Source: SAR116 cluster bacterium | GTDB lineage: Bacteria > Pseudomonadota > Alphaproteobacteria > Puniceispirillales > Puniceispirillaceae | Reading direction: 5' to 3' | Assembly (NCBI GenBank): GCA_004212735.1 | Contig: SHBD01000003.1 | Coordinates: 124,001 to 188,000, forward strand | DNA: 64,000 nt | In this document: positions 1 through 64,000 of the stretch, in pieces | Position numbering within the stretch: position 1 is the stretch's first letter | How the letters are laid out: every line of letters begins with the position of its first letter | Made by a program: the position numbers and the translations under genes | Notes under the pieces: generated by a model | Databases searched by the model: none | Seen by the model: the letters and a program-made list of their open reading frames with translations, nothing else | What the model was told of the DNA's origin: nothing

Positions 1-956
1 CGCATGGTGCGTGTTTCGCCGCGATGTCGATAGACAGCGCCGCGCTGAAGGGTGTGTTTTGTGCCTATAGGCACTTCCTGATAGAAAATGATTGAGTCAG
101 GATAGAGGCCAATCACCGCATTTGGGAAAATGCCGAGATAAAGCCACGCAGCATTCAGCGGTTCCGGTAAATGGGTGAATCGGGAGACAAGTTCACGATA
201 GGCCTTCACACTCCAAAGTTTGGAAGGTGAGCTGTTAAATTTTCCAAGGCTACGCGATGTGCCGTTTATGTAGGGCTCATCAATATAGGCCTTTCCATAA
301 AGATCCTGCAGGCTGGGATGGGCCTTGGCAACATGATAGCCCTCATTGTCAACATCCCGCATCGACTTCCAGTTTACCTGCGCCTCGGCAAAAATGAAAT
401 CACCGGCAACACGCTCCATATCGGCAATGTTGTAGGGCGCGACCTCACTATCAAATCGCTGCAACATCTCGGCAACACTGCCCTGTGAGCCGGGCTGAAA
501 CCGGATGAAAATAAACCCATTCCAAATCTCGAGTTCAACTGGTTTCAATCCCCATTCCATAGGGTCCAACTCTGGAAAGGTTGAGGGCTGTGCCGCGCTT
601 CTCAGGGTGCCATCCAGATTGTAGGTCCAGCCATGAAAAGGGCATGTCAGCGCGGATTTGCAGACGCCCCGTTCATTATCAACCACACGGCTGCCCCGGT
701 GACGGCAAAGGTTGTGAAAGGCGCGAATCTTTCCTGCCTTGTCACGAAGGATCAATGCTCGCTCATATCCCATGTCAAAGGTGATGTAGGCTCCGGGTTC
801 GGCAAGGTCGCTTATATGGCAGGCAAGTTGCCAATGTGCACGAAAAACAACATCCTGTTCCAACGCGAAAAGCTCATCATTGCTATAGGCCCAGCCAGGC
901 AGGCCCTTCCTGTCCCAAGTGCCGGGAATTTTGTTTTGCGAGTATGATAAAGACAA
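1..956 (-). CDS. Rieske non-heme iron oxygenase, alpha subunit (3' end outside window)
   Basis: This is a ring-hydroxylating oxygenase large subunit; its C-terminal end lies beyond the left edge. Translating the minus strand shows a Rieske [2Fe-2S] site (CRHRGSRV, then CPFHGW about 18 residues later). Further on comes the mononuclear iron motif NEGYHVAKAHP with its two histidines. The N-terminal part reads YSQNKIPGTW. No ATG fits the start. A TTG at 956 has AGAGG 10 bases upstream, and a GTG at 965 is the alternative, so the start is uncertain. The family includes aromatic dioxygenases and choline/carnitine-type monooxygenases. The substrate cannot be read from this fragment. The adjacent polyamine genes may be only neighbours. 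Confidence 0.85.
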   Translation of the reverse strand, partial: MSLSYSQNKIPGTWDRKGLPGWAYSNDELFALEQDVVFRAHWQLACHISDLAEPGAYITFDMGYERALILRDKAGKIRAFHNLCRHRGSRVVDNERGVCKSALTCPFHGWTYNLDGTLRSAAQPSTFPELDPMEWGLKPVELEIWNGFIFIRFQPGSQGSVAEMLQRFDSEVAPYNIADMERVAGDFIFAEAQVNWKSMRDVDNEGYHVAKAHPSLQDLYGKAYIDEPYINGTSRSLGKFNSSPSKLWSVKAYRELVSRFTHLPEPLNAAWLYLGIFPNAVIGLYPDSIIFYQEVPIGTKHTLQRGAVYRHRGETRTM

Positions 957-1082
957 ATCACCCACCCCTCTAAAATCTTGTCAATTGCACATCCTTTTAT
1001 CAGTGATATCAAGCAAAAAGACGAGCGTGGCCTCGTTGGTGGCATTGGCATGTCGATTGCCGATGGGGTTTTGACTGCGGTT

Positions 1083-2258
1083 TTATCTATCGGGATTGGC
1101 GTTGCGCCTGAACCATGAAACCAGCAGATAAAAAATACCAACACTGACCATGAAAATCGGCAGGCCTAGCCGCATGTTGATGTCTAGTAAAATTCCGGCA
1201 ATTGCGGGCCCGGCCAGATTGGACAACTCGAAAATAATCACAAAGCCAGCATTAGCTGCGATGATTTCACCACCAGTAAACCGTTTTGCCAGCATCGCAA
1301 GGCCAATTGAATAAAGGCCATAGACGAGCCCCGCTCCGAGAAAAGCCAGAATCAGCGCCAGAAGGGCCGAATGCAGGAAGAACGGGATCAGACTACAGAG
1401 CGCAAGACCAATGGTGGCGATGATCATGCCAATTCTTCGCAGGCCATACCGATCCGCCAGAAGGGCAATCGGATATTGCAGGACAACGTTACCGACCGCC
1501 ATGGCCGGCACAATTGACAAGGTGAGCATTGTGGCTGCCTCAGGTGTTCGCGCAACAATCACAGGCATCAAGGTGATCAGCGCGAGATCGACACCGCCGG
1601 CAACGACGCAGGCCATGGCAACAGTTGGTGCCCGGCGGATCAGCCGAAGGGGTGAGCCACCTCCAGTGAAAGTGATTTTGGGTTCATGCCGTCGCAGCGC
1701 ATAGATTGGCAGAGCGCCGATCACCGGCAAAATGGCAATAAGGAAGAAAGGAGTGGCTGTTTCAAATCCGAACAACCAGATAATCCCGGGACCGACCGCA
1801 AATCCTAGTCCGACTGCCGTTGCATAGATTGCCATAACCCGGGTGCGTCCCTGATCAGCGGCAATTCGTGCAAGCCACGCTTCGGTTAACACCCAATGCA
1901 GCCCCAAGCCAAGACCGCCGATGAAACGAATGACGAGCCAGAGCGCCATTGACTCGGTAAAGCGCAGGGCCACCATCATCACTGCTGCCAGACACAGGCC
2001 GATATTGATCACCGGAATATTGCCATAACGTGCAACAAGGTGAGGGGCAAAATAGGCACTGGACACAATGCCAAGCGCTGCCATGCCACTGACAAGACCA
2101 ATTTTCTGGAATGAAATACCGAGTGTTTCGAGCCACAAAGAAATCAGGGGAAGATAGCCACCAAAGGCTGCGCCAAGTGCGATTGATGACAGTGTGATCA
2201 TGAACAGACCAGGGGCAGTGGTCAGTTTGTCGGCGGTGTTAATGTGATCGCGAAACAT
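1083..2258 (-). CDS. MFS transporter (YcaD-like)
   Basis: A 391-residue inner membrane protein with about 12 hydrophobic segments, typical of the major facilitator superfamily. The N-terminal half carries the helix 1-2 pattern (GGYLPLISLWLETLGIS) and the loop GLVSGMAALGIVSSA. FIGGLGLGLHWVLTEAWLA resembles the YcaD/MFS_1 group of small-solute exporters or importers. It is transcribed away from the agmatinase and towards the Rieske gene, with 126 bases between it and that gene. A substrate related to polyamines or to the Rieske enzyme is possible but not shown. Confidence 0.85.
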   Translation of the reverse strand: MFRDHINTADKLTTAPGLFMITLSSIALGAAFGGYLPLISLWLETLGISFQKIGLVSGMAALGIVSSAYFAPHLVARYGNIPVINIGLCLAAVMMVALRFTESMALWLVIRFIGGLGLGLHWVLTEAWLARIAADQGRTRVMAIYATAVGLGFAVGPGIIWLFGFETATPFFLIAILPVIGALPIYALRRHEPKITFTGGGSPLRLIRRAPTVAMACVVAGGVDLALITLMPVIVARTPEAATMLTLSIVPAMAVGNVVLQYPIALLADRYGLRRIGMIIATIGLALCSLIPFFLHSALLALILAFLGAGLVYGLYSIGLAMLAKRFTGGEIIAANAGFVIIFELSNLAGPAIAGILLDINMRLGLPIFMVSVGIFYLLVSWFRRNANPDR

Positions 2259-2403
2259 TCAAAAATTCCAGAAATGGGCAACCCCACACTGCACTTGTTT
2301 GTCAGATCGGTAAATCCAAAAACAGACATTTCATCGGTTTGCTTTTTGGGGTTTGCTTAGGCAGGGTATTACGGAGTGACTGATGCAATGACAGGAGGCT
2401 GAT

Positions 2404-3375
2404 GTGACTGACAAAATTGGTGATCAGACATTCCGGGCCAGTGGTAACAAGGAATTGTGGCCGGAAATGACCTATGGTGGGGCGCTTAGTTTTGGGCGGC
2501 GGCGCTATAGCCGCGATCTTGCAGATGTTGATGTCGTGATCAGCGGTATTCCCTATGATAACGCGGTGACCTATCGACCGGGCGCGCGGCTAGGCCCTCG
2601 CGCCATTCGCGCCGGATCGGTTCAGTTGACGGAGCTGAAGCATTTTCCAACAGGGATTGAGCCATGTGAGGAGTTGTCGCTGATCGATTACGGCGACTGC
2701 ATGATCAACCCGCACGATCCGACGAGTGTCTTTGACACGATTGAGGCGCATGCAGATCATATTCTGGCATCGGGCGCAAAGATGCTGAGCCTTGGCGGCG
2801 ATCATTCAGTGGCTTATCCGTTGCTCAAGGCACATGCCAAGAGATATGGACCTGTCGCTTTGATCCAGTTTGATGCGCATTGCGACACCTGGGAGGATGA
2901 TGGCGTCCGCTTTGATCACGGCACTATGTTTGCGAGGGCCGCCAACGAGGGTATCGTCGATGTGTCGAGATCTACACAAGTTGGATTACGCACCTATAAC
3001 GACTCCGATTATGGCTTTGAGATCCTCACCAGTCCCTGGGTGCATCGCAATGGGATCTGGGCGGCGCTGGAAATTGCCATCGACAGAGCGGGTGATGCGC
3101 CGGTTTATCTGTCATTTGATATTGATGGGCTTGATCCAGCCTTTGCTCCGGGAACAGGCACGCCGGTTTCTGGGGGGCTTGCCAGTTGGCAGGGGCTGGA
3201 ATTTGTTCGGGGTCTTGAACCACTCAATTTGATCGGCATGGATATAGTCGAGGTCGCGCCTGCCTATGACCATGCGGAGATCACCGCCATCGCAGCGGCC
3301 AGCGTTGCCTATGACTGGCTCGCCGTTCTGGCAAAACAACGGGGCGCGATATCAAAGCCTGTAGGGCGGATCTGA
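2404..3375 (+). CDS. speB: Agmatinase / ureohydrolase family
   Basis: A 323-residue manganese ureohydrolase that would split agmatine into putrescine and urea in the cytoplasm. The metal-binding motifs are visible: GGDHS near residue 140, DAHCDT near 159 and SFDIDGLDP near 240. The start is GTG with a perfect AGGAGG six bases upstream (2393-2398). It begins a polyamine-degrading group, and its stop lies 5 bases from the convergent stop of the putative gamma-glutamylputrescine oxidase. Guanidinobutyrase or another guanidino-acid hydrolase is an alternative, since family members differ subtly in substrate pocket. Confidence 0.88.
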   Translation: MTDKIGDQTFRASGNKELWPEMTYGGALSFGRRRYSRDLADVDVVISGIPYDNAVTYRPGARLGPRAIRAGSVQLTELKHFPTGIEPCEELSLIDYGDCMINPHDPTSVFDTIEAHADHILASGAKMLSLGGDHSVAYPLLKAHAKRYGPVALIQFDAHCDTWEDDGVRFDHGTMFARAANEGIVDVSRSTQVGLRTYNDSDYGFEILTSPWVHRNGIWAALEIAIDRAGDAPVYLSFDIDGLDPAFAPGTGTPVSGGLASWQGLEFVRGLEPLNLIGMDIVEVAPAYDHAEITAIAAASVAYDWLAVLAKQRGAISKPVGRI

Positions 3376-3380
3376 CACGT

Positions 3381-4670
3381 TCAGATTTTCAGCCGATCCC
3401 GCAATTTATAATAGGCCATGCCAAGGGCAAGTGCTGGTGTCCGTAGCGGTCCGCCCGGAAATGGCATGTGGCTGAGGCTGCTCATAATGTCAAAACGTGT
3501 TTGATCACCAATGACCGCATCAGCCAGCATCACCCCGGCCTGACCGGTCAGAGCCACGCCGTGACCGGAAAAACCCTGCACAAAATAAATGTTATCTGGG
3601 GTGCGGCCAAATTGTGGAATGCGGTTCACGGTAATGCCGATTTTGCCCGACCAGACCTCGTCTTTTTCGATATCTTTCAGCAAAGGAAATATATCCACCA
3701 TCCGGCGGCGCAGATCAGACTCAACGCCTCCAAAATTGACATTGGTGTAGCTTGCACGGCCACCAAAAATCATCCGCCCCTTTGCGTCAATCCGATAATA
3801 ATTCAGCGCAGCGTTGCAATCGGCAACGGCTGCACCCGTTGGCAAAAGTTGCTTGGCCATGTTGGTTGAAAGGGGCTTTGTTGCCAGCACCGAAGAGGTG
3901 ACCTGAGCCAGACGTGATTTCATTATTGGCAGGCCTACGTCAGCCAGATAGGCGTTGCCACACAGCAGCAGGATCTTGGCCCGCACTTGCTGTCCATTTT
4001 TTGTATGAAGATGTTTGTGGCCACCAGATGCGTGGACATCAACCTTGGTGATTGGTGTGTTTTCGAATATCACGGCACCCTGACTCTTGGCGGCCGCGGC
4101 AAGGCCGTGAAGATATTTCAGCGGCTGCATGTGCCCGGATTTGCTGTCAAACAAGCCGCCAACATAAGCGTTGGTGTCAATATGGGCGGCCAATGCAGTC
4201 CGGTCATTTAACCGGGTAAACCCTTCATAGCCGCGTGCTTCCCACTCTCGCTGCATCTCGTCAAGCCCTGCCATCTGGCGCCGGTGGTAGGCAGCATCGA
4301 CGTAGCCGAAGGTAAGATCGCAATCAATTTTGTATTTTTTCACTCTATCTTTGACCAGATCAATAGCTGCCATGCCGCTGTCCCAGGCAATCTGGGCATC
4401 CTGCTCGGATAGCTGGCGCTGAATGTGGTGAAAATCATTTGGCCAGCCCTGACAGACATGTCCGCCATTGCGTCCCGACCCACCAGTGCCAAGCTTGCCG
4501 GCCTCCAGCACCACGGCTGAAAAACCATTCTCGGCGAGGTGCAATGCTGCTGAAACCCCGGTCAGACCGCCACCGATGATAGCGATATCCGTATCGATCG
4601 ATTCCGCAAGGGACGCATATTGTTCCCGTCTGGGAAACTCGATTTCATAGATGGAGCTCTCGCCAGACAT
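3381..4670 (-). CDS. puuB: Gamma-glutamylputrescine oxidoreductase-like FAD enzyme
   Basis: A 429-residue flavoenzyme of the D-amino acid oxidase fold. The dinucleotide-binding motif is IGGGLTGVSAALHLAENG, followed by GTGGSGRNGGHVCQGW where FAD binds. The C-terminal stretch YFVQGFSGHGVALTGQAG is typical of PuuB/OrdL proteins. I chose the ATG at 4670, which has GGAG six bases upstream. A longer reading frame to 4859 would run into the divergent aminotransferase start and adds residues with no family similarity. PuuB oxidises gamma-glutamylputrescine to the aminobutyraldehyde, which fits the neighbouring PuuA-like ligase at 6259. Confidence 0.85.
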   Translation of the reverse strand: MSGESSIYEIEFPRREQYASLAESIDTDIAIIGGGLTGVSAALHLAENGFSAVVLEAGKLGTGGSGRNGGHVCQGWPNDFHHIQRQLSEQDAQIAWDSGMAAIDLVKDRVKKYKIDCDLTFGYVDAAYHRRQMAGLDEMQREWEARGYEGFTRLNDRTALAAHIDTNAYVGGLFDSKSGHMQPLKYLHGLAAAAKSQGAVIFENTPITKVDVHASGGHKHLHTKNGQQVRAKILLLCGNAYLADVGLPIMKSRLAQVTSSVLATKPLSTNMAKQLLPTGAAVADCNAALNYYRIDAKGRMIFGGRASYTNVNFGGVESDLRRRMVDIFPLLKDIEKDEVWSGKIGITVNRIPQFGRTPDNIYFVQGFSGHGVALTGQAGVMLADAVIGDQTRFDIMSSLSHMPFPGGPLRTPALALGMAYYKLRDRLKI

Positions 4671-4833
4671 GTTGGTCTCCTTAATTGGTTTGTCGTCTCT
4701 CCAGCGCGCACCGATTGCGCCTAACAAATATTGAGAGTAGTCTGGAACAAATGGGAGGATCAAGCTGCACAGAGGCATCGTGTTGCGGCTTGACCAGAAC
4801 CCGAAAACACCAAAACTGACATAGGCCACAACA

Positions 4834-6204
4834 ATGACACCAGATGATCTCTCGACCAAAGAGTGGCAGGATATTGACTCAGCACATCATATGGCGCCGT
4901 TTACCGATTATGGTGAGCAGCGCAAGCATGGAGCGCGCATCATCACCCACGCGCAAGGTCACTATATTTATGACACTGAGGGAACACGTATTCTGGATGG
5001 AATGGCGGGTCTCTGGTGTGTGAATGTTGGTTATGGACGGCCGTCACTGGTTGATGCCGCAGCACAACAGATGACGACTCTTCCGTATTACAATAACTTT
5101 TTCAAGACCAGCAACAAGCCCGTGGTAACGTTGTCCAAACGGCTGGCTGACCTCAGCCCCGAGGGTCTTAACAATGTTTTCTATGCCAATTCGGGCTCGG
5201 AGGCGAATGACACAATCATCCGCATGGTCCGTCACTTCTGGGCACTTGAAGGGCAGCCGGAGCGGCGCGTGATTATTGGCCGGGAATACGGATATCATGG
5301 TAGCACGATTATGTCTGCCAGCATGGGCGGCATGTCAGGCATGCATGATCAGGCCGCCGCCGAGGCAGATTTCGTGCACATTCGTCCACCATACGGGTTT
5401 CTCCATCAGGGCAATCAGGATGACGCTGTTTTTGCTGCCAATGCGGCGTCTTGGCTTGAGGATAAAATCATCGAGCTTGGTGCCGACAAGGTGGCTGCTT
5501 TTGTTGCTGAACCGGTTCAGGGTGCCGGCGGTGTGATTGTTCCACCAGATGGTTATTTCGAACATATTCAGGACATCTGCAAACGATACGATATTCTGTT
5601 CATCGTCGATGAGGTGATAACTGGTTTTGGCCGCACTGGCGAGTGGTTTGCCAGCCAGCGGATGAATCTGTCACCCGACATGATGACCATGGCGAAAGGG
5701 CTGACGTCTGGATACATACCGATGTCGGGTGTCATGGTCGGTGATCGGGTTGCCAACAGATTTATCACAGATGGAGGCGAATTTTATCACGGTTTCACCT
5801 ATTCCGGCCACCCTGTTGCTGCTGCGGTGGCTCTGGCCAACCTTGATATAATCGAAGGTGAAGGATTAATCGAGCGTGTGCGAGAGGATACCGGCCCCTA
5901 TCTTGGAGAGGCGTTGTCGCCACTTGCAGATCACCCTCTTGTTGGTGAGGTTCGCACCTATGGATTGCTCGCGGCCATCGAACTTGTGAAGAGCAAGGAC
6001 GGTCCCGTGCTGTTTGACAATGTGGGTCATGCTGGCGGGCTTTGTCGTGACCATGCGCTCTCACATGGGCTGATGATGCGTGCGGTTCGTGACGGGATGA
6101 TTCTGTCCCCGCCATTAACCTATACGCGTGATGACATCGATGCCACGGTGGTGATTGCCAAGACAGCGCTTGACGCAACTGCGGCTGATCTCGGCATCTC
6201 ATAG
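4834..6204 (+). CDS. spuC: Class III aminotransferase, putrescine/polyamine-pyruvate type
   Basis: A 456-residue PLP-dependent omega-aminotransferase. The opening (HHMAPFTDYGEQRKHGARI, then DGMAGLWCVNVGYGR) closely follows the SpuC putrescine-pyruvate aminotransferase pattern. GSEANDT binds the PLP phosphate, DEVITGFGRTG holds the cofactor Asp, and MAKGLTSGY carries the Schiff-base lysine. It would convert putrescine to 4-aminobutyraldehyde with pyruvate as acceptor, a second route beside gamma-glutamylation. The start is shared by family length, although the ribosome site is weak. It is transcribed divergently from the FAD oxidase (163-base gap) and upstream of the synthetase. Confidence 0.88.
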   Translation: MTPDDLSTKEWQDIDSAHHMAPFTDYGEQRKHGARIITHAQGHYIYDTEGTRILDGMAGLWCVNVGYGRPSLVDAAAQQMTTLPYYNNFFKTSNKPVVTLSKRLADLSPEGLNNVFYANSGSEANDTIIRMVRHFWALEGQPERRVIIGREYGYHGSTIMSASMGGMSGMHDQAAAEADFVHIRPPYGFLHQGNQDDAVFAANAASWLEDKIIELGADKVAAFVAEPVQGAGGVIVPPDGYFEHIQDICKRYDILFIVDEVITGFGRTGEWFASQRMNLSPDMMTMAKGLTSGYIPMSGVMVGDRVANRFITDGGEFYHGFTYSGHPVAAAVALANLDIIEGEGLIERVREDTGPYLGEALSPLADHPLVGEVRTYGLLAAIELVKSKDGPVLFDNVGHAGGLCRDHALSHGLMMRAVRDGMILSPPLTYTRDDIDATVVIAKTALDATAADLGIS

Positions 6205-6258
6205 CAGAGCCATTGCAAACAGGGTTTGATCGGGTCCGGCTGGTCCGATGGGGGACAC

Positions 6259-7599
6259 ATGACTATCGACATTAAGGAATGGCTTCGGGACAAATCTATC
6301 ACAGAGGTCGAGTGTCTGGTGAGTGATATTTCGGGCATTCCGCGGGGTAAAATCCTGCCGGTGCACAAATATGTTTCGGCAATCGAAACGGGTGGCCTGC
6401 GGTTGCCGGAATATGTTTTCGGCCAGTCCGTAACAGGCGAATATTATGACAGTGCTGTCTTGAATGAAATAGGCGCTGATATCGTGTTGCGGCCCGACCC
6501 GTCAACATGTCGTCTTGTTCCATGGTATGCGGAGCCTACGGCACAGATCATACATGATGCTGTTGATCATGCGGGAAAGATCGTGCCGTTTGCGCCGCGG
6601 GCTGTTCTGGCGCGCGTTCTGACGCTGTTTGACGAGGCTGATCTGGAGCCCGTGATCGCACCGGAATTGGAATTTTTCCTTGTCGAGCAAAGTGCGGACG
6701 CTAACAACCCTCTTGTCACCCCGACAGGTAAGTCGGGCCGGGCCGAAAAGGCACGACAAGCCTATGGCATTGATGCGGTGAATGAGTTTGATCCACTGTT
6801 CGAAGAAATCTATGACCATTGTGAAGTGCAGGGGCTTGATATCGACACGCTGAGCCATGAGGCCGGCGCAGCGCAGATGGAGATCAATTTCAATCATGGC
6901 TCGGCGATGGATTTGGCCGATCAGGCATTTCTGTTCAAGCGCACAGTGCGGCAAACCGCTCTAAACCATAAAATCCATGCAACCTTCATGGCCAAGCCAA
7001 TGCAGGATCAACCCGGCAGCGCCATGCATGTTCATACCTCGATAAGAAATAAAGCCACCGGACAGAATATCTTTGTCGATGAAAATGGTGAGCAGACGGA
7101 AGAGTTTCTTCACGCCATTGCAGGGATGCAACGCTATCTGTCCGGGGCGATGGCGTTGATGGCACCCTATGTTAACTCCTACCGTCGCCGCACAGGTGCG
7201 GAGGATTCGCCAGCCAATCTGGCGTGGGGGATGGACAATCGCACTGTTGGCCTGCGTGTGCCCCTCGGCAACCCAAAGAGCCGCCGTATCGAAAATCGCC
7301 TGCCCGGCGCTGATGCAAATCCCTATCTCGCGATTGCTGCTACCTTGGCTGCCATTTGGCTTGGACTTCAGGAGAAAAGGCGTCCGAGCCGACCCCTCAA
7401 AGATAGTGGTGAGGATCTTGAAACTTTGCCAAAAAATCTGGATATTGCCCTCGATGCGCTGGAAAAGGCCAGCCCGTTGCATGATGTTCTCGGAGAGGAT
7501 TTTGTAAAGTTGTTCACCGAAGTCAAACGTGCCGAGGCTGATGCCTTTCTGGAAGTGATCAGTCCGTGGGAGCGGGAATATCTGTTGTTGAATGTCTGA
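6259..7599 (+). CDS. puuA: Glutamine synthetase-like gamma-glutamylpolyamine synthetase
   Basis: A 446-residue protein of the glutamine synthetase superfamily. The N-terminal beta-grasp part includes VECLVSDISGIPRGKILP, and the metal/glutamate site PELEFFLVE lies near residue 137. The C-terminal signature NRTVGLRVP followed by RRIENRLPGADANPYLA is of the PuuA/GlnT type and lacks the adenylylation loop sequence of GlnA. It would ligate glutamate to putrescine using ATP, the first step of the Puu pathway. The ATG at 6259 has GGGGGA upstream; a TTG at 6226 is less likely. It sits 54 bases after the aminotransferase. Confidence 0.88.
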   Translation: MTIDIKEWLRDKSITEVECLVSDISGIPRGKILPVHKYVSAIETGGLRLPEYVFGQSVTGEYYDSAVLNEIGADIVLRPDPSTCRLVPWYAEPTAQIIHDAVDHAGKIVPFAPRAVLARVLTLFDEADLEPVIAPELEFFLVEQSADANNPLVTPTGKSGRAEKARQAYGIDAVNEFDPLFEEIYDHCEVQGLDIDTLSHEAGAAQMEINFNHGSAMDLADQAFLFKRTVRQTALNHKIHATFMAKPMQDQPGSAMHVHTSIRNKATGQNIFVDENGEQTEEFLHAIAGMQRYLSGAMALMAPYVNSYRRRTGAEDSPANLAWGMDNRTVGLRVPLGNPKSRRIENRLPGADANPYLAIAATLAAIWLGLQEKRRPSRPLKDSGEDLETLPKNLDIALDALEKASPLHDVLGEDFVKLFTEVKRAEADAFLEVISPWEREYLLLNV

Positions 7600-7618
7600 T
7601 GCCAGATAGAGTTGAGCC

Positions 7619-8662
7619 GTGAACAGTTTGACAATCCCCCGCCCTGACGACTGGCACCTCCACCTGCGCGATGGCGACATGCTGGCCCGTGTTGTGGCCG
7701 ATACGGCCGCCCATTTTGGTCGCGCGATCATCATGCCCAATCTGGTGCCGCCAGTGGTCACATCGGCCGATGCGCGGGCCTATAAATCCCGTATTCTTGC
7801 GGCTATTCCTGACGGTTCAGAATTTCAACCATTGATGACACTCTATCTCACCGAAAACACGATCCCGGATGATGTCGTTGCTGCGGCTGCCACTGGCCTG
7901 ATTTCGGCAGTGAAACTGTATCCGGCGGGTGCCACAACCAATTCAGCATCCGGCGTGCGTGATTTTGACAAGGTGACACCGGTTCTTGAAGCGATGGCAG
8001 ACAACAATATACCGTTATGTGTCCATGGTGAGGTCACCGATCCGGATATCGATATCTTTGACCGGGAAGCGGTTTTTCTGGAGACAGTTCTGGACCCACT
8101 TCGCCAGCGGATTAGAGGTTTGCGGGTTGTGTTGGAACATGTCACAACCCACGAAGGTGTGAATTATGTGCGTAAGGGTGGAGACGATATTGCCGCGACA
8201 ATCACCACGCATCATCTGTTTATCAACCGCAACCATATTCTGGCGGGCGGCATTCGTCCGCATAATTATTGCCTTCCTGTGGCCAAGCGGGAGCTGCATC
8301 GACGGGAGCTGGTTGCGGCTGCCACTTCGGGTGAGGCCTCATTTTTCCTTGGAACAGACAGCGCTCCACACGTCGATGCGGCAAAGCAATCTGGATGTGG
8401 GTGTGCGGGCATCTATACAGCGCCAAACACCATGTCCTGTCTTGCCACCTTGTTTGAAAGTGAGGGTGCTTTGGATAAATTGGAGGGTTTTGTTTCGCGT
8501 CATGGCCCAGCCTTTTACCGGCTTCCGGTGAATGCAGGGACGATCACGCTGATCAAACGGGACACCCCGATTGAAATTCCGGATAAATGTGAAACCCCGG
8601 ACGGGCCTGTAACAATCTTTGACTGTGGGCGACCGTTATATTGGGATGTTGAAACGTCCTAA
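7619..8662 (+). CDS. pyrC: Dihydroorotase
   Basis: A 347-residue zinc amidohydrolase that closes carbamoyl-aspartate to dihydroorotate in pyrimidine synthesis. The ligands are visible in order: DWHLHLRDG (two His), SAVKLYPAG (the carboxylated Lys), CVHGEV, LEHVTT and LGTDSAPH (Asp). The length matches the E. coli-type class II enzyme. The start is GTG at 7619, directly after the PuuA-like gene (19-base gap), so it may be co-transcribed although its role is biosynthetic. Its last four bases overlap the convergent EamA gene. Confidence 0.95.
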
Positions 8663-9573
8663 AGGACGGTTTCCTTCTGGCCAAGATTGGGCTGTATTGA
8701 CTGTTTGGCGATCGCCTCACGCCGCGTGATATAGGCGGTAGCGGTGAAGATGATTGCGCCCCCCACCCATATCCAGACACCCGGCCATTCATCAAATATG
8801 ATCCAGGCAAAAATGACGGCAAAGGGTAGCTTGGCAAATTCCATCGGCTGGAGACTGGTGATTTCCACCAGGCTGCAGGCACGGGTGAACAGCACATGTG
8901 CGATCGTGCCGCTGATCGCAACACCCCACAGGTAAAGCCAGCCGAGAGGGCTTGGCCATTGCCAAACAAGCAACGCCGGTACCAGTGAGATCGGTGCCTG
9001 CATCACCACCATCCAGAAAACAATCGACATGGATGTCTCTGTCTCTGTCATTTTCTTGACCAAAAGAACTGCCATGGCAATTGACAATGAACTCGCCAGC
9101 GCCAGCAACGCACCAACCGAAACCTCGGAAAATCCTGGCTGTAGGATGACAAGCGCACCGGCAAATCCAATTAAAATTGCCAGAATTCGCCTTAGCCGGA
9201 TCACCTCACCAAGAAAAATAACAGCGCCAATGGTGACAAAAATGGGACAGGTAAAGCTGAGCGCGGTGTTCTCTGCAAGCGGGATTAATGTGACTGAGGT
9301 AAAGCCGCAGAACATCCCGATAAAGTTGATTACCGCGCGTCCTAGAAACAACCCGGGACGGTTCATTTTGATTTGCGAGATGCCGGTGCGAAGGAGAAAT
9401 GGGCCGATAATCAACACAGCGAGAAAGTTGCGGAAAAACACAACTTCCATCACGTGCACATGCTGTGCCGCAAGCTTGATGAAAATTCCCATGCCGGTGA
9501 ACATGAACATCGCCACGAACATCATCAGCATCGCACGAACTGATGATGAGGGGATTAGAGCGGTGAGAGACAT
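8659..9573 (-). CDS. EamA/DMT family transporter
   Basis: A 304-residue inner membrane protein with about ten hydrophobic helices arranged as two EamA repeats. Repeat one begins with [19 protein letters not shown] and repeat two with [25 protein letters not shown]. Drug/metabolite transporters usually export amino acids, nucleosides or drugs. Nothing here shows the substrate. It is transcribed alone, tail to tail with pyrC with a four-base overlap. Confidence 0.88.
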
Positions 9574-9659
9574 TGGCTGGCAACTTTCAGGGCGCGCCGA
9601 ACTAGCGGGGCTGCATTAGCGCACAGCCACCCGGAAATTGCAAATTCGCCTCAGCTGGA

Positions 9660-10310
9660 TCAGCCAGCGAGTTTGGTGGCTGCCCAGCTTGAGAGTGCCT
9701 CGTAGTAATTCGCGCTTTGCGTGGCAACAGAAGGGTGCGTGACAAGGGCGCGCTCATAGGCCCGCAATGGTTCTGGGATGGTCAAATCAAAGCCAAGAAT
9801 ATCCTGTAATGTTGTAATCAGCGCGAAGCTGGCGACAAATCCGCAATCGGCTATAGTCAGCTGATCACCGAACAGCAGCGGTGCAGGGTTGGCAATCTGG
9901 TTCAACTGATCCAGCCGTCTTTGCAGGATGATGGCGTTGCTGGTGACAAAAGCCTGATCGCGTGTTTCTGGGGCCACGTGGGCGAAGTAGGCCCGAAGTA
10001 ATGGCTCCAGCCTGGTGTCATGAAACCGTGAGATCTCGCGGATACGCGCGCGCTCCCGAGGGTCATCGGGCAGCATGGGTGGAGTGGTAATAATTTCGTC
10101 AAGATATTCGGCAATAGCCTCGGAGTCAGCCAGACGGAATCCGTCCTGATCAATTGCCGGGATGGTGCCGGCCGGGATGATCTTGCAATAGGCCGGGCTG
10201 CCATATCCATTGGGCGGTGGAACGGTTCGCCATTCCAGTTGTTTGTGTGTCATCACCACACGGATTTTGCAGCCATAGCTGCTCACCGGCAAATCGTACA
10301 AAGTGAGCAT
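9660..10310 (-). CDS. Glutathione S-transferase family protein
   Basis: A 216-residue soluble protein with an N-terminal thioredoxin-like domain and an all-helical C-terminal domain. The conserved cis-proline segment is AGTIPAIDQDG, followed by the glutathione-binding DSEAIAEYLDE. The C-terminal helix includes LFGDQLTIADCGFVASF, matching the GST N-capping motif. The catalytic region is SSYGCKIRV, so a Ser or Cys could activate the thiol. The ATG at 10310 has GAGG six bases upstream; frame readings from 10343 would add residues without family match. The substrate is unknown. Confidence 0.86.
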   Translation of the reverse strand: MLTLYDLPVSSYGCKIRVVMTHKQLEWRTVPPPNGYGSPAYCKIIPAGTIPAIDQDGFRLADSEAIAEYLDEIITTPPMLPDDPRERARIREISRFHDTRLEPLLRAYFAHVAPETRDQAFVTSNAIILQRRLDQLNQIANPAPLLFGDQLTIADCGFVASFALITTLQDILGFDLTIPEPLRAYERALVTHPSVATQSANYYEALSSWAATKLAG

Positions 10311-10417
10311 GGTAAACCTCATCACAAAGTTGTAACTTATCAACAGAAGGCGTCTGAGCGGCCATTTGTTGTTACCGCCCGGTACATGATAATATCCAAT
10401 AAAATCTTGTGGCTCAG

Positions 10418-10436
10418 ATTTTCACATCGTGAAAAT
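10418..10436. promoter_or_regulatory. Perfect 8-bp inverted repeat, candidate operator
   Basis: ATTTTCAC and GTGAAAAT flank a 3-base spacer (ATC). The repeat ends 8 bases before a -35-like hexamer of the predicted promoter for the ABC operon, the position of an activator or a repressor site. The protein that would bind is not known, and none of the nearby genes is an obvious regulator of this operon. Confidence 0.5.
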
Positions 10437-10443
10437 GAACAAC

Positions 10444-10471
10444 TGGACAACCTCGGATAATATTCTAATGT
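10444..10471 (+). promoter_or_regulatory. Predicted sigma-70 promoter for the ABC operon
   Basis: TGGACA (10444-10449) and TAATGT (10466-10471) are 16 bases apart, about 70 bases before the binding-protein gene. The rest of the 230-base gap (10311-10540) is A/T-rich, and I see no gene in it. Confidence 0.35.
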
Positions 10472-10540
10472 TATGTGAGCAATACACTAAATTAAGTTTC
10501 TCGCAATGCGGGTTTAAATGAAAATGCAAGGGGATAGAAA

Positions 10541-11356
10541 ATGCAAAAACTAAAATATTTGTTTTCAGCCATTGCCATGATGGCAATGACATTGGGACTA
10601 ATAACTCCTTCAGTGGCTGACAGCGTTATTGATGATGTGGCGAAACGGGGAAAGCTTGTCGTTGGATTAGCAACCTTCGTTCCTTGGGCAATGAGAGATA
10701 AGAAAGGCGATCTCATAGGATTTGAGATTGATGTTTCAAACCAATTGGCGAAGGATATGGGCGTTGAGGTTGAGCTTGTGCCGACAGCTTGGGATGGAAT
10801 TATTCCCGCACTTCTCGCCGGTAAGTTTGATGTTATCATTACTGGTATGGTGCATAAACCAGCGCGTAATTTGACAATCAACTTTTCAAAGCCTTACGCG
10901 TACTTAAATGTTGGTATGGCTGCGAATAAAGCGCTGGCCCAAAAAGACGGTCTGGAAACCATGGAAGACTGGAATAGCAGTAAGGTTACTCTCACAATCA
11001 AACGTGGAACCGCCCCAGGAGAAACGGCAGCGAGGCTGTTTCCAAAGGCAAGGGTCCGTCAATTCGATGATGATGCACAGGCATTGCAAGATGTGCTGAA
11101 TGGTAATGCGCACGCGTTTCTCACGTCGGAGCCAAAACCAGCATACTATGTGATCGATAACCCAGATGTTCTATACCACCCATTTGGAGTTGGCCCATTT
11201 GACCCGTCCGCTTCCGCATTTGCGGTTCGTAAGGGTGATCCAGATGCCCTCAATTTCTTTGACAATTGGATCCAGTATCGGACGCTTGATGGATGGTTGG
11301 AAAAGACACATGCAAAGTGGTTTCAGTCCCGTGATTGGAAAGATCAGGTCAACTAA
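10541..11356 (+). CDS. ABC transporter periplasmic binding protein, family 3 (polar amino acid type)
   Basis: A 271-residue secreted solute receptor. Residues 1-26 form a signal peptide ending at SVADS. The family 3 pattern follows: RGKLVVGLATFVPWAMRD, then GDLIGFEIDVSNQLAKDMG, WDGIIPALLAGKFDVIITGM and NFSKPY. A ribosome site AAGGGG stands 7 bases before the ATG. It leads a transporter with two permeases, both on the same strand. The ligand is probably an amino acid or a small nitrogen compound. The DNA from here to about 15,060 is A/T-richer than its surroundings. Confidence 0.9.
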   Translation: MQKLKYLFSAIAMMAMTLGLITPSVADSVIDDVAKRGKLVVGLATFVPWAMRDKKGDLIGFEIDVSNQLAKDMGVEVELVPTAWDGIIPALLAGKFDVIITGMVHKPARNLTINFSKPYAYLNVGMAANKALAQKDGLETMEDWNSSKVTLTIKRGTAPGETAARLFPKARVRQFDDDAQALQDVLNGNAHAFLTSEPKPAYYVIDNPDVLYHPFGVGPFDPSASAFAVRKGDPDALNFFDNWIQYRTLDGWLEKTHAKWFQSRDWKDQVN

Positions 11357-11396
11357 TCGGCTGATCTTTGCGGGCTTGTAACGAGAGGGTGTGCTC

Positions 11397-12272
11397 TTGG
11401 CTAACAAAAAACATGGCGAGTCATTGCAAGAAAAAGGTGATGGCTCGCCTTTGGCTATGGGGCGGTCGTTAAAAGGCCATTCTGTGAGTCGAAGTAATAG
11501 GTCGATATTTATCGATCTGCTCCAATTTTTTTTATTAATGATGTTTCTGGTCTGGGTAGGTTGGCGCGGTGTGGAGGCTATGGAGTATCGCTGGCAGTGG
11601 TACCGCGTTCCAGATTTTTTCTATAAGCAAATTGATAACGAAATAATTTGGGGACCATTAATATATGGACTTCAAATCACCCTTTATGTGTCTGCATGGG
11701 GAATGGTGCTTGCACTATTGATCGGCTTGATTACCGCCTTCCTTCGGCTGTCAAATTCGATATCAGGAAGACTGGTTGCCCGCGTTTACCTTGAAACCAT
11801 CCGGAACACCCCCCTTTTGGTTCAGGTGTCTATTTTTTATTTCGTTTTGCAACCCATACTTGGGATCAATAATCCGCTTTGGACTGGAATTCTGTGTCTG
11901 GCTTTCTTTGAGGGTTCATTCGCATCAGAGATCATACGAGGTGGGATAGTCTCTGTTGAAAAAGGTCAGTGGGAAGCGTCAAAAACGATAGGTTTGAATC
12001 GCTGGAAAGCTTACGTTTACGTTGTCTTACCACAAGCCGTTCCCATAATGCTGCCACCGCTAACGGGTATTTTAGTCAACCTAATCAAACATTCCGCAAT
12101 ATTGAGTTTCGTTGCCGTTTTCGAATTGACAACCGAAGCGCGTAATCTAATCGCTGATACATTCATGAGTTTTGAAATTTGGATGTTGGTGGGCGGTATG
12201 TATCTTGTGATGACAATCGCCCTGTCAACGTTGGTGGGATTTTTTGAACGTCGTGTTAGAGGCGCCAGATAA
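11397..12272 (+). CDS. ABC transporter permease, HisM/GlnP type (subunit 1)
   Basis: An inner membrane permease of 291 residues (293 if the GTG at 11391 is used). It has a longer than usual basic N-terminus before the first helix (FLLMMFLVWVGWRG). The EAA loop that contacts the ATPase is seen as EASKTIGLNRWKAYVYVVLPQA. The TTG at 11397 has AGAGG seven bases upstream, a better spacing than the GTG. It follows the binding protein by 40 bases and ends one base before the next ATG, so the three genes form one operon. Confidence 0.87.
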   Translation: MANKKHGESLQEKGDGSPLAMGRSLKGHSVSRSNRSIFIDLLQFFLLMMFLVWVGWRGVEAMEYRWQWYRVPDFFYKQIDNEIIWGPLIYGLQITLYVSAWGMVLALLIGLITAFLRLSNSISGRLVARVYLETIRNTPLLVQVSIFYFVLQPILGINNPLWTGILCLAFFEGSFASEIIRGGIVSVEKGQWEASKTIGLNRWKAYVYVVLPQAVPIMLPPLTGILVNLIKHSAILSFVAVFELTTEARNLIADTFMSFEIWMLVGGMYLVMTIALSTLVGFFERRVRGAR

Positions 12273-12273
12273 A

Positions 12274-13155
12274 ATGGATCCAGCTAAAAACCAGTTGAAG
12301 TGGGGTCCGATGGATGTCGTGGTTATCGCATTGCTCGTTAGCTTCTGCATTTATGTCTTTCACAGAGTCGACTCTGTTTTAATCTACACATGGGACTGGT
12401 CCGTTATTCCGGGATATCTTTTCCGGTGGGATGAAGAGGCAAATAAATTTTTACCCAACCTGCTGATAAAAGGGCTTATTACAACACTTAGAATTTCGTT
12501 CTGGGCGCTTGTTTTGTCCTCAATTGTGGGCGTCTTGCTTGGTATTGCGAGAACAAGTGAACGTCTCTTACCTAGGATGATCGGTTGGCTATATGTGGAG
12601 TTCATCCGTAATATTCCGCCGGTACCATTTCTATTTTTATTCTATTTTTTCATAAGCAGCCAAGTGATACCCCATTTAGGTCTACGGGAGAATGTTGACG
12701 CTTTAGCACCGCAGTCAAAGTTCCTCGTGGAAACTCTGTTTGGTCCCTCAAACCTTATAGAAAACTTTCTTTCTGGGGTGTTGAGCCTTGCTCTGATGTC
12801 AGCAGCCTACATTGCTGAAATCGTCAGAGCTGGCATCCAATCTATTCCAAAAGGTCAAATTGAAGCGGGTCGGACCATTGGCCTATCGTCTGGCCAGATT
12901 ATGCGTTACGTCATATTACCTCAGGCTATCCAGAAGGTGATCCCTCCGTTGGCTGGCCAATTTATCACCCTAATCAAAGACAGTTCTTTGGTGGCTCTGA
13001 TCTCGATACAAGAACTCTCGTTTCTTGCAATGGAAATAGCCATATCTGAACAAAGGTTTTTCGAGGTTTGGATTTCTGTCGGGCTTATGTATTTCAGTGT
13101 TTGTTTTACCTGTGCCCTAGTGTTCCGGCGAATTGAAACGCGCTGGAATAAATAA
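12274..13155 (+). CDS. ABC transporter permease, HisM/GlnP type (subunit 2)
   Basis: A 293-residue inner membrane permease that would pair with the preceding subunit. The EAA loop is EAGRTIGLSSGQIMRYVILPQA near residues 200-221. A TTG start at 12244 would overlap the previous gene by 29 bases; the ATG at 12274 lies right after its stop and is preferred. The loop between helices (LGLRENVDALAPQSKFLVETLFG) is longer than in GlnP, as often in two-permease glutamate/aspartate-type systems. Confidence 0.86.
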   Translation: MDPAKNQLKWGPMDVVVIALLVSFCIYVFHRVDSVLIYTWDWSVIPGYLFRWDEEANKFLPNLLIKGLITTLRISFWALVLSSIVGVLLGIARTSERLLPRMIGWLYVEFIRNIPPVPFLFLFYFFISSQVIPHLGLRENVDALAPQSKFLVETLFGPSNLIENFLSGVLSLALMSAAYIAEIVRAGIQSIPKGQIEAGRTIGLSSGQIMRYVILPQAIQKVIPPLAGQFITLIKDSSLVALISIQELSFLAMEIAISEQRFFEVWISVGLMYFSVCFTCALVFRRIETRWNK

Positions 13156-13209
13156 CAAATTTGCTTGCCGCGTAAACCTCTCCTAACGGTATTTTGATTC
13201 TGTGAGGAA

Positions 13210-13971
13210 TTAATGCCGTAGAATCTGATTTAGGAATTTTTTACAACGATCTGTTTTGGGAGTTTTGAAAAAATATTCGGGAGCACCGCTCTCAACAATT
13301 TCGCCTTCGTCCATAAATACTATCCTGTCAGCCGCCTCCTTTGCGAACCCCATTTCATGAGTTACGCAAATCATGGTCATCCCGTCTGAGGCCAGGTCAA
13401 TGATTACGTCCAAAACTTCGGCAATCATCTCCGGATCAAGAGCGGACGTTGGTTCATCAAACAACATAATTTTTGGTTCCATACATAGTGAGCGAGCAAT
13501 CGCGACACGTTGCTGTTGGCCACCAGATAATTCACTCGGCCTCTTATGGGCTTGATCGGGAATCTTCACGCGCTCCAAATATTGCATAGCTAGTTTTTCA
13601 GCATCGAGTTTTGACATTCCCCGCGATTTCGTTGGTCCCAATGTTAAATTTTGCAAGATTGTGAGGTGGGGAAAAAGATTGAACTGTTGAAAAACCATTC
13701 CAATCTCAGAAAGCGAATTACTATTGTTTTTTTGATAGTCCTCGATTGAAACGCCAAACAATTCGATATCGCCACTATCGTGACTTTCCAGAGCGTTTAC
13801 ACACCGAATTAGAGTAGATTTTCCAGAGCCAGAGGGGCCACAAATGACCACTCTTTCGCCATTTTCAATTGAAAGGCTGATGTTTTTTAAGGCGTGAAAA
13901 TCACCAAACCATTTATTTAGCTCAGTTATCTGAATAGCAGATTCAGCCATACGTTTCGTTTTGTTTGTCAT
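13210..13971 (-). CDS. ABC transporter ATPase, polar amino acid type (GlnQ-like)
   Basis: A 253-residue ATP-binding subunit. Walker A is GPSGSGKST, the Q loop is [13 protein letters not shown], the signature is LSGGQQQR, Walker B is [13 protein letters not shown] and the switch is VTHEM. These are hallmarks of the HisP/GlnQ group, which powers family 3 importers. It is encoded on the opposite strand, tail to tail with the second permease (54 bases apart). It most likely completes the same transporter but needs its own promoter. AGGA stands 7 bases before the ATG at 13971. Confidence 0.92.
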
Positions 13972-14098
13972 ATTGTAATCCTGACAGCATTACTGTTTCG
14001 AAGCGAGCTACTATGGCCAATGTGACGGCCCCGCAAAATTGGCAGGAGTTTCAATTCTCCACCTTGGCAACTCTCATGGTTAGGGACAACAAATACGA

Positions 14099-15052
14099 TT
14101 ATTCCAAACCCAGTAGCCGTGCAGGCGTTGTTTTGGTCATTTTATCGATCTCATCTTGATTGAAACCTTGTGTGCGCATGTGGCTTATCCACAAGCGGAT
14201 GGCTTCAATGGGCATGGCGGTTGACAATTGCCCGGTATCTGACGTCAAGACTACATTTTCTGCTCCGACCAGTCTGATCATATCGCCCACATCCTGCACA
14301 GATATTAGTCGTTCATGATCTAGGGGGTCCCATATTCCATTGGGTATGGAACTGAAACCCATCTCAAGGACTGCTCCGTATTCGCTGACCATTTGTGCCA
14401 AATCAGAATTGGGATATTTCATTACGTGGTAATTGGCAGTGTGGACGACGGTCTTGGTTATCCCTCTTTTCTTTGCCTCAGACAGCAAAATATGCGCCTC
14501 ATCAACGCGGAGATGACCTGTTGCCAACATGACGTCCGCCTCAGCCACGAGGTCAAGGATCTGTTTGACTTCATCCTTAATATTGTTCCCACCGTCCAAT
14601 ATCGTGAGGCCCTTTCCCTCATGGGGAAATTCCATGCCCAAAGTCTGATAACCCATGCCGTGGCCCTGAGACCTGACATAAGCGGCATGATTTTCGGACC
14701 ACATTGATGGCATCCACACAGCGCGTACGCCGTTGTCTAAGGCGATTTTAACAGCCATTGGGTTAAAGCCGCCAACCGATGGGTTTAAACAAATCAAACC
14801 GAAAACATTTATCCCACCGCCAACAACTTTCTCAGCGAGATATGCGCGCTCGTGGGTCGATGAAAAGTGACTTTTCATCATAACTGCTCGCATTCCAACC
14901 GCCTTGGCGACTGCAACCAAATCTGTATCATCCAGCAATCGTTTGCAAAAATCAGGATTTGGGTGACAGTGAATATCGATGGTACCCTTCAGGTCATCAT
15001 AAACCCCCGAATTGATCAATATTTCCCAAACAGGCTCCGAGCTCTGTTCCAT
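14099..15052 (-). CDS. DUF6282-type putative metal-dependent hydrolase
   Basis: A 317-residue cytoplasmic protein of the amidohydrolase-like TIM-barrel type. Candidate metal ligands are DIHCHPNPD (His-x-His) near residue 27, MMKSHFS, ATGHLRVDEA, VVHTANYH and TSDTGQ, in the usual order of the superfamily. GGGAGGT stands just before the ATG at 15052, favouring it over a GTG at 15058. It is transcribed in the same direction as the ATPase, 127 bases upstream. It may hydrolyse what the transporter imports. The specific reaction is unknown. Confidence 0.72.
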   Translation of the reverse strand: MEQSSEPVWEILINSGVYDDLKGTIDIHCHPNPDFCKRLLDDTDLVAVAKAVGMRAVMMKSHFSSTHERAYLAEKVVGGGINVFGLICLNPSVGGFNPMAVKIALDNGVRAVWMPSMWSENHAAYVRSQGHGMGYQTLGMEFPHEGKGLTILDGGNNIKDEVKQILDLVAEADVMLATGHLRVDEAHILLSEAKKRGITKTVVHTANYHVMKYPNSDLAQMVSEYGAVLEMGFSSIPNGIWDPLDHERLISVQDVGDMIRLVGAENVVLTSDTGQLSTAMPIEAIRLWISHMRTQGFNQDEIDKMTKTTPARLLGLE

Positions 15053-15128
15053 ATTCACCTCCCATGTTTAAAGACTAATTCTCAGACGTGTTCTTGCAGC
15101 CGAGTAAATAAACATTGGCCTCTATGGC

Positions 15129-15153
15129 AACGCCTTTTTCGGTGTTCTTTTTT
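15129..15153 (+). terminator. Terminator-like hairpin in the leader before the FAH gene
   Basis: AACGCC and GGTGTT (one G-T pair) flank a six-base loop, followed by C and six Ts. It points along the plus strand where no gene ends upstream, so if real it would act as a leader terminator or attenuator for the gene at 15232. The stem is short and the call is weak. Confidence 0.25.
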
Positions 15154-15231
15154 AATATTATATTTTGTTGAATTTAACTCAAGAGAATACCACTTCTAAA
15201 GCATACGTTGCCTTAGATAGGTCGGTTTCAT

Positions 15232-16083
15232 ATGAAGCTAGTGAGATATGGCGAGGTCAATGCCGAGAAGCCTGGCTTAATTGATTCAGGCGGAACCCTG
15301 CGTGATCTAAGTGACCACATTTCTGATATTGATGGTAGCGTGCTGGGCAATGCTACGATAGACCGCTTAAGCGAATTGACTCCGGAAAACCTGCCGGTGG
15401 TAAAGGGGGCCCCGCGACTTGGCGCCTGTGTTGGTTCTGTGGGCAAGCTCATTTGCATTGGCCTGAATTTTCATGAACATGCCAAGGAAACCGGTAACCC
15501 GGTGCCAGAGCATCCTATCGTTTTCATGAAAGCGACTTCAGCAATCAATGGACCATTTGATGATGTCGTCCTGCCACGCGGATCACAGCATTCGGATTGG
15601 GAGATTGAACTTGGCGTTGTCATTGGCGAGAGAGCAAAATATGTGGATGCCGCAGACGCGCTCGCCCATGTTGCCGGTTATTGTGTGGTCAATGATATAT
15701 CCGAGCGCTTTTATCAGACGAAACTGACCGGCCAATGGACCAAGGGTAAATCATGCGATACGTTTGGTCCGCTTGGACCATGGCTTGTGACCGCTGATGA
15801 AATTGCCGATCCACAGAATCTGGCGATGACGATGGATGTGAATGGCGAGCGAATGCAAACCGGCAACACCAACGATATGATTTTTTCTGTGCGTGAGATC
15901 ATCGCCCATCTCTCCGGTTTGATGACTTTGTATCCGGGTGATGTCATTGCGACGGGGACACCGCCGGGTGTTGGCAGTGGCAAAAAGCCGGAGGCTGTTT
16001 TCCTGCGCGCAGGCGACAGGATGGCTGGCAGCGTTGAGGGGCTCGGCAAACAGGAACAGGTGGTGGTCAGCGACCCGTTCTGA
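15232..16083 (+). CDS. Fumarylacetoacetate hydrolase family protein
   Basis: A 283-residue enzyme of the FAH fold. Residues 1-70 form the small N-terminal domain. The catalytic domain has IGLNFHEHAKETG, the metal-binding DWEIELGVVIGE (two acidic ligands), and GYCVVNDISERFYQ. The C-terminal part contains YPGDVIATGTPPGVGSG, typical of the group that cleaves C-C bonds of acylpyruvates, diketo-acids or ureidoglycolate-like compounds. The substrate cannot be fixed from sequence. It is divergent from the DUF6282 gene (179-base gap). Confidence 0.88.
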   Translation: MKLVRYGEVNAEKPGLIDSGGTLRDLSDHISDIDGSVLGNATIDRLSELTPENLPVVKGAPRLGACVGSVGKLICIGLNFHEHAKETGNPVPEHPIVFMKATSAINGPFDDVVLPRGSQHSDWEIELGVVIGERAKYVDAADALAHVAGYCVVNDISERFYQTKLTGQWTKGKSCDTFGPLGPWLVTADEIADPQNLAMTMDVNGERMQTGNTNDMIFSVREIIAHLSGLMTLYPGDVIATGTPPGVGSGKKPEAVFLRAGDRMAGSVEGLGKQEQVVVSDPF

Positions 16084-16181
16084 CCCAACAACAATCAACC
16101 GTGGTTATGCCATCAAGGGGAGCCTTTTGGCATGACATTTCAACAGGGCAGATCTGACGAGGGTCTGGCAATGACAAGAAC

Positions 16182-17621
16182 ATGAAAAGCTCTCCATCCA
16201 TACATTGGTTCCGGCAGGATTTGCGACTTTCCGATAATCCAGCATTCAGCGCCGCCTGCGATGCGGGTGTTGTCCTGCCAGTCTATATTCTTGATGATGA
16301 TAATGCAGGACCTGATCGCATGGGTAGCGCCAGTCGCTGGTGGCTCCACCAATCACTGTGCGCTCTGAATGCGGACCTTGGTGGTAAACTTCGCGTTTTT
16401 CGGGGGGATCCGTTGGAGATCATTCCCACATTGATCAAAGCGAGTGGCGCTGATCTGGTCTGTTGGAACCGTTGTTACGAGCCGTGGCGGATTGCCCGCG
16501 ACACAGCTTTGAAAGCTGGATTGGAAGAGTCCGGCATTGCCGTACAATCTTGCAATGGTTCACTTCTGTGGGAGCCATGGGACATAAAAAAGGGCGACGG
16601 AACGCCCTACAAGGTGTTTACGCCTTACTTTCGGCGTGGCTGCCTCTCTGCGCCGTCGCCGCGTATTCCTCTGCCAGCACCCGGTAGGTTTGAGGCATGG
16701 TCTGGCAGTGATCATCTGGGTGATGTCAACGTTGATGATTTGGGTCTTATGCCGGCCGAGGATTGGCATCAGCAAATTGCGCGGCATTGGACGCCGGGTG
16801 AGGTGGGTGCTGCCAAGAGGCTAGATTATTTCATCAACAGAGGTCTTGCCGGTTACAAGGAAGGCCGGAATTTTCCCGCTCAGCCCCATACATCGCGTCT
16901 TTCGGCGCATCTGCATTGGGGCGAAATTTCACCAAACCAAGCATGGTATGCCGTGTGCGATATCATGGACTCAGGGGGGCTGGAAGTCGATGCCGATAAC
17001 TTCCTGTCTGAATTGGGATGGCGGGAATTTTCATATTCGTTGCTGTTCCACTGTCCTGATCTGCCACGTCAGAATCTTCAACCAAAATTCGACCATTTTC
17101 CCTGGGAGCAGAATGTGGACCATCTGAGTCGCTGGCAGAACGGACAAACCGGATATCCCATTGTTGATGCGGCGATGCGTGAGCTTCGACAGACAGGCTA
17201 TATGCATAACCGGCTCCGCATGGTTGTTGGCTCGTTTCTGGTAAAGAATTTGCGGCTGCATTGGCATCAGGGTGAGGCATGGTTCTGGGATTGTCTGGTT
17301 GATGCAGACCTCGCCAGCAACAGTGCATCATGGCAATGGATTGCGGGCTGTGGTGCGGATGCTGCACCCTATTTCCGCGTTTTCAATCCTGTAACACAGG
17401 GCCAAAAATTTGATGGCGACGGCAGTTTCACGAGACATTTTTTACCTGAACTTTCTGAACTTCCAGCAAAATATCTGTTCAATCCATGGGAGGCACCGCC
17501 GGAAATTCTTGCCGCAGCCGGTGTTGAGTTGGGTGTAACGTACCCCCGCCCAATTGTTGATGTGAAACTGTCACGTGAGGCAGCGCTGGCGGCCTTTGCA
17601 AGTTTGAGGCAGGCTTCATGA
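16182..17621 (+). CDS. phrB: Deoxyribodipyrimidine photolyase (class I CPD)
   Basis: A 479-residue light-driven DNA repair flavoprotein that splits cyclobutane pyrimidine dimers. The N-terminal Rossmann-like domain starts IHWFRQDLRLSDNPAF, where the antenna cofactor would bind. The FAD domain has FLSELGWREFSYSLLFH, TGYPIVDAAMRELRQTGYMHNRLRM and DADLASNSASWQWIAGCG, all classical photolyase signatures. The ribosome site is weak. Its stop overlaps the next photolyase start (ATGA), implying translational coupling. Confidence 0.95.
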   Translation: MKSSPSIHWFRQDLRLSDNPAFSAACDAGVVLPVYILDDDNAGPDRMGSASRWWLHQSLCALNADLGGKLRVFRGDPLEIIPTLIKASGADLVCWNRCYEPWRIARDTALKAGLEESGIAVQSCNGSLLWEPWDIKKGDGTPYKVFTPYFRRGCLSAPSPRIPLPAPGRFEAWSGSDHLGDVNVDDLGLMPAEDWHQQIARHWTPGEVGAAKRLDYFINRGLAGYKEGRNFPAQPHTSRLSAHLHWGEISPNQAWYAVCDIMDSGGLEVDADNFLSELGWREFSYSLLFHCPDLPRQNLQPKFDHFPWEQNVDHLSRWQNGQTGYPIVDAAMRELRQTGYMHNRLRMVVGSFLVKNLRLHWHQGEAWFWDCLVDADLASNSASWQWIAGCGADAAPYFRVFNPVTQGQKFDGDGSFTRHFLPELSELPAKYLFNPWEAPPEILAAAGVELGVTYPRPIVDVKLSREAALAAFASLRQAS

Positions 17622-19144
17622 GCAAAACCCTGCGCCTTATTCTTGGCGATCAGTTGAACGAGTCGGTTAGCAGTCTTGCAGATCTGGACAAGGGAAGCGA
17701 TATCGTCCTGATGTGTGAGGTCATGGGTGAGGTGACCTATGTGCGCCATCACAAAAAGAAGGTCGCCTTCATCCTTTCGGCAATGCGGCATTTTGCCGAT
17801 AGATTGCGTGCGCAGGACGTATCGGTTGATTATGTCTCGCTCGACGATCCAGAGAATAGCAGCAGTTTTACCGGTGAGGTGGCGCGCGCAGTCGCCCGGC
17901 ATGATGTGTCAAGGTTGGTTGTTACTGCGCCCGGAGAGTTTCGGGTCTTAGAAGATATGCAGAACTGGGAGACAGATCTCGGCATTGCAGTTGAGATTCG
18001 GCAGGATGACCGCTTTCTTTGCCCGCCTGCAATGTTCGAAAGCTGGGCTGCCGGCCGCAAACAGCTGCGTATGGATTTTTTCTATCGTGAAATGCGCCGA
18101 CATCATGATGTGTTGATGGCCGATGGCAAGCCTGTTGGTGGCAAATGGAACTATGATGCGGATAACCGGGAGCGGCCGGATCCCTCACTCAAAGTGCCGG
18201 CACCACTCCAATTTCCGCCCGATGAGACAAGCCAGACGATTTTAAACCTCGTGAGGCGATATTGTGCTGATCATTTTGGCGAACTTGATGAGTTTGGGTT
18301 CGCGGTCACGCGTGAGCAGGCACTCGAGGTTCTGCAGGATTTCATTGCCAATCGGCTTCCGCTTTTTGGCACCTATCAGGACGCCATGATAGAGGGTGAG
18401 CCATGGATGTATCACAGTCATATCGGGTTCTATCTCAATATTGGGTTGCTAGGTCCGGGCGAGGTGATTACAGCCGTGCAGACTGCCTATGAAGCCGGCA
18501 CAGCGCCGCTGAACTCGGTGGAGGGTTTTATCCGTCAGATCCTTGGATGGCGGGAATTTATCAGAGGCATCTACTGGTTGAAGATGCCTCACTACGCTAC
18601 GGAGAATTTTCTTGCTGCCGACCGTCCTCTTCCGGATTTTTTCTGGACAGGCGACACGCAGATGAACTGTCTCAGGCAATCCATTGGCCAGACCAAAAAA
18701 TATGCTTACGCACATCATATCCAACGTCTGATGGTGCTTGGCAATTTTGCACTGCTTGCTGGGTTGGCACCCAAATTTGTGAATGAGTGGTATCTCATTG
18801 TCTATGCTGATGCGTTTGAGTGGGTCGAGCTGCCAAATGTCTCTGGTATGGTTCTGTTTGCTGACGGTGGCTATCTGGCGAGTAAGCCTTACGCCGCTGG
18901 TGGTGCCTACATAAATCGCATGTCGAATTATTGCCAGAATTGCCGTTACAAGGTGGCGGAGAAAACTGGCAGCGATGCCTGCCCTTTCAATTATCTTTAC
19001 TGGCATTTTCTCATCAGGAACCGAGACAAGCTTGGCAACAATGCCCGCTTGGGAATGATCTACCGTTCGCTCGATCGGATGAGTGAGGACAAGCAACAAA
19101 CAATCATGGATGATGCCGGCCAGTTTCTGAATGACCTTGTCTAA
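17618..19144 (+). CDS. Iron-sulfur bacterial cryptochrome/(6-4) photolyase
   Basis: A 508-residue protein of the FeS-BCP group (PhrB of Agrobacterium, CryB of Rhodobacter), not of the class I type. The N-terminus MSKTLRLILGDQLNES is the family opening. Four candidate [4Fe-4S] ligands are visible: Cys in MNCLRQSIG, two in YCQNCRY, and one in DACPFNYLYW near the C-terminus. Members repair (6-4) photoproducts or act as blue-light sensors. It starts within the stop of the CPD photolyase, so both lesions could be repaired from one transcript. Confidence 0.92.
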   Translation: MSKTLRLILGDQLNESVSSLADLDKGSDIVLMCEVMGEVTYVRHHKKKVAFILSAMRHFADRLRAQDVSVDYVSLDDPENSSSFTGEVARAVARHDVSRLVVTAPGEFRVLEDMQNWETDLGIAVEIRQDDRFLCPPAMFESWAAGRKQLRMDFFYREMRRHHDVLMADGKPVGGKWNYDADNRERPDPSLKVPAPLQFPPDETSQTILNLVRRYCADHFGELDEFGFAVTREQALEVLQDFIANRLPLFGTYQDAMIEGEPWMYHSHIGFYLNIGLLGPGEVITAVQTAYEAGTAPLNSVEGFIRQILGWREFIRGIYWLKMPHYATENFLAADRPLPDFFWTGDTQMNCLRQSIGQTKKYAYAHHIQRLMVLGNFALLAGLAPKFVNEWYLIVYADAFEWVELPNVSGMVLFADGGYLASKPYAAGGAYINRMSNYCQNCRYKVAEKTGSDACPFNYLYWHFLIRNRDKLGNNARLGMIYRSLDRMSEDKQQTIMDDAGQFLNDLV

Positions 19145-19185
19145 TCCAAACAGGGCCAGGCCCAAATTTAATGGAGTGTCGAGTA

Positions 19186-19812
19186 ATGAAACGTAAAACT
19201 TCCCTTTTTAGCCGTCTCGGCCAGCTTGTGCTGGCTATGGCACTTCTGTCTGGTTTGTCTGTTGGCATTTCAGCATGCGCGCGTAACAACATCACCACGC
19301 TGGCCGATCGAGCGCCGAAGCTGGATTTGCAAACATTTTTTGCTGGGCAAACAGTCGCTCTGGGAATTTTTGAAGATAGGTTTGGCAACCTGCGTCGTCA
19401 ATTCAGAGTTGTCCTTGAGGGAACGGTCGATGGCGATGTTCTGACGCTTGATGAGACTTTTCTTTATGATGATGGGGAGCAAGATTTCAGGAAATGGGTC
19501 ATTCGCCGAACGGGAAAGGGCAAGGATGGTGAAGTTCTGTATGAGGGAAGCGCGGAGGATATCATGGGTGTGGCCAGCGGGGCTGTTTCTGGCAATGCGT
19601 TGAACTGGGAATATGATGTTGTGTTGTCAATTGATGGCCGTGACGTTGAGGTGCATTTTGACGATTGGATTTATCAACAGCATGAAGATGTGGCAATCAA
19701 TCGTGCCTATGTCAGCAAATTTGGGATTGAGATTGGCTCTGTCACAATTGTGTTTTTACGAGGCGACGCTGCCGACGCCATCAGCCCTCTTGATCTGAAA
19801 AGGTGGTCCTGA
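19186..19812 (+). CDS. DUF3833 lipoprotein
   Basis: A 208-residue predicted lipoprotein. The signal segment LVLAMALLSGLSVGISAC ends in a lipobox (ISA-C), so Cys would be acylated. The body has LDLQTFFAGQTVALGIFEDRFGNLRRQF and DDWIYQQHEDVAINRAYVSKFGIEIG, which is the DUF3833 pattern. Its function is not established. GGAG lies 9 bases before the ATG at 19186; an ATG at 19171 would lack a good site. It follows the photolyases by about 40 bases, and these genes often travel together near chalcone isomerase-like proteins. Confidence 0.83.
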   Translation: MKRKTSLFSRLGQLVLAMALLSGLSVGISACARNNITTLADRAPKLDLQTFFAGQTVALGIFEDRFGNLRRQFRVVLEGTVDGDVLTLDETFLYDDGEQDFRKWVIRRTGKGKDGEVLYEGSAEDIMGVASGAVSGNALNWEYDVVLSIDGRDVEVHFDDWIYQQHEDVAINRAYVSKFGIEIGSVTIVFLRGDAADAISPLDLKRWS

Positions 19813-19872
19813 TAAGCATCTGATGGTTATTGAGGGGTGTGTTTGTTGCCCGGGCTGAAGACTGGTTTTGTT

Positions 19873-20400
19873 ATGGTGAAGTTTGCCCAGGGCGCGCTTG
19901 CGGCGCTCATGCTCATTGTTAGCAGCGGTTTTGCCGCCGCGCAGACAATATTGACTGAGACATTCGTGCCAGAGGCCGCACTTGTGGGCAAGGCGCGTTT
20001 GAAAGTGCTACTTTTCCCCGTCTATGATGCGTCGCTGTATGCACCAGAGGGTGATTATAGAAAATCGGGCCCGCTTGCGCTTGAGCTTGACTATCTTTTT
20101 GATGTTGAGAAGGAACGCATCGTTAATCAAACGGTAAAGACATTTGAACGTCGTAAACTTGGCTCCGAGGCTGATATCGCAAATTGGCGGAAGATAATGG
20201 GCGTGCATTTTTCTGATGTGCAGAAGGGCGACAAGATTATGATTGCATTTCCCGACCTGCAAACAGTGGTTTTCTCAACGAATGGAGGCAAGCCTACATT
20301 TGTGTCGGATGAAGGATTTGCAGCAGCGTTCAAGGATCTTTGGCTTGGTGACAATGTGAGAAACAAGCGATTTCAGAACAAATTGCTGGGTTTGAAGTAA
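19873..20400 (+). CDS. Chalcone isomerase-like secreted protein
   Basis: A 175-residue exported protein of the Chalcone_3 family. Residues 1-22 (MVKFAQGALAALMLIVSSGFAA) are a signal peptide. The mature part includes GKARLKVLLFPVYDASLYAPEGDY and LFDVEKERIVNQTVKTFERR. In bacteria these proteins are not known to isomerise chalcones; the role is unclear. A GTG at 19837 or TTGs at 19843/19846 behind GAGGGG are alternative starts that lengthen the signal region. It sits 60 bases after the DUF3833 gene. Confidence 0.8.
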   Translation: MVKFAQGALAALMLIVSSGFAAAQTILTETFVPEAALVGKARLKVLLFPVYDASLYAPEGDYRKSGPLALELDYLFDVEKERIVNQTVKTFERRKLGSEADIANWRKIMGVHFSDVQKGDKIMIAFPDLQTVVFSTNGGKPTFVSDEGFAAAFKDLWLGDNVRNKRFQNKLLGLK

Positions 20401-20405
20401 CCCGC

Positions 20406-20430
20406 CGCCCAGTGGGATATATGCTGGGCG
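20406..20430. other. Short hairpin between two genes
   Basis: CGCCCAG and CTGGGCG flank an 11-base loop right after the chalcone isomerase-like gene. There is no T tract, so it may stabilise mRNA rather than terminate it. Confidence 0.3.
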
Positions 20431-20460
20431 CCATCGCATTCTAACGGAAGTGATTGCCTC

Positions 20461-21018
20461 ATGCGGCTTGGTGCCTTTTTCTTTGAAATTCTGCCGCTTG
20501 CCGGCTTTTTCATTGCCTTTCACTATCTGGGGCTACTACCCGCTGCTGCGATTTCGGTTGGTTTGGGGTTGTTGGTCTTGATCATTGCGCGATTACGTGA
20601 GCGACGCTTTGCAAAGTTCCCGCTATTCTCGTTGGTCGTCTCTGCTCTGTTTACGCTGGCCGCGCTGCTCTTTGATGCGGCTGTTTTCATCAAAATCCAA
20701 CCCACCCTGTTCAATGGGGCCTTTGCGGCAATATTGTTCCTTGGCCTCCTTCGGGGACGGGCAATGATGCGGGAGTTCTTCGGCGACCAGTTTGATCTGA
20801 CTGATGCCACTTGGCATCTGCTCAGCTTAAGGTGGGCCAGTTTCTTTTTGGTTTTGGCCATCGCCAATGAATTGGCTTGGCGCCTGCTGGACGAGGCTGA
20901 CTGGGTAGCCTACAAAACGTTCGTTGCCGCGCCAGCAAGCATGATCTTTATGCTATTGCAATTGCCCCTGACGTTACGTGGCCGTCGCACTGAGGGCCAG
21001 CCTCTCAATAAGGAATAG
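20461..21018 (+). CDS. Inner membrane-spanning septation protein A (IspZ/YciB) family
   Basis: A 185-residue integral membrane protein with five or six hydrophobic helices. The family signature is present: IQPTLFNGAFAAILFLGLLRGRAMM, then LTDATWHLLSLRWASFFLVLAIANELAWR. IspZ/YciB proteins affect cell envelope and septation, by a mechanism not settled. The last 14 bases overlap the convergent SDR gene. Confidence 0.87.
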   Translation: MRLGAFFFEILPLAGFFIAFHYLGLLPAAAISVGLGLLVLIIARLRERRFAKFPLFSLVVSALFTLAALLFDAAVFIKIQPTLFNGAFAAILFLGLLRGRAMMREFFGDQFDLTDATWHLLSLRWASFFLVLAIANELAWRLLDEADWVAYKTFVAAPASMIFMLLQLPLTLRGRRTEGQPLNKE

Positions 21019-21751
21019 GCTTGCCATCATAGGCAAAAAAGCCGCCTGTTTGCGTCGGTGTCAGTCCGTTCAGCACCAACCATAACATGGCGGCACTATC
21101 CTCGGCTGTGAATAGACCGCCATTAGGAACATGCGCTTGAAACGGTTTTGACAGAGCTGTATCGACAGTGCCGGGATGCAGGGTCGCGATACAGGCGTTG
21201 GGGTTGTAACGTGCCATCTCGATGGATAGCGTACGCATCAGCTGGTTCTGCGCTGCCTTGCTGGCGCGGTAGGCGTACCAGCCGCCCAACCGGTTGTCGC
21301 TGATCGATCCAACACGCGCAGAAATGCTTGCAAAACTGAGAGGGTGGTCCCCGCGAAGCGTCTGCAAAAGAGCTTTCGCCAGCAAAACGGGGCCTATGGC
21401 ATTAACTTGATAGGCATATATCAAACGATCTGCATCAATGTCGGCAAGACGTTTTTCCGGTGTGGCAATTTCATCTTTGAGAACCCCGGAACAGCAGATC
21501 ACGCGATCAAGCTTGTCTATCTTTGACCGAATATGTTCGCCCGCTCGCTCAATGCTGTCAGGAATGAGATTATCGAGGGCAAGCCATGTAATGGCGGGTC
21601 CCGGGGGCAAATCTGCAAATCCTTGTGTTGTTGCCGGGTCTCGTGCTGTGAGAAACAGGTGGCTCACGCCGGACGCAATCGCTTTTTGTGCGAGCGCAAG
21701 ACCAATGCCACGACCCGCGCCCTGAATTACCACATTCATTCTCTGGTCCAT
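21005..21751 (-). CDS. SDR family oxidoreductase (C-factor-like)
   Basis: A 248-residue short-chain dehydrogenase. The nucleotide-binding loop is GAGRGIGLALA and the catalytic motif is YAYRASKAA (Tyr-x3-Lys), with SISARVGSISDN carrying the Ser. RLGGWYAYRASKAAQNQLMRTLSIE is characteristic of the CsgA/C-factor group. An ATG at 21739 (MNVVIQG) is an alternative start. It is convergent with the IspZ-like gene. The substrate is unknown. Confidence 0.87.
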   Translation of the reverse strand: MDQRMNVVIQGAGRGIGLALAQKAIASGVSHLFLTARDPATTQGFADLPPGPAITWLALDNLIPDSIERAGEHIRSKIDKLDRVICCSGVLKDEIATPEKRLADIDADRLIYAYQVNAIGPVLLAKALLQTLRGDHPLSFASISARVGSISDNRLGGWYAYRASKAAQNQLMRTLSIEMARYNPNACIATLHPGTVDTALSKPFQAHVPNGGLFTAEDSAAMLWLVLNGLTPTQTGGFFAYDGKPIPY

Positions 21752-21880
21752 TTCTGCTTATGAGAGAAGGAGTATCTCGTCTCCTCAAAGAATTTAGGTC
21801 GCAATGATTTGGCGGCCCTTATTGATGATTTGGGATGCCGCCACTATCTAGACAAGGGCGAAAAAGTTAGGAAAATTGTT

Positions 21881-22369
21881 ATGTTTTTTGCAAGATCACA
21901 AATAAAACTTCTTATTGGACAGATGGTGACAGTTCTGGCTTTCTGCACGATAGCGATGTCGGCAAGGGCAGATCTTGTCAAGCCGGATCCTGCTATTGCG
22001 CCGGTGGAGGTGGTGGCCATTCAACTCAAGGCCCTGCAATTCAATGATAACCCTGAACCCGATTTTGGCATTGCTCAGACATGGGCATTCGCACATCCGC
22101 GTAATCGTGCGGCAACTGGTCCACTCCCAAGATTTGCCTCGATGATCAAGGGGCCGTCCTATAACATGATGCTGAACCACAGCCGACATGAAATTTCACC
22201 GGTCATGGTCGGCCCAGACAGGGCGCAATTCGATGTGTTGCTGGAGACTGGTGGTGGCAAAATCCTGCTGTTTCAATGGGGTGTTGAAAAGGTGAAATCC
22301 GGTGAATTCAACGGCAGTTGGATGACAGTCGCAGTTTCGATGCCGCGGCTCGCTGGTCAGGGGAGCTAG
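21881..22369 (+). CDS. DUF4864-like secreted protein
   Basis: A 162-residue protein with an N-terminal signal segment (IGQMVTVLAFCTIAMSARA). The mature part begins VEVVAIQLKALQFNDNPEPDFGIAQTWAFAHPRNRAATGPLPRFASMIKG, the pattern seen in DUF4864 proteins: a short NTF2-like domain. No enzymatic residues are evident. The ATG at 21881 has AGGA eight bases upstream and starts at the signal peptide; a frame from 21809 adds an unlikely leader. The stop overlaps the EamA gene by four bases. Confidence 0.7.
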   Translation: MFFARSQIKLLIGQMVTVLAFCTIAMSARADLVKPDPAIAPVEVVAIQLKALQFNDNPEPDFGIAQTWAFAHPRNRAATGPLPRFASMIKGPSYNMMLNHSRHEISPVMVGPDRAQFDVLLETGGGKILLFQWGVEKVKSGEFNGSWMTVAVSMPRLAGQGS

Positions 22370-23244
22370 CGTAATTGGCGTTCGCGCCAGAATGAAAAAA
22401 GACCAGCACCCACAATGATGCTTGCACCCAGTACGATATAGTTGTTAATGACATCTCCAAAGGCCCACATGCCAACAGCTGATGCAAACACAAGCTGGAA
22501 ATAGGCAAATGGTTGGACCGTTGAAGCCTCCGTGACGTCATAGGCTTTGATCAGCAGAAAATGGCCGCCGATGCCCGTCAGGCAGAGTGCGGCCATCCAG
22601 AACCAATCCGTGCCCTCAGGCGGTAGCCAGAAAAATGGCCCAATCAGGCTTACCCCAATGGCGCCGCCCACCCCCGTCCAGAAGAAGCTGGTTTCTGCAG
22701 AATCGCTCAGCGCCGCATATCTCGTCAAAACACCATAGGCGGCAAAACATAGGGCGCTGAAGACGGGTAATATTGTGTGCAGGTCGAAAGAGGCAGTGCC
22801 TGGTCGAATTGCGATGATAACACCACATAAGCCTGCCAAAACTGCTGTCCAGCGCCGCCATCCCACACGCTCACCTAGAAAGAGTGCAGAAAGGGCGGTG
22901 ATGGTTAGCGGGTAGCTGGCAAAAACTGCCTGAAATTCGACCAGACCTACAAGTGTGAAGGCCCATACGGCGACACATATCTGGACAACGAGCAGAACAC
23001 CGCGTCCGATCTGGAGAACTGGCTGGCTGGTTCGGGCAATTTTGCTTACGCCCCCACGATAATGGCTTAGCGTCACCACGAACAGCGCAAAGAACCAATA
23101 ACGGACCATAACAATTGTCAGGACATTGTAGCTTTCGGCCAGATAGCGGGAGATGCCGTCTTGAATGGCAAAAACCATGGTGGTCAGAATCATCAGAGTG
23201 ATGCCAAGGGTAGGTCTATTTGTGCGTGGGGTGATGGCGCTCAT
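22366..23244 (-). CDS. EamA/DMT family transporter
   Basis: A 292-residue membrane protein with ten predicted helices. The first repeat starts GITLMILTTMVFAIQDGISRYLAES, a pattern common in alphaproteobacterial DMT exporters, and the second repeat starts LHTILPVFSALCFAAYGVLTR. It is not closely similar to the other EamA protein at 8659, so it is unlikely to be a recent duplicate. The substrate is unknown. Confidence 0.88.
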   Translation of the reverse strand: MSAITPRTNRPTLGITLMILTTMVFAIQDGISRYLAESYNVLTIVMVRYWFFALFVVTLSHYRGGVSKIARTSQPVLQIGRGVLLVVQICVAVWAFTLVGLVEFQAVFASYPLTITALSALFLGERVGWRRWTAVLAGLCGVIIAIRPGTASFDLHTILPVFSALCFAAYGVLTRYAALSDSAETSFFWTGVGGAIGVSLIGPFFWLPPEGTDWFWMAALCLTGIGGHFLLIKAYDVTEASTVQPFAYFQLVFASAVGMWAFGDVINNYIVLGASIIVGAGLFSFWRERQLR

Positions 23245-23283
23245 TTTCTGGAGCTTAGGCTCTGCCTTACCTTATTGCACATG

Positions 23284-23961
23284 TTAATTTAGATACCAGT
23301 CAATCGGGTCAACATGATTCCTGGCCAGATATGCATTTGCCCGCGAAAAAGGACTGGATCCAAAAAACCCTTTATGTGCCGACAGGGGAGAGGGATGAGC
23401 ACTGGTAATCACCAGATGCTTTTCTTGATCGATGAAATGACCCTTTTGCATTGCCTTACGGCCCCATAGGATAAAAACGATATTGCTTCGCTCCGTGTTC
23501 AGAACATCCATAACGGCATCGGTAAAGGGCTCCCAGCCTTTGTTCTGGTGTGAGCCGGCGCGCGCTTCTTCAACGGTCAAAGAGCTATTCAGCAGCAATA
23601 CACCCTGCCTGGCCCATGCAGAAAGGTTGCCATGCGATGCCGGTGGCAGGCCAAGGTCAGCGTGCAATTCTTTGTAGATGTTTTTCAGGGATGGCGGAGG
23701 AGGCACATTTGCCTCAACAGAAAAACTCAAACCATGGGCCTGTCCCGGTCCGTGATAGGGATCCTGACCAAGAATGACAATTTTTACTTGATCAAAGGGC
23801 GTGAGTGCAAATGCGTGGAAAATTTTTCCGCCAGGAGGAAAAATTTTTTTCCCCGCAGTTTTTTCTTGGCGGAGAAAGTCACCAAGATCCTTCATTTCCG
23901 GAGTTTCGAAAAGGGGGGCAAGTCTCTGCTGCCAGCTGGTCTCTAGCTTCACTTTAGGCAT
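23284..23961 (-). CDS. ung: Uracil-DNA glycosylase
   Basis: A 225-residue base excision repair enzyme that removes uracil from DNA. The catalytic water-activating loop is ILGQDPYHG, the uracil-binding stretch is LLLNSSLTVEEARAGSH, and the DNA-intercalating loop is HPSPLSAHKGFFG. All are complete. The short unusual stretch KKIFPPGGKIFH is encoded by an 11-base perfect inverted repeat. It stands alone with the EamA gene downstream in the same direction. Confidence 0.96.
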   Translation of the reverse strand: MPKVKLETSWQQRLAPLFETPEMKDLGDFLRQEKTAGKKIFPPGGKIFHAFALTPFDQVKIVILGQDPYHGPGQAHGLSFSVEANVPPPPSLKNIYKELHADLGLPPASHGNLSAWARQGVLLLNSSLTVEEARAGSHQNKGWEPFTDAVMDVLNTERSNIVFILWGRKAMQKGHFIDQEKHLVITSAHPSPLSAHKGFFGSSPFSRANAYLARNHVDPIDWYLN

Positions 23962-24048
23962 GCTCGCAGGCTACGCATTGAAAATACGGCTTGCAAGGTA
24001 TGCAAAGAGTAATTTTTAACAGACCGATAGCCAAAAAGTTACAGCAAC

Positions 24049-24690
24049 TTATTCAGCGGCGGAAAGGTTGCGTTGGTTAGTGCTGGCGCCTTCACCAATT
24101 TTTGCAATCGTTTTGCTGGCGTCGGCAATCACTTTGCGTCGGTTTTTAGACAGGCCCGTAACATCAACGAATGTCACGTCTGTTATGCCGATGAAGGACA
24201 GTATGTGTTCGACGTATCCACTGCTGTAGTCGATTTCGCTTCGGCCAAGTGTGCCGCCAGAGGTGATCACCACAAATGCGCGCTTGTCAGCAAGCAGACC
24301 CCGCGGCTTGTCGTTCTCGTACACGAAGGTGATGTCGGTCCGACAAACCAGGTCTATCCAAGCCTTGAAGGCTGCTGGCACACTGAAGTTGTAAATGGGG
24401 ACAGCAATGACAATATCATCTGCGGCCTGAAGTTCGGACACAAGCGCATCCGATTGCGCCAATAACACCCGTTGGTCCTGCGTGCGCATTTCCTCGGGCG
24501 TCCGGTCACTGTCGATCCACGCGTCGTTAACCAAGCCGATACCGCATGTCAGGTCCCGGATGACAACTTCCACGTCCTGTGACCGGCCGCCTAATGCAGC
24601 AACCATTTCATCGGCGAGCCTGCGGCTAACTGATTTCGTCTTGCGCATGCTTGCGTCTACGCGAAGTATCGTTTTCGGAGTTCCGCTCAT
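24049..24690 (-). CDS. azoR: FMN-dependent NADH azoreductase / quinone reductase
   Basis: A 213-residue flavodoxin-fold enzyme. The motifs are ILRVDASMRKTKSVSRRLAD (phosphate loop), VIAVPIYNFSVPAAFKAWIDLV (FMN and dimer contacts) and VVITSGGTLGRSEIDYSSGYVEHILSFIG. AzoR proteins reduce quinones and azo dyes using NADH. A longer frame to 24729 adds 13 residues without family match. It is divergent from a LysR regulator across a 179-base gap and is therefore probably its target. Confidence 0.87.
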   Translation of the reverse strand: MSGTPKTILRVDASMRKTKSVSRRLADEMVAALGGRSQDVEVVIRDLTCGIGLVNDAWIDSDRTPEEMRTQDQRVLLAQSDALVSELQAADDIVIAVPIYNFSVPAAFKAWIDLVCRTDITFVYENDKPRGLLADKRAFVVITSGGTLGRSEIDYSSGYVEHILSFIGITDVTFVDVTGLSKNRRKVIADASKTIAKIGEGASTNQRNLSAAE

Positions 24691-24817
24691 GATTAAACTA
24701 TGCACTCCATGCTTATTCACCGACGCCAACTGAGGGAAAGGAGAGCCATGGGAGGGGGGAGGACCCCCATGGCTGATTACAATTTAATTATCGCCGACCC
24801 AAGTAAAAAGACGTTAA

Positions 24818-24838
24818 TTAGACAAAATATAATTCTAA
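24818..24838. promoter_or_regulatory. Candidate LysR-type operator
   Basis: TTAGA and TCTAA are separated by 11 bases in the A/T-rich gap between the divergent azoR and lysR genes. Interrupted dyads of this kind, containing T-N11-A, are the usual binding sites of LysR-type regulators. It ends 31 bases before the regulator start. Confidence 0.35.
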
Positions 24839-24869
24839 ATTAATCAATAATGTTATAAACTGCGACATA

Positions 24870-25784
24870 ATGAGCCAGATTGAAGAAATTCGCGCCTTTG
24901 TTATGGTGGTAGAAACCGGCAGCCTGACTCAGGCTGCGGAGCGGCTTGGCATCGCGGTATCCGCGGTCAGCCGGCGCTTGAAAGATCTGGAATTGCGCCT
25001 CGGCGCCCCTCTTATCCAGCGTACAACGCGCCGTATGTATCTGAACGAGGTTGGACAGGGTTTCTATGACCGGTGCAAGGCGGTGCTTGACGAGCTTGAG
25101 GCCGCCCAGCAGGAAGTTCTGAATTCGGGTGGTGCGTTGAATGGCGTTTTGCGGATTAGCACGCCGCTCTCCTTTGGTGTTGCCCACATGTCGACTGCCA
25201 TTGCCCATTTCATGCATGCGCACCCAGAGATTCGTATTGAAATGGATTTGTCTGACAAGCGCGTTGATCTTGTGGCGGAAGGATTTGATTTGGCCATTAG
25301 AATTGGAGTTCTCTCTGACTCAAGCCTGATCGCCAAGAAAATTTCCTGGGTAAAGAAAATTCCCGCCGCTGCGCCTGACTTTCTCGAGCGTTACCCGAAA
25401 ATCACCAAGCCAGAGGATTTGATGGACGCCCCTGCGCTTGTCTATTCAAACGACAAATCTCCAGCCGATTGGGGCTACACTGCGCCTGACGGGAAGTCGG
25501 GTGTGATGCGGGTTAGCCCAAAACTGACAGCTTCGAATGGTGATGTGCTGCGCGAAGCAGCGATTGCCGGACTTGGTATTACCTGCTTACCGAGCTTTCT
25601 ACATTATGATGCGATAAATAATGGTTTGTTACGGCCCGTTCTATCGGACTATGACTGGACAGCATTTGACGTGTTCGCGGTGTATCCAAAAACAACAATT
25701 CTCCCAAAGCGAACGCGTGCATTCGTTGATTTCATGGCATCGCGTTACGGCAAAGATCCAGTCTGGAATAAAATCCACGCCTAG
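24870..25784 (+). CDS. LysR family transcriptional regulator
   Basis: A 304-residue regulator. The winged helix-turn-helix is residues 1-60 (IRAFVMVVETGSLTQAAERLGIAVSAVSRRLKDLE). The effector domain follows (GVLRISTPLSFGVAHMSTAIAHFMHAHPEIRIEMDLSDKRVDL), typical of the AaeR/DsdC-like subgroup. Divergent placement suggests control of the azoreductase and of itself. The effector may be a quinone or electrophile, which is an inference from the neighbour only. Confidence 0.9.
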   Translation: MSQIEEIRAFVMVVETGSLTQAAERLGIAVSAVSRRLKDLELRLGAPLIQRTTRRMYLNEVGQGFYDRCKAVLDELEAAQQEVLNSGGALNGVLRISTPLSFGVAHMSTAIAHFMHAHPEIRIEMDLSDKRVDLVAEGFDLAIRIGVLSDSSLIAKKISWVKKIPAAAPDFLERYPKITKPEDLMDAPALVYSNDKSPADWGYTAPDGKSGVMRVSPKLTASNGDVLREAAIAGLGITCLPSFLHYDAINNGLLRPVLSDYDWTAFDVFAVYPKTTILPKRTRAFVDFMASRYGKDPVWNKIHA

Positions 25785-25929
25785 CTGGCCGACTACCCTT
25801 GGCCAGTTGGATGAATTTTCTTGGTATTGATTATTTCGTTTAACGGAAAATTCTTTTTATTTACGGCCTCTTTATCGTGAAAAACGCAAGGGTTAACGTC
25901 TGGCTGAGGTTAGCGGTATGCGCCGTAGA

Positions 25930-26011
25930 GTTTGTGTGTTGGCACCCACACAAACCCTGACTCATCCTTCAGTCAGGGCAGATTAAAGAGGCGCGAAAGC
26001 GCCTCTTTTTT
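25930..26011 (+). ncRNA. Candidate small RNA with three hairpins
   Basis: In the 272-base gap after lysR, three stems follow each other almost without spacers. Stem one is GTTTGTGTG/CACACAAAC (25930-25955). Stem two is CCTGACT/AGTCAGG (25956-25977) with loop CATCCTTC. Stem three is an intrinsic terminator (25987-26006) with T tail. The stem two loop is complementary to GAAGGATG, a ribosome site running into a start codon. No open frame is convincing. It resembles anti-Shine-Dalgarno sRNAs of alphaproteobacteria in design, but I recognise no named family. An alternative is a structured 3' end of the lysR mRNA. Confidence 0.5.
25987..26011 (+). terminator. Strong intrinsic terminator
   Basis: AGAGGCGC and GCGCCTCT form a perfect 8-base stem with a GAAA tetraloop, followed by five Ts. 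It ends the candidate RNA upstream of it and possibly the lysR transcript. Confidence 0.85.
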
Positions 26012-26056
26012 GCGTGCGCGCTTGCTGGCATTTGTTACTGCGCCTACCATCTCGGT

Positions 26057-26410
26057 ATGCCTGACCACCATAAAATTGATTATGTTGAATTTCCATCCGC
26101 CGATCTTGAAAAGACTAAAGCGTTCTTTGCCACGGCTTTTGACTGGGAATTTGAGGATTTCGGACCCGACTACACCGCTTTTTCCGGCGCTGGTTTGAAT
26201 GGTGGGTTTTTTGCAGCTGATCGTGCCAGCCGAACAGCAAAAGGTGCCTGCTTAATTGTCTTTTACAGCGAATCGCTTGAGACAAGCCTAGCGCATTTTC
26301 GTGCGTGCGGCGCGCGAATTGTCAAACCCATTTTCGCTTTTCCCGGGGGACGGCGGTTCCATTTTGCAGAACCAATGGGAAATGAATTTGCAGTTTGGTC
26401 TGACAAGTAA
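26057..26410 (+). CDS. VOC (glyoxalase/bleomycin resistance) family protein
   Basis: A 117-residue single-domain protein with the beta-alpha-beta3 pattern of the vicinal oxygen chelate fold. It opens IDYVEFPSADLEKTKAFFATAFDWEFEDFGPDYTAF and ends RRFHFAEPMGNEFAVWSD. Candidate metal ligands are an early Glu or His and the late Glu of GNEFAVW. Members are isomerases, dioxygenases or resistance proteins. The reaction is not predictable. It starts 45 bases after the terminator. Confidence 0.85.
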   Translation: MPDHHKIDYVEFPSADLEKTKAFFATAFDWEFEDFGPDYTAFSGAGLNGGFFAADRASRTAKGACLIVFYSESLETSLAHFRACGARIVKPIFAFPGGRRFHFAEPMGNEFAVWSDK

Positions 26411-26466
26411 AACAGAATACGCAGTAACTTCCTTTGCGAGAAAAAATCTTGCCTAGGCATTTGGAT

Positions 26467-26493
26467 GGCGTCACATTAAACAGGCGTCACATT
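26467..26493 (+). repeat. Two 11-bp direct repeats abutting a ribosome site
   Basis: GGCGTCACATT occurs at 26467-26477 and again at 26483-26493, a 16-base period. The second copy touches the GGAGG ribosome site of the persulfide dioxygenase. The repeats could bind a regulator or influence translation. Confidence 0.6.
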
Positions 26494-26503
26494 GGAGGCC
26501 ATT

Positions 26504-27514
26504 ATGATTTTTCGTCAGCTTTTCGACAGCACGTCATCGACCTACACTTACATCATTGCCAGCAGAAAAGGTGGCGAGGCACTCATGATCGACCCGGTTT
26601 TTGAGAGGACTGATCAGTATCTCAGATTGTTGGAAGAATTGAATCTCAAGCTGGTAAAGGTGGTGGACACACATGTTCATGCCGATCACGTCTCGGCGAT
26701 GGGGGCACTCAGGGATCACACAAATTGTGTGACTGTCATGGGTGAGCAGTCACCGGTGGATGTTGTTTCAATGAGGGTTTCTGACGCTGAGAAAGTGACA
26801 ATCGAAGGCTTCTCGATGACAGCGATGTACACGCCCGGCCATACAGATGACAGCTATTGTTTTCGCACCGACGACCGGGTTTTTACGGGTGACACCTTGC
26901 TAATTCGGGGGACGGGCCGGACAGATTTTCAAAATGGTGATCCGGGTCTGCAATATGAGTCGCTCTTCAATGGGTTGTTAAAGCTGCCGGAAAATCTGCT
27001 TGTGTATCCGGCCCATGATTACAAGGGTAACACGGTTTCGACACTGGCCGAGGAGAGGGCCTTTAACCCGCGTCTGCAGGTTGGTTCGCGCCAAGAATAT
27101 ATTGACCTGATGAATAATTTGAAATTGGCTAACCCAAAGATGATGGATGTCGCTGTTCCAGAAAATCAGCGAATGGGGCTGAATATTGACCGGCAACGCG
27201 AGGTACGATGTGTTGATGTAGCCGGGTTGATCAGTGATGCTGATGACCAATATCTGATGGTTGACCTGCGTGAGGATGGAGAGCGCGCGAAACGTGGGGT
27301 CATTCCAAACTCCATTCACGCGCCCTATAGCCGGTTGGACCAGCATCTTGAAATGTTGAGCCATGCGTCTGGCAAGCAGATCGTCTTTTATTGTGCGGCC
27401 GGTGAACGCAGCGCGATGGCGGTAAAGCTGGCTGGCGGCAGTGGAGTGAAGGACTGTGCGCATCTGCCTGGCGGTTACGATGCCTGGCTGCAGGCTGGTG
27501 GTGCAACCCGGTGA
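26504..27514 (+). CDS. Persulfide dioxygenase-rhodanese fusion (ETHE1/Blh type)
   Basis: A 336-residue cytoplasmic protein. Residues 1-230 form a metallo-beta-lactamase domain with DTHVHADHVSAM (metal ligands), TPGHTDDSYCF and VFTGDTLLIRGTGRTDF, matching ETHE1 persulfide dioxygenases. Residues 240-336 form a rhodanese domain with the catalytic Cys in VFYCAAGERSAMA. Such fusions oxidise glutathione persulfide to sulfite and handle the sulfane sulfur. GGAGG stands 5 bases before the ATG at 26504. No sulfide-quinone reductase is beside it. Confidence 0.9.
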   Translation: MIFRQLFDSTSSTYTYIIASRKGGEALMIDPVFERTDQYLRLLEELNLKLVKVVDTHVHADHVSAMGALRDHTNCVTVMGEQSPVDVVSMRVSDAEKVTIEGFSMTAMYTPGHTDDSYCFRTDDRVFTGDTLLIRGTGRTDFQNGDPGLQYESLFNGLLKLPENLLVYPAHDYKGNTVSTLAEERAFNPRLQVGSRQEYIDLMNNLKLANPKMMDVAVPENQRMGLNIDRQREVRCVDVAGLISDADDQYLMVDLREDGERAKRGVIPNSIHAPYSRLDQHLEMLSHASGKQIVFYCAAGERSAMAVKLAGGSGVKDCAHLPGGYDAWLQAGGATR

Positions 27515-27562
27515 TAAACGCCAATATGGCGGGTCACCTGATGCCCATTGAGGAAGCGACAA

Positions 27563-28807
27563 ATGAGAACATCTGCAATCGTTGTTGGTGGTGGAATCGT
27601 TGGCGTTTGTAATGCGTTGGCGTTGCGTCAGGCGGGACATCAGGTGACGCTGATTGACCGCAAACAGCCAGGCCGCGAGACATCCTATGGCAATGCGGGC
27701 GTTTTATCTGAATCTTCAATTATGGTGCTGAACAACCCGAATATGTTGCGCGCCTTGCCAAAACTCCTGCTCGGAAAATCGCTCGGCCTTCGCTATTCAC
27801 CAGCATTTGTGCTGAAAAATCTTGGATGGTTTCTCAAGTTCCTGTCCTATTGCACACCGTCAAGAACGCGGGCGGCGGCCTTTGCCTTGCGCGCTTTACA
27901 ACTAGCTTCTCTGGCACAACATAAAAAATGGATTGCTGAGGCTGGTGCGGGACACCTTCTCCGCCGGGCTGGGTGGGTAAAGGCATTCCGTACACAGGCA
28001 AGTTTCGCCAAATACGGTGCTGAAATGGCCCTGATGGATGAGGTTGGTGTCAGCTACTCCGTCTATGACAAGGAACAGATCAGACAAATGGAGCCGGGAC
28101 TAAAACCGGTTTACAGCAAAGCAGTTGTGATGGATGACACATGTGGCGTGTCGAGCCCCTCTGCATTGACTGACGCCTATGTTGCGCTTTTTAAGGCGGC
28201 TGGTGGCACCGTTCTTCGCGGTGATGTGTCAGCACTGTCCGCGGCGCAGGATGGCTGGCAGGTTTGTTTTGGTGAAGACGTGTTGCATGCTGAAAATGTG
28301 GTCATTGCAGCTGGTCCCTGGTCTGCGGAAGTTGCCGCTTGGCTAGGTTACAGAATCCCAATGGCCTGGGAACGTGGATATCATTTGCACCTGCAACCCG
28401 GTGATGGACCACAGCTTGGACGGGCCATCTGCGATATGGATGGCGGGTATGCAATGGTACCTACATTGCATGGCGTACGCATTACCTCAGGCGTGGAAAT
28501 AGCTGAACGTGATGCGTCCCCCAATCATGATCAAATTATCAAATCTGTCGCCAGCGCCCGAGATGTTCATGATATGAAGGATGTCATAGATGATGAGCCA
28601 TGGATGGGACGTCGGCCAACACTTGTCGACTCACTGCCGATGATCGATGCTGCGCCACGGCATGGGGGCCTCTGGTTCAATTTCGGGCATCAGCATCTTG
28701 GCCTGTCCATGGCCCCGGGGTCAGCGTTGTCAATCGTTGCGATGATTGAGGGAAAAGAGCCGCCCTTTGACGTAAATCCGTTCAGCGCAACACGGTTTCC
28801 AATCTAG
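27563..28807 (+). CDS. dadA: D-amino acid dehydrogenase-like FAD oxidoreductase
   Basis: A 414-residue flavoenzyme of the DadA group. The FAD motif is SAIVVGGGIVGVCNALALRQAGH, followed by ETSYGNAGVLSESS, a DadA hallmark. The C-terminal section ends LWFNFGHQHLGLSMAPGSA, also typical. It would oxidise a D-amino acid, or D-hydroxyproline in some relatives, passing electrons to the respiratory chain. GAGGAAG lies 6 bases before the ATG at 27563; a TTG at 27548 is unlikely. The next FAD gene starts 2 bases after its stop. Confidence 0.87.
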   Translation: MRTSAIVVGGGIVGVCNALALRQAGHQVTLIDRKQPGRETSYGNAGVLSESSIMVLNNPNMLRALPKLLLGKSLGLRYSPAFVLKNLGWFLKFLSYCTPSRTRAAAFALRALQLASLAQHKKWIAEAGAGHLLRRAGWVKAFRTQASFAKYGAEMALMDEVGVSYSVYDKEQIRQMEPGLKPVYSKAVVMDDTCGVSSPSALTDAYVALFKAAGGTVLRGDVSALSAAQDGWQVCFGEDVLHAENVVIAAGPWSAEVAAWLGYRIPMAWERGYHLHLQPGDGPQLGRAICDMDGGYAMVPTLHGVRITSGVEIAERDASPNHDQIIKSVASARDVHDMKDVIDDEPWMGRRPTLVDSLPMIDAAPRHGGLWFNFGHQHLGLSMAPGSALSIVAMIEGKEPPFDVNPFSATRFPI

Positions 28808-28809
28808 CG

Positions 28810-30018
28810 ATGGTCAACAAGCTAGAAAATCCCCCGCATGACATGTTTGATGTGGTCATTATTGGTGGGGCGATGATCGGATCTTCGGTCGCCTGGTTTC
28901 TGTCACATAACGATGATTTTGATGGCCGTATCCTCGTTGTCGAGCGTGACCCGACCTATGAGAAAAGTTCGACTGCGCACACCAACAGCTGTATGCGGCA
29001 ACAGTTTTCGAGTGAATTGAACATCCGCATCTCGCAGTTTGCCGCAGATTTTGTCCGCGACTTCAGAGATTATATGGGTGGCGATCCGGCCGTGCCTGAT
29101 CTGCATGTGCATCATTTTGGCTACATGTATCTGGCCGACAACGAGACATTCGCCTCCCGTCTGAAGCAAAGCCACGCCATTCAAGCAGGCTGTGGCGCGG
29201 GCACAAGGCTGATGTCCCCTGGCGAAATTTCTGCCGCCTACCCCTTTTACCAACTTGATGATATTGTTCTCGGTAGCCACAACATTGTTGACGAGGGATA
29301 TTTTGACGGTGCCACAATGTTTGATTGGTGGCGGCGCAAAGCACGGCAGAAAAATGTCTGCTACATTGCCAACGAGGTGGTGGGTATTGGCATTGATGCG
29401 GGCAGGGTCACCTACATCACATTGGCCTCGGGCAGCGTGATCAGGACTGGTATTGTGATCAATGCCGCGGGTCCGCGTGCTGCTGGAGTGGCGCAGCTGG
29501 CCGGACTGGAGATCCCGGTTGAACCACGGCCACGCTATACCTTTGTTTTTGATGCCGCTGATCCGCCTGACCGGGCAGTGCCACTGACGATCGATCCATC
29601 AGGTGTGCATTTCCGGACGGATGGGCACTATTTTATGGCCGGTTGCCCACCGGATGATGATGGTCCTGTTGACTGTGATGATTTTACCATGGATCACAGC
29701 CTTTGGGAGGAAAAGGCATGGCCTGCCGTCGCCAATCGTGTTCCGGCATTTGAGCGGGCGAGACTTGTCAATAGCTGGGTTGGCCATTACGCCTATAACC
29801 GCCTAGACCAGAACGCCGTTGTTGGCCCGCATCCCGATTTGCCGAATTTCATTTTCGTCAATGGTTTCTCCGGCCATGGATTTCAGCAATCACCCGCCAT
29901 GGGGCGCGGGATCAGTGAATTGGTGGCATATGGTGAATTCCGCAGTCTGGATCTGACGCCGCTCGGCATGGAGCGAATTATCGCCAACCGCCCCCTTGTT
30001 GAGCTTGCGATCATTTAA
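28810..30018 (+). CDS. FAD-dependent oxidoreductase (DAO fold)
   Basis: A 402-residue flavoprotein. The dinucleotide motif is DVVIIGGAMIGSSVAWFLS and the next segment, STAHTNSCMRQQFS, places FAD. NFIFVNGFSGHGFQQSPAMGRGISELV at the C-terminus is characteristic of sarcosine/dimethylglycine oxidase-like and FOXRED1-like proteins. It would oxidise a secondary amine or N-methylated amino acid. It is translationally close to the DadA-like gene, suggesting joint amino acid oxidation. Confidence 0.87.
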   Translation: MVNKLENPPHDMFDVVIIGGAMIGSSVAWFLSHNDDFDGRILVVERDPTYEKSSTAHTNSCMRQQFSSELNIRISQFAADFVRDFRDYMGGDPAVPDLHVHHFGYMYLADNETFASRLKQSHAIQAGCGAGTRLMSPGEISAAYPFYQLDDIVLGSHNIVDEGYFDGATMFDWWRRKARQKNVCYIANEVVGIGIDAGRVTYITLASGSVIRTGIVINAAGPRAAGVAQLAGLEIPVEPRPRYTFVFDAADPPDRAVPLTIDPSGVHFRTDGHYFMAGCPPDDDGPVDCDDFTMDHSLWEEKAWPAVANRVPAFERARLVNSWVGHYAYNRLDQNAVVGPHPDLPNFIFVNGFSGHGFQQSPAMGRGISELVAYGEFRSLDLTPLGMERIIANRPLVELAII

Positions 30019-30047
30019 ACACGCTCCGTTGACTTGCCTAGGGTGAT

Positions 30048-30968
30048 CTACAGGGTAAAGACCCCTTTAATCACAGGAATGCAGCTTCCTGTCAAAATGG
30101 GCGGCGCTGTTTTGCCCGCCACCTTTGTCACTTTCACATGCAGTCGGCTGGGACGCCTCATGTCATCACCCTGGTGGATGGTAAAGCTGAATTGCTTGTC
30201 GGTGGCCGTATCTAGCTCGGCCAGTAGGGCGCCAAGAGCGGTTGCAGCACTGCCGGTCGCCGGGTCTTCCGGTATGCCACCCAGAGGGGCGAACATCCGG
30301 GCATGCAAGACGCCGTCATCAGCCTCGAAGAAGACGAGCAGTGAAAAGAAATCTCCCTCATAGCCGTAATTTGAATCCAGATTGGCGAAATGTGCATTGT
30401 TCACCACGCAGGTAGCAAGGGCTTCACGGCTGTTCACTTCGGCAATGGCGAACGATACGCCTGTGCCAGCAACAATTGGCTCGGTCCTGGTGGTTTCAAT
30501 TGTCTGCAGTTCTAGATTGAGAGATGCAGCAATCAGCTCAGCCGGCAGGGTCCGGCCTTTGGTGATTGGCTGTGGTGCCGTGATTGATATGGACTCAATG
30601 AGGCCACCCCTCGTAAGGTTGGGGTGGATTTTAACCAGCCCGGCCACTTCCTCAAACTTCAAATGATCACCATCTGTTGATCCGGGTATCAGGTCAGGCT
30701 GTAAGGCGAGAAGATATCCCGTTCCAACATTGGGATGCCCGGCAAAGGGCATTTCGTTTTGCGGGGTAAAAATCCGCACTCTGGCAGCATTGCGTGGGTC
30801 GTCAGGTGGCAGAATGAAGGTTGTCTCGGAATAATTCATTTCGGCAGCGATTTTTTGCAGATCAGCATCCTCGATGTCGCGCGCATCGGTAAAAACGGCA
30901 AGAGGGTTGCCGCCAAATACATGGTCGGTGAACACATCCACCGTTTGAAACTTTAGCTGTTTGGTCAT
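30048..30968 (-). CDS. PhzF family isomerase/epimerase-like protein
   Basis: A 306-residue protein with the diaminopimelate epimerase-like double fold. The markers are VFGGNPLAVF, MNYSETTFILPP (with the conserved catalytic Glu of PhzF), MPFAGHPNVGTGYLL and GGIPEDPATGSAATALGALL. No phenazine genes are present, so a general isomerase role is more likely. GAGG stands 8 bases before the ATG at 30968; a frame from 31013 is less likely. It is convergent with the FAD gene. Confidence 0.9.
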   Translation of the reverse strand: MTKQLKFQTVDVFTDHVFGGNPLAVFTDARDIEDADLQKIAAEMNYSETTFILPPDDPRNAARVRIFTPQNEMPFAGHPNVGTGYLLALQPDLIPGSTDGDHLKFEEVAGLVKIHPNLTRGGLIESISITAPQPITKGRTLPAELIAASLNLELQTIETTRTEPIVAGTGVSFAIAEVNSREALATCVVNNAHFANLDSNYGYEGDFFSLLVFFEADDGVLHARMFAPLGGIPEDPATGSAATALGALLAELDTATDKQFSFTIHQGDDMRRPSRLHVKVTKVAGKTAPPILTGSCIPVIKGVFTL

Positions 30969-31128
30969 CTGTAACCTCAATTCCATGTTCAGAACATGCG
31001 GGGGATTGCGCAATCAACCTAGCGGCGGTTTTCAATCCAAGGTGAATCTTAATCATCTTTAGACTTCCCGCCAACCGAGCTTTTCCTCTCAACAAGATGG
31101 AGACAGGAAAAATAGAAAAGGGGCCAGC

Positions 31129-31524
31129 ATGAATTTCCAACCGCTATTTGGTTCGTACCATCCTATCGCAATTCACGCCTCCGCGGCGACGCTGGCAATT
31201 GGTCTTGGCGGCGCTCAATTTGTCCTGCCAAAAGGAACCTCTTTGCACCGGTGCCTTGGTTATGTCTGGGTCACCTTGATGGCATCTGTTGCCATCACGG
31301 GGCTGTTTATACATGAAATCCTCATGATCAGCGCTTTCAGCCCTATCCATCTGCTATCGCTCCTCGTTTTGGTCACTTTGGTCTGGGCGGTCAGGGCGGC
31401 CAAGAACGCGCTTGTCAGTCGCCAACGTACGGCAATGATAATGCTTTATATTTTTGGCCTTTTGTTGGCTGGAGCCTGTAGCTTTCCCCCGGTTCGAGTG
31501 TTTCATGTTGTATTCACTGGATGA
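31129..31524 (+). CDS. DUF2306 membrane protein
   Basis: A 131-residue protein with four hydrophobic helices. The pattern SLHRCLGYVWVTLMASVAITGLFIHE, then FSPIHLLSLLVLVTLVWAVRAAKNALVSRQRTAMIMLYIFGLLLAGACSFPPVR, matches DUF2306, including the conserved His residues in helix 2 and the loop. Function is unknown. It stands alone, with the sulfoacetate operon promoter beginning just after it. Confidence 0.8.
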   Translation: MNFQPLFGSYHPIAIHASAATLAIGLGGAQFVLPKGTSLHRCLGYVWVTLMASVAITGLFIHEILMISAFSPIHLLSLLVLVTLVWAVRAAKNALVSRQRTAMIMLYIFGLLLAGACSFPPVRVFHVVFTG

Positions 31525-31525
31525 C

Positions 31526-31550
31526 GTGATTGCTTTGTCTGCACAATCAC
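31526..31550. promoter_or_regulatory. Inverted repeat before the TTT operon
   Basis: GTGATTG and CAATCAC flank an 11-base spacer, ending 11 bases before a -35 hexamer. It is a candidate regulator site for the sulfoacetate operon. Confidence 0.35.
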
Positions 31551-31561
31551 ATTTGCCGCAA

Positions 31562-31589
31562 TTGACAGACGCATCTGAATATTTACAGT
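31562..31589 (+). promoter_or_regulatory. Predicted promoter of the sulfoacetate operon
   Basis: A perfect TTGACA (31562-31567) is 16 bases before TACAGT (31584-31589). It leaves a leader of about 90 bases before the binding-protein start. Confidence 0.45.
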
Positions 31590-31688
31590 GGTCCTGCGGA
31601 CAATCGTGCTCCACACGCACAGTTGGGTGGGATAACTTAAAATGTTGATTGTTAAAGAGCACACGCGATGTGCAAACGGAGGAAACAA

Positions 31689-32705
31689 ATGAAAAATTAT
31701 ATCGGACTCTCAGCCCTTGCCGGTTTACTTGTTATGGCGAGTGGTACAGCGAGTGCTTTCGAATGCAAGGTAAAGGACGCAACTATGGCAAAGCCTGATG
31801 GCTTTCCCTCACGCGCGCTGACGATGATTGTTCCTTATGGTCCAGCCGGTGGTTCTGGACAGGTTGCGGCTGCCATGGCTGAAGCGGTTACGGGCCATAC
31901 TGATGTGGCCATCAATCGTGATCACAAGCCAGGTGGTTCAGGAACAGTTGGTATGACAGCCTATATGGCTGCACCTGCTGATGGGTATAACGTCCTTGAG
32001 CATATTGATGATGCCTCGTCGGCGCATGCGCTAGACTCATCGCGGCCAAACCCTGCGGCTGACTTGGTTCCTCTTGTGGTTTCCCAGGTGACATTTTCAC
32101 AGGTTTACATCCGCACGAATGAGACGCGCTACACAGATTGGACGTCATTCGTGAAATGGGTGAAAGCTCAGGATGGTAAGGCAACAATTGCCAATGTGTC
32201 CAAGGAAGGCTCGATGGAGCGGGTGACGATGAAGTTCATCACCGATGCCACCGGCATGGAAATCCAGCAGATTTCGTTTGACAAGGGTGCGCCCCGCTAT
32301 GGCGCGTTGCTCGGTGGTCAGGTTGACGCACTGTTTGAGCAGCCCGGCGACGTTCGCAAGTTTCTTGATGCTGACAACTTCAAGCCGATCCTGACGATCT
32401 TCAACGAGCGTCCGGGCGTGTTTGCCGATGTGCCGACCCACAAGGAAATGGGAATGGATTTCGAGCCGCTTCTGCGCTTTCGTGGGTTCTATGTCCATAA
32501 GGATGCGCCTGCTGACCGTGTAAAGTGGCTGCAGTGGGCTTTCCAGCGTGGCTATTGTCAGGACAGCTATCAGGCATTCAATGAGTCAAAATTCATGAAT
32601 GTGATTGACAGCTACCGCGATACTGCTGGTGCGATTGATCTGATCAATGCCAGCGTTGATCAATATCGCGAGGTCTATAAGAGCATGGGAATGGACGTGA
32701 AGTAA
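31689..32705 (+). CDS. TTT transporter periplasmic binding protein (TctC family)
   Basis: A 338-residue secreted solute receptor. Residues 1-22 (KNYIGLSALAGLLVMASGTASA) form a signal peptide. The TctC pattern is IVPYGPAGGSGQVAAAMAEAV, followed by INRDHKPGGSGTVGM and GGQVDALFEQPGDVRKFL. The mature start FECKV contains a Cys, and a second Cys lies near the C-terminus, possibly paired. GGAGG stands six bases before the ATG at 31689. Co-location with sulfoacetate-CoA ligase implies a C2 sulfonate ligand. That is an inference. Confidence 0.9.
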   Translation: MKNYIGLSALAGLLVMASGTASAFECKVKDATMAKPDGFPSRALTMIVPYGPAGGSGQVAAAMAEAVTGHTDVAINRDHKPGGSGTVGMTAYMAAPADGYNVLEHIDDASSAHALDSSRPNPAADLVPLVVSQVTFSQVYIRTNETRYTDWTSFVKWVKAQDGKATIANVSKEGSMERVTMKFITDATGMEIQQISFDKGAPRYGALLGGQVDALFEQPGDVRKFLDADNFKPILTIFNERPGVFADVPTHKEMGMDFEPLLRFRGFYVHKDAPADRVKWLQWAFQRGYCQDSYQAFNESKFMNVIDSYRDTAGAIDLINASVDQYREVYKSMGMDVK

Positions 32706-32737
32706 CACAGGCCTTAGCCCCGGGTTATGATCCAGAT

Positions 32738-32763
32738 ACCACCCGGCTTACTTGCCGGGTGGT
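32738..32763 (+). other. 10-bp hairpin between binding protein and permease genes
   Basis: ACCACCCGGC and GCCGGGTGGT flank a 6-base loop, with no T tract after it. Placed between the binding-protein and membrane genes, it probably limits read-through or stabilises the upstream mRNA so more receptor than permease is made. Confidence 0.6.
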
Positions 32764-32841
32764 GTTCTCTATATAAATTCATGGCTCACTCGAATTTTGA
32801 TTTTCAACCACAATATGTCCAAGGGTAGCCGGTAGTCTGTT

Positions 32842-33402
32842 ATGGGTAATCTGACGCGATCGCATATGATTGAAACGGGTGTTTGGCTCGCAATCTGCAT
32901 CATTTTTTTCGTCTATTCTTTCGAATTTAACCAGCCCATCGAAATTTATAAATTCGGTGCCACTGGCTGGCCGCGCGTAGTTCTCGTGCTGCTTCTTTTG
33001 GCGACCATTGGGAATTTCTTTTATCTGCGAACGCACGGCTCAGCCGTACAAAAGGGGCGCGTCGGTATCGCTGATGAGGATGAGGCAGGCACTGATTACA
33101 GTGATACTGGTGCAGTGATGAAGGTAGTCGGTGTTTTGGGGACGCCGTTTGTTTTTGCAATGCTTCTCAAACCTGTTGGGTTCTATTTTGCCACACCCTT
33201 TTTCATCGCTCTCATCATTTTTCTATTTGGCGAGCGGCGGGTAAAATGGATTCTTGGCATAACCGTGTTGATCTATGCGATGCTGCTTGGATTGTTTATG
33301 GTGGTCCTCAACGCGCCACTGCCGCAGGGTAATATGTCACCCTTCTATGATTACAGTGCGTTTATTTTGACACTGAATACCCAGCTCCAGCAAATGTGGT
33401 AG
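32842..33402 (+). CDS. TTT transporter small membrane subunit (TctB family)
   Basis: A 186-residue protein with four hydrophobic helices: TGVWLAICIIFFVYSFEF, WPRVVLVLLLLATIGNFFYL, VVGVLGTPFVFAMLLKPVG and YAMLLGLFMVVLNAPLPQG. The order and the central acidic loop (GIADEDEAGTDYSD) fit TctB. It pairs with TctA in the inner membrane to take up the ligand using an ion gradient. It ends 9 bases before the TctA gene. Confidence 0.85.
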   Translation: MGNLTRSHMIETGVWLAICIIFFVYSFEFNQPIEIYKFGATGWPRVVLVLLLLATIGNFFYLRTHGSAVQKGRVGIADEDEAGTDYSDTGAVMKVVGVLGTPFVFAMLLKPVGFYFATPFFIALIIFLFGERRVKWILGITVLIYAMLLGLFMVVLNAPLPQGNMSPFYDYSAFILTLNTQLQQMW

Positions 33403-33411
33403 GAAAAAATT

Positions 33412-34908
33412 ATGTGGGAAAATTTTGCTGCCGGAAGTTTGGCTCTTTTTAGTGACCCGTTTACTGTCGCCATCTTTGTCTTTGGGGTTCTGGGGGGAAT
33501 GCTGTTTGGTGCAATACCAGGTGTGAGCATGCTCACGCTTGCGGCCATTCTGTTGCCATTCACCGCCAGCCTTACGCCTGCGCAGGGTGTGATGCTGTTT
33601 GCTGTTATCTACTGTACCGGCACCTATGGCGGTGCCATCACGGCAATTCTGTTCAACATCCCGGGGGCGCCCGAAAACGCACCGACGGCGTTTGACGGCT
33701 ATCCGATGACTCGTCAAGGCAAATCGGGAAAGGCAGTTGGGGCGGCTGTTCTCTGTTCGGCGATTGGGGGCGTGGCATCAGCACTTGTGATGATGGCGGC
33801 TACCGAACCGCTTGCCAATTGGGCCATTCGCAATATCGGGCCACCGGAGATATTTGCTTTGGTGTTTTTTGGTTTGGCGGTTGCCTCGTCGGTAGGGGGA
33901 CGTTCAATCTGGAAGGGTTGGATGTCGGTACTTCTAGGTCTGATTATTGCAACAATCGGCCAGGATCCCGTTGGCGGCATCAACCGGTATAATTTCGGGT
34001 TTACAGATCTTGCCGCCGGTATCGCCTTTGTGCCGGCCATCCTGGGATTCTTTGCCGTGTCTGAGATTTTCGTGCAGGCGGAAAAGAAGGCTACTGGCAA
34101 GTTTGACGCGCCCAAAGTTGGCATGTCATTCCCTTCATTTCTGGAAATATGGGCGCACAGGATCGCTGTTGTTCGCTCAATTCTGGTTGGTTTTTTCTGT
34201 GGCATTCTGCCAGGTATTGGCGCCACTCTGGCTGCCTTCATGGGTTATGGCGAAGCTGTGCGGTGGTCCCGCGACAAGGAGGGCTTCGGCAAGGGTAAGC
34301 TTGAAGGTGTGATTTCATCTGAAACCGCAAATAATGCGGCAACCGGCGCAGCGATGATACCACTGCTGGCGCTTGGCCTTCCGGGAGGTGCGCTTACTGC
34401 AATGATGGTTGCGGTTTTCCAGATGCACGATCTTGAACCGGGCCCGCTGGTTTTCTACAATTCGCCTGAGTTGATCTGGATTGTTTTTGCAGCAATGTTC
34501 TATGCCAATCTCTCAATTCTTTTTATTGGATTGGTTGAAACCAAGACCATCCTCTATCTGCTAAAGATCCCGTTCCAGTTTCTGGCACCGATGATTTTGC
34601 TTCTGGCGTCAATTGGGTCCTATATTGGTCGCGGTCTGGTACTGGACGTCATTGTCATGTTTGGGGCAGGTATTATTGGATTTCTGCTGAGACGCTCAGG
34701 ATATTCCATACCCGGCATTGTGCTTGGTATAATCCTTGGCAAAATTGGTGAGCAGAATTTCGCCCAAGGGATGCAGATGGTTCATTATGATTTGGGCACC
34801 TATTTCTCGCGACCAATCTGTTTGATTCTGATTGTTGCTGGCGCACTAACCTTGCTTGCAGGCATTTATAAGGCTGTTGGCTCTTCTAGGAGCACTGCCA
34901 GTCAATAA
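33412..34908 (+). CDS. TTT transporter large membrane subunit (TctA family)
   Basis: A 498-residue polytopic protein with about 11-12 helices. The family signature is FGAIPGVSMLTLAAILLPFT, then CTGTYGGAITAILFNIPGAPENAPTAFDGYPM. A second inverted-repeat copy of this motif occurs as FCGILPGIGATLAAFMGYGEA and NAATGAAMIPLLALGLPGGALTAMM. The gene follows TctB with an AGGA ribosome site. It forms the transport channel for the presumed sulfoacetate. Confidence 0.93.
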   Translation: MWENFAAGSLALFSDPFTVAIFVFGVLGGMLFGAIPGVSMLTLAAILLPFTASLTPAQGVMLFAVIYCTGTYGGAITAILFNIPGAPENAPTAFDGYPMTRQGKSGKAVGAAVLCSAIGGVASALVMMAATEPLANWAIRNIGPPEIFALVFFGLAVASSVGGRSIWKGWMSVLLGLIIATIGQDPVGGINRYNFGFTDLAAGIAFVPAILGFFAVSEIFVQAEKKATGKFDAPKVGMSFPSFLEIWAHRIAVVRSILVGFFCGILPGIGATLAAFMGYGEAVRWSRDKEGFGKGKLEGVISSETANNAATGAAMIPLLALGLPGGALTAMMVAVFQMHDLEPGPLVFYNSPELIWIVFAAMFYANLSILFIGLVETKTILYLLKIPFQFLAPMILLLASIGSYIGRGLVLDVIVMFGAGIIGFLLRRSGYSIPGIVLGIILGKIGEQNFAQGMQMVHYDLGTYFSRPICLILIVAGALTLLAGIYKAVGSSRSTASQ

Positions 34909-34932
34909 TCCGGCAGTAACCAGAGGCACAAA

Positions 34933-36342
34933 ATGACGGATATGAAAGAGATTGCTGCCATTGATGAAATGGTCGCAAAGGCGCGTGTGGCGCAGAACTC
35001 ATACGAGGCCAAAGGCTCACAGGCGTTGTTTGACAGTGCCTGTCAGGCGGTGGCTTGGGTGCTGATGGAGCCGACGCGAAATAAAATGCTGGCCGAAATG
35101 GCTGTGGCGGAGACGGGCCTTGGCCGGGTTGAGGACAAAATCCGAAAAAATCATAACAAGACACTGGGCCTGATGCGTGATCTCAAGGATGTAACAAGCT
35201 TTGGTCACCTCGGTGATGATGCGGTGACTGGCCTTTCATCCTATCTGCGCCCCAAAGGCGTTATCGCTGCCATTGTCCCATCAACAAATCCGCTGGCAAC
35301 ACCGGTGAACAATATCATCAATGCCCTGAAGACAGGTAATGCGATTATCTTGGCGCCGTCGCCGAAGGGAGTTAAGCCGCTGACAACCATGCTTACTGAT
35401 ATCCATCAGGCACTTGGCCGGTTTGGTCTGCCGGATAATCTTGTGCAGATGGTTCCAGCGCCACCCTCACGTGCCAAGACCGAACGGCTGATGAAATTGG
35501 CCGATCTTGTTGTCGTCACAGGATCGCAGAACAATGTGCGTGCTGGGTATGAGTCTGGAACACCGGCCATTGGCGTTGGTGCGGGCAATGTTGTGACCAT
35601 CATTGATGAAACAGCCGATATCGCGGCAGCGGCACAAAAGATTGCCGCCTCCAAAACTTTTGACAATGCCACGTCATGCTCGTCCGAGAATTCAGTGATT
35701 GCTGTTGACGCTGTTTATGATGAGGTCGTTGCAGCCCTCGCGGGGGCGGGAGGATTATTGCTCAACACCTCACAGGTTGAACGCTTGGAAAAGCTGCATT
35801 GGCATGATGGCAAAATGACAACAACTCTGCTGGCGCAGGACATTGACAAGGTTCTGGGGGAAATGGGCATGTTGGAAGATGCGCCGCCCGCTACCCAGTT
35901 TCTCGTCGCGCCACAGAGTGAAATTGGCCCAGAGCACCCGATGACTGGTGAAAAGATGGCGCGCTTTCTGGCACTTCACCGGGCGTCCGATTTCGATGAT
36001 GCGTTGGCCAAGGCTGTCGCCATTCAGGATTTTCAGGGAGCTGGTCACTCGCTTGGTTTGCACTCAACCAACGATGCCCGGGCACATCGTCTGGCAATGG
36101 AGGCCAAGACATGCCGCGTTATCGTCAATCAGGCCCATTGCTTCGCTACGGGTGGGTTCTTCAACAATGGGTTGCCCTTTTCGTTGACCATGGGGTGCGG
36201 CAGCTGGGGCGGCAACTCGATTGATGACAATCTGAACTGGCGGCATTTTGTCAATCGGGTGGATGTGGTTCGTGTTGTGCCCGAGCGCCGTCCCGAGCTT
36301 GATGAAATTTTTGGTGACTATTGGGATAGGTTCGGTAAATGA
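34933..36342 (+). CDS. sauS: Sulfoacetaldehyde dehydrogenase, CoA-acylating
   Basis: A 469-residue member of the CoA-acylating aldehyde dehydrogenases (EutE/PduP-like fold). The cofactor site includes AAIVPSTNPLATPVNNIINALKTGNAII, and the catalytic Cys is in FDNATSCSSENS near residue 250. The C-terminal stretch NQAHCFATGGFFNNGLPFSLTMGCGSWGGNS matches SauS. It would reduce sulfoacetyl-CoA to sulfoacetaldehyde. The next gene encodes the ligase that makes sulfoacetyl-CoA, which is the strongest support. Alternative acyl-CoA aldehydes cannot be excluded. Confidence 0.85.
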   Translation: MTDMKEIAAIDEMVAKARVAQNSYEAKGSQALFDSACQAVAWVLMEPTRNKMLAEMAVAETGLGRVEDKIRKNHNKTLGLMRDLKDVTSFGHLGDDAVTGLSSYLRPKGVIAAIVPSTNPLATPVNNIINALKTGNAIILAPSPKGVKPLTTMLTDIHQALGRFGLPDNLVQMVPAPPSRAKTERLMKLADLVVVTGSQNNVRAGYESGTPAIGVGAGNVVTIIDETADIAAAAQKIAASKTFDNATSCSSENSVIAVDAVYDEVVAALAGAGGLLLNTSQVERLEKLHWHDGKMTTTLLAQDIDKVLGEMGMLEDAPPATQFLVAPQSEIGPEHPMTGEKMARFLALHRASDFDDALAKAVAIQDFQGAGHSLGLHSTNDARAHRLAMEAKTCRVIVNQAHCFATGGFFNNGLPFSLTMGCGSWGGNSIDDNLNWRHFVNRVDVVRVVPERRPELDEIFGDYWDRFGK

Positions 36343-37859
36343 CATTGACAATCACTGGCCAGATTGATGCCAACGCGTCCTCCAGCCCGGATAATATCTG
36401 GCTGACCTCACCCGACACGGCACAGACGGTGGCGTGGCATGAGGTGGCGCATCGGGCCCGTGACATCGCTTGCCACCTCGATGCCCTTGATTTGCCCGCG
36501 GGCGCACCAATTGCTGTTGCTGCGCAAAATTCAATTGGCTCTTGCCTTACATTTGCGGGAATTACCTATGGTGGCTATCTGGCAACACCGCTCAATCTGG
36601 TGGCCGGCGTGAAGGTTCTGAATTACGTGATCCACCATTCAGGCGTCAAAGTCATTCTTGTCTCTGATGACCATCGCGCACTTATAGAAGAGGCAATCAG
36701 CAGCATGGATCGGGCCATCACCCTGATCCGTCTGGATACCGCGACTGGCCCAGAATGGCTGATGGATGCGCAGCCTGATGCTGCGCCGCGCCATGTGCCG
36801 ATGGCCGAGACCGCTGGTTTGCTGATGTATACTTCGGGCACCACAGGCAATCCCAAAGGGGTGATTCTGTCACATGGGAACCTTTTGGCGGCTGGTAACA
36901 ATGTCGTCATTGGCCATGATATCACCGCTGCGGATATTGGCATGTGTGTATTGCCCATCTATCATATCAATGGATTATGCGTGACTGTCATGGGAACGCT
37001 GGCTTCGGCTTCAGGGCTGGTGATCCCATATCGATTTTCCGTGAGTGGATTCTGGCAGCAGGTTGAAGCGAACAACGTCACCTGGTTCAGCGCTGTACCG
37101 ACATTATTTGCTTATCTGCTGAATGACGAGGTGCCCGTCACCATTGACCGGGACCGCCTCCGCTTTGCAAGATCGGCATCGGCACCATTATCACCGGAGA
37201 TTCACCGCCAATTTGAGGAAAAGTTTGGCATTCCGATTATCGAAACCATGGGCCTTACCGAAACAGGTGCCCAAATTCTCTCAAACCCGATGCCACCCGC
37301 GGCCCGGAAAATAGGCTCCCCGGGTGTTGCTGTTGGTAATGAGATCATGATCGGTGATGAGAACCAGAAGCCAGTACCTGCCAATCAAACAGGTGAAATT
37401 CTGGTGCGTGGTGACAATGTCATGCAGGGTTACCTAGACCAACCAGAGGAAACCGCGGAGACGATTACGCCTGCGGGGTGGTTGCGAACGGGTGACCTCG
37501 GTCACATTGATGAGGATGGGTTTGTCTTTGTCACCGGCCGGATCAAGGAGCTCATCATCAAGGGCGGGGAGAATATTGCACCGCGTGAAGTTGATGAGGT
37601 GCTGCTTGAGCACGGGGCGGTGCTGGAAGCAGCGGCATTCGCGGTGCCATGTGTCAATTATGGACAAAGTGTTGAGGCTGGTATCCGGCTGAAACCCGGA
37701 CGTGATGTGAGTGAAGTTGAATTGGCCGCACATTGTGTTGCGAGACTCGGCAAATTCAAATCGCCTGACGTCATTCATGTTCTGCAGGATTTGCCAAAAG
37801 GTCCGTCTGGCAAGGTTCAACGATTGAAATTGTTTGATCTGGTGCATGGCGATGGCTGA
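36339..37859 (+). CDS. sauT: Sulfoacetate-CoA ligase
   Basis: A 506-residue ANL-superfamily enzyme. The core P-loop is LMYTSGTTGNPKGVILSHGN, the aromatic/adenine region is ETMGLTETGAQI, the motor hinge is GWLRTGDLGHIDEDGF, and the C-terminal lysine lies in LPKGPSGKVQR. The overall order and its adjacency to SauS match the SauT ligases of sulfoacetate degradation. It starts by an ATGA overlap with the dehydrogenase, implying translational coupling. A general short-chain acyl-CoA synthetase is the alternative. Confidence 0.82.
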   Translation: MTLTITGQIDANASSSPDNIWLTSPDTAQTVAWHEVAHRARDIACHLDALDLPAGAPIAVAAQNSIGSCLTFAGITYGGYLATPLNLVAGVKVLNYVIHHSGVKVILVSDDHRALIEEAISSMDRAITLIRLDTATGPEWLMDAQPDAAPRHVPMAETAGLLMYTSGTTGNPKGVILSHGNLLAAGNNVVIGHDITAADIGMCVLPIYHINGLCVTVMGTLASASGLVIPYRFSVSGFWQQVEANNVTWFSAVPTLFAYLLNDEVPVTIDRDRLRFARSASAPLSPEIHRQFEEKFGIPIIETMGLTETGAQILSNPMPPAARKIGSPGVAVGNEIMIGDENQKPVPANQTGEILVRGDNVMQGYLDQPEETAETITPAGWLRTGDLGHIDEDGFVFVTGRIKELIIKGGENIAPREVDEVLLEHGAVLEAAAFAVPCVNYGQSVEAGIRLKPGRDVSEVELAAHCVARLGKFKSPDVIHVLQDLPKGPSGKVQRLKLFDLVHGDG

Positions 37860-37880
37860 CAGACCTGATCAACCAACGGG

Positions 37881-38651
37881 ATGAACATGCCAATGCCCCT
37901 GTCATTTTTGCCATCGCTCGACCCACTCGTCATTTCTGCAATGCTGCTGATCTTTTTGTTTTCCGGGTTGGTCAAGGGGTTCCTCGGCATTGGGCTGCCA
38001 ACGGCAGCGATGGCATTCCTGACCCTGGTGATGGAGCCGACAGAGGCCATATCGCTGCTGACCATACCGATTATTGTCACCAATTTCTTTCAGTTCTCGC
38101 GCTCTAAGGAGCGGCTGCAGACGGCGAGAAAATACAAATATTTCGCGCTCGCGATAATGGTCAGCATCTTTATCACCTCATGGAACATTACGGCCTTCCC
38201 AACGGGCTTTCTTACTGTCGCGATTGGTTTAGCCATGGTCATTTTTTCGGCAAATCTGCTGTTTGGCCTTTCGCTGCCAATTGGTCCCGGCCTGCGCTGG
38301 CAGCTCGGTGTGGGTGTTCTCTCTGGCTTTCTGGGCGGGTTGAGTTCGATCTGGTCGCCACCTGTGGCGATGTATTTGATGGCGCGCGATACGCCAAAGG
38401 AACAATTTATTGCTGCAACCGGCTTTCTGTTTCTTGCCGGTTGTTTTCCCTTGGCATTTGGTTTGTATCTTTCGGGAGTTCTAACGCCGGTCACGGCGAT
38501 CAAGTCACTGATGGGTCTCGTTGTCGTTTTGCTTGGGTTTCGGATCGGTGAATTGTTGCGCGGTCGCGTGTCCCAGGAGCTTTTTCGTAAATTCGTTCTG
38601 ATTGCCTTTTTGGTGATGGGTGTGCGGCTGATTTTTGCCGGCATTTTCTAG
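37881..38651 (+). CDS. TauE/SafE family sulfite exporter
   Basis: A 256-residue membrane protein with eight or so helices. LFSGLVKGFLGIGLPTAAMAFLTLVMEP and LGVGVLSGFLGGLSSIWSPPVAMYLM are the two related TauE/SafE repeats. These exporters move sulfite or sulfonates out of cells. In this position it would remove the sulfite that Xsc releases from sulfoacetaldehyde. Xsc itself is not in the window. It ends 13 bases from a convergent TetR gene. Confidence 0.88.
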   Translation: MNMPMPLSFLPSLDPLVISAMLLIFLFSGLVKGFLGIGLPTAAMAFLTLVMEPTEAISLLTIPIIVTNFFQFSRSKERLQTARKYKYFALAIMVSIFITSWNITAFPTGFLTVAIGLAMVIFSANLLFGLSLPIGPGLRWQLGVGVLSGFLGGLSSIWSPPVAMYLMARDTPKEQFIAATGFLFLAGCFPLAFGLYLSGVLTPVTAIKSLMGLVVVLLGFRIGELLRGRVSQELFRKFVLIAFLVMGVRLIFAGIF

Positions 38652-38664
38652 GCTCTGTCCTCTC

Positions 38665-39273
38665 TTAACCGAGACTGTCTCCAGCCTTGATCCGTATGCG
38701 CGTTGTTATCATCCGCAGATATTGCTTTTGCAGGTCAACCGCATCGGCTGGCTGCAACAGCGCGGGTTCGTAAAGTGCTTTCATCCACAATCCATTGAGC
38801 AAAGCAATGAAACCGCTACTGGCAGCATCAAGCGACCGCGCACTCACGAGCGGGTGCAATTCGCAACGGACAGCAGACAGCAGTCGATTCTGATACGTCC
38901 CATATGTGGCTTTAAGTATCTTGGAGTCATAGGTTGCGTGATGCATATCGCGGCAAAGTCGTTTCATCTCTGGCGTAAACAGGTCATCCCGGAAATGCGT
39001 GTTAATCAGAATATGCAATCGGTCCAAGGGGTCTTCATGCCGGTTAAGATGCTCTTTGGCGATGGTATGACAGCGGCGAAGAATTTGCCGTAAAATAGCA
39101 TCGAGAAGTAATGTTCTATCAGGAAAATAATGGGGCAGAAGGCTGGGAGACAGGCCTGCTAACATGGCAATGCGGGCATTCGAAATGCCTGTAAGTCCGT
39201 CCTGCAAAATCACCTTGATGGCTGCATTGATGAATTGCTGACGGCGAATGCCACGCATTCCCTTTTTTGGCAT
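38665..39273 (-). CDS. TetR family regulator, BetI-like
   Basis: A 202-residue regulator. The N-terminus MPKKGMRGIRRQQFINAAIKVILQDGLTGISNARIAMLAGLSPSLLPHYFPDRTLLLDA is very close to BetI, the choline-responsive repressor. The effector domain has a BetI-like RDDLFTPEMKRLCRDMHHATYDS. GGAGG stands 7 bases before the ATG at 39273; frame readings from 39291 add six residues. It carries its own inverted-repeat operator upstream. No bet genes are here, so the regulated genes may be the desaturase opposite or distant choline genes. Confidence 0.88.
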   Translation of the reverse strand: MPKKGMRGIRRQQFINAAIKVILQDGLTGISNARIAMLAGLSPSLLPHYFPDRTLLLDAILRQILRRCHTIAKEHLNRHEDPLDRLHILINTHFRDDLFTPEMKRLCRDMHHATYDSKILKATYGTYQNRLLSAVRCELHPLVSARSLDAASSGFIALLNGLWMKALYEPALLQPADAVDLQKQYLRMITTRIRIKAGDSLG

Positions 39274-39303
39274 TGTTGTTTCCTCCACCACGAAGATGGT
39301 CAG

Positions 39304-39331
39304 TTTTTATTGTCGGTGTCAACAATAAAAA
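39304..39331. promoter_or_regulatory. Candidate TetR/BetI-type operator
   Basis: TTTTTATTGT and ACAATAAAAA, ten-base perfect arms, flank eight bases. The half-site TTATTG resembles BetI sites. It lies 31 bases before the regulator start and 154 before the divergent desaturase gene, so it probably controls at least the regulator itself. Confidence 0.65.
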
Positions 39332-39484
39332 CATGATGAATGCGGTGATGATCTTAAAGTTAGGTGCGATTGTGACTGTTCCTGATGGAAAAACCTCATT
39401 TTTCAGCTATGCTTTCAGCCGGTATTTTTGTTGGATCTGTGCCACGCAACATCACAAAAACATCAACTATAAATAAGGTGCAGC

Positions 39485-40636
39485 ATGAACCCGCTAACCG
39501 GAACCGCGAAGAGCAAAAAATTTGCGCCAATGCGTGATGTCAGCAAGACACTTCAGATTCGTTGGTACCGTTGTCCTGTCGATAAGAAACTATTACGCGA
39601 ACTGATGACGCCCGATGACAGTCGTGGGCTGTTTTTGGCGCTCGGCCATCTTGGCCTGTGGGTAGCATCTGGGGCCGCTGCCTTTTATTTGTTTCTGCAG
39701 CAGCTATGGCTGCCGTTTGCCCTAGTGTTGTTTTGTCATGGGACAATTGCGGCGTTTCTCACCGCCCCGCATCACGAGTTATGTCATCGCACGGTGTTTC
39801 GTACCAAGTCACTGAACGAGGCTTTCCTGCGCATTTATGCGCTTATCGGCTGGAGCAATTTCGAAATCTACCAGTTCAGCCATAATTACCATCACCGTTT
39901 TACCCTTCATCCCGAGGGTGACCGTGAGGAAATCATGCCGGCGACACCATCGCTGCGTGCACTATATATCCTACAGCTTTTCACGGTGAATATCTTTGGA
40001 GGTTATCAGTCAAAGGGCTTGTTGCCGACAATGCATAATTTTCTCTGTATCGCCACAAATCGTTTTGACAATCCCTATAATTCATGGGGTGAGGAACTTT
40101 ACGAAGGCTTTGATGAGCATCGTAAGCGGGCCACAAACTGGGCCAGGATCACCTTGCTGTTTCACGCGGCACTCGTTGCCGGCGCGTTTACCATTGGACA
40201 TCCGATACTTGCATTACTGACCTCAGGCTCGCCGTTTCTGGCGAATTGGTGGCGCTATTTTGTTGGCGTGACGATGCATTGTGGTCTCAAAAGCAACGAG
40301 ACCGATTTTCGCAAATCGGTAAGGACCGTCACCCTCGATCCGGTTTCAGAATTTCTTTATTGGCATATGAATTGGCATTTGGAGCATCACATGTATGCCG
40401 GTGTCCCCTGCTACAATCTCAAAGCGCTGCACAAAGCCACGGCAGACGATATGCCCGAACCCAGAACCCTGCTTGGGGCCTGGAGAGAAATGCGTGAAAC
40501 ATGGAAAAGACAGTTGACTGATCCTGACTTTGCCTTTGATACTCCAGTACCCAGTCGTGGTGGGGTTGGTGAGGCGAATCCGGATAGTCTGGCGCGCTCA
40601 ATCGGGGATATTGGCCCGAAAGAACTGGCGCGATAG
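39485..40636 (+). CDS. Fatty acid desaturase-like membrane enzyme
   Basis: A 383-residue membrane di-iron desaturase/hydroxylase. Three histidine boxes are seen: PHHELCHRT, SHNYHHRFT and HLEHHMY near residues 97, 135 and 304. The order and spacing match the fatty acid desaturase superfamily, which also holds hydroxylases and ketolases, so the acyl substrate is not certain. It has about four membrane helices. It lies between the TetR gene and the LtnD-like gene; its stop is 51 bases from the next start. Confidence 0.85.
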   Translation: MNPLTGTAKSKKFAPMRDVSKTLQIRWYRCPVDKKLLRELMTPDDSRGLFLALGHLGLWVASGAAAFYLFLQQLWLPFALVLFCHGTIAAFLTAPHHELCHRTVFRTKSLNEAFLRIYALIGWSNFEIYQFSHNYHHRFTLHPEGDREEIMPATPSLRALYILQLFTVNIFGGYQSKGLLPTMHNFLCIATNRFDNPYNSWGEELYEGFDEHRKRATNWARITLLFHAALVAGAFTIGHPILALLTSGSPFLANWWRYFVGVTMHCGLKSNETDFRKSVRTVTLDPVSEFLYWHMNWHLEHHMYAGVPCYNLKALHKATADDMPEPRTLLGAWREMRETWKRQLTDPDFAFDTPVPSRGGVGEANPDSLARSIGDIGPKELAR

Positions 40637-40686
40637 CGTGTAATTGGGGACAATACCGCGCCCGATTTGCCTGAGAGGAAATGTGG

Positions 40687-41583
40687 ATGATGCGTGCTGG
40701 TGTGATTGGCCTCGGCGATATGGGCAGTGGTCTTGCAAAAAACCTGCTCCAGAATAGTTTTGAGACAACCGGCTTTGACCTTGACCAAAACCGGATGGAC
40801 GCTTTTGCAGCCATGGGCGGTGTTCCAGCGCAGGACGCGTCTGAGGTAGGGCAAAATGCCGACTTCGTCTTTGTCATGGTGATGACGGGCGGACAGGCAA
40901 AATCAGTGCTTTTCGGAGATGGAGATGATGGCATAGTCAGCCAGATGGCCACTGGCAGCACTGTTATCCTGACGGCAACGATAAAGCCAAATGAAGCGCG
41001 TGAAATTGGTGAAATGATGCAGGGGACCGGCGTTAATCTCATCGACAGTCCGGTCAGCGGCGGTTTTCCCGGCGCACAGGGTGGCACCCTGACGATGATG
41101 GCAGCAGGTAAGCCAGATGTGATGGCGGCCTGCGCGCCAGCTATGAATGCCGTCTCATCGACTATCCATCATGTGGGTGAGGAAGCTGGCATGGGCCAGA
41201 CGGTCAAGGCCTGTCTGCAAACGTTGATTGGTTCGATTTTCTCGGCAACTTTTGAAGCCTCTGTTCTCGCCGCCAAAGCCGGTGTTTCTGGAGAGGTGCT
41301 GCATAAGGTGTTCTCCACCTCAGGGGCGGGTTGTGGTGTCATGTCAACAGCGCTGGAGAACATCATTGACCGCAAATTCGAAAACACCGGAAGCCATATT
41401 GCCACAATGCACAAGGATCTCACCATTTCATTGGCGCTTGCCGAGGAGATGGGCGTGCCGATGCATATGGCAACAACGGCCATGCAGTTGTTTCATGCAG
41501 GAAAAACGAAGTATCCGGCTGGTGACAATTGGGTTGTGACCCGCGTCATCGAAGAGATTGTCGGCGCCGAATTGCACCGCTAG
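40687..41583 (+). CDS. NAD(P)-dependent beta-hydroxyacid dehydrogenase (LtnD-like)
   Basis: A 298-residue enzyme of the 3-hydroxyisobutyrate dehydrogenase family. The nucleotide motif is GVIGLGDMGSGLAKNLLQ, the substrate loop is DSPVSGGFPGAQGGTLTMMAAG, and the catalytic Lys is in GMGQTVKACLQT. The family oxidises beta-hydroxyacids such as L-threonate or tartronate semialdehyde. GAGAGG is 8 bases before the ATG at 40687; the ATG at 40681 is too close to it. It is the first gene of a thirteen-gene catabolic series. Confidence 0.85.
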   Translation: MMRAGVIGLGDMGSGLAKNLLQNSFETTGFDLDQNRMDAFAAMGGVPAQDASEVGQNADFVFVMVMTGGQAKSVLFGDGDDGIVSQMATGSTVILTATIKPNEAREIGEMMQGTGVNLIDSPVSGGFPGAQGGTLTMMAAGKPDVMAACAPAMNAVSSTIHHVGEEAGMGQTVKACLQTLIGSIFSATFEASVLAAKAGVSGEVLHKVFSTSGAGCGVMSTALENIIDRKFENTGSHIATMHKDLTISLALAEEMGVPMHMATTAMQLFHAGKTKYPAGDNWVVTRVIEEIVGAELHR

Positions 41584-41602
41584 ATTTTTTGGAGTTATTG
41601 TT

Positions 41603-42466
41603 ATGAAGACTGGGGTTATCTGTGACGGCATAAGCCGTGACCTTGATCATGCGCTCACAGTGATGAGCGAGTTTGATCTTGAATATGCTGAATTGCAATT
41701 CGTTTGGGACAAGGAGGTTGGTGACCATTCACCAGATGAAATCGCGAAGATTAAGGAATTGTTGAGTAGCCACAACAAGCCCGTATCCTGTCTTTCGCGT
41801 CATATTTTTGCCGGCATGACAACGGCAAATCGTCCAGGTGATGCGTTGCACGAAAAACATATGGATGCGCTCAAACGTGTGATCGCCATGGCGCATGAGG
41901 TGGGATCGCCATTGGTTCGGATCATGACCTCAAAAAAGGAGCAGATCCTGTGGGGACTTCATGGCGCCGAACATTGGAATGTGGCGAAGGGAGCGTGGGA
42001 CACACTACCGCCGCTGATCGCGCCTGCGGTTGACCTCGCTCGTGCAGAGGGGGTTAAGCTGGTGGTTGAGACGGGCAATGGCACCATGGTCAATTCAAAC
42101 TACACCGCCCGCAAATTGATTGACGAGTTGGACGCCAAGGACACGTTGCAGGTTTTGTGGGATCCGGCAAACAATTGTTGGTGTCATGAAAATGCCTTTC
42201 CCGAGGGGTATGAAGAGGTCCGAGACGGCTATCTTGGTCATCTTCACATCAAGGATGTGATGGTCGACACGCCGCGCGCCACTCTGGAAGTGCGGGAGAT
42301 GGGCAAAGGACAGTTGGCAGATCAGTTCGCGCCGATGGCCGCGGCACTCCTTGCGGACAATTATCAGGGTGTTATCTCATTTGAGAGTGTTTACCACTCC
42401 GGCAATGACAGCTTTGAGGATGGTTTTCGCAAATGTATTGACCTGTTCAAAACGCATTTTCACTGA
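41603..42466 (+). CDS. Sugar phosphate isomerase/epimerase-type TIM-barrel protein
   Basis: A 287-residue AP_endonuc_2-type barrel. MKTGVICDGISRDLDHAL, VVETGNGTMVNSNYTARKLID, LQVLWDPANNCWC, GYLGHLHIKDVMV and ISFESVYHS contribute likely metal ligands (E, D, H, E). Relatives isomerise or epimerise ketoses, or dehydrate dehydroshikimate or inosose. The ATG at 41603 has GGAG upstream. The reaction is unknown. It lies between an LtnD-like dehydrogenase and a LacI regulator. Confidence 0.8.
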   Translation: MKTGVICDGISRDLDHALTVMSEFDLEYAELQFVWDKEVGDHSPDEIAKIKELLSSHNKPVSCLSRHIFAGMTTANRPGDALHEKHMDALKRVIAMAHEVGSPLVRIMTSKKEQILWGLHGAEHWNVAKGAWDTLPPLIAPAVDLARAEGVKLVVETGNGTMVNSNYTARKLIDELDAKDTLQVLWDPANNCWCHENAFPEGYEEVRDGYLGHLHIKDVMVDTPRATLEVREMGKGQLADQFAPMAAALLADNYQGVISFESVYHSGNDSFEDGFRKCIDLFKTHFH

Positions 42467-42479
42467 AAGGTGAGGTGAT

Positions 42480-43514
42480 GTGGCTCGAAGCTCACGTAAA
42501 AACCGTCTCGAGGATATAGCCCGCCACGCAGGCGTCGGCGTGGCAACAGTGGATCGAGTGCTGAACGAGCGCGGTGGTGTAAGTGAGAAAACAACCGCCA
42601 GAGTTCTTGCGAGCGCCCAGTCTCTCGGAACAAAGCGTGTTCTGCCTAGCAATCGAGAACGTCGGTTGTCAATTGAGGCTGTGCTTTTTCGCAATCATTC
42701 GGCGTTTTACTCCCGGTTGAATCAGGCTCTCAAGGAAGTCACCAAATTGGCCGACATTCCGGCAACAATATATCGGACGCATATAGATGTTGACGATCCT
42801 GAGCGTCTGATAAGCCATCTGGAGGCAGTTGCCGAAAGCCGCGATGGGATTATTCTGTTCGCCAGCGACCTACCGCAGATTTCGGATGCCATCAAACGGC
42901 TTGCCAAACAAACAACCATCGTGACGATAAGCACCGATATTCCTGATAGCGCACGTCATTGCTACATTGGTATTGATAATTTCAATGCGGGGCAGTCCGC
43001 AGCAAAGATCAGCGAGGCTATTTGCCGGAAGGGGGGGCGTATCCTCATCATCGAACCCGATCCGACGGCCTGGGCGCAAATGGAACGCTTCAAGGGGTTC
43101 CAGCAGTTTTTTGCCAATCGCGGCGAGGAGGAAAAACTGCGCCGGTTCTATCAGACAAAGCCGCTGACCTTGGCGCTTGGTGAAGTCATTGCCTTGTTAC
43201 AGGCTGAGGAGGATATCCGCGTCCTCTACAGCCCGATCAACAACGAGTTTCTTGAGATGCTCGTTGAGGCCGGTAGGCATGAAACTACAATCCGCTCAGT
43301 CGCCAAGATCGTGCATGACCTAAGCCCTCATTCAATCAAAAACCTGCAATCAGGTTTGATCGATATTGTCCTGGATTCCAACCCTATGCAGCAGGTTTTT
43401 CAGGCCGTTGAATTTATCTCTGAGCAACATGGATATGTGACAAAACTGGAGAGCTCGGTGGTGGATTTCCAACTTTATACATCGGATAATCTGCCGCGCA
43501 CACAATTTATCTAA
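42480..43514 (+). CDS. LacI family transcriptional regulator
   Basis: A 344-residue regulator. The DNA-binding headpiece is RLEDIARHAGVGVATVDRVLNERGGVSEKTTARVLASAQSLG (residues 9-50). A periplasmic-binding-type effector domain follows (IPATIYRTHIDVDDPERLI, YIGIDNFNAGQSAAKI, GRILIIEPDPTAWAQMERFKGF), typical of sugar-binding LacI proteins. The start is GTG, preceded by AGGTGAT. Two similar palindromes, at 43559 and 52575, are candidate binding sites, which would link this operon with the ABC transporter. Confidence 0.9.
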   Translation: MARSSRKNRLEDIARHAGVGVATVDRVLNERGGVSEKTTARVLASAQSLGTKRVLPSNRERRLSIEAVLFRNHSAFYSRLNQALKEVTKLADIPATIYRTHIDVDDPERLISHLEAVAESRDGIILFASDLPQISDAIKRLAKQTTIVTISTDIPDSARHCYIGIDNFNAGQSAAKISEAICRKGGRILIIEPDPTAWAQMERFKGFQQFFANRGEEEKLRRFYQTKPLTLALGEVIALLQAEEDIRVLYSPINNEFLEMLVEAGRHETTIRSVAKIVHDLSPHSIKNLQSGLIDIVLDSNPMQQVFQAVEFISEQHGYVTKLESSVVDFQLYTSDNLPRTQFI

Positions 43515-43558
43515 ACAACTTTTCTAACGAAACAGACCAGCGCAGATGACCAAGATTT

Positions 43559-43578
43559 AATGATGAATTTACATCATT
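43559..43578. promoter_or_regulatory. Candidate LacI-type operator, copy 1
   Basis: AATGATGAATTTACATCATT contains TGATG-N6-CATCA. It lies just upstream of a TTGACC hexamer and 95 bases before the hydratase start. A very similar sequence with the same spacing is at 52575, before the ABC transporter operon. Confidence 0.6.
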
Positions 43579-43672
43579 TTTGACCTATCCCCATATGCTA
43601 AATTACTGTTGGTTTAGGTGTGTAATTGGGCGTTGGTGCGCTACTGCCACTGCCTGTGAGGAAGGGAAAAAC

Positions 43673-44461
43673 ATGCGGAACGCCGTCTTGGACAAGCTGG
43701 CTGATGACCTCGCCGCGGCGTGGCCAAATCCGGCACAGCCGGTGAAACTGACGCGTGATATGTTTCCTCTCGACAGAGCTGAAGCCTATGATGTTCAGGA
43801 TCAAATGCACCTCCTCCTTGGTCAAGGTCTCGCCGGCTGGAAAGTTGGAGCGACAAGCCAGAAGATGCGTGAGCTCGATGGTCATGATGATGTCATACCC
43901 GGTCGGATTTTTGCCACGCGCAGTTATGTTGGGCCAAAACATGATTTACTGATTTCTGATTTTCCAAATGCACGGGTCGAGACTGAGTTTGCCTTTCGCC
44001 TGGTCGAGGCGCCTGTCATGCGACGTACTCCGTGGACCGCAGCAGAGCTTGTTCCGATGATGACGCTGCATCCCGCAATCGAAATCATCGGAAATCGCTA
44101 TATCGTTGAAGATGCAAGCAAGGCTGAAAACTCTTTGCTGACAATTGCCGATAACGGCGGCGGGATGGCATTTGTCTTTGGTTATGAAGTCAAGGATTGG
44201 CAGGGCACCGACTTTCAGAATCATCCGATCTCGCTATCTGTTAGCGGTGCCGATGCAGCGGAAAATTTCCTTGGTGAGATGCGCTGCGTGCCCGCTGAAG
44301 CAGTGGCCGATCTGGTTAATCATCTTGCTGCGCGTGGGTATGAATTGGCAGCTGGTGATTTCGTGTCGACAGGTGCGGCAACGGTTCCACAGCCATTTGT
44401 GGCTGGTGACAATGTCATAGCGGATTTTGGGTCACTTGGTATCATCGAGTTACAATTTTAA
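43673..44461 (+). CDS. 2-keto-4-pentenoate hydratase/FAH family enzyme
   Basis: A 262-residue protein of the MhpD/2-oxopent-4-enoate hydratase group. Typical segments are GQGLAGWKVGATSQKMRELDG, RVETEFAFRLVE, ETEFA (metal ligands), HPAIEIIGNRY, and GDFVSTGAATVPQPFVAGDNV near the C-terminus. It would hydrate or decarboxylate an unsaturated keto-acid. GAGGAAGGG precedes the ATG at 43673. It follows the LacI gene after a gap with a candidate operator, so it may be separately induced. Confidence 0.85.
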   Translation: MRNAVLDKLADDLAAAWPNPAQPVKLTRDMFPLDRAEAYDVQDQMHLLLGQGLAGWKVGATSQKMRELDGHDDVIPGRIFATRSYVGPKHDLLISDFPNARVETEFAFRLVEAPVMRRTPWTAAELVPMMTLHPAIEIIGNRYIVEDASKAENSLLTIADNGGGMAFVFGYEVKDWQGTDFQNHPISLSVSGADAAENFLGEMRCVPAEAVADLVNHLAARGYELAAGDFVSTGAATVPQPFVAGDNVIADFGSLGIIELQF

Positions 44462-44493
44462 GCAATGGGTTTGGCTAATAGGGGGCATGATCG

Positions 44494-44955
44494 TTGATTG
44501 ACGTGCTGATAATTTTTGGCCCCAATCTGAACATGCTTGGGACACGTGAGCCGCAGATCTATGGCAGCGATACGATGGTCGACATAATGTCTTCATTGGA
44601 GACGCAGGCTAGCAGGCTTGGGCTCAATATCTCCATGATGCAGTCGAATGATGAGGGTGAGTTGGTGATAGCCATTCAAAAGGCCTGCATTACGGCGAGG
44701 GCAATTCTGTTCAATCTTGCTGCCTATACACATACTTCGGTTGTTTTGCGCGACGCTGTTGCGATGTTTGATGGGCCACGGGTTGAGGTGCATATGTCGA
44801 ATAACTACCAGCGTGAGTCCTTTCGACAGATCAGCCTGACCGCTCCCGTCAGTAGTGGCGCCATTATCGGTTTCGGTGTGGACTCCTTCCTGCTTGGTCT
44901 TGATGCGGTTGATCGCCTTTTAGACGGGAATGGGGGCAAAGATCAAAAATCATGA
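44494..44955 (+). CDS. aroQ: Type II 3-dehydroquinate dehydratase
   Basis: A 153-residue dehydroquinase that turns 3-dehydroquinate into 3-dehydroshikimate. The motifs are GPNLNMLGTREPQIYG (Arg and Tyr of the active site), NLAAYTHTSVVLRDA, and VEVHMSNNYQRESF (Glu and His). The second motif has Leu where most biosynthetic AroQ proteins have Pro, and the HREPFR-like segment is altered. Its setting in a catabolic operon argues for a degradative role. The start is TTG with AGGGGG 8 bases upstream. A dehydratase of another cyclic acid cannot be ruled out. Confidence 0.82.
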   Translation: MIDVLIIFGPNLNMLGTREPQIYGSDTMVDIMSSLETQASRLGLNISMMQSNDEGELVIAIQKACITARAILFNLAAYTHTSVVLRDAVAMFDGPRVEVHMSNNYQRESFRQISLTAPVSSGAIIGFGVDSFLLGLDAVDRLLDGNGGKDQKS

Positions 44956-44977
44956 AAGGCGTGATGGAGGTGGAACA

Positions 44978-45922
44978 ATGACCGAGCCAATTCAAAAAGT
45001 GATGGTGATGGGCGCCGGCGGTATGGGAGCGTTGTTTGGTGCCATCCTTGCTGAGGGTGGGTTCGATGTTGTGCTTGTCGATAATGACCACGATCATATT
45101 GACGCCATTCGAGAGGATGGGCTGCATATTTCTGGCCTTGGGGGGGAGCGGTACCAGCGGATCACTGCAGAATATGAAGCCAGTGAGGTGACAGAGCCGC
45201 ATTTGGTTCTGGTGCAGTGCAAGGGAACAGCGACTGCGGATGCCGCGAAGGCGATGGCCCATCTCGCTGGCACCAACACGATTTTCATCAGTTTTCAGAA
45301 CGGTCTTGGCAATGAGGACACCCTCGCCGAGCATTTTGGGGCGGAGAACGTATTTGGAGGTTTGACGTCAATGGCCGGCGCACGTCTGGGGCCGGGCCAT
45401 ATTCAGGATTTTGACAGGGTGCCATCCTATATCGGTGAATGGAGTGGGGGCTTGTCAGATCGCGTCGATAGAATTGCTGTCGCTTTCACCGCTGCTGGGT
45501 TGGAGACCAAGGCCAGTGCCAATATTAAGACCGAAATATGGAAGAAGCTGCTTGGCAACATGACGATGAGCGCCGTCTCAGGGATTGCCAATCTAACCAG
45601 TACGGAAATTTTGCAGATTGAAGCCCTGCGCAAAGTTTGTTTTGCGGCACTGGATGAAGCGATTTCAATTGCTCATTCCGAAGGGGTGATGCTTGAAAAA
45701 AGTGCCGTTGTCGAAGGTTTGGAAATGATGACGGCACCTGGCGGCACTGGAGACAACAAGTCCTCCTTGTGCCTTGATGTTCTGGCGAAGCGGCAGAGCG
45801 AGGTTGAATTCATCTATGGGAAGCCGCTTGCACTTGCTGAAAAGGCAGGGCTTGTCGTGCCAACACTACGCGCATTGTATGGCTTAGTGAAGGGCATCGA
45901 AACACATTACGTAAAGGAATGA
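44978..45922 (+). CDS. 2-dehydropantoate 2-reductase family (ApbA/PanE-like)
   Basis: A 314-residue NADPH-type reductase. The nucleotide motif is KVMVMGAGGMGALFGAILAEGG, the loop FISFQNGLGNEDTLAEHFGAENVFGG is typical of ApbA, and the catalytic Lys is in NIKTEIWKKLLGNMTMSAVS. In this operon it more likely oxidises or reduces a pathway hydroxyacid than pantoate. GGAGGTGG lies just before the ATG at 44978. It starts 22 bases after the dehydroquinase and is followed 4 bases later by an SDR gene. Confidence 0.85.
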   Translation: MTEPIQKVMVMGAGGMGALFGAILAEGGFDVVLVDNDHDHIDAIREDGLHISGLGGERYQRITAEYEASEVTEPHLVLVQCKGTATADAAKAMAHLAGTNTIFISFQNGLGNEDTLAEHFGAENVFGGLTSMAGARLGPGHIQDFDRVPSYIGEWSGGLSDRVDRIAVAFTAAGLETKASANIKTEIWKKLLGNMTMSAVSGIANLTSTEILQIEALRKVCFAALDEAISIAHSEGVMLEKSAVVEGLEMMTAPGGTGDNKSSLCLDVLAKRQSEVEFIYGKPLALAEKAGLVVPTLRALYGLVKGIETHYVKE

Positions 45923-45926
45923 CGCA

Positions 45927-46715
45927 ATGACAAACCGATTTGATGGAAAGAAAGCCTTTGTTTCTGGCGGTTCGCGTGGGATTGGCCGTGCCATCGCAAT
46001 GCGTCTTGCCAGTGAAGGGGCAGACGTCATGATATCCGGATCGCAGCAACGTCACCTTGACGCCGCCCTTGCCGCAATTGCTGAGAAAGCATCGGGCAAG
46101 GTGCTGACGTATGCTGCTGATCTCAGAGAGATGGCAGGATGCGAAGCCGCCTTTGCCGCGCATGATGCGGCCTTTGGGGGGTGCGATATTCTGGTGCATA
46201 GTGCTGGCGCAACAAAAGGTGGGGCGTTTCCCGCACAGCCTGATGCTGATTTTCAAGATGGCTTTGCCCTCAAATTTCATGCAGCCGTGCGGCTTTCTCG
46301 CCTGTTCTGGCCATCGCTTGTGGAATCGCATGGCAATGTGGTGATGGTCGTTGGCGGCGCTGCGCGGACACCTGATCATAAATTCATGGTTGGTGGTGCC
46401 GTCAATGCGGCTTTGGCGAACTATTCAAAAGCGCTCGCAGGCCAAGGGTTGATCGATGATGTGAATGTGAACTGGGTCAGCCCGGGGCAGACAGAGACCG
46501 AACGCCTGCAAGGGTTGCTTGAAACACGCGCGCGCGACGAGGGTAAAACCGTAGATGAAGTGCGCGCTGAACGGATGAACCAGGAGGGTATCAGGCGTCT
46601 CGGCAGGCCAGAGGACACCGCGGCGTTGGTGTCGTTCCTGTGCAGCTATGAGGCACGCCACATCCATGGCACCGGGATCAGTGTTGATGGCGGTGCCACA
46701 AAGGGATGTTTTTGA
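45927..46715 (+). CDS. SDR family protein lacking the catalytic Tyr-x3-Lys motif
   Basis: A 262-residue short-chain dehydrogenase-like protein. The Rossmann motif FVSGGSRGIGRAIAMRLASEGADV and LVHSAGATKGG are normal, and VSPGQTETERLQG and DGGA sit where expected. The catalytic section reads FMVGGAVNAALANYSKAL, with no Tyr four residues before a Lys in the usual place. It may use another residue, bind ligand without redox chemistry, or be an NAD-binding partner. Its TGA overlaps the next ATG (TGATG). Confidence 0.8.
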   Translation: MTNRFDGKKAFVSGGSRGIGRAIAMRLASEGADVMISGSQQRHLDAALAAIAEKASGKVLTYAADLREMAGCEAAFAAHDAAFGGCDILVHSAGATKGGAFPAQPDADFQDGFALKFHAAVRLSRLFWPSLVESHGNVVMVVGGAARTPDHKFMVGGAVNAALANYSKALAGQGLIDDVNVNWVSPGQTETERLQGLLETRARDEGKTVDEVRAERMNQEGIRRLGRPEDTAALVSFLCSYEARHIHGTGISVDGGATKGCF

Positions 46716-47887
46716 TGGATTTTACCCTTACCGAAGAACAGCGTCTTCTTGTTGAGACGATCCGAGAATTTGTCCGACGTGAGCTAAAACCGCTTGAGGA
46801 GGGTGTCGAGACAAGTGGCTATCTGGCTGATGAGGTGGCAAGCGAAATACAGGAGAAATCAAGGGGACTGGGGCTTTACGCGATCAATATTCCTCGTGAA
46901 TTTGGCGGCGGTGGCCTCTCAGTTCTTGAATGGATGATGGCCGAAGAGCAGTTTGGCCGCACATCCGATATTTTGATCAGACGCGCGTTTGGCAATGTCT
47001 ATGAAATTCTGCTGGAGGCAAGTGAAAAACAGAAGCAGACCTATCTGTTACCGGCAGTAAGAGGAGAAAGGACGTTTTCCATAGCGTTCACCGAGCCTGA
47101 GGCGGGCTCTGACGCTGCGGCAATCAAAACGAAAGCAGAACGGTCCGGTAAAGGCTGGATTTTGAATGGAGCGAAGCATTTCATATCTGATGGGCTGTTT
47201 TCAGATTTCTTTGTGGTGACAGCAGTTACCGATCCAGCTACTGGCGCCCGGGGTATCTCTACCTTCATCGTGGAAAAGGGAATGACGGGTTTTACCGTTG
47301 GGCGTGATCAACCAATGATGGGATTGCGCGGCACCTCGCATGTTGAGATGCAATTTAAGGATGTTGTGCTGTCCAACGACCATCTGCTTGGCCACGAGGG
47401 GCAGGGTTTGAAACTAGCCTTGGCGACGCTTGGCCGTGTTCGCCTCGCCCAAGTGGTGGCACGGTCCATCGGCAAAGCTACGCTGGTGATGGATCAATGT
47501 CTCGATTATGCGCGTGAGCGCCGCCAGTTTGGTGCGCCGATAGGTGATTTTCAGATGGTTCAGCAGATGTTGGCGGATTCGGCCATGGAGATCAATGCAA
47601 CGCGCCTTGCACTCTGGCACACGGCGAGCCGACTTGATGCGGGAGAGGAGGTGCGGGGTAGCATTTCCATGATGAAGGTACAGGCGGCCGAGATGATGGG
47701 CCGTGTCGTTGATCGCGCCGTGCAGATCTTTGGCGGGGCTGGCTATTGCCGCGATTTGCCAATCGAGCGGTATTACAGGGATGCCCGCATCTATCGAATT
47801 TATGATGGCACTTCGGAAATCCATCGTGCGGTTTTGGCCAAGCAGATGATGCGCGGTGACAGCTCTGTCTACGATATTTACGGGTAA
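46715..47887 (+). CDS. Acyl-CoA dehydrogenase
   Basis: A 390-residue flavoenzyme. The N-terminal helical domain starts MDFTLTEEQRLLVETIREFVRREL, and the FAD/acyl-CoA site is FSIAFTEPEAGSDAAAIKTKAE. The C-terminal signature is RDARIYRIYDGTSEIHRAVLAKQM, where Asp stands at the catalytic base position usually held by Glu (IYEGT in MCAD). The Asp form is known in some ACAD subgroups. It would desaturate the CoA ester made by the neighbouring CoA-transferase. AAGGGA stands 8 bases before the ATG. Confidence 0.9.
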   Translation: MDFTLTEEQRLLVETIREFVRRELKPLEEGVETSGYLADEVASEIQEKSRGLGLYAINIPREFGGGGLSVLEWMMAEEQFGRTSDILIRRAFGNVYEILLEASEKQKQTYLLPAVRGERTFSIAFTEPEAGSDAAAIKTKAERSGKGWILNGAKHFISDGLFSDFFVVTAVTDPATGARGISTFIVEKGMTGFTVGRDQPMMGLRGTSHVEMQFKDVVLSNDHLLGHEGQGLKLALATLGRVRLAQVVARSIGKATLVMDQCLDYARERRQFGAPIGDFQMVQQMLADSAMEINATRLALWHTASRLDAGEEVRGSISMMKVQAAEMMGRVVDRAVQIFGGAGYCRDLPIERYYRDARIYRIYDGTSEIHRAVLAKQMMRGDSSVYDIYG

Positions 47888-47892
47888 GTGAA

Positions 47893-49437
47893 ATGGGTAA
47901 AACACAATTCCTGTCTGCTGATGAGGCAGCGGCACTCATTGAGGACAAATCCGTTGTCGGCCTTGTGGGCGGTGGCGGCGGTCTGGTTGAAGCCAGTCTG
48001 TTGCATGAAGCCGTTGAGCGGCGCTTTCTGAAGACGGGTCATCCTCAGAGCATTACCTGTATTCATGCGCTGGGCATTGGTGACCGACAGGAACGCGGCA
48101 TGAACCGGTTTGCTCATAAGGGTATGACGAGCAAGGTGATTGGTGGCCATTGGGTCTGGTCACCGCGCATGCAACAGATGGCCCGTGATAATGACATTGA
48201 GGCCTATGTTCTGCCCGGTGGGGTTATCATGCAATTGATGCGTGAGGTTGCTGCCGGTCGACCCGGCTTGATTACGCATGTGGGTCTTGGCACGTTCGTC
48301 GACCCGCGCTTTGATGGGGGGCGTATGAATGATGCCGCGAAGGCCAACCTGACCGAGGTGATCACCATTGATGGAAAGGATTATCTGCGATATCTGCCGA
48401 TCCCTGTTTCAGTGGCCCTGCTTCGCGGTAGCTATGCTGATGAGGATGGCAATATTTCACTTGAAGAAGAGCCCGCAAATCTCGACATCTACGCGATGGC
48501 AGCGGCGGCGCATAACAGCGGTGGCAAGGTGATTTTTCAGGTCAAGGGCCGGGTTCCGAGAAACAGCATGAAAGCCCGCGAAGTTAGAATCCCGGCCGCG
48601 CTGGTTGACGTGGTGGTGATTGATGAGAGCCAGCGACAGGGATATGAGCTTGTCTATGACGCCGCTGTATCGGGTGAGCGATTTACCCATGACCTTGAAG
48701 CACAGACAGTACAGTTTTCACCCCGACTGGTTATCGCCAAACGTGCCCGTCAAGAATTGGTCGATGACGCGGTGATTAATTTCGGCTTCGGCATTCCCGA
48801 TCAGGTGGCAAAATTAATTGCCAGGGATGGCATGTCGGATCGCTACTACCAGACGATCGAGCATGGAACCTATGGCGGGCGCTTAATGGATGGCGATTTG
48901 TTTGGGTATGCGATGAACCCGAACTGCATGATTGATGGCCCATCTCAATTCGATTTCTATTCGGGTGGTGGACTGGATATCGCCTTTCTTGGGTTTGGTG
49001 AAATTGATGCCGCAGGGAATGTGAATGTCTCCAAACTGGCAGGAAATACAGTTGGGCCTGGCGGCTTTATCGACATTGCCCAAAACGCCCATGTAGTGGT
49101 TTTCTGTGGCACCTTCGACACGGGCGGCACGCGGCTGGAAATTGGAAAAGGACGCCTTGAGATTGTGGCACATGGCCGTATCGCCAAGCTGGTAAATGAG
49201 GTGGATCAAATTACCTTTTCCGGCGCTCAGGCGCTTGCTCAGGGTCAGCGAATAATTTACGTAACAGAGCGCGCTGTTTTTGAACTTACGGAAGAAGGGG
49301 TTAGCCTGATTGAAATTGCCCCCGGGGTGGATCTGGAGCGCGATATTCTCAACCGGATGGGGTTTGCACCATATGTTGGCGTGGCACCGCGTGTGATGGA
49401 TGGATTGTTGTTCACGGATGTTGAGGGAGAGACCTGA
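47893..49437 (+). CDS. CoA-transferase (fused alpha-beta subunits)
   Basis: A 514-residue class I CoA-transferase with both subunits in one chain. The alpha part has VVGLVGGGGGLVEASLLHEAVE, the beta part has VINFGFGIPDQVAKLIARDG, and the active Glu is most likely in QTIEHGTYGGRL. It would move CoA from acetyl-CoA or succinyl-CoA to a pathway acid, supplying the acyl-CoA dehydrogenase encoded just upstream. The start is six bases after the previous stop. The stop overlaps the next gene (TGATG). Confidence 0.88.
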   Translation: MGKTQFLSADEAAALIEDKSVVGLVGGGGGLVEASLLHEAVERRFLKTGHPQSITCIHALGIGDRQERGMNRFAHKGMTSKVIGGHWVWSPRMQQMARDNDIEAYVLPGGVIMQLMREVAAGRPGLITHVGLGTFVDPRFDGGRMNDAAKANLTEVITIDGKDYLRYLPIPVSVALLRGSYADEDGNISLEEEPANLDIYAMAAAAHNSGGKVIFQVKGRVPRNSMKAREVRIPAALVDVVVIDESQRQGYELVYDAAVSGERFTHDLEAQTVQFSPRLVIAKRARQELVDDAVINFGFGIPDQVAKLIARDGMSDRYYQTIEHGTYGGRLMDGDLFGYAMNPNCMIDGPSQFDFYSGGGLDIAFLGFGEIDAAGNVNVSKLAGNTVGPGGFIDIAQNAHVVVFCGTFDTGGTRLEIGKGRLEIVAHGRIAKLVNEVDQITFSGAQALAQGQRIIYVTERAVFELTEEGVSLIEIAPGVDLERDILNRMGFAPYVGVAPRVMDGLLFTDVEGET

Positions 49438-50477
49438 TGGACAATGTTAGGGTTGGTTTGATTGGCGCTGGCTCGATCGGCGCCCGGCACATGAAGGCGA
49501 TGGAGGACGTGCCGGAAATCACCCTTGCCGCGATAGCGGACCCCTCACCCGCAACAGTCCAGATAGCAGCGGCGCGGAGCATCCCTCTTTACCCCGATGT
49601 CGGCGCGATGTTGGCAAAGGGCGGTATTGATGCGGTAATCATCGCCACACCAACCGAGCGTCATCATCAGGATATCATGATGGCGCTTGAGGCTGGTCAG
49701 ACTGTTTTGGTCGAAAAGCCGATTACTGCGACTCTTGAAGAAGCAGATGAAGTGACACGTTTTGCTGAAAAACAGGGCTGTCACGTTCTGGTCGGGCACC
49801 AACGGCGGTATTATCCTTGTGCGGCAATGGCACGTGAAATCATCGCACAGGGGCGCATCGGTAAATTGATGGCGGTGACGGGCCAATGGACAACCCGAAA
49901 GGATGATGATTACTACAACGCTGCTTGGCGGCGCGATGTGAAGGCCGGCCCGATTCTAACTAATCTGATCCATGAAATCGATCTACTGCGCTTTATCTGC
50001 GGGGATATCGCCACGGTCTCGGCTGAGATGACACATCATGATCAGGAATTTAGCAAAGAGGATGCAGTCGCAATCAGCATGAAATTTACCAATTCTGCGG
50101 TTGGCACCTTCCTGCTGTCAGACCGTACACCAACGCCCTGGACATGGGAAATGGCCCTTGGTGAAAATGTGCGTTTTCCAAAGACCGGCCAGAATGCGAT
50201 CCGCTTTCTTGGAACTGAGGGAGCGCTTGATTTCCCAAATCTGACTCTCTGGTCACATGCCAGCGAGGATGGCAACTGGCATGACGAAATCACGGCTGAG
50301 CGTATCGAGACACCCTTTATCGATGCCTATATTGCCCAATGCAGACATCTCTGCGCAATCGTGCGCGGCACTGAAACACCAATCATTGATGCCAGAAATG
50401 GCAGCAAATCACTTGCAGCAACGCTGGCGGCAGCCAATTCAGCGGCCAGTGGCAGGCGTGTAATTCTGGAACAATAG
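49437..50477 (+). CDS. Gfo/Idh/MocA family oxidoreductase
   Basis: A 346-residue NAD(P)-binding dehydrogenase. The nucleotide motif is RVGLIGAGSIGARHMKAMEDV, the central site is VEKPITATLEEADEVTRF (EKP with the catalytic Lys), and the later segment is PILTNLIHEIDLLRFICGD with the conserved HEID. Family members oxidise inositols, sugars or quinate/shikimate-type polyols. This fits a polyol or cyclitol acid pathway. The ATG overlaps the CoA-transferase stop. Confidence 0.88.
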   Translation: MDNVRVGLIGAGSIGARHMKAMEDVPEITLAAIADPSPATVQIAAARSIPLYPDVGAMLAKGGIDAVIIATPTERHHQDIMMALEAGQTVLVEKPITATLEEADEVTRFAEKQGCHVLVGHQRRYYPCAAMAREIIAQGRIGKLMAVTGQWTTRKDDDYYNAAWRRDVKAGPILTNLIHEIDLLRFICGDIATVSAEMTHHDQEFSKEDAVAISMKFTNSAVGTFLLSDRTPTPWTWEMALGENVRFPKTGQNAIRFLGTEGALDFPNLTLWSHASEDGNWHDEITAERIETPFIDAYIAQCRHLCAIVRGTETPIIDARNGSKSLAATLAAANSAASGRRVILEQ

Positions 50478-50487
50478 CGAGGCGAGG

Positions 50488-50919
50488 ATGGAAGATTTCT
50501 ATGTAAAAATTGGTGACAGCACCAGCTTTACCAAAACAGTATCTGAGAGCGATGTTTACCAATTTGCTGGTATCACCGGTGATTTTTCACCCAATCACGT
50601 GAATAAAGTCTATATGGAAAAATCATCCTATGGCCGTTTGATGGCTCATGGCGCCTTGATTGTTGGTTTCATGTCCACTGTTTCGACAAATGTCATAGCG
50701 CATTGCAGGGACGCCGATGAAACACCGGTTTCAGTAGGATATGACAAGATCAGATTTCTCAAGCCAGTGTTTTTGGGGGATACAGTGACGCTGACCTATA
50801 CGATCAGCGCGATTGATAGTGAGCGCAAAAGATCCGTTGGCAAAATTGAGGTGGTCAATCAGGATGATGAGTTGGTTGCGGTTGGTGACCATATTCTGCA
50901 GTGGGTGCCAAATGGCTGA
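50488..50919 (+). CDS. MaoC-like (R)-specific enoyl-CoA hydratase
   Basis: A 143-residue hot-dog protein. The hydratase signature is FAGITGDFSPNHVNKVYMEKSSYGRLMAHGALIVGFMS, with the catalytic Asp and His in GDFSPNH. It would hydrate the enoyl-CoA produced by the acyl-CoA dehydrogenase. The start has GAGGCGAGG upstream and lies 10 bases after the Gfo/Idh gene. Confidence 0.9.
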   Translation: MEDFYVKIGDSTSFTKTVSESDVYQFAGITGDFSPNHVNKVYMEKSSYGRLMAHGALIVGFMSTVSTNVIAHCRDADETPVSVGYDKIRFLKPVFLGDTVTLTYTISAIDSERKRSVGKIEVVNQDDELVAVGDHILQWVPNG

Positions 50920-50977
50920 GGTGCCGGGTTGGGAACCGATGGTTACTTGATGCGGACACAAAATGGGGAGTCTTAGG

Positions 50978-51715
50978 ATGCGGAAACCGATGGATATTGA
51001 GGGCCAGGCGTTCATTGTGACCGGTGCTGCAAAAGGGATTGGCCTTGCTATCAGCACCCTGTTTCACCAGTTGGGCGCACGGGTTTCGGGGTGGGATCTG
51101 GACGACAGCGGCATGCGTGATAATCCGGTCTTTACGGATACGCAGATCGTTGACGTGTCTGATGAAAGCCAGACGCGTGCTGGTTTTGCGGCCTCGTTGG
51201 CAGCGCTTGGTGATATTGACGGCATCGTTGCGAATGCTGGGATTAATGGGCCGACAAAACCGCTATGGGACTATTCTCTTGATGAGTGGCAATCGGTGAT
51301 ATCCGTTGATCTCACGGGCGTGTTTTTGTCAGTGCAGGCATCTCTTCATCATCTGCGTGCCCGCAAGCGAGGACGGATTATCATCATTTCTTCCGTCGCT
51401 GGAAAGGAGGGCAATCCCGGTGCCGTGCCTTATGGTGCAGCGAAAGCAGGTGTGATCGGGTTTGCCAAAGGGCTGGCGCGGGAGATATTGCCGTCCGATA
51501 TCACGGTGAATTGCATTGCTCCATCGATTGCGGTCACCGATCTGCTCGATGGGATGACTGATGAATATATTGCCGACAAAAAGAGCCGTATCCCGATGGG
51601 GCGGTTCTGCACCCCCGAGGAAATTGCCAACATGGCGGCTTTCATCGCGTCGCCTGCCTGCAGCTTTACCACTGGGCAGGTTTTTGATGTAACCGGTGGG
51701 CGCGCCACATGGTAG
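50978..51715 (+). CDS. SDR family 3-hydroxyacyl/ketone dehydrogenase
   Basis: A 245-residue short-chain dehydrogenase with intact motifs: FIVTGAAKGIGLAIS, NAGINGPTKPLW, ISSVAGKEGNPGAVPYGAAKAGV (Ser, Tyr and Lys) and FDVTGGRATW at the end. It could act on a 3-hydroxyacyl-CoA from the MaoC hydratase or on a free cyclic alcohol. GGGGAG is 7 bases before the ATG at 50978. It overlaps the next gene by 7 bases. Confidence 0.87.
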   Translation: MRKPMDIEGQAFIVTGAAKGIGLAISTLFHQLGARVSGWDLDDSGMRDNPVFTDTQIVDVSDESQTRAGFAASLAALGDIDGIVANAGINGPTKPLWDYSLDEWQSVISVDLTGVFLSVQASLHHLRARKRGRIIIISSVAGKEGNPGAVPYGAAKAGVIGFAKGLAREILPSDITVNCIAPSIAVTDLLDGMTDEYIADKKSRIPMGRFCTPEEIANMAAFIASPACSFTTGQVFDVTGGRATW

Positions 51716-52533
51716 TGCCGGTGCGGCCACTGGGGCTTGATGATCTTTGCGTTCATCAGGTTTGCCTGTCTGGACAATGTGATTTTGCTTCCTCGCTTGC
51801 CCATTTGGTGGCTGCTGGAATGAAGCGCACGTCCCTGTGGAACCCAATGATTGAAACCTGTGGTGAAGGAAAGGCGCTGTCAATCTGGAATGATAGTGGG
51901 CTGATCGCAGAATCGCTTTGTGTGGCTGAGCTGTTTGCGGGGTCTGATGCGTTACGCGCCATGCTGGACAGGGCGGATTTGTTTCAGGCGCGTACGCTGG
52001 TTTTGATCACGGGAGGGCTTGAGACTGCCGGTTTTGAGGGCGGGATTGATCAGGCCAGAACATACCTGCCGGAGCTGTTGGCGCAGGCGAATGAACTAGC
52101 GATACCCTACAATGTGCGATTGGCCTTTGAGCCATTGCATCCGATGGTGTGTGGTCACAGATCCATAGTCTCCAGTCTCGGCGAAACACTCGACCTGCTG
52201 GATCAGGTGGGGCCGGCCAATGAAATCGGCCTTGCCATCGACACTTATGCGCTCTGGTGGGAGGACCGGTTGGATCAGAAGTTGACCAGGGCGGGCAAAC
52301 GTATTCTGAATTATCATGTGTCGGATTGGTTGTCTGATACCTCTGATTTGCGTCTGGATCGGGGTATGCCGGGTGATGGTCAGATCAATTTGCTGCGATG
52401 GCGGGCAATGCTCGAACAGGCGGGCTATAGTGGGCCGGTAGAAATCGAGATTTTTTCGCGCGACCGTTGGTGGAAACGGACGCCCGAATCAATGCTACAC
52501 CGTATCCGTGAGGGCCTTAATGTTGCGTACTGA
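51709..52533 (+). CDS. Sugar phosphate isomerase/epimerase-type TIM-barrel protein
   Basis: A 274-residue AP_endonuc_2-type barrel, only distantly similar to the one at 41603. Candidate ligands are LAFEPLHPM (Glu), GLAIDTYALWW (Asp), LNYHVSDW (His) and PVEIEIFSRDRWW (Glu). Relatives include hydroxypyruvate isomerase-like, dehydroshikimate dehydratase (AsbF-like) and inosose dehydratase enzymes. As the last gene of the enzyme series, it might replace the decayed QuiC-type enzyme at 57781, but this is speculation. Confidence 0.8.
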   Translation: MVVPVRPLGLDDLCVHQVCLSGQCDFASSLAHLVAAGMKRTSLWNPMIETCGEGKALSIWNDSGLIAESLCVAELFAGSDALRAMLDRADLFQARTLVLITGGLETAGFEGGIDQARTYLPELLAQANELAIPYNVRLAFEPLHPMVCGHRSIVSSLGETLDLLDQVGPANEIGLAIDTYALWWEDRLDQKLTRAGKRILNYHVSDWLSDTSDLRLDRGMPGDGQINLLRWRAMLEQAGYSGPVEIEIFSRDRWWKRTPESMLHRIREGLNVAY

Positions 52534-52574
52534 GTGAGGGGTGTCAGAAGAATGAGATACTCACTTCAGGCAAA

Positions 52575-52594
52575 AATGATGATATTTCATCAAA
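52575..52594. promoter_or_regulatory. Candidate LacI-type operator, copy 2
   Basis: AATGATGATATTTCATCAAA contains TGATG-N6-CATCA, matching the site at 43559 in 15 of 20 positions with the same arm spacing. It lies about 140 bases before the first gene of the ABC transporter operon. Confidence 0.6.
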
Positions 52595-52596
52595 AT

Positions 52597-52622
52597 TGCC
52601 CTTTACTTGCCCAAATATGCCC
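52597..52622. repeat. Three TGCCC direct repeats at helical spacing
   Basis: TGCCC occurs at 52597, 52608 and 52618, that is 11 then 10 bases apart, directly after the operator-like palindrome. They sit on one face of the helix, as sites for a cooperative regulator might. I see no gene in the 200-base gap. Confidence 0.3.
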
Positions 52623-52733
52623 AGACTATCACACTCAACTCAAATAAGGTCTTGCTAAGTTAGCGGTGATATTCGAATCTTTTTCCGAGAAAAAAGCCGA
52701 TTTATCAAGGCTTGTTGGATTTGGGGGAATCGG

Positions 52734-53471
52734 GTGCTTCAGATTAATGATGTGCACGCTGGCTATGGCAATCTGAAAATATTGCGTGGCGTGAATATGC
52801 AGGTGCCAACTGGTGGTATCGTCACGCTGCTTGGTGGTAACGGTACTGGTAAATCCACTTTGCTGAAGGCTGTTTCAGGATTGATCCCATTGATGGAGGG
52901 TGAGGTTCTGTTCGATGGTGTAGGCCTTTCGGGCATGAAACCTCATGAACGGATGCGCCTTGGCCTTGTTCAGGTAACCCAGGCCAAAGAGGCCTACCCA
53001 GCGATGACGGTTGAGGAAAATCTGGTGCTTGGCGCCTACACCCGCCGTGACCGCGCAGCTGCCGCGGTAGATCTGGAACGCGTCTACGAATTTTTTCCGG
53101 TACTTCGCGAGAGACGCAAGCAATTGTCTGGCACTTTATCTGGTGGTGAAGTTCAAATGTTGGTAATTGGTCGTGGCCTGATGGCCAAGCCAAAAATGCT
53201 GATGCTTGATGAACCCAGTGCTGCGCTGGCGCCGAAAGTTGTGTTGGAGATTTTTTCCAACATCAACCGGATTGCCAAGACTGGCGTGACAATTCTGGTT
53301 GTTGAACAGAATGTGCGGATGGCGCTGATCCTTGCCCAATATGGTTACATCATTCGGGATGGTGTAATCATGATGGAGGGTGAGGCAAAAAAATTGATCA
53401 GCGATCCGGCTGTCAAGGAGTCTTTCCTTGGTGGCTCAGTGGCAAATTCATCTAAGGCGCTCAGGAAATGA
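52734..53471 (+). CDS. livF: ABC transporter ATPase, branched-chain amino acid type (LivF-like)
   Basis: A 245-residue ATPase. Walker A is GGNGTGKST, the signature is TLSGGEVQMLVIGRGLMAKPKMLMLDEPSAALAPKV (with Walker B), and the switch is VVEQNVRMAL. The pattern VTLLGGNGTGKSTLLKAVSGLIPLMEGEVLFDG is LivF-like. A GTG start follows GGGGGAATCGG. The usual order puts LivF last; here it leads the operon. The family carries amino acids, but also aromatic acids and amides, so the ligand is open. Confidence 0.92.
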   Translation: MLQINDVHAGYGNLKILRGVNMQVPTGGIVTLLGGNGTGKSTLLKAVSGLIPLMEGEVLFDGVGLSGMKPHERMRLGLVQVTQAKEAYPAMTVEENLVLGAYTRRDRAAAAVDLERVYEFFPVLRERRKQLSGTLSGGEVQMLVIGRGLMAKPKMLMLDEPSAALAPKVVLEIFSNINRIAKTGVTILVVEQNVRMALILAQYGYIIRDGVIMMEGEAKKLISDPAVKESFLGGSVANSSKALRK

Positions 53472-53498
53472 GCTGCAGTACCGCGGGGAAAAGATAAC

Positions 53499-54410
53499 AT
53501 GGGTTTTGATTATAACTCGCTGTTAGCATTTATCATTTTTGGCGTCACGATTGGCGTTGTCTATGGCATTGTCGCCCTTGGCATTTCGTTGATTTATTCA
53601 GGTTTGGATATTGTGCATTTTGCCCACGGTGAGATGTATATGTTCGGAGCCTTTTTTGGCCTTGTTCTTGCCCACAATGTTGGTGTTCCTTATCCAATTG
53701 CATTGATTGGGGCAATGGTGCTTACCGCATTGCTGGGAATGGCGGTGGAACGGGTATTCTACCGACGCCTTACCCGTGCTGGTGGAGGTTATACAGTTGC
53801 TGGCATGGGGATGATCATTTGCGGATTTGGTATGTCTGTAGCGCTTGTGAATGTCGCCTATTTTATTTGGGGCGCAGAGGCCGAGCCTTTCCGAGCCAAC
53901 CTTGACTATATTCCCCGATTGAGTTTTCCCGGAGATATTGAGGTCCCTGAAAGTTATGTACTGACGGCGATTATTTCTGTCGCCTTGATGGCTGCTCTGC
54001 ATTACTTCCTTCGTCATACAAAAACTGGCTTGGCTGTCAGAGCGGTTGCCCACAACAAGGATATCGCTTATCTGATGGGAATTAACGTCCCATTGATGAT
54101 CTCCTTGATCTTTGGTCTTGCTTGCGGACTTGGGGCGGCCGCGGGAGTATTGATTGGGCCGATGCAGTCGGTTCAAGTTGAAATGGGTTACTTGATGCTT
54201 ATGAAAGCCTTCGCGGCTGCTGTGGTTGGCGGATTTGGCTCGCTGCCGGGAGCAATCATTGGTGGTATAATGGTAGGCGTGTTCGAAAATCTTGGCGCGG
54301 CCTACATTTCGGCAAGCCATAAAGATATTTATGCATTTTTGCTGTTGATCCTTGTGCTGATGTTTAAACCATCAGGGCTGTTGGGGGTTGACGCAAAAGT
54401 AAAGGCGTAG
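53499..54410 (+). CDS. livH: ABC transporter permease, branched-chain amino acid type (LivH-like)
   Basis: A 303-residue inner membrane permease with eight or so helices. The family marker is GLDIVHFAHGEMYMFGAFFG near residue 33, and HTKTGLAVRAVAHNKDIAYLMGINV is the ATPase-contact loop. KAFAAAVVGGFGSLPGAIIGGIMVG is conserved at the C-terminus. It follows LivF by 27 bases and precedes the binding protein. Confidence 0.92.
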   Translation: MGFDYNSLLAFIIFGVTIGVVYGIVALGISLIYSGLDIVHFAHGEMYMFGAFFGLVLAHNVGVPYPIALIGAMVLTALLGMAVERVFYRRLTRAGGGYTVAGMGMIICGFGMSVALVNVAYFIWGAEAEPFRANLDYIPRLSFPGDIEVPESYVLTAIISVALMAALHYFLRHTKTGLAVRAVAHNKDIAYLMGINVPLMISLIFGLACGLGAAAGVLIGPMQSVQVEMGYLMLMKAFAAAVVGGFGSLPGAIIGGIMVGVFENLGAAYISASHKDIYAFLLLILVLMFKPSGLLGVDAKVKA

Positions 54411-54466
54411 TGATTGAAAAATCATTACAAGGGTATTCAACCTAGATAAGAAAACTGGAGGAAAAA

Positions 54467-55663
54467 ATGCGAATATTAAATAAAATGTTTGCCGGTGTAG
54501 TTGCTGCCGGTATCGGCATTACTGCCACCGCTGCCTTCGCTGACGATATCAGAGTCGGCATTACCATGAGAATGGTGAGTGAGAATGGTCAAGCCTATGG
54601 CCAGATGATGATGGATGAAATCAAGGGTATAAATGAATCGGGCGGTATCAATGGCAACATGATCAAAGCCACCCTAATGAATGACGAATGCAAGTCAGAC
54701 AAGGGTGTCGCTAATGCGAACAAAATGGTGTTTCAGGAAAAGGTTCACCTCCTAATTGGCTCAAGTTGCTCGTCAGTGACACTCCCTATTGTGGACGTTA
54801 CAGCCAAAGCCGGCGTGCCGCAGTTGGTTCCTCACTCAACTAATTCAAAAATCACCCAAAAAGGAAGTGAGTGGATTTTCCGTGTTCCTGTCTCAGGCCG
54901 TTACTATGGTGGGGTAAATGCCAAATATGTTGGCGAGAATATTGGAACGAAAATCGCTTATATCTGTGCAGCAGATGCTGCGTCTGTTGGTGATTGTGCC
55001 AACATGGAAAAGCAGATGAAGGCCCGCTTTGGAGTAGAGCCTGCGTATCGTGCTGACGTGCAGGAGAAGGAAGTGGATTTCCGCTCGCATATGCAGAAAA
55101 TTAAGTCAATGGATGTTGATGGAATTCTTGTTGCTGCTCTTGCAGAGACAATGGCACGTGCGCTTGTTCAGTCGTATGAGGCTGGCATTGGTGAAGATGT
55201 CCGCCGCATCGGTTCGTCATCAGCATCAAATGCTCCTGTGCCAAAGATTGCTGGAGACGCAGCAAAAGGTGTGTTTTTCACAGCTGCGTACGCCGCTGCT
55301 GACCAGCGTCCGATTGCCAAACTTTTCAACGAAATGGTAAAGACACGTTATGGCATTCACGCGCCGGACCATGATTTTTCACAAGCATATGATTTGGTGA
55401 GAATTATGGAAATTGCGCTCAAGAACACAAACTTCACAGGCTCTCTTGCCGATGACCGTACGGCTATTCGCGACGCAATTGCCAATGTTCAGGGGTACGA
55501 GGGACTTGCTTCAGGCCCAATCAGTTTCTGTGCTGCGGCAACACCACAGTGTCGTGACGGTAACAGAACAGCTGTTCTGATCGGTTACACAAAGGGCGGT
55601 GAGAACTTTGAAACAGAGGTTCTGGCCCGCGTGACTATGGAGCCGGATTTTGGCCTGGAATAG
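54467..55663 (+). CDS. ABC transporter periplasmic binding protein, branched-chain amino acid type
   Basis: A 398-residue secreted receptor with a clear signal peptide (residues 1-25, ending AFA-DDI). The type 1 fold pattern IRVGITMRMVSENGQAYGQMMMDEIKGINESGGINGNMI is present. Two Cys pairs are possible: DECKSD with SSCSS, and YICAADAASVGDC. Family ligands range from leucine to amides, urea and aromatic acids. No fixed ligand can be assigned. A 10-base hairpin follows the gene. Confidence 0.9.
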   Translation: MRILNKMFAGVVAAGIGITATAAFADDIRVGITMRMVSENGQAYGQMMMDEIKGINESGGINGNMIKATLMNDECKSDKGVANANKMVFQEKVHLLIGSSCSSVTLPIVDVTAKAGVPQLVPHSTNSKITQKGSEWIFRVPVSGRYYGGVNAKYVGENIGTKIAYICAADAASVGDCANMEKQMKARFGVEPAYRADVQEKEVDFRSHMQKIKSMDVDGILVAALAETMARALVQSYEAGIGEDVRRIGSSSASNAPVPKIAGDAAKGVFFTAAYAAADQRPIAKLFNEMVKTRYGIHAPDHDFSQAYDLVRIMEIALKNTNFTGSLADDRTAIRDAIANVQGYEGLASGPISFCAAATPQCRDGNRTAVLIGYTKGGENFETEVLARVTMEPDFGLE

Positions 55664-55685
55664 GTCTATAATTCGCTAAAATAAG

Positions 55686-55709
55686 CGGTGCAGGCAACGG
55701 CCTGCACCG
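55686..55709 (+). other. 10-bp hairpin after the binding-protein gene
   Basis: CGGTGCAGGC and GCCTGCACCG flank a 4-base loop, with no T tract. Its position between binding-protein and permease genes matches the hairpin at 32738, suggesting control of subunit ratio. Confidence 0.6.
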
Positions 55710-55758
55710 ACGCCTGACACCTTCAAATAATTTGTCCTAACGCGGGGAACTAATTCTC

Positions 55759-56844
55759 ATGGGAATTCTGTCATTCATGGCTGACTTCATTGACAGTCTG
55801 GCAAAACGCCACCGGCTTTTGCCATGGCTTCTTGCCTATGCATTGTTATTGCCACTGCCATTTGTTCTGACAATTCTTTTTAATGAATATCTGATCGATT
55901 TGGCAAACCGTATCTGCCTTTTCATTCTGCTGGCAGTGGGTCTTAACATCGTGAAGGGATTTTGTGGGCAGGTTACTGTCGGCCACATCGGCCTTTATGC
56001 AATTGGTGCCGTTACATCTGCTGTGTTGTCCTTGGAACCTGGCGGATTTGGTGGTGCTTTGGGCTTTGGGTGGCCTATATGGGCAGCTATTCCGACAGCG
56101 GTACTTGTGACGGCCTTTGCAGGACTAATCATAGGTCTGCCATCAGTACGTTTAGAAGGCGCTTACCTTGCCCTCGCAACATTGGGCCTTGGCGAATCAG
56201 TGCGTATTTTTATCGCCGTGACACCAGCGTTGGGATCAAGTACGGGCCTGATGATGATCCCTGCGCCTAGAATTGGCTCGTTCGTTTTTGACAGCTTCAC
56301 AAGCTATTATTATCTCGTGATGACGGCAGCCATTACTGGGATCTATTTCTCTTTTTCAATCCTTCGATCGGCAACTGGTCGCGCTTTTCAAGCCATCCGT
56401 GAAGATACAATTGCTGCCTCCGTCAATGGTATCAATGTAGTGAAATATAAGTTGCTCGCTTTTGTCTTAAGCGCAATTTACGCCGGTCTTGCCGGTGCGC
56501 TGTTCGCGCACATGCCACCTGGCTATCTTCATCACAATAATTTTACCGTGATTGAGATGGTCACATTGTTGTTAATGGTGGTCCTTGGGGGCATTGGCAA
56601 CGTCTGGGGAGGTGTGATTGGAGCAATTGTAGTTGCGATTGCCTACGACCAAACAAAGGATCTGGTTTTCTATTTCATGGATAGACCAATTGTCTTTCAG
56701 CCGTTGGTATTTGGCCTGTCCATGGTTTTGCTAGTTTTGTTCATGCCCCGCGGTATCGGTGGTTGGATTGAGGATTTCCAGCGTAACCGCAGGTTCGTTC
56801 GTAGAAGTGAGGAGAGACTGAGTGGCACTGCTAGAAACCCGTAA
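55759..56844 (+). CDS. livM: ABC transporter permease, branched-chain amino acid type (LivM-like)
   Basis: A 361-residue membrane protein. It has RICLFILLAVGLNIVKGFCGQVTVGHIGLYAIGAVTSA and YLALATLGLGESVRIF, which are LivM markers. The ATPase-contact loop is SATGRAFQAIREDTIAASVNGINVVKYKLLAF, and it ends in a basic tail (QRNRRFVRRSEE). It follows the binding protein after the hairpin, and its end overlaps LivG by 23 bases. Confidence 0.92.
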   Translation: MGILSFMADFIDSLAKRHRLLPWLLAYALLLPLPFVLTILFNEYLIDLANRICLFILLAVGLNIVKGFCGQVTVGHIGLYAIGAVTSAVLSLEPGGFGGALGFGWPIWAAIPTAVLVTAFAGLIIGLPSVRLEGAYLALATLGLGESVRIFIAVTPALGSSTGLMMIPAPRIGSFVFDSFTSYYYLVMTAAITGIYFSFSILRSATGRAFQAIREDTIAASVNGINVVKYKLLAFVLSAIYAGLAGALFAHMPPGYLHHNNFTVIEMVTLLLMVVLGGIGNVWGGVIGAIVVAIAYDQTKDLVFYFMDRPIVFQPLVFGLSMVLLVLFMPRGIGGWIEDFQRNRRFVRRSEERLSGTARNP

Positions 56845-57622
56845 TCTGAGCAAGAGCTTTGGTGGCCTGCAGGCGATCAATAACGTAAGTCTTAAAGTTG
56901 AGCCGAATACAGTGCATGGCCTGATTGGGCCAAATGGCTCAGGCAAATCAACATTCTTCAACTTGCTGACAGGTGTCTATCAGCCGGATGCAGGAAGCTA
57001 TATCGAGTTCGACAATATTAATGTGACCGGTAAGCCGGCCCATTACATTGCGGAACATGGGCTTTCCAGAACCTTTCAACTGCTTCGGCTCTATGGTGAA
57101 TTGAGCGTATTGGACAATGTGCTGGTCGGGTATCACCCTCACACCAAATACAGTCCGTTTGCACCGTTCTTCAATGGCGCTGAAGTGCGCCGGCAGGACA
57201 AAATTGTCAAAGATGAAATGTTTGAGCTGCTTGAGTTCATCGGACTCGCTGAGCATGCCGAGATTCCAGCCGCTGAATTGTCTGGTGGACAACGCCGTCT
57301 GCTGGCGCTTGGTCGGGCAATTGCTATGCGTCCAAAGATGTTGTTGCTTGATGAACCCGGTGCGGGTCTGTCACCAGTCAATGTCGATAACCTCATGGCA
57401 ACCATTATGACATTGAAGGAGCGCTACAAACTGACCATTGTCGTTGTCGAGCATATCCTGAAAGTTGTGATGTCCACTTGTGACACCATCAGTGTTCTCG
57501 ACCATGGGCAGAAGATATCTGAAGGAACACCGGAATTCGTCAAGAACGACCCAGCGGTAATCGAGGCATATCTTGGCCGCGAGATGGCAGATGAGGATAT
57601 CAGGGCAGCGATGGACGCATAG
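56822..57622 (+). CDS. livG: ABC transporter ATPase, branched-chain amino acid type (LivG-like)
   Basis: A 266-residue ATPase. Walker A is GPNGSGKST, the signature is LSGGQRR, Walker B is MLLLDEPGAGL, and the switch is VVEHILKVV. It has the LivG-type insert YHPHTKYSPFAPFFNGAEVRRQ after the Q loop. The GTG start follows GAGGAGAGAC. It overlaps LivM by 23 bases and completes the transporter. Confidence 0.92.
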   Translation: MALLETRNLSKSFGGLQAINNVSLKVEPNTVHGLIGPNGSGKSTFFNLLTGVYQPDAGSYIEFDNINVTGKPAHYIAEHGLSRTFQLLRLYGELSVLDNVLVGYHPHTKYSPFAPFFNGAEVRRQDKIVKDEMFELLEFIGLAEHAEIPAAELSGGQRRLLALGRAIAMRPKMLLLDEPGAGLSPVNVDNLMATIMTLKERYKLTIVVVEHILKVVMSTCDTISVLDHGQKISEGTPEFVKNDPAVIEAYLGREMADEDIRAAMDA

Positions 57623-57780
57623 GTCTGGGAGCTTCAACAAATCGAACACAAAAATGCGGTTAGGCTGCTTAGGGACGTAGGGTTTTTTTAAAAAATCTGA
57701 GCCACGCTAACTTGCAGAGTATCGCAATTTCAATGTGTTGGAGGTGACAATCATCCTGCGTCAATGCTGAGCAGGACTTC

Positions 57781-58782
57781 GTGGGTTATGGCGGTTCGCC
57801 CGTTGACGTTGGCTGGTTGGTCGGTGATTACGGTCTTGAAATCATGCTGTTTCAGCCATTTCGTGATTTTGAGGGGCTTCCGGAGCCGTATCGTAGTCGT
57901 GCCTTTGATCGGGCCGAGCGAAAATTTGACTTGATGAATGACCTTGGTGTGGATCTGGTGCTTGTGTGTTCGAACATTTCACCTGCTGCGCTTGGCGGCA
58001 TTGATCGGACGGCAGATGATTTTGCCGAGCTTGGTGAGCGCGCCAAGGCAAAGAATATTCGGATTGGCTATGAAGCATTGGCCTGGGGTCGGCACATCAA
58101 CGATCATCGTGATGCGTGGGAAGTGACTCGGCGGGCAGATCATAGCAATGTCGGAATTATTCTCAATAGTTTTCACACGTTGGGACGCAAGGTAGATCCG
58201 GACTCCATCCGCTCCATTCTCGGCGACAAGATATTTTTCGTGCAACTTGCTGATGCACCCAGAATTGACATGGATCTGTTTTATTGGTGTCGGCATTTTC
58301 GCAATATGCCCGGAGAGGGTGACTTGGCAGTCGTTGATTTCATGCGCGCGGTTGCGGCAACCGGTTATCATCGGCCGTTGTCGCTGGAGATTTTTAATGA
58401 CCAATTCCGGGGAGGAAGCCCGCTGACCATTGCCCGGGACGGGCATCGGTCACTGGTAAGTCTGATGGATGATGTTCGCCGCTTGGAGTCGGACATTTAC
58501 CTTGATGTTGCCCCGATGCCGCCGCGCAGCAGATGTCATGGTTTCGAGTTTATTGAATTTACCTCCAACGAGCAGGAAGCGGAGGAATCGTTTTTCAGCC
58601 GGTTAAAGGCCATGTATGTACTCTATGATGAAGACGAGAATGGTAGTTTCTTCCAGCTTTACAGCCGGTCTTGGGGCGACGAGCTGTTCTTTGAAATTGT
58701 GCAGCGTGATGATGGTTACGAGGGTTATGGCGCGGCCAATGCACCTTTCAGAGTCGCCGCGCAGAAACGGGATCTTGCTTGA
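57781..58782 (+). pseudogene. Degenerate 3-dehydroshikimate dehydratase (QuiC1-type) remnant
   Basis: An open frame of 333 codons (GTG start) that resembles QuiC1, normally about 600-635 residues: a dehydroshikimate dehydratase barrel with a C-terminal HPPD-like domain. FQPFRDFEG, RAERKFDLMNDLG and IGYEALAWGRH match the barrel. The first barrel strand is missing. The Asp metal ligand is Asn here (NVGIILNSFHTL, residue 129). After the start of the VOC domain (HGFEFIEFT), about 250 residues appear deleted, then the C-terminus resumes at YVLYDEDENG and GYEGYGAANAP. Upstream in the same frame, beyond a TGA at 57745, lies LQSIAISM, like the QuiC start. A shortened functional barrel is the alternative. 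Confidence 0.6.
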
Positions 58783-58785
58783 CCG

Positions 58786-59613
58786 TCAGCCAGTGGTGGT
58801 CTGGCCTGCCTCGTTTCTTCGAAAGAAGGCAAGGAGAAAGACCAGCGTTAGCAACAAAATAACTGTCGGTGCCGGTGCGCTGTCGATCCAGAAACTGAGA
58901 TAGATGCCACCAATCATGGCGGCCATGGTCACCGCAATGGCGATTGGGATCATTCGCTTGAATTGGTTGGTCAGTAGAAAGGCTATCGCTCCGGGGGCGA
59001 TCAGCAATGAGATTGCCAATATCAAGCCCGCCGCTTTCAATGTGGCGACAATGGTCATGGACAATGCCGCAAGCAGTCCGAAATGAAGGGCTGCGACATT
59101 CAACCCGATAGCACTGGCTTGCACTGGATCAAAGGATTGCAGCAGGAGATCGGACCATTTGGCCATCAAAAACAAACTCACGCAGGTGGAGATTGTCAGG
59201 GCTGTGAGCAAGTCAGCGCCATCAACACCAAGCATGTTACCAAACAGGATGTGGTCGAGATGGATATCCGTCTCGATGCCCGTATAGAGAACCAGCCCGA
59301 GCGCAAACATTCCGGAAAACACCACACCCATGACGGTATCGCGCTTAACCCTACAATTTTCAGCCAGATACCCAGTTGTTAGGGCGCAACACATGCCAGC
59401 TGCAAACGCCCCGATCATCAGGGGGAGGTTCAGCAGATAAGCAAGCACAACGCCGGGCAGAATGGCATGACTTACCGCGTCCCCCATCAGTGACCAGCCT
59501 TTGACGATGAGAAAACACGATAGAAACGCAGTGGGTACAGCGATGATCAACCCAATGACAATGGCCTTTTGCATGAAGCCGAAGGTGAGGGGTTGCAGCA
59601 GAAGATCAATCAT
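58786..59613 (-). CDS. sitD: Manganese/iron ABC transporter permease (SitD-like)
   Basis: A 275-residue ABC-3 family permease with eight or nine helices. It contains KGWSLMGDAVSHAILPGVVLAYLL, the conserved His-containing segment of metal permeases, and SLLIAPGAIAFLLTNQFKR near residue 215. The ATG at 59613 overlaps the stop of the previous permease gene by four bases; frame readings from 59715 are inside the other gene. It ends four bases from the convergent QuiC-like remnant. Confidence 0.88.
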   Translation of the reverse strand: MIDLLLQPLTFGFMQKAIVIGLIIAVPTAFLSCFLIVKGWSLMGDAVSHAILPGVVLAYLLNLPLMIGAFAAGMCCALTTGYLAENCRVKRDTVMGVVFSGMFALGLVLYTGIETDIHLDHILFGNMLGVDGADLLTALTISTCVSLFLMAKWSDLLLQSFDPVQASAIGLNVAALHFGLLAALSMTIVATLKAAGLILAISLLIAPGAIAFLLTNQFKRMIPIAIAVTMAAMIGGIYLSFWIDSAPAPTVILLLTLVFLLAFFRRNEAGQTTTG

Positions 59614-60470
59614 TGGTGCAACCCTGAACGTGTAGTCGTCAGACTTCTTGTCGCTAAAAGGCCGTGCTTTGGGGCAAACAGAAAAGCAAGGCCAAACAGG
59701 ATTGTTTGCAGGCATATAATTATGCCGCCCGTTGCCCCGTCTAGAAAAAAGCTGGCATAGGCTCCGAGGAAGCTGGAGACCGATCCAATTATCACGCTGA
59801 GGACCAACAGACGCGGGAAATGATCTGTCAACAGATAGGCTGTTGCGCCCGGCGTGATCACAAGTGCTATCACCAGAAAGGCGCCAACTGTCTGCAATGC
59901 TGCAACACAGCAGGCAGACAATATAGTGAAAAAGATCAGGTTCAGTCTTTCCGGGTTCAGGCCTATAGAGCGCGCATGAGTCTCATCAAAGAATACAACC
60001 ATCAGGTCGCGCCATTTTAGCACAAGAACAACCAGTGAAATGAATCCGATCAGAAGAAGTTGCAATGTGTCATAAGGCGTGATTGCCAGAATGTTGCCAA
60101 GCGTGATGGTGTTCACGTCAACCGAGGTTGGCGACAGCGATATCAGAAATAACCCCAACCCGAAAAAGGAGCTGAAGATCAAGCCGATAACCGCATCTTC
60201 CTTTAGCGCCGTCCGCTGTTTGAGGAATAGCATTGCACCCGCAGCGAGACCACCTGAGAAGAACGCACCGATAACGAACGGCAGGCCGATCATGTAGGCC
60301 AGCGCGACACCAGGCACAATGGAGTGGGACAGGGCATCGCCAATTAGTGACCAGCCTTTGAGCATGAGATAGGCGGACAGAAAGGCGCAGACACCCCCGA
60401 CGAGGGCGCTAACCCACATCGCATTTGTCATATAGCCGTAGCTGAAAGGCAGCAGCAAGGTATCAGTCAT
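59610..60470 (-). CDS. sitC: Manganese/iron ABC transporter permease (SitC-like)
   Basis: A 286-residue ABC-3 permease, related to the next gene but distinct. The shared motif is [25 protein letters not shown], and [21 protein letters not shown] lies late. Two different permease genes identify the SitABCD/MntABCD class, not ZnuABC (one permease). The ATG at 60470 lies 8 bases inside the upstream ATPase gene. Confidence 0.88.
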
Positions 60471-61338
60471 TGATCTCTTCCTTGTTGCGCGCTGTCTGGT
60501 GCTTGCCATCATAGGTCACAAGCGGGCGTTCATCATCCGTCAGGATAGACACCTGCCGGCTGTCCATATCGTCGTGGAGATCCTTGCCGCCAATCACAAG
60601 ATGTCGCAGCACCCCACCAAATGCCGACTCGAGATGTTCGTGTGTAAAGTTTGTCGCAATCGGCCCGTGGTTCAGCACCGTGCCATTAACCATGACAACA
60701 TGATCGCAGAATTCCGGTACCGAACCAAGATTGTGTGTCGAGACGAGGATCACACATCCCTCATCACGAAGGGTCCGCAACAAGGTAATGATGGCATCTT
60801 CGGTTTGTACATCAACGCCCGTAAAAGGCTCATCCAACAGGATAACCTGTCCCTGTTGAGCGAGGGCACGGGCAATAAAGACACGCTTCCTCTGGCCGCC
60901 TGACAACTCACCAATCTGCCGGTCCCGGAAAGCACTCATGCCAACCCGGTCGAGTGCCTCATCAACGGCTTTATGGTCTGCGGCGCTCGGGATGCGCAGC
61001 AGGCCCATATGGCCATAGCGGCCCATCATCACCACATCCCCCACCAGTACCGGAAAGGACCAGTCAACCTCCTCTGATTGCGGCACATAGGCAACCAGGC
61101 GTAATTTCAATGCCTGCTTTATTGAGTTGCCAAGGATGCTGATGTCACCATTTGCAATTGGGACGAACCCCATCAAGGCTTTGAAAAGTGTCGATTTGCC
61201 AGCGCCATTTACTCCTACCAGACCACTTATGGTGCCGGTCTTTATGGAGAAACTGGCGTCGTGCAGTGCTGTATGCCCATTTTTGTAGCGGACTGTCAGA
61301 TCGCGAACAACGATGGCAATGTCTGTCTCCCTTTCCAT
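60463..61338 (-). CDS. sitB: Manganese/iron ABC transporter ATPase (SitB-like)
   Basis: A 291-residue ATPase. Walker A is GVNGAGKST, the Q loop is [26 protein letters not shown], the signature is [17 protein letters not shown], Walker B is [12 protein letters not shown] and the switch is STHNL. The stretch [12 protein letters not shown] is characteristic of metal (MntB/SitB/ZnuC) transporters. A C-terminal tail of about 50 residues extends beyond the usual domain. It overlaps the binding protein by one base. Confidence 0.9.
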
Positions 61339-62273
61339 CACAAAGCCTCCACCAGGCCATTCACTATAGTTGAGGTCGTGACTCGCAGCAAATCAATATA
61401 GGTGGGAACCGGGCCATCAGAAGCGCTCAGGCTATCAACATACAAAACGCCGCCAAAGATCGCATCGGTTTCGCGTGCTATCTGCTTGGCCGGGTCGTTG
61501 TTGACCGTGCTTTCACAGAAAACAGCAGGAATGTTGTGGGCGCGGATTTCATCAATGACCTTGCGAACCTGCTGTGGTGTTCCTTGTTGGTCCGCATTGA
61601 TTGGCCAAAGATAGAGTTCTTTTAGCCCTAGATCCTGGGCCAGATAGGTAAAGGCACCTTCACAGGTAACGAGCCATCTCCGGTCTTCTGGAATACGGTC
61701 AATCAGCCTGCGCAAAGGCATGATTGCGGCTGTGATGCGGGCTTTATAAGCGTCACCATTACGGCGGTAGATTTCAGCATGTTCAGGGTCATAAAGAGAG
61801 AAAGCGTCAACAATGTTATCGACATAGATCATCGCATTGTCAGGCGACATCCAAGCATGAGGGTTGGGTTTTCCCTGATAACTACCGTCGCGAATGCCAA
61901 GTGCCTGCACCCCGTTTGAGAGGGTCACTTGTGGCATATCACTCAAGTGACCGAAAAATTGTTCAAACCACAATTCAAGGTTCATTCCATTCCACAAAAC
62001 CAGATCAGAGTTCTGTGCTCGCAATATGTCGCGCGGGGTTGGTGAATAACGGTGAATTTCGGATCCTGGCTTGGTGATCGACTCAACGATAGCTTTATCG
62101 CCAGCGACATTGCGTGCCATATCTGCAATCACAGTAAAAGTGGTGATCGCCTTGACTCTCTCATCCGCATACGCGGCTGACCCGGCAAGGTTGCCGAATA
62201 TGATGCACATAAGGAAGCAGATCGCGATCTGTGCTGAACGGGCACTAAACCAAGCAGCCGTTGCTAAGGACAT
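61338..62273 (-). CDS. sitA: Manganese/iron ABC transporter binding protein (SitA-like)
   Basis: A 311-residue metal receptor of cluster A-I. A signal peptide is [21 protein letters not shown]. Expected metal ligands are His in [13 protein letters not shown], His in [10 protein letters not shown], Glu in VFCESTVNN, and Asp in [11 protein letters not shown]. This H-H-E-D set is typical of manganese or iron receptors rather than zinc, which has three His. The ATG at 62273 starts before the signal peptide. A DtxR/MntR-like palindrome lies in its promoter. Confidence 0.9.
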
Positions 62274-62593
62274 GACACGTGGCAAAAAACAGATTCCTTG
62301 CGTAAATAATTGTTCATATGATAGCGCTAATAACATTAGGCATGCCTAACTCTAAAAGCAATGTCTTAAGTTTGCCTTTTTCCAATCACCACTCACGTCT
62401 TGCGCTTGATATCATTTTCTGAAACCAATTTATTGTACCGATGCAGAAAAGAAAAAATAATAAATATAATAAAAACAACAAATTGATGTAATTTTATAGA
62501 AAAATGAAAAATAATTTTAAAAAAATTTACAAAATAGATGAAATTGTCCATGATCCGAAAGTTACATTTATGCGTGTTTGCAAAGGGCAGACT
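62274..62593. other. 320-base regulatory gap between divergent sitA and bhcA
   Basis: The sitA side holds the predicted promoter and palindrome described separately. The bhcA side (62400-62590) is strongly A/T-rich with many A runs, and I see no gene, hairpin terminator or clear hexamer pair. An in-frame ATG at 62570 is a possible alternative bhcA start. Confidence 0.5.
62333..62361 (-). promoter_or_regulatory. Predicted sitA promoter with DtxR/MntR-like operator
   Basis: On the minus strand TTGCTT (62361-62356) and TAATGT (62338-62333) are 17 bases apart. The perfect palindrome TTAGGCATGCCTAA (62336-62349) covers the spacer and the edge of the -10. Its TTAGG/CCTAA half-sites resemble those of DtxR/MntR metal repressors, so metal-bound repressor would block RNA polymerase. 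Confidence 0.6.
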
Positions 62594-63784
62594 ATGTTTG
62601 ATCAAAATCCGTTATTCATTCCCGGACCAACGAACATCCCTGACCGGTTGCGGCAGGCGATGGACGTTCAGACAAGAGACCACCGGTCACCTGATTTTGT
62701 TGATTTGATGGTGCCGGTTCAAACAGGTGTGAAGGAGGTTTTTGGCACAGAGAGCGCCCGCATATTGTTTTTTCCGGCAAGTGGCACTGGTGGGTGGGAA
62801 GCAGCCATAGCCAATACGTTGAGTGCTGGAGATAAGGTTCTGATGGCACGCAACGGTGTTTTCAGTCACCGATGGATAGATCTGTGCCAACGTCATGGAC
62901 TGGAGGTTCAGGTGATCGAGTGCATCTGGGGAAATGGTGTCCCAGCTGACAGGATCGAGGCAGCGCTGGCAGCTGATGTTGAAAAGCAGATCAAGGCAGT
63001 ACTGATCACACACAATGAGACAGCCACCGGTGTGCGCTCTGACATTGCCGCCATTCGCGGCGCGCTGGATAACGCTTCGCACCCGGCATTGTTGTTTGTC
63101 GATTGTGTCAGCTCGCTTGCCTCAATGCCGTTCTTGATGGATGCCTGGGGCGTTGATATCGCTGTTGCAGGGTCTCAGAAGGGTTTTATGCTTGCCACCG
63201 GGATGGCGATCCTCGCGGTCAGCGAAAAGGCACTCGACGCGATGGAGCAGGCGAGATTGCCGCGCACGTTTTTTGATTTCAAAGACATGATCAAGGCAAA
63301 TGATGCAGGGTGCTACCCCTACACACCGCCGATGAATTTGATCACGGGGCTTCAGGAAAGTCTCAAGATGCTGGGTGAGGAGGGATTGGACAATGTCTAT
63401 GCAAGACATTTCCGTCTCGCAGAGGGTGTTCGCCGCGCGGTGGCGGCCTGGGGTCTTGAATTGGTGGCATCGTCACCGGATTTGTATTCAGACACGGTAA
63501 GCGCCATTATGACGCCGCGGGGGTTTGACAGTAACCTGCTGACGCAGCATGCGTTCTCCGGGTATGGGGTTTCATTTGGAGTCGGACTTGGAGAGTTGAA
63601 TGGCAAGGTATTCCGCATCGGCCACCTTGGTAGTTTGACTGATGTTATGGTCCTCTCTGGCCTTGCGACCATTGAAATGGCAATGGCTGACCTTGATTAT
63701 CCCGTTGAATTGGGATGTGGGGTCGCCGCTGCGCAGAGCTATTTCCGGCAGAGCCGGATTGGTGCTGACAGACTGGCTGCGTAA
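62594..63784 (+). CDS. bhcA: Aspartate-glyoxylate aminotransferase of the beta-hydroxyaspartate cycle
   Basis: A 396-residue class V PLP enzyme. Its start FIPGPTNIPDRLRQAMD, then FFPASGTGGWEAAIANTLS, ITHNETATGVRSD and the Schiff-base Lys in GSQKGFMLATGMA follow the alanine/serine-glyoxylate aminotransferase family. BhcA makes glycine from glyoxylate with aspartate as donor. The identification rests on the next gene, a hydroxyaspartate dehydratase-like enzyme, since the family alone also includes serine-glyoxylate aminotransferase. The ATG at 62594 has AAGGG six bases upstream. Confidence 0.82.
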   Translation: MFDQNPLFIPGPTNIPDRLRQAMDVQTRDHRSPDFVDLMVPVQTGVKEVFGTESARILFFPASGTGGWEAAIANTLSAGDKVLMARNGVFSHRWIDLCQRHGLEVQVIECIWGNGVPADRIEAALAADVEKQIKAVLITHNETATGVRSDIAAIRGALDNASHPALLFVDCVSSLASMPFLMDAWGVDIAVAGSQKGFMLATGMAILAVSEKALDAMEQARLPRTFFDFKDMIKANDAGCYPYTPPMNLITGLQESLKMLGEEGLDNVYARHFRLAEGVRRAVAAWGLELVASSPDLYSDTVSAIMTPRGFDSNLLTQHAFSGYGVSFGVGLGELNGKVFRIGHLGSLTDVMVLSGLATIEMAMADLDYPVELGCGVAAAQSYFRQSRIGADRLAA

Positions 63785-63796
63785 GGAAAGGGGTAC

Positions 63797-64000
63797 GTGA
63801 CGGTGACAGAGCATATGACAGCAGCCGACCTGACCGTGGATGACATGCGGCGGGCGCGTGAAAGGATCAGGGATCACACCCACTATACACCTGTTTTAAC
63901 ATCCAGCTTTCTGAATGAAATGACCGGCGCTGAACTGTTTTTCAAATGCGAAAATTTTCAAAAGGCTGGTGCTTTTAAAGTGCGTGGTGCCACAAATGCT
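63797..64000 (+). CDS. bhcB: Beta-hydroxyaspartate dehydratase (5' part)
   Basis: The first 68 codons of a fold-type II PLP enzyme run off the right edge. The start includes LTVDDMRRARERIRDHTHYTPVLTSSFLNE, followed by FFKCENFQKAGAFKVRGATNA, which holds the PLP lysine of the threonine dehydratase/serine racemase family. Beside bhcA it is most likely BhcB, which makes iminosuccinate from beta-hydroxyaspartate. AAGGAAAGGGG precedes the GTG at 63797; a GTG at 63803 is an alternative. Threonine dehydratase is possible. Confidence 0.78.
   Translation, partial: MTVTEHMTAADLTVDDMRRARERIRDHTHYTPVLTSSFLNEMTGAELFFKCENFQKAGAFKVRGATNA

Follow-up and report, generated by a model that had tools for sequence, protein, structure and literature searches.

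The regulator and its gene cluster

The window, by which we mean the whole 64,000-nucleotide stretch of SAR116 cluster bacterium DNA analysed here, contains a LacI-family regulator gene set among genes for enzymes and an ABC transporter. The genes relevant to this study are as follows.

39485–42466, + strand: unit C genes before LacI, on the same strand with short gaps; presumed operon
39485–40636, + strand: desaturase-like gene of unit C
40681–41583, + strand: hydroxyacid-dehydrogenase-like gene of unit C
41603–42466, + strand: TIM-barrel gene of unit C
42480–43514, + strand: LacI-family regulator of 344 amino acids, with a LacI helix-turn-helix and a Peripla_BP_4 effector domain
43673–52533, + strand: unit A, ten genes from hydratase-like to TIM barrel; predicted operon limits
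52734–57622, + strand: unit B, LIV-type ABC transporter genes livF, livH, livK, livM and livG

The domain make-up of the regulator can be read directly from its sequence. An N-terminal LacI helix-turn-helix (PF00356, E = 8.2e-12, 45.2 bits with the cut-off at 27) is joined to a C-terminal periplasmic-binding-protein-like domain (PF13407, Peripla_BP_4, E = 6.4e-21). The recognition helix, GxATVDRV(L/M)N, is identical across 13 aligned sequences, among which are the protein itself and one paralog. At E ≤ 0.001 the genome has only three LacI-type DNA-binding domains, and the two besides this one differ in the recognition helix. Where the SAR116 ATVDRV motif has Asp, the helix of Escherichia coli LacI has Ser.

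The first five genes of unit A encode a hydratase-like protein, a class II dehydroquinase, a ketopantoate-reductase-like protein, an SDR and an acyl-CoA dehydrogenase, and the last five encode a CoA-transferase, a Gfo/Idh/MocA protein, a MaoC protein, a further SDR and a TIM barrel. Gene order in this unit is conserved across SAR116 relatives as far as it is assembled, with one genome (G009) giving no dehydroquinase match. A quinate/shikimate-type catabolic cluster would be expected to encode both a catabolic dehydroquinate dehydratase and a dehydroshikimate dehydratase. The genome has two class II dehydroquinases, one of them within the cluster. Family names such as these are weak leads to the substrate. 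The gene after livG is QuiC-like, with 351.9 bits where the cut-off is 1200, and is shortened in the window. A candidate site near this gene in one relative (G012, L036:19878, score 17.0) was dropped, as no comparable score occurs beside the gene in the window or in locus L032 of G056.

Palindromes in the intergenic gaps

A sequence-only reading of the window had reported two TGATG-N6-CATCA palindromes, neither of them in a gene, one following the LacI gene and preceding the hydratase gene and the other preceding livF. Coordinates, sequence agreement (15 of 20 positions identical) and gene context all held up on re-examination, and a third, weaker site absent from that reading lies further upstream.

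43559–43578, no strand: putative operator A, AATGATGAATTTACATCATT, in the gap between the LacI and hydratase genes
52575–52594, no strand: putative operator B, AATGATGATATTTCATCAAA, in the gap preceding livF
39381–39400, no strand: candidate operator C, weaker, CCTGATGGAAAAACCTCATT, 5′ of the desaturase gene, the first of the LacI-containing unit

Site A falls inside a 158-nucleotide gap that follows the LacI stop (43514) and ends at the hydratase ATG (43673), a start backed by relatives; the TTG at 43580 is not the aligned start. Site B falls inside a 200-nucleotide gap between the stop of the TIM-barrel gene (52533) and the start of livF (52734). Site C was located using a matrix derived from sites A and B, has one mismatch to TGATGN6CATCA and scores 18.9. 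Each palindrome is a 16-bp even core inside a 20-bp site, within the 16–22 bp range of LacI-family operators, and a central CG is absent, by eye, from all 32 aligned rows of A, B and C.

The exact 16-bp pattern occurs twice in the window, at A and B only. Shuffled windows have a mean of 0.30 copies and 4 of 100 reach at least two, so that the count of two, taken alone, is only mildly unusual. Across the whole genome there are 11 exact copies, compared with none of a reversed control pattern, and the nine remaining copies are all within open reading frames, which are 120 to 975 amino acids long. Frequency at random genome positions, which the sequence-only reading had named as a point that would tell against it, is seen in coding sequence alone, where 9 of the 11 copies lie. 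Of the nine frames, the one of 120 amino acids has the weakest claim to be a gene.

Because a flank-extended version of the pattern has at least one copy in 38 of 61 family genomes, just 12 of which have LacI, the sequence alone is not specific, and we rejected exact pattern counts as sole proof, given this scatter. Within the cluster loci of the relatives (254,235 bp), the pattern occurs 47 times at one mismatch or fewer; sites A, B and C account for 23 of these and all other positions together for 24.

Conservation at the same gaps in relatives

We tested the orthologous loci of SAR116 relatives with the pattern as the sequence-only reading had fixed it from this genome alone. With the window itself included, the gap between the LacI and hydratase genes contains a site at one mismatch or fewer in 13 of 14 records (exact in 5), and the gap between the TIM-barrel gene and livF does so in 10 of 10 (exact in 8); of 400 surrogates of each gap, 1 to 12 match at this level. 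This conservation in the same gaps is a direct observation. A lack of conservation in relatives had been named beforehand as evidence against the proposal, and the opposite was found. Because the sites recur at the same two places, the pair is more than chance. Site C is more variable: among 11 records, four have at most one mismatch, four have exactly two and three (G057, G002 and G007) have at least three, and for the two-mismatch versions, between 28 and 92 of the 400 surrogates do as well.

Pairwise identity in the half-sites is 0.86 at A (n = 12), 0.95 at B (n = 8) and 0.79 at C (n = 6); the motif served to anchor the alignment, a choice that biases it towards the half-sites. The 40 nucleotides upstream of the sites have identities of 0.29, 0.32 and 0.30, respectively.

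The sites are also directly associated with the regulator gene. Wherever a LacI ortholog is present and the gap is assembled, a site at one mismatch or fewer is found, in 12 of 12 records for gap A (the window included) and 9 of 9 for gap B, and the LacI gene lies immediately 5′ of site A in all 11 relatives with both assembled. Rhizobial homologues, which are about 30% identical, were excluded as orthologs. No matrix score of at least 11 was found in the distant loci that were scanned, three of them rhizobial (L053, L054 and L062) and one from Burkholderiales (L073). Two relatives depart from the usual arrangement. G002 has no LacI match and a decayed A site (score 14.8), the left half of which is lost. 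In G008 the adjacent LacI gene is deleted, its last codons remaining beside site A, and A and B are both intact; a LacI copy may reside elsewhere in this genome, which is itself about 64% complete.

Possible promoters beside the sites

Sequences resembling −35 elements follow A and B.

43580–43585, + strand: TTGACC, possible −35 element, beginning 4 nucleotides past the operator A core
52596–52601, + strand: TTGCCC, possible −35 element, following the operator B core at an equal distance

Neither A nor B gave a consensus sigma-70 promoter in a promoter scan. Inspection by eye of the 14 A records, one of them cut by a contig end, places a TTG 4 nucleotides past the CATCA core in 7 and a TGTTGG at constant spacing in 8. 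The 10 nucleotides to the right of the site have identities of 0.67 at A, 0.59 at B and 0.32 at C. At A and in many rows of B and C, this conserved stretch (TTTTTG at A) flanks the site towards the presumed promoter, and only some B rows have it on the opposite side; it is probably promoter sequence rather than a longer operator half-site.

A proposed local regulon

Taken together, the comparative data argue that the palindromes, which stand at the heads of the presumed transcription units of a breakdown pathway, are very probably operators of the regulator encoded at 42480–43514, with A serving the enzyme unit, B the transporter and the weaker C the regulator's own unit. The LacI-family regulon put forward in the sequence-only reading is thus supported by the co-occurrence of site and LacI at A and B, and gains a probable third site. 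The model that we propose infers binding, whether regulation is negative or positive, the effector, the promoters and the extent of each operon; in it, each helix-turn-helix of a homodimer would read one TGATG half-site. Occupancy of A would control the ten-gene enzyme unit, occupancy of B the LIV-type transporter and occupancy of the weaker C the unit that holds the regulator gene. As this third site precedes the desaturase gene heading the LacI-containing unit, autoregulation is probable. The likeliest effect would be repression by hindering RNA polymerase, since the presumed promoters abut the operators or begin shortly after them; this repression would be lifted once the periplasmic-binding-protein-like domain binds a pathway metabolite.

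The same regulator could instead act at these sites as an activator or dual regulator, its dimer upstream of a weak promoter aiding RNA polymerase, which we regard as possible, if rather unlikely. LacI-family proteins are mostly repressors, which counts against it, and the −10-like element lies, by eye, about 26 nucleotides past the core at A and 31 at B, a difference of about half a helical turn that is bad for a single activating contact. The fixed TTG and TGTTGG and the conserved right flank speak in its favour, the absence of a consensus promoter would suit activator-dependent promoters, and there is a precedent in FruR/Cra, which activates gluconeogenesis genes according to a family survey (PMC4052901). 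Quite unlikely, in our estimate, is a more specific form of this idea: that a SAR116-specific LacI-family protein with an Asp-type helix (ATVDRV) and CG-less TGATG operators directly 5′ of weak promoters is an activator or dual regulator, which through three operators of graded quality switches on a complete, undescribed route for hydroaromatic (or related) acids with LIV-type uptake.

It is improbable that the sites serve some other DNA-binding protein and that the neighbouring LacI gene is present for another reason. The retention of both sites in G008 beside a deleted LacI gene would fit such a protein, as would a palindrome centre other than CG; against this stand the joint occurrence of site and ortholog in 12 of 12 gap A records with LacI, the position of the LacI gene directly 5′ of site A, the decay of site A in G002, which has no LacI match, and the 16-bp even palindrome, which suits the LacI family.

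That the palindromes work at the RNA level, as hairpins for termination or processing, and not as DNA operators, is very improbable. Site A of the window does fold (−5.4 kcal/mol, equalled by 10 of 200 shuffles) and is followed by a T run, and site B with its flanks folds too (−12.8 kcal/mol, equalled by 0 of 200), but there is no T run after B and a terminator scan was empty at both sites. Moreover, of four relatives with a TGAGG variant of A, one still forms a moderate hairpin (equalled by 28 of 200 shuffles) and three do not (86, 133 and 126 of 200), whereas the DNA motif is retained. Two unrelated palindromes arising by chance in AT-rich gaps are hardly credible, for although some shuffled windows reach two copies and nine further copies lie in coding sequence, the same two gaps are hit across genera despite diverged flanks.

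Comparison with known LacI-family systems

The dimers of PurR and LacI of E. coli read a palindrome, the recognition helix touching bases about 4–8 from the centre. The SAR116 palindrome would likewise be read by a dimer, but its half-site differs from the E. coli operators and the central CG is absent. The survey of Ravcheev et al. (2014; PMC4052901) counts 1251 regulators with even palindromes, the centre being CG for 1173, another pair for 49 and degenerate for 29; it places more than 75% of sites between 140 and 30 nucleotides before the start codon and finds autoregulation in 72% of regulators. Like the local regulons described in that survey, the SAR116 system combines an even palindrome, a regulator gene beside its targets, probable autoregulation, sites 84–139 nucleotides ahead of start codons and one regulator over enzymes and a transporter. 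Unlike most of them, it has an AT-rich centre (78 of the 1251 surveyed have no CG consensus centre), and its targets are an acyl-CoA/dehydroquinase-type pathway and a LIV-type transporter. Cra/FruR is similar as a LacI-family protein able to repress or activate (PMC4052901), and differs in being global, whereas the SAR116 regulator appears local to one cluster.

CG-less operator aside, the proposed mechanism is ordinary local gene control of a common type. Among the matches listed in a search of open-licence literature, we found no published description of the regulon. Under such a regulon, the ten enzymes, the transporter and the regulator of these marine SAR116 bacteria would belong to a single functional unit; this restricts the candidate substrates, and the LacI protein would be a ready sensor for finding the substrate.

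Clusters in other families

Clusters fetched from three genomes of two other families share the transporter and the majority of the enzymes. These clusters have no LacI match at E 1e-8, no dehydroquinase match and no site in their gene gaps, and no regulator families were found among nine neighbouring frames. The pattern occurs in them three times at one mismatch or fewer: in gfo, in livG and in a 760-amino-acid open frame.

Gene cluster and palindromes

All genes between 39485 and 57622 of the window lie on one strand, in the order desaturase-like, hydroxyacid-dehydrogenase-like, TIM-barrel, LacI, ten enzyme genes (the first hydratase-like, the last a second TIM-barrel gene) and livFHKMG. The regulator and its predicted operators are:

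39381-39400, site C, upstream of the desaturase gene
42480-43514 (+), LacI-family regulator gene (LacI)
43559-43578, site A, in the LacI-hydratase gap (gap A)
52575-52594, site B, between the second TIM-barrel gene and livF (gap B)

A sequence-only reading had proposed that A and B share TGATG-N6-CATCA and agree at 15 of 20 positions, as in a LacI-family regulon. The window holds two copies of the pattern (43561-43576 and 52577-52592), and the 15/20 identity is confirmed. Across the genome (2.49 Mb, 66 contigs, 96% complete) there are 11 copies, compared with zero for the reversed control pattern; intergenic placement holds for the two at A and B and not for the nine outside the window, which sit in open reading frames of 120-975 amino acids. 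The AT-flanked form WWTGAKGNNNNNNCATCAWW occurs at A, at B and once more genome-wide.

Conservation of sites A and B

LacI relatives occur in 12 of 61 genomes of the family (E ≤ 1e-20, own genome included), and the same genomes account for the 12 of 136 found in the order at E ≤ 1e-50. Among the best 80 of 119 relatives in a contig scan, ten loci have at least 49% identity, followed by rhizobia at about 30%; five of these ten are SAR116 cluster bacteria by name, and five carry broader or other alphaproteobacterial names.

We applied the pattern as originally proposed to the fetched clusters, and its conservation in relatives was upheld. It matches with at most one mismatch in 13 of 14 scorable gap A loci, own included (exactly in own, G011, G012, G049 and G008; G002 is the sole exception), and in 10/10 gap B loci, eight exactly. 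G011 and G012 share the genus of our genome and are not independent, and the G048 contig, which has LacI, stops short of gap A. Per gap, 1 to 12 of 400 first-order surrogates reach one mismatch or fewer. The relatives' loci (254,235 bp) contain 47 such matches: A, B and C account for 23 and other positions for 24, of which one is exact. In ungapped site-anchored alignments, half-site identity between genomes is 86% (A), 95% (B) and 79% (C), values inflated by anchoring, of which the surrogate test is independent; the 40 nucleotides upstream are 29%, 32% and 30% identical, respectively.

Site A reads TGAGG-N6-CATCA in six relatives (G054, G057, G051, G056, G007 and UBA12010, locus L046 of the contig scan). 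It is combined with an exact B in G054, G051, G056 and G007; UBA12010 has TGATT-N6-CATCA at B, and gap B of G057 is not assembled. One half-site is relaxed to GATCA or AATCA in G014 and G009, where LacI identity is 49%. These variants would fit a graded affinity, higher at B than at A. Gap A of G014 (L037:14437-14760) also contains a REP-like array immediately upstream of operator A, with some six copies of a repeat of roughly 51 nucleotides that includes CATCATCCGGCTAGAG...CCGAAAGATGATCG.

Link between sites and regulator

Where LacI and the gap are both assembled, the site is present in 12/12 (A) and 9/9 (B) loci. The helix GxATVDRV(L/M)N is identical across the 13 aligned sequences; the other two of the three LacI-type helix-turn-helices above cut-off in our genome read QSAVSRV and RPTVSKY. 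The hydratase occurs in 11 of 61 family genomes, two of them without a LacI match, and these natural losses give mixed testimony: in G002 (77% complete) site A has decayed, and in G008 (64% complete) LacI is reduced to its last codons with A and B intact.

In G008 (L166:18625-19400) the remnant adjoins the intact operator A, and another promoter-like stretch, containing TGATN8ATCA and TTCCTGTTGG, is found upstream. Our own genome also has part of a second LacI relative (L025, G000:C6:35033-35593; 48% identical over residues 158-344, one internal stop); a fuller one with the same helix lies about 8 kb from the LIV genes on one contig of G012 (L036:10867-11868).

At E ≤ 1e-45, the hydratase is found in 5 of 385 sampled genomes of the class: own, G014, and G334, G502 and G256 from two other families. 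The fetched stretches of these last three (L178, L179 and L180) are rearranged and encode most of the same enzymes plus the LIV transporter; LacI, desaturase and dehydroquinase have no match in them. Their three pattern matches within one mismatch fall in gfo, livG and a 760-amino-acid frame with no Pfam match.

Probable direction of control

By eye, TTG begins 4 nucleotides past the core in 7/14 A sequences, TGTTGG lies 28 nucleotides past the 20-bp site in 8/14, and TACTAT or TATCAT lies 31 nucleotides past the core in 5/10 B sequences (GACTAT in our own). A consensus promoter scan at A and B found none, so promoter placement is tentative; so placed, the promoters would be abutted at their upstream edge by the predicted operators. 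LacI-family proteins are mostly repressors, and the distances from operator to -10-like element at A and at B are about half a helical turn apart. For these two reasons we favour repression through A and B by the predicted regulator, and consider activation unlikely.

A probable third site

Scored with a matrix derived from A and B, site C reaches 18.9; random sequence of window composition yields 1.4 sites scoring at least 12 per 64 kb, and two further window places reach 13-14 (31794, and 51369 within an annotated SDR gene). Upstream of the LacI-containing unit, the best match has at most one mismatch in 4 of 11 loci (own, G048, G056 and G009), two in four (G011, G012, G049 and G014) and three or more in three (G057, G002 and G007). 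Because 28 to 92 of 400 surrogates match as well as the two-mismatch loci, only the first four are persuasive. Site C probably serves LacI autoregulation.

Pathway and known regulons

By comparison with Ravcheev et al. 2014 (PMC4052901), the cluster would be a typical local regulon, and the non-CG centre of its sites is a minority trait. We rate the predicted regulon as a further case of known local LacI-type regulation.

Of the genome's two class II dehydroquinases, the one outside the cluster scores higher for that family, suggesting a catabolic role for the cluster copy. Next after livG comes a QuiC-like gene (dehydroshikimate dehydratase with an HPPD-like part), whose G012 version scores 643.5 bits, under the cut-off of 1200. 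Together with the cluster's CoA-transferase, acyl-CoA dehydrogenase and MaoC protein, these features make a hydroaromatic or related acid a possible substrate, a lead rather than a finding. The clusters of the other families are useful for guessing the substrate, and their lack of a dehydroquinase match argues against plain quinate as the only one. The QuiC-like gene (57781-58782) encodes 333 amino acids here, compared with 630 in G012 (L036:17166-19058); roughly 245 internal residues seem absent, and tblastn aligns only two separate parts of the G012 gene.
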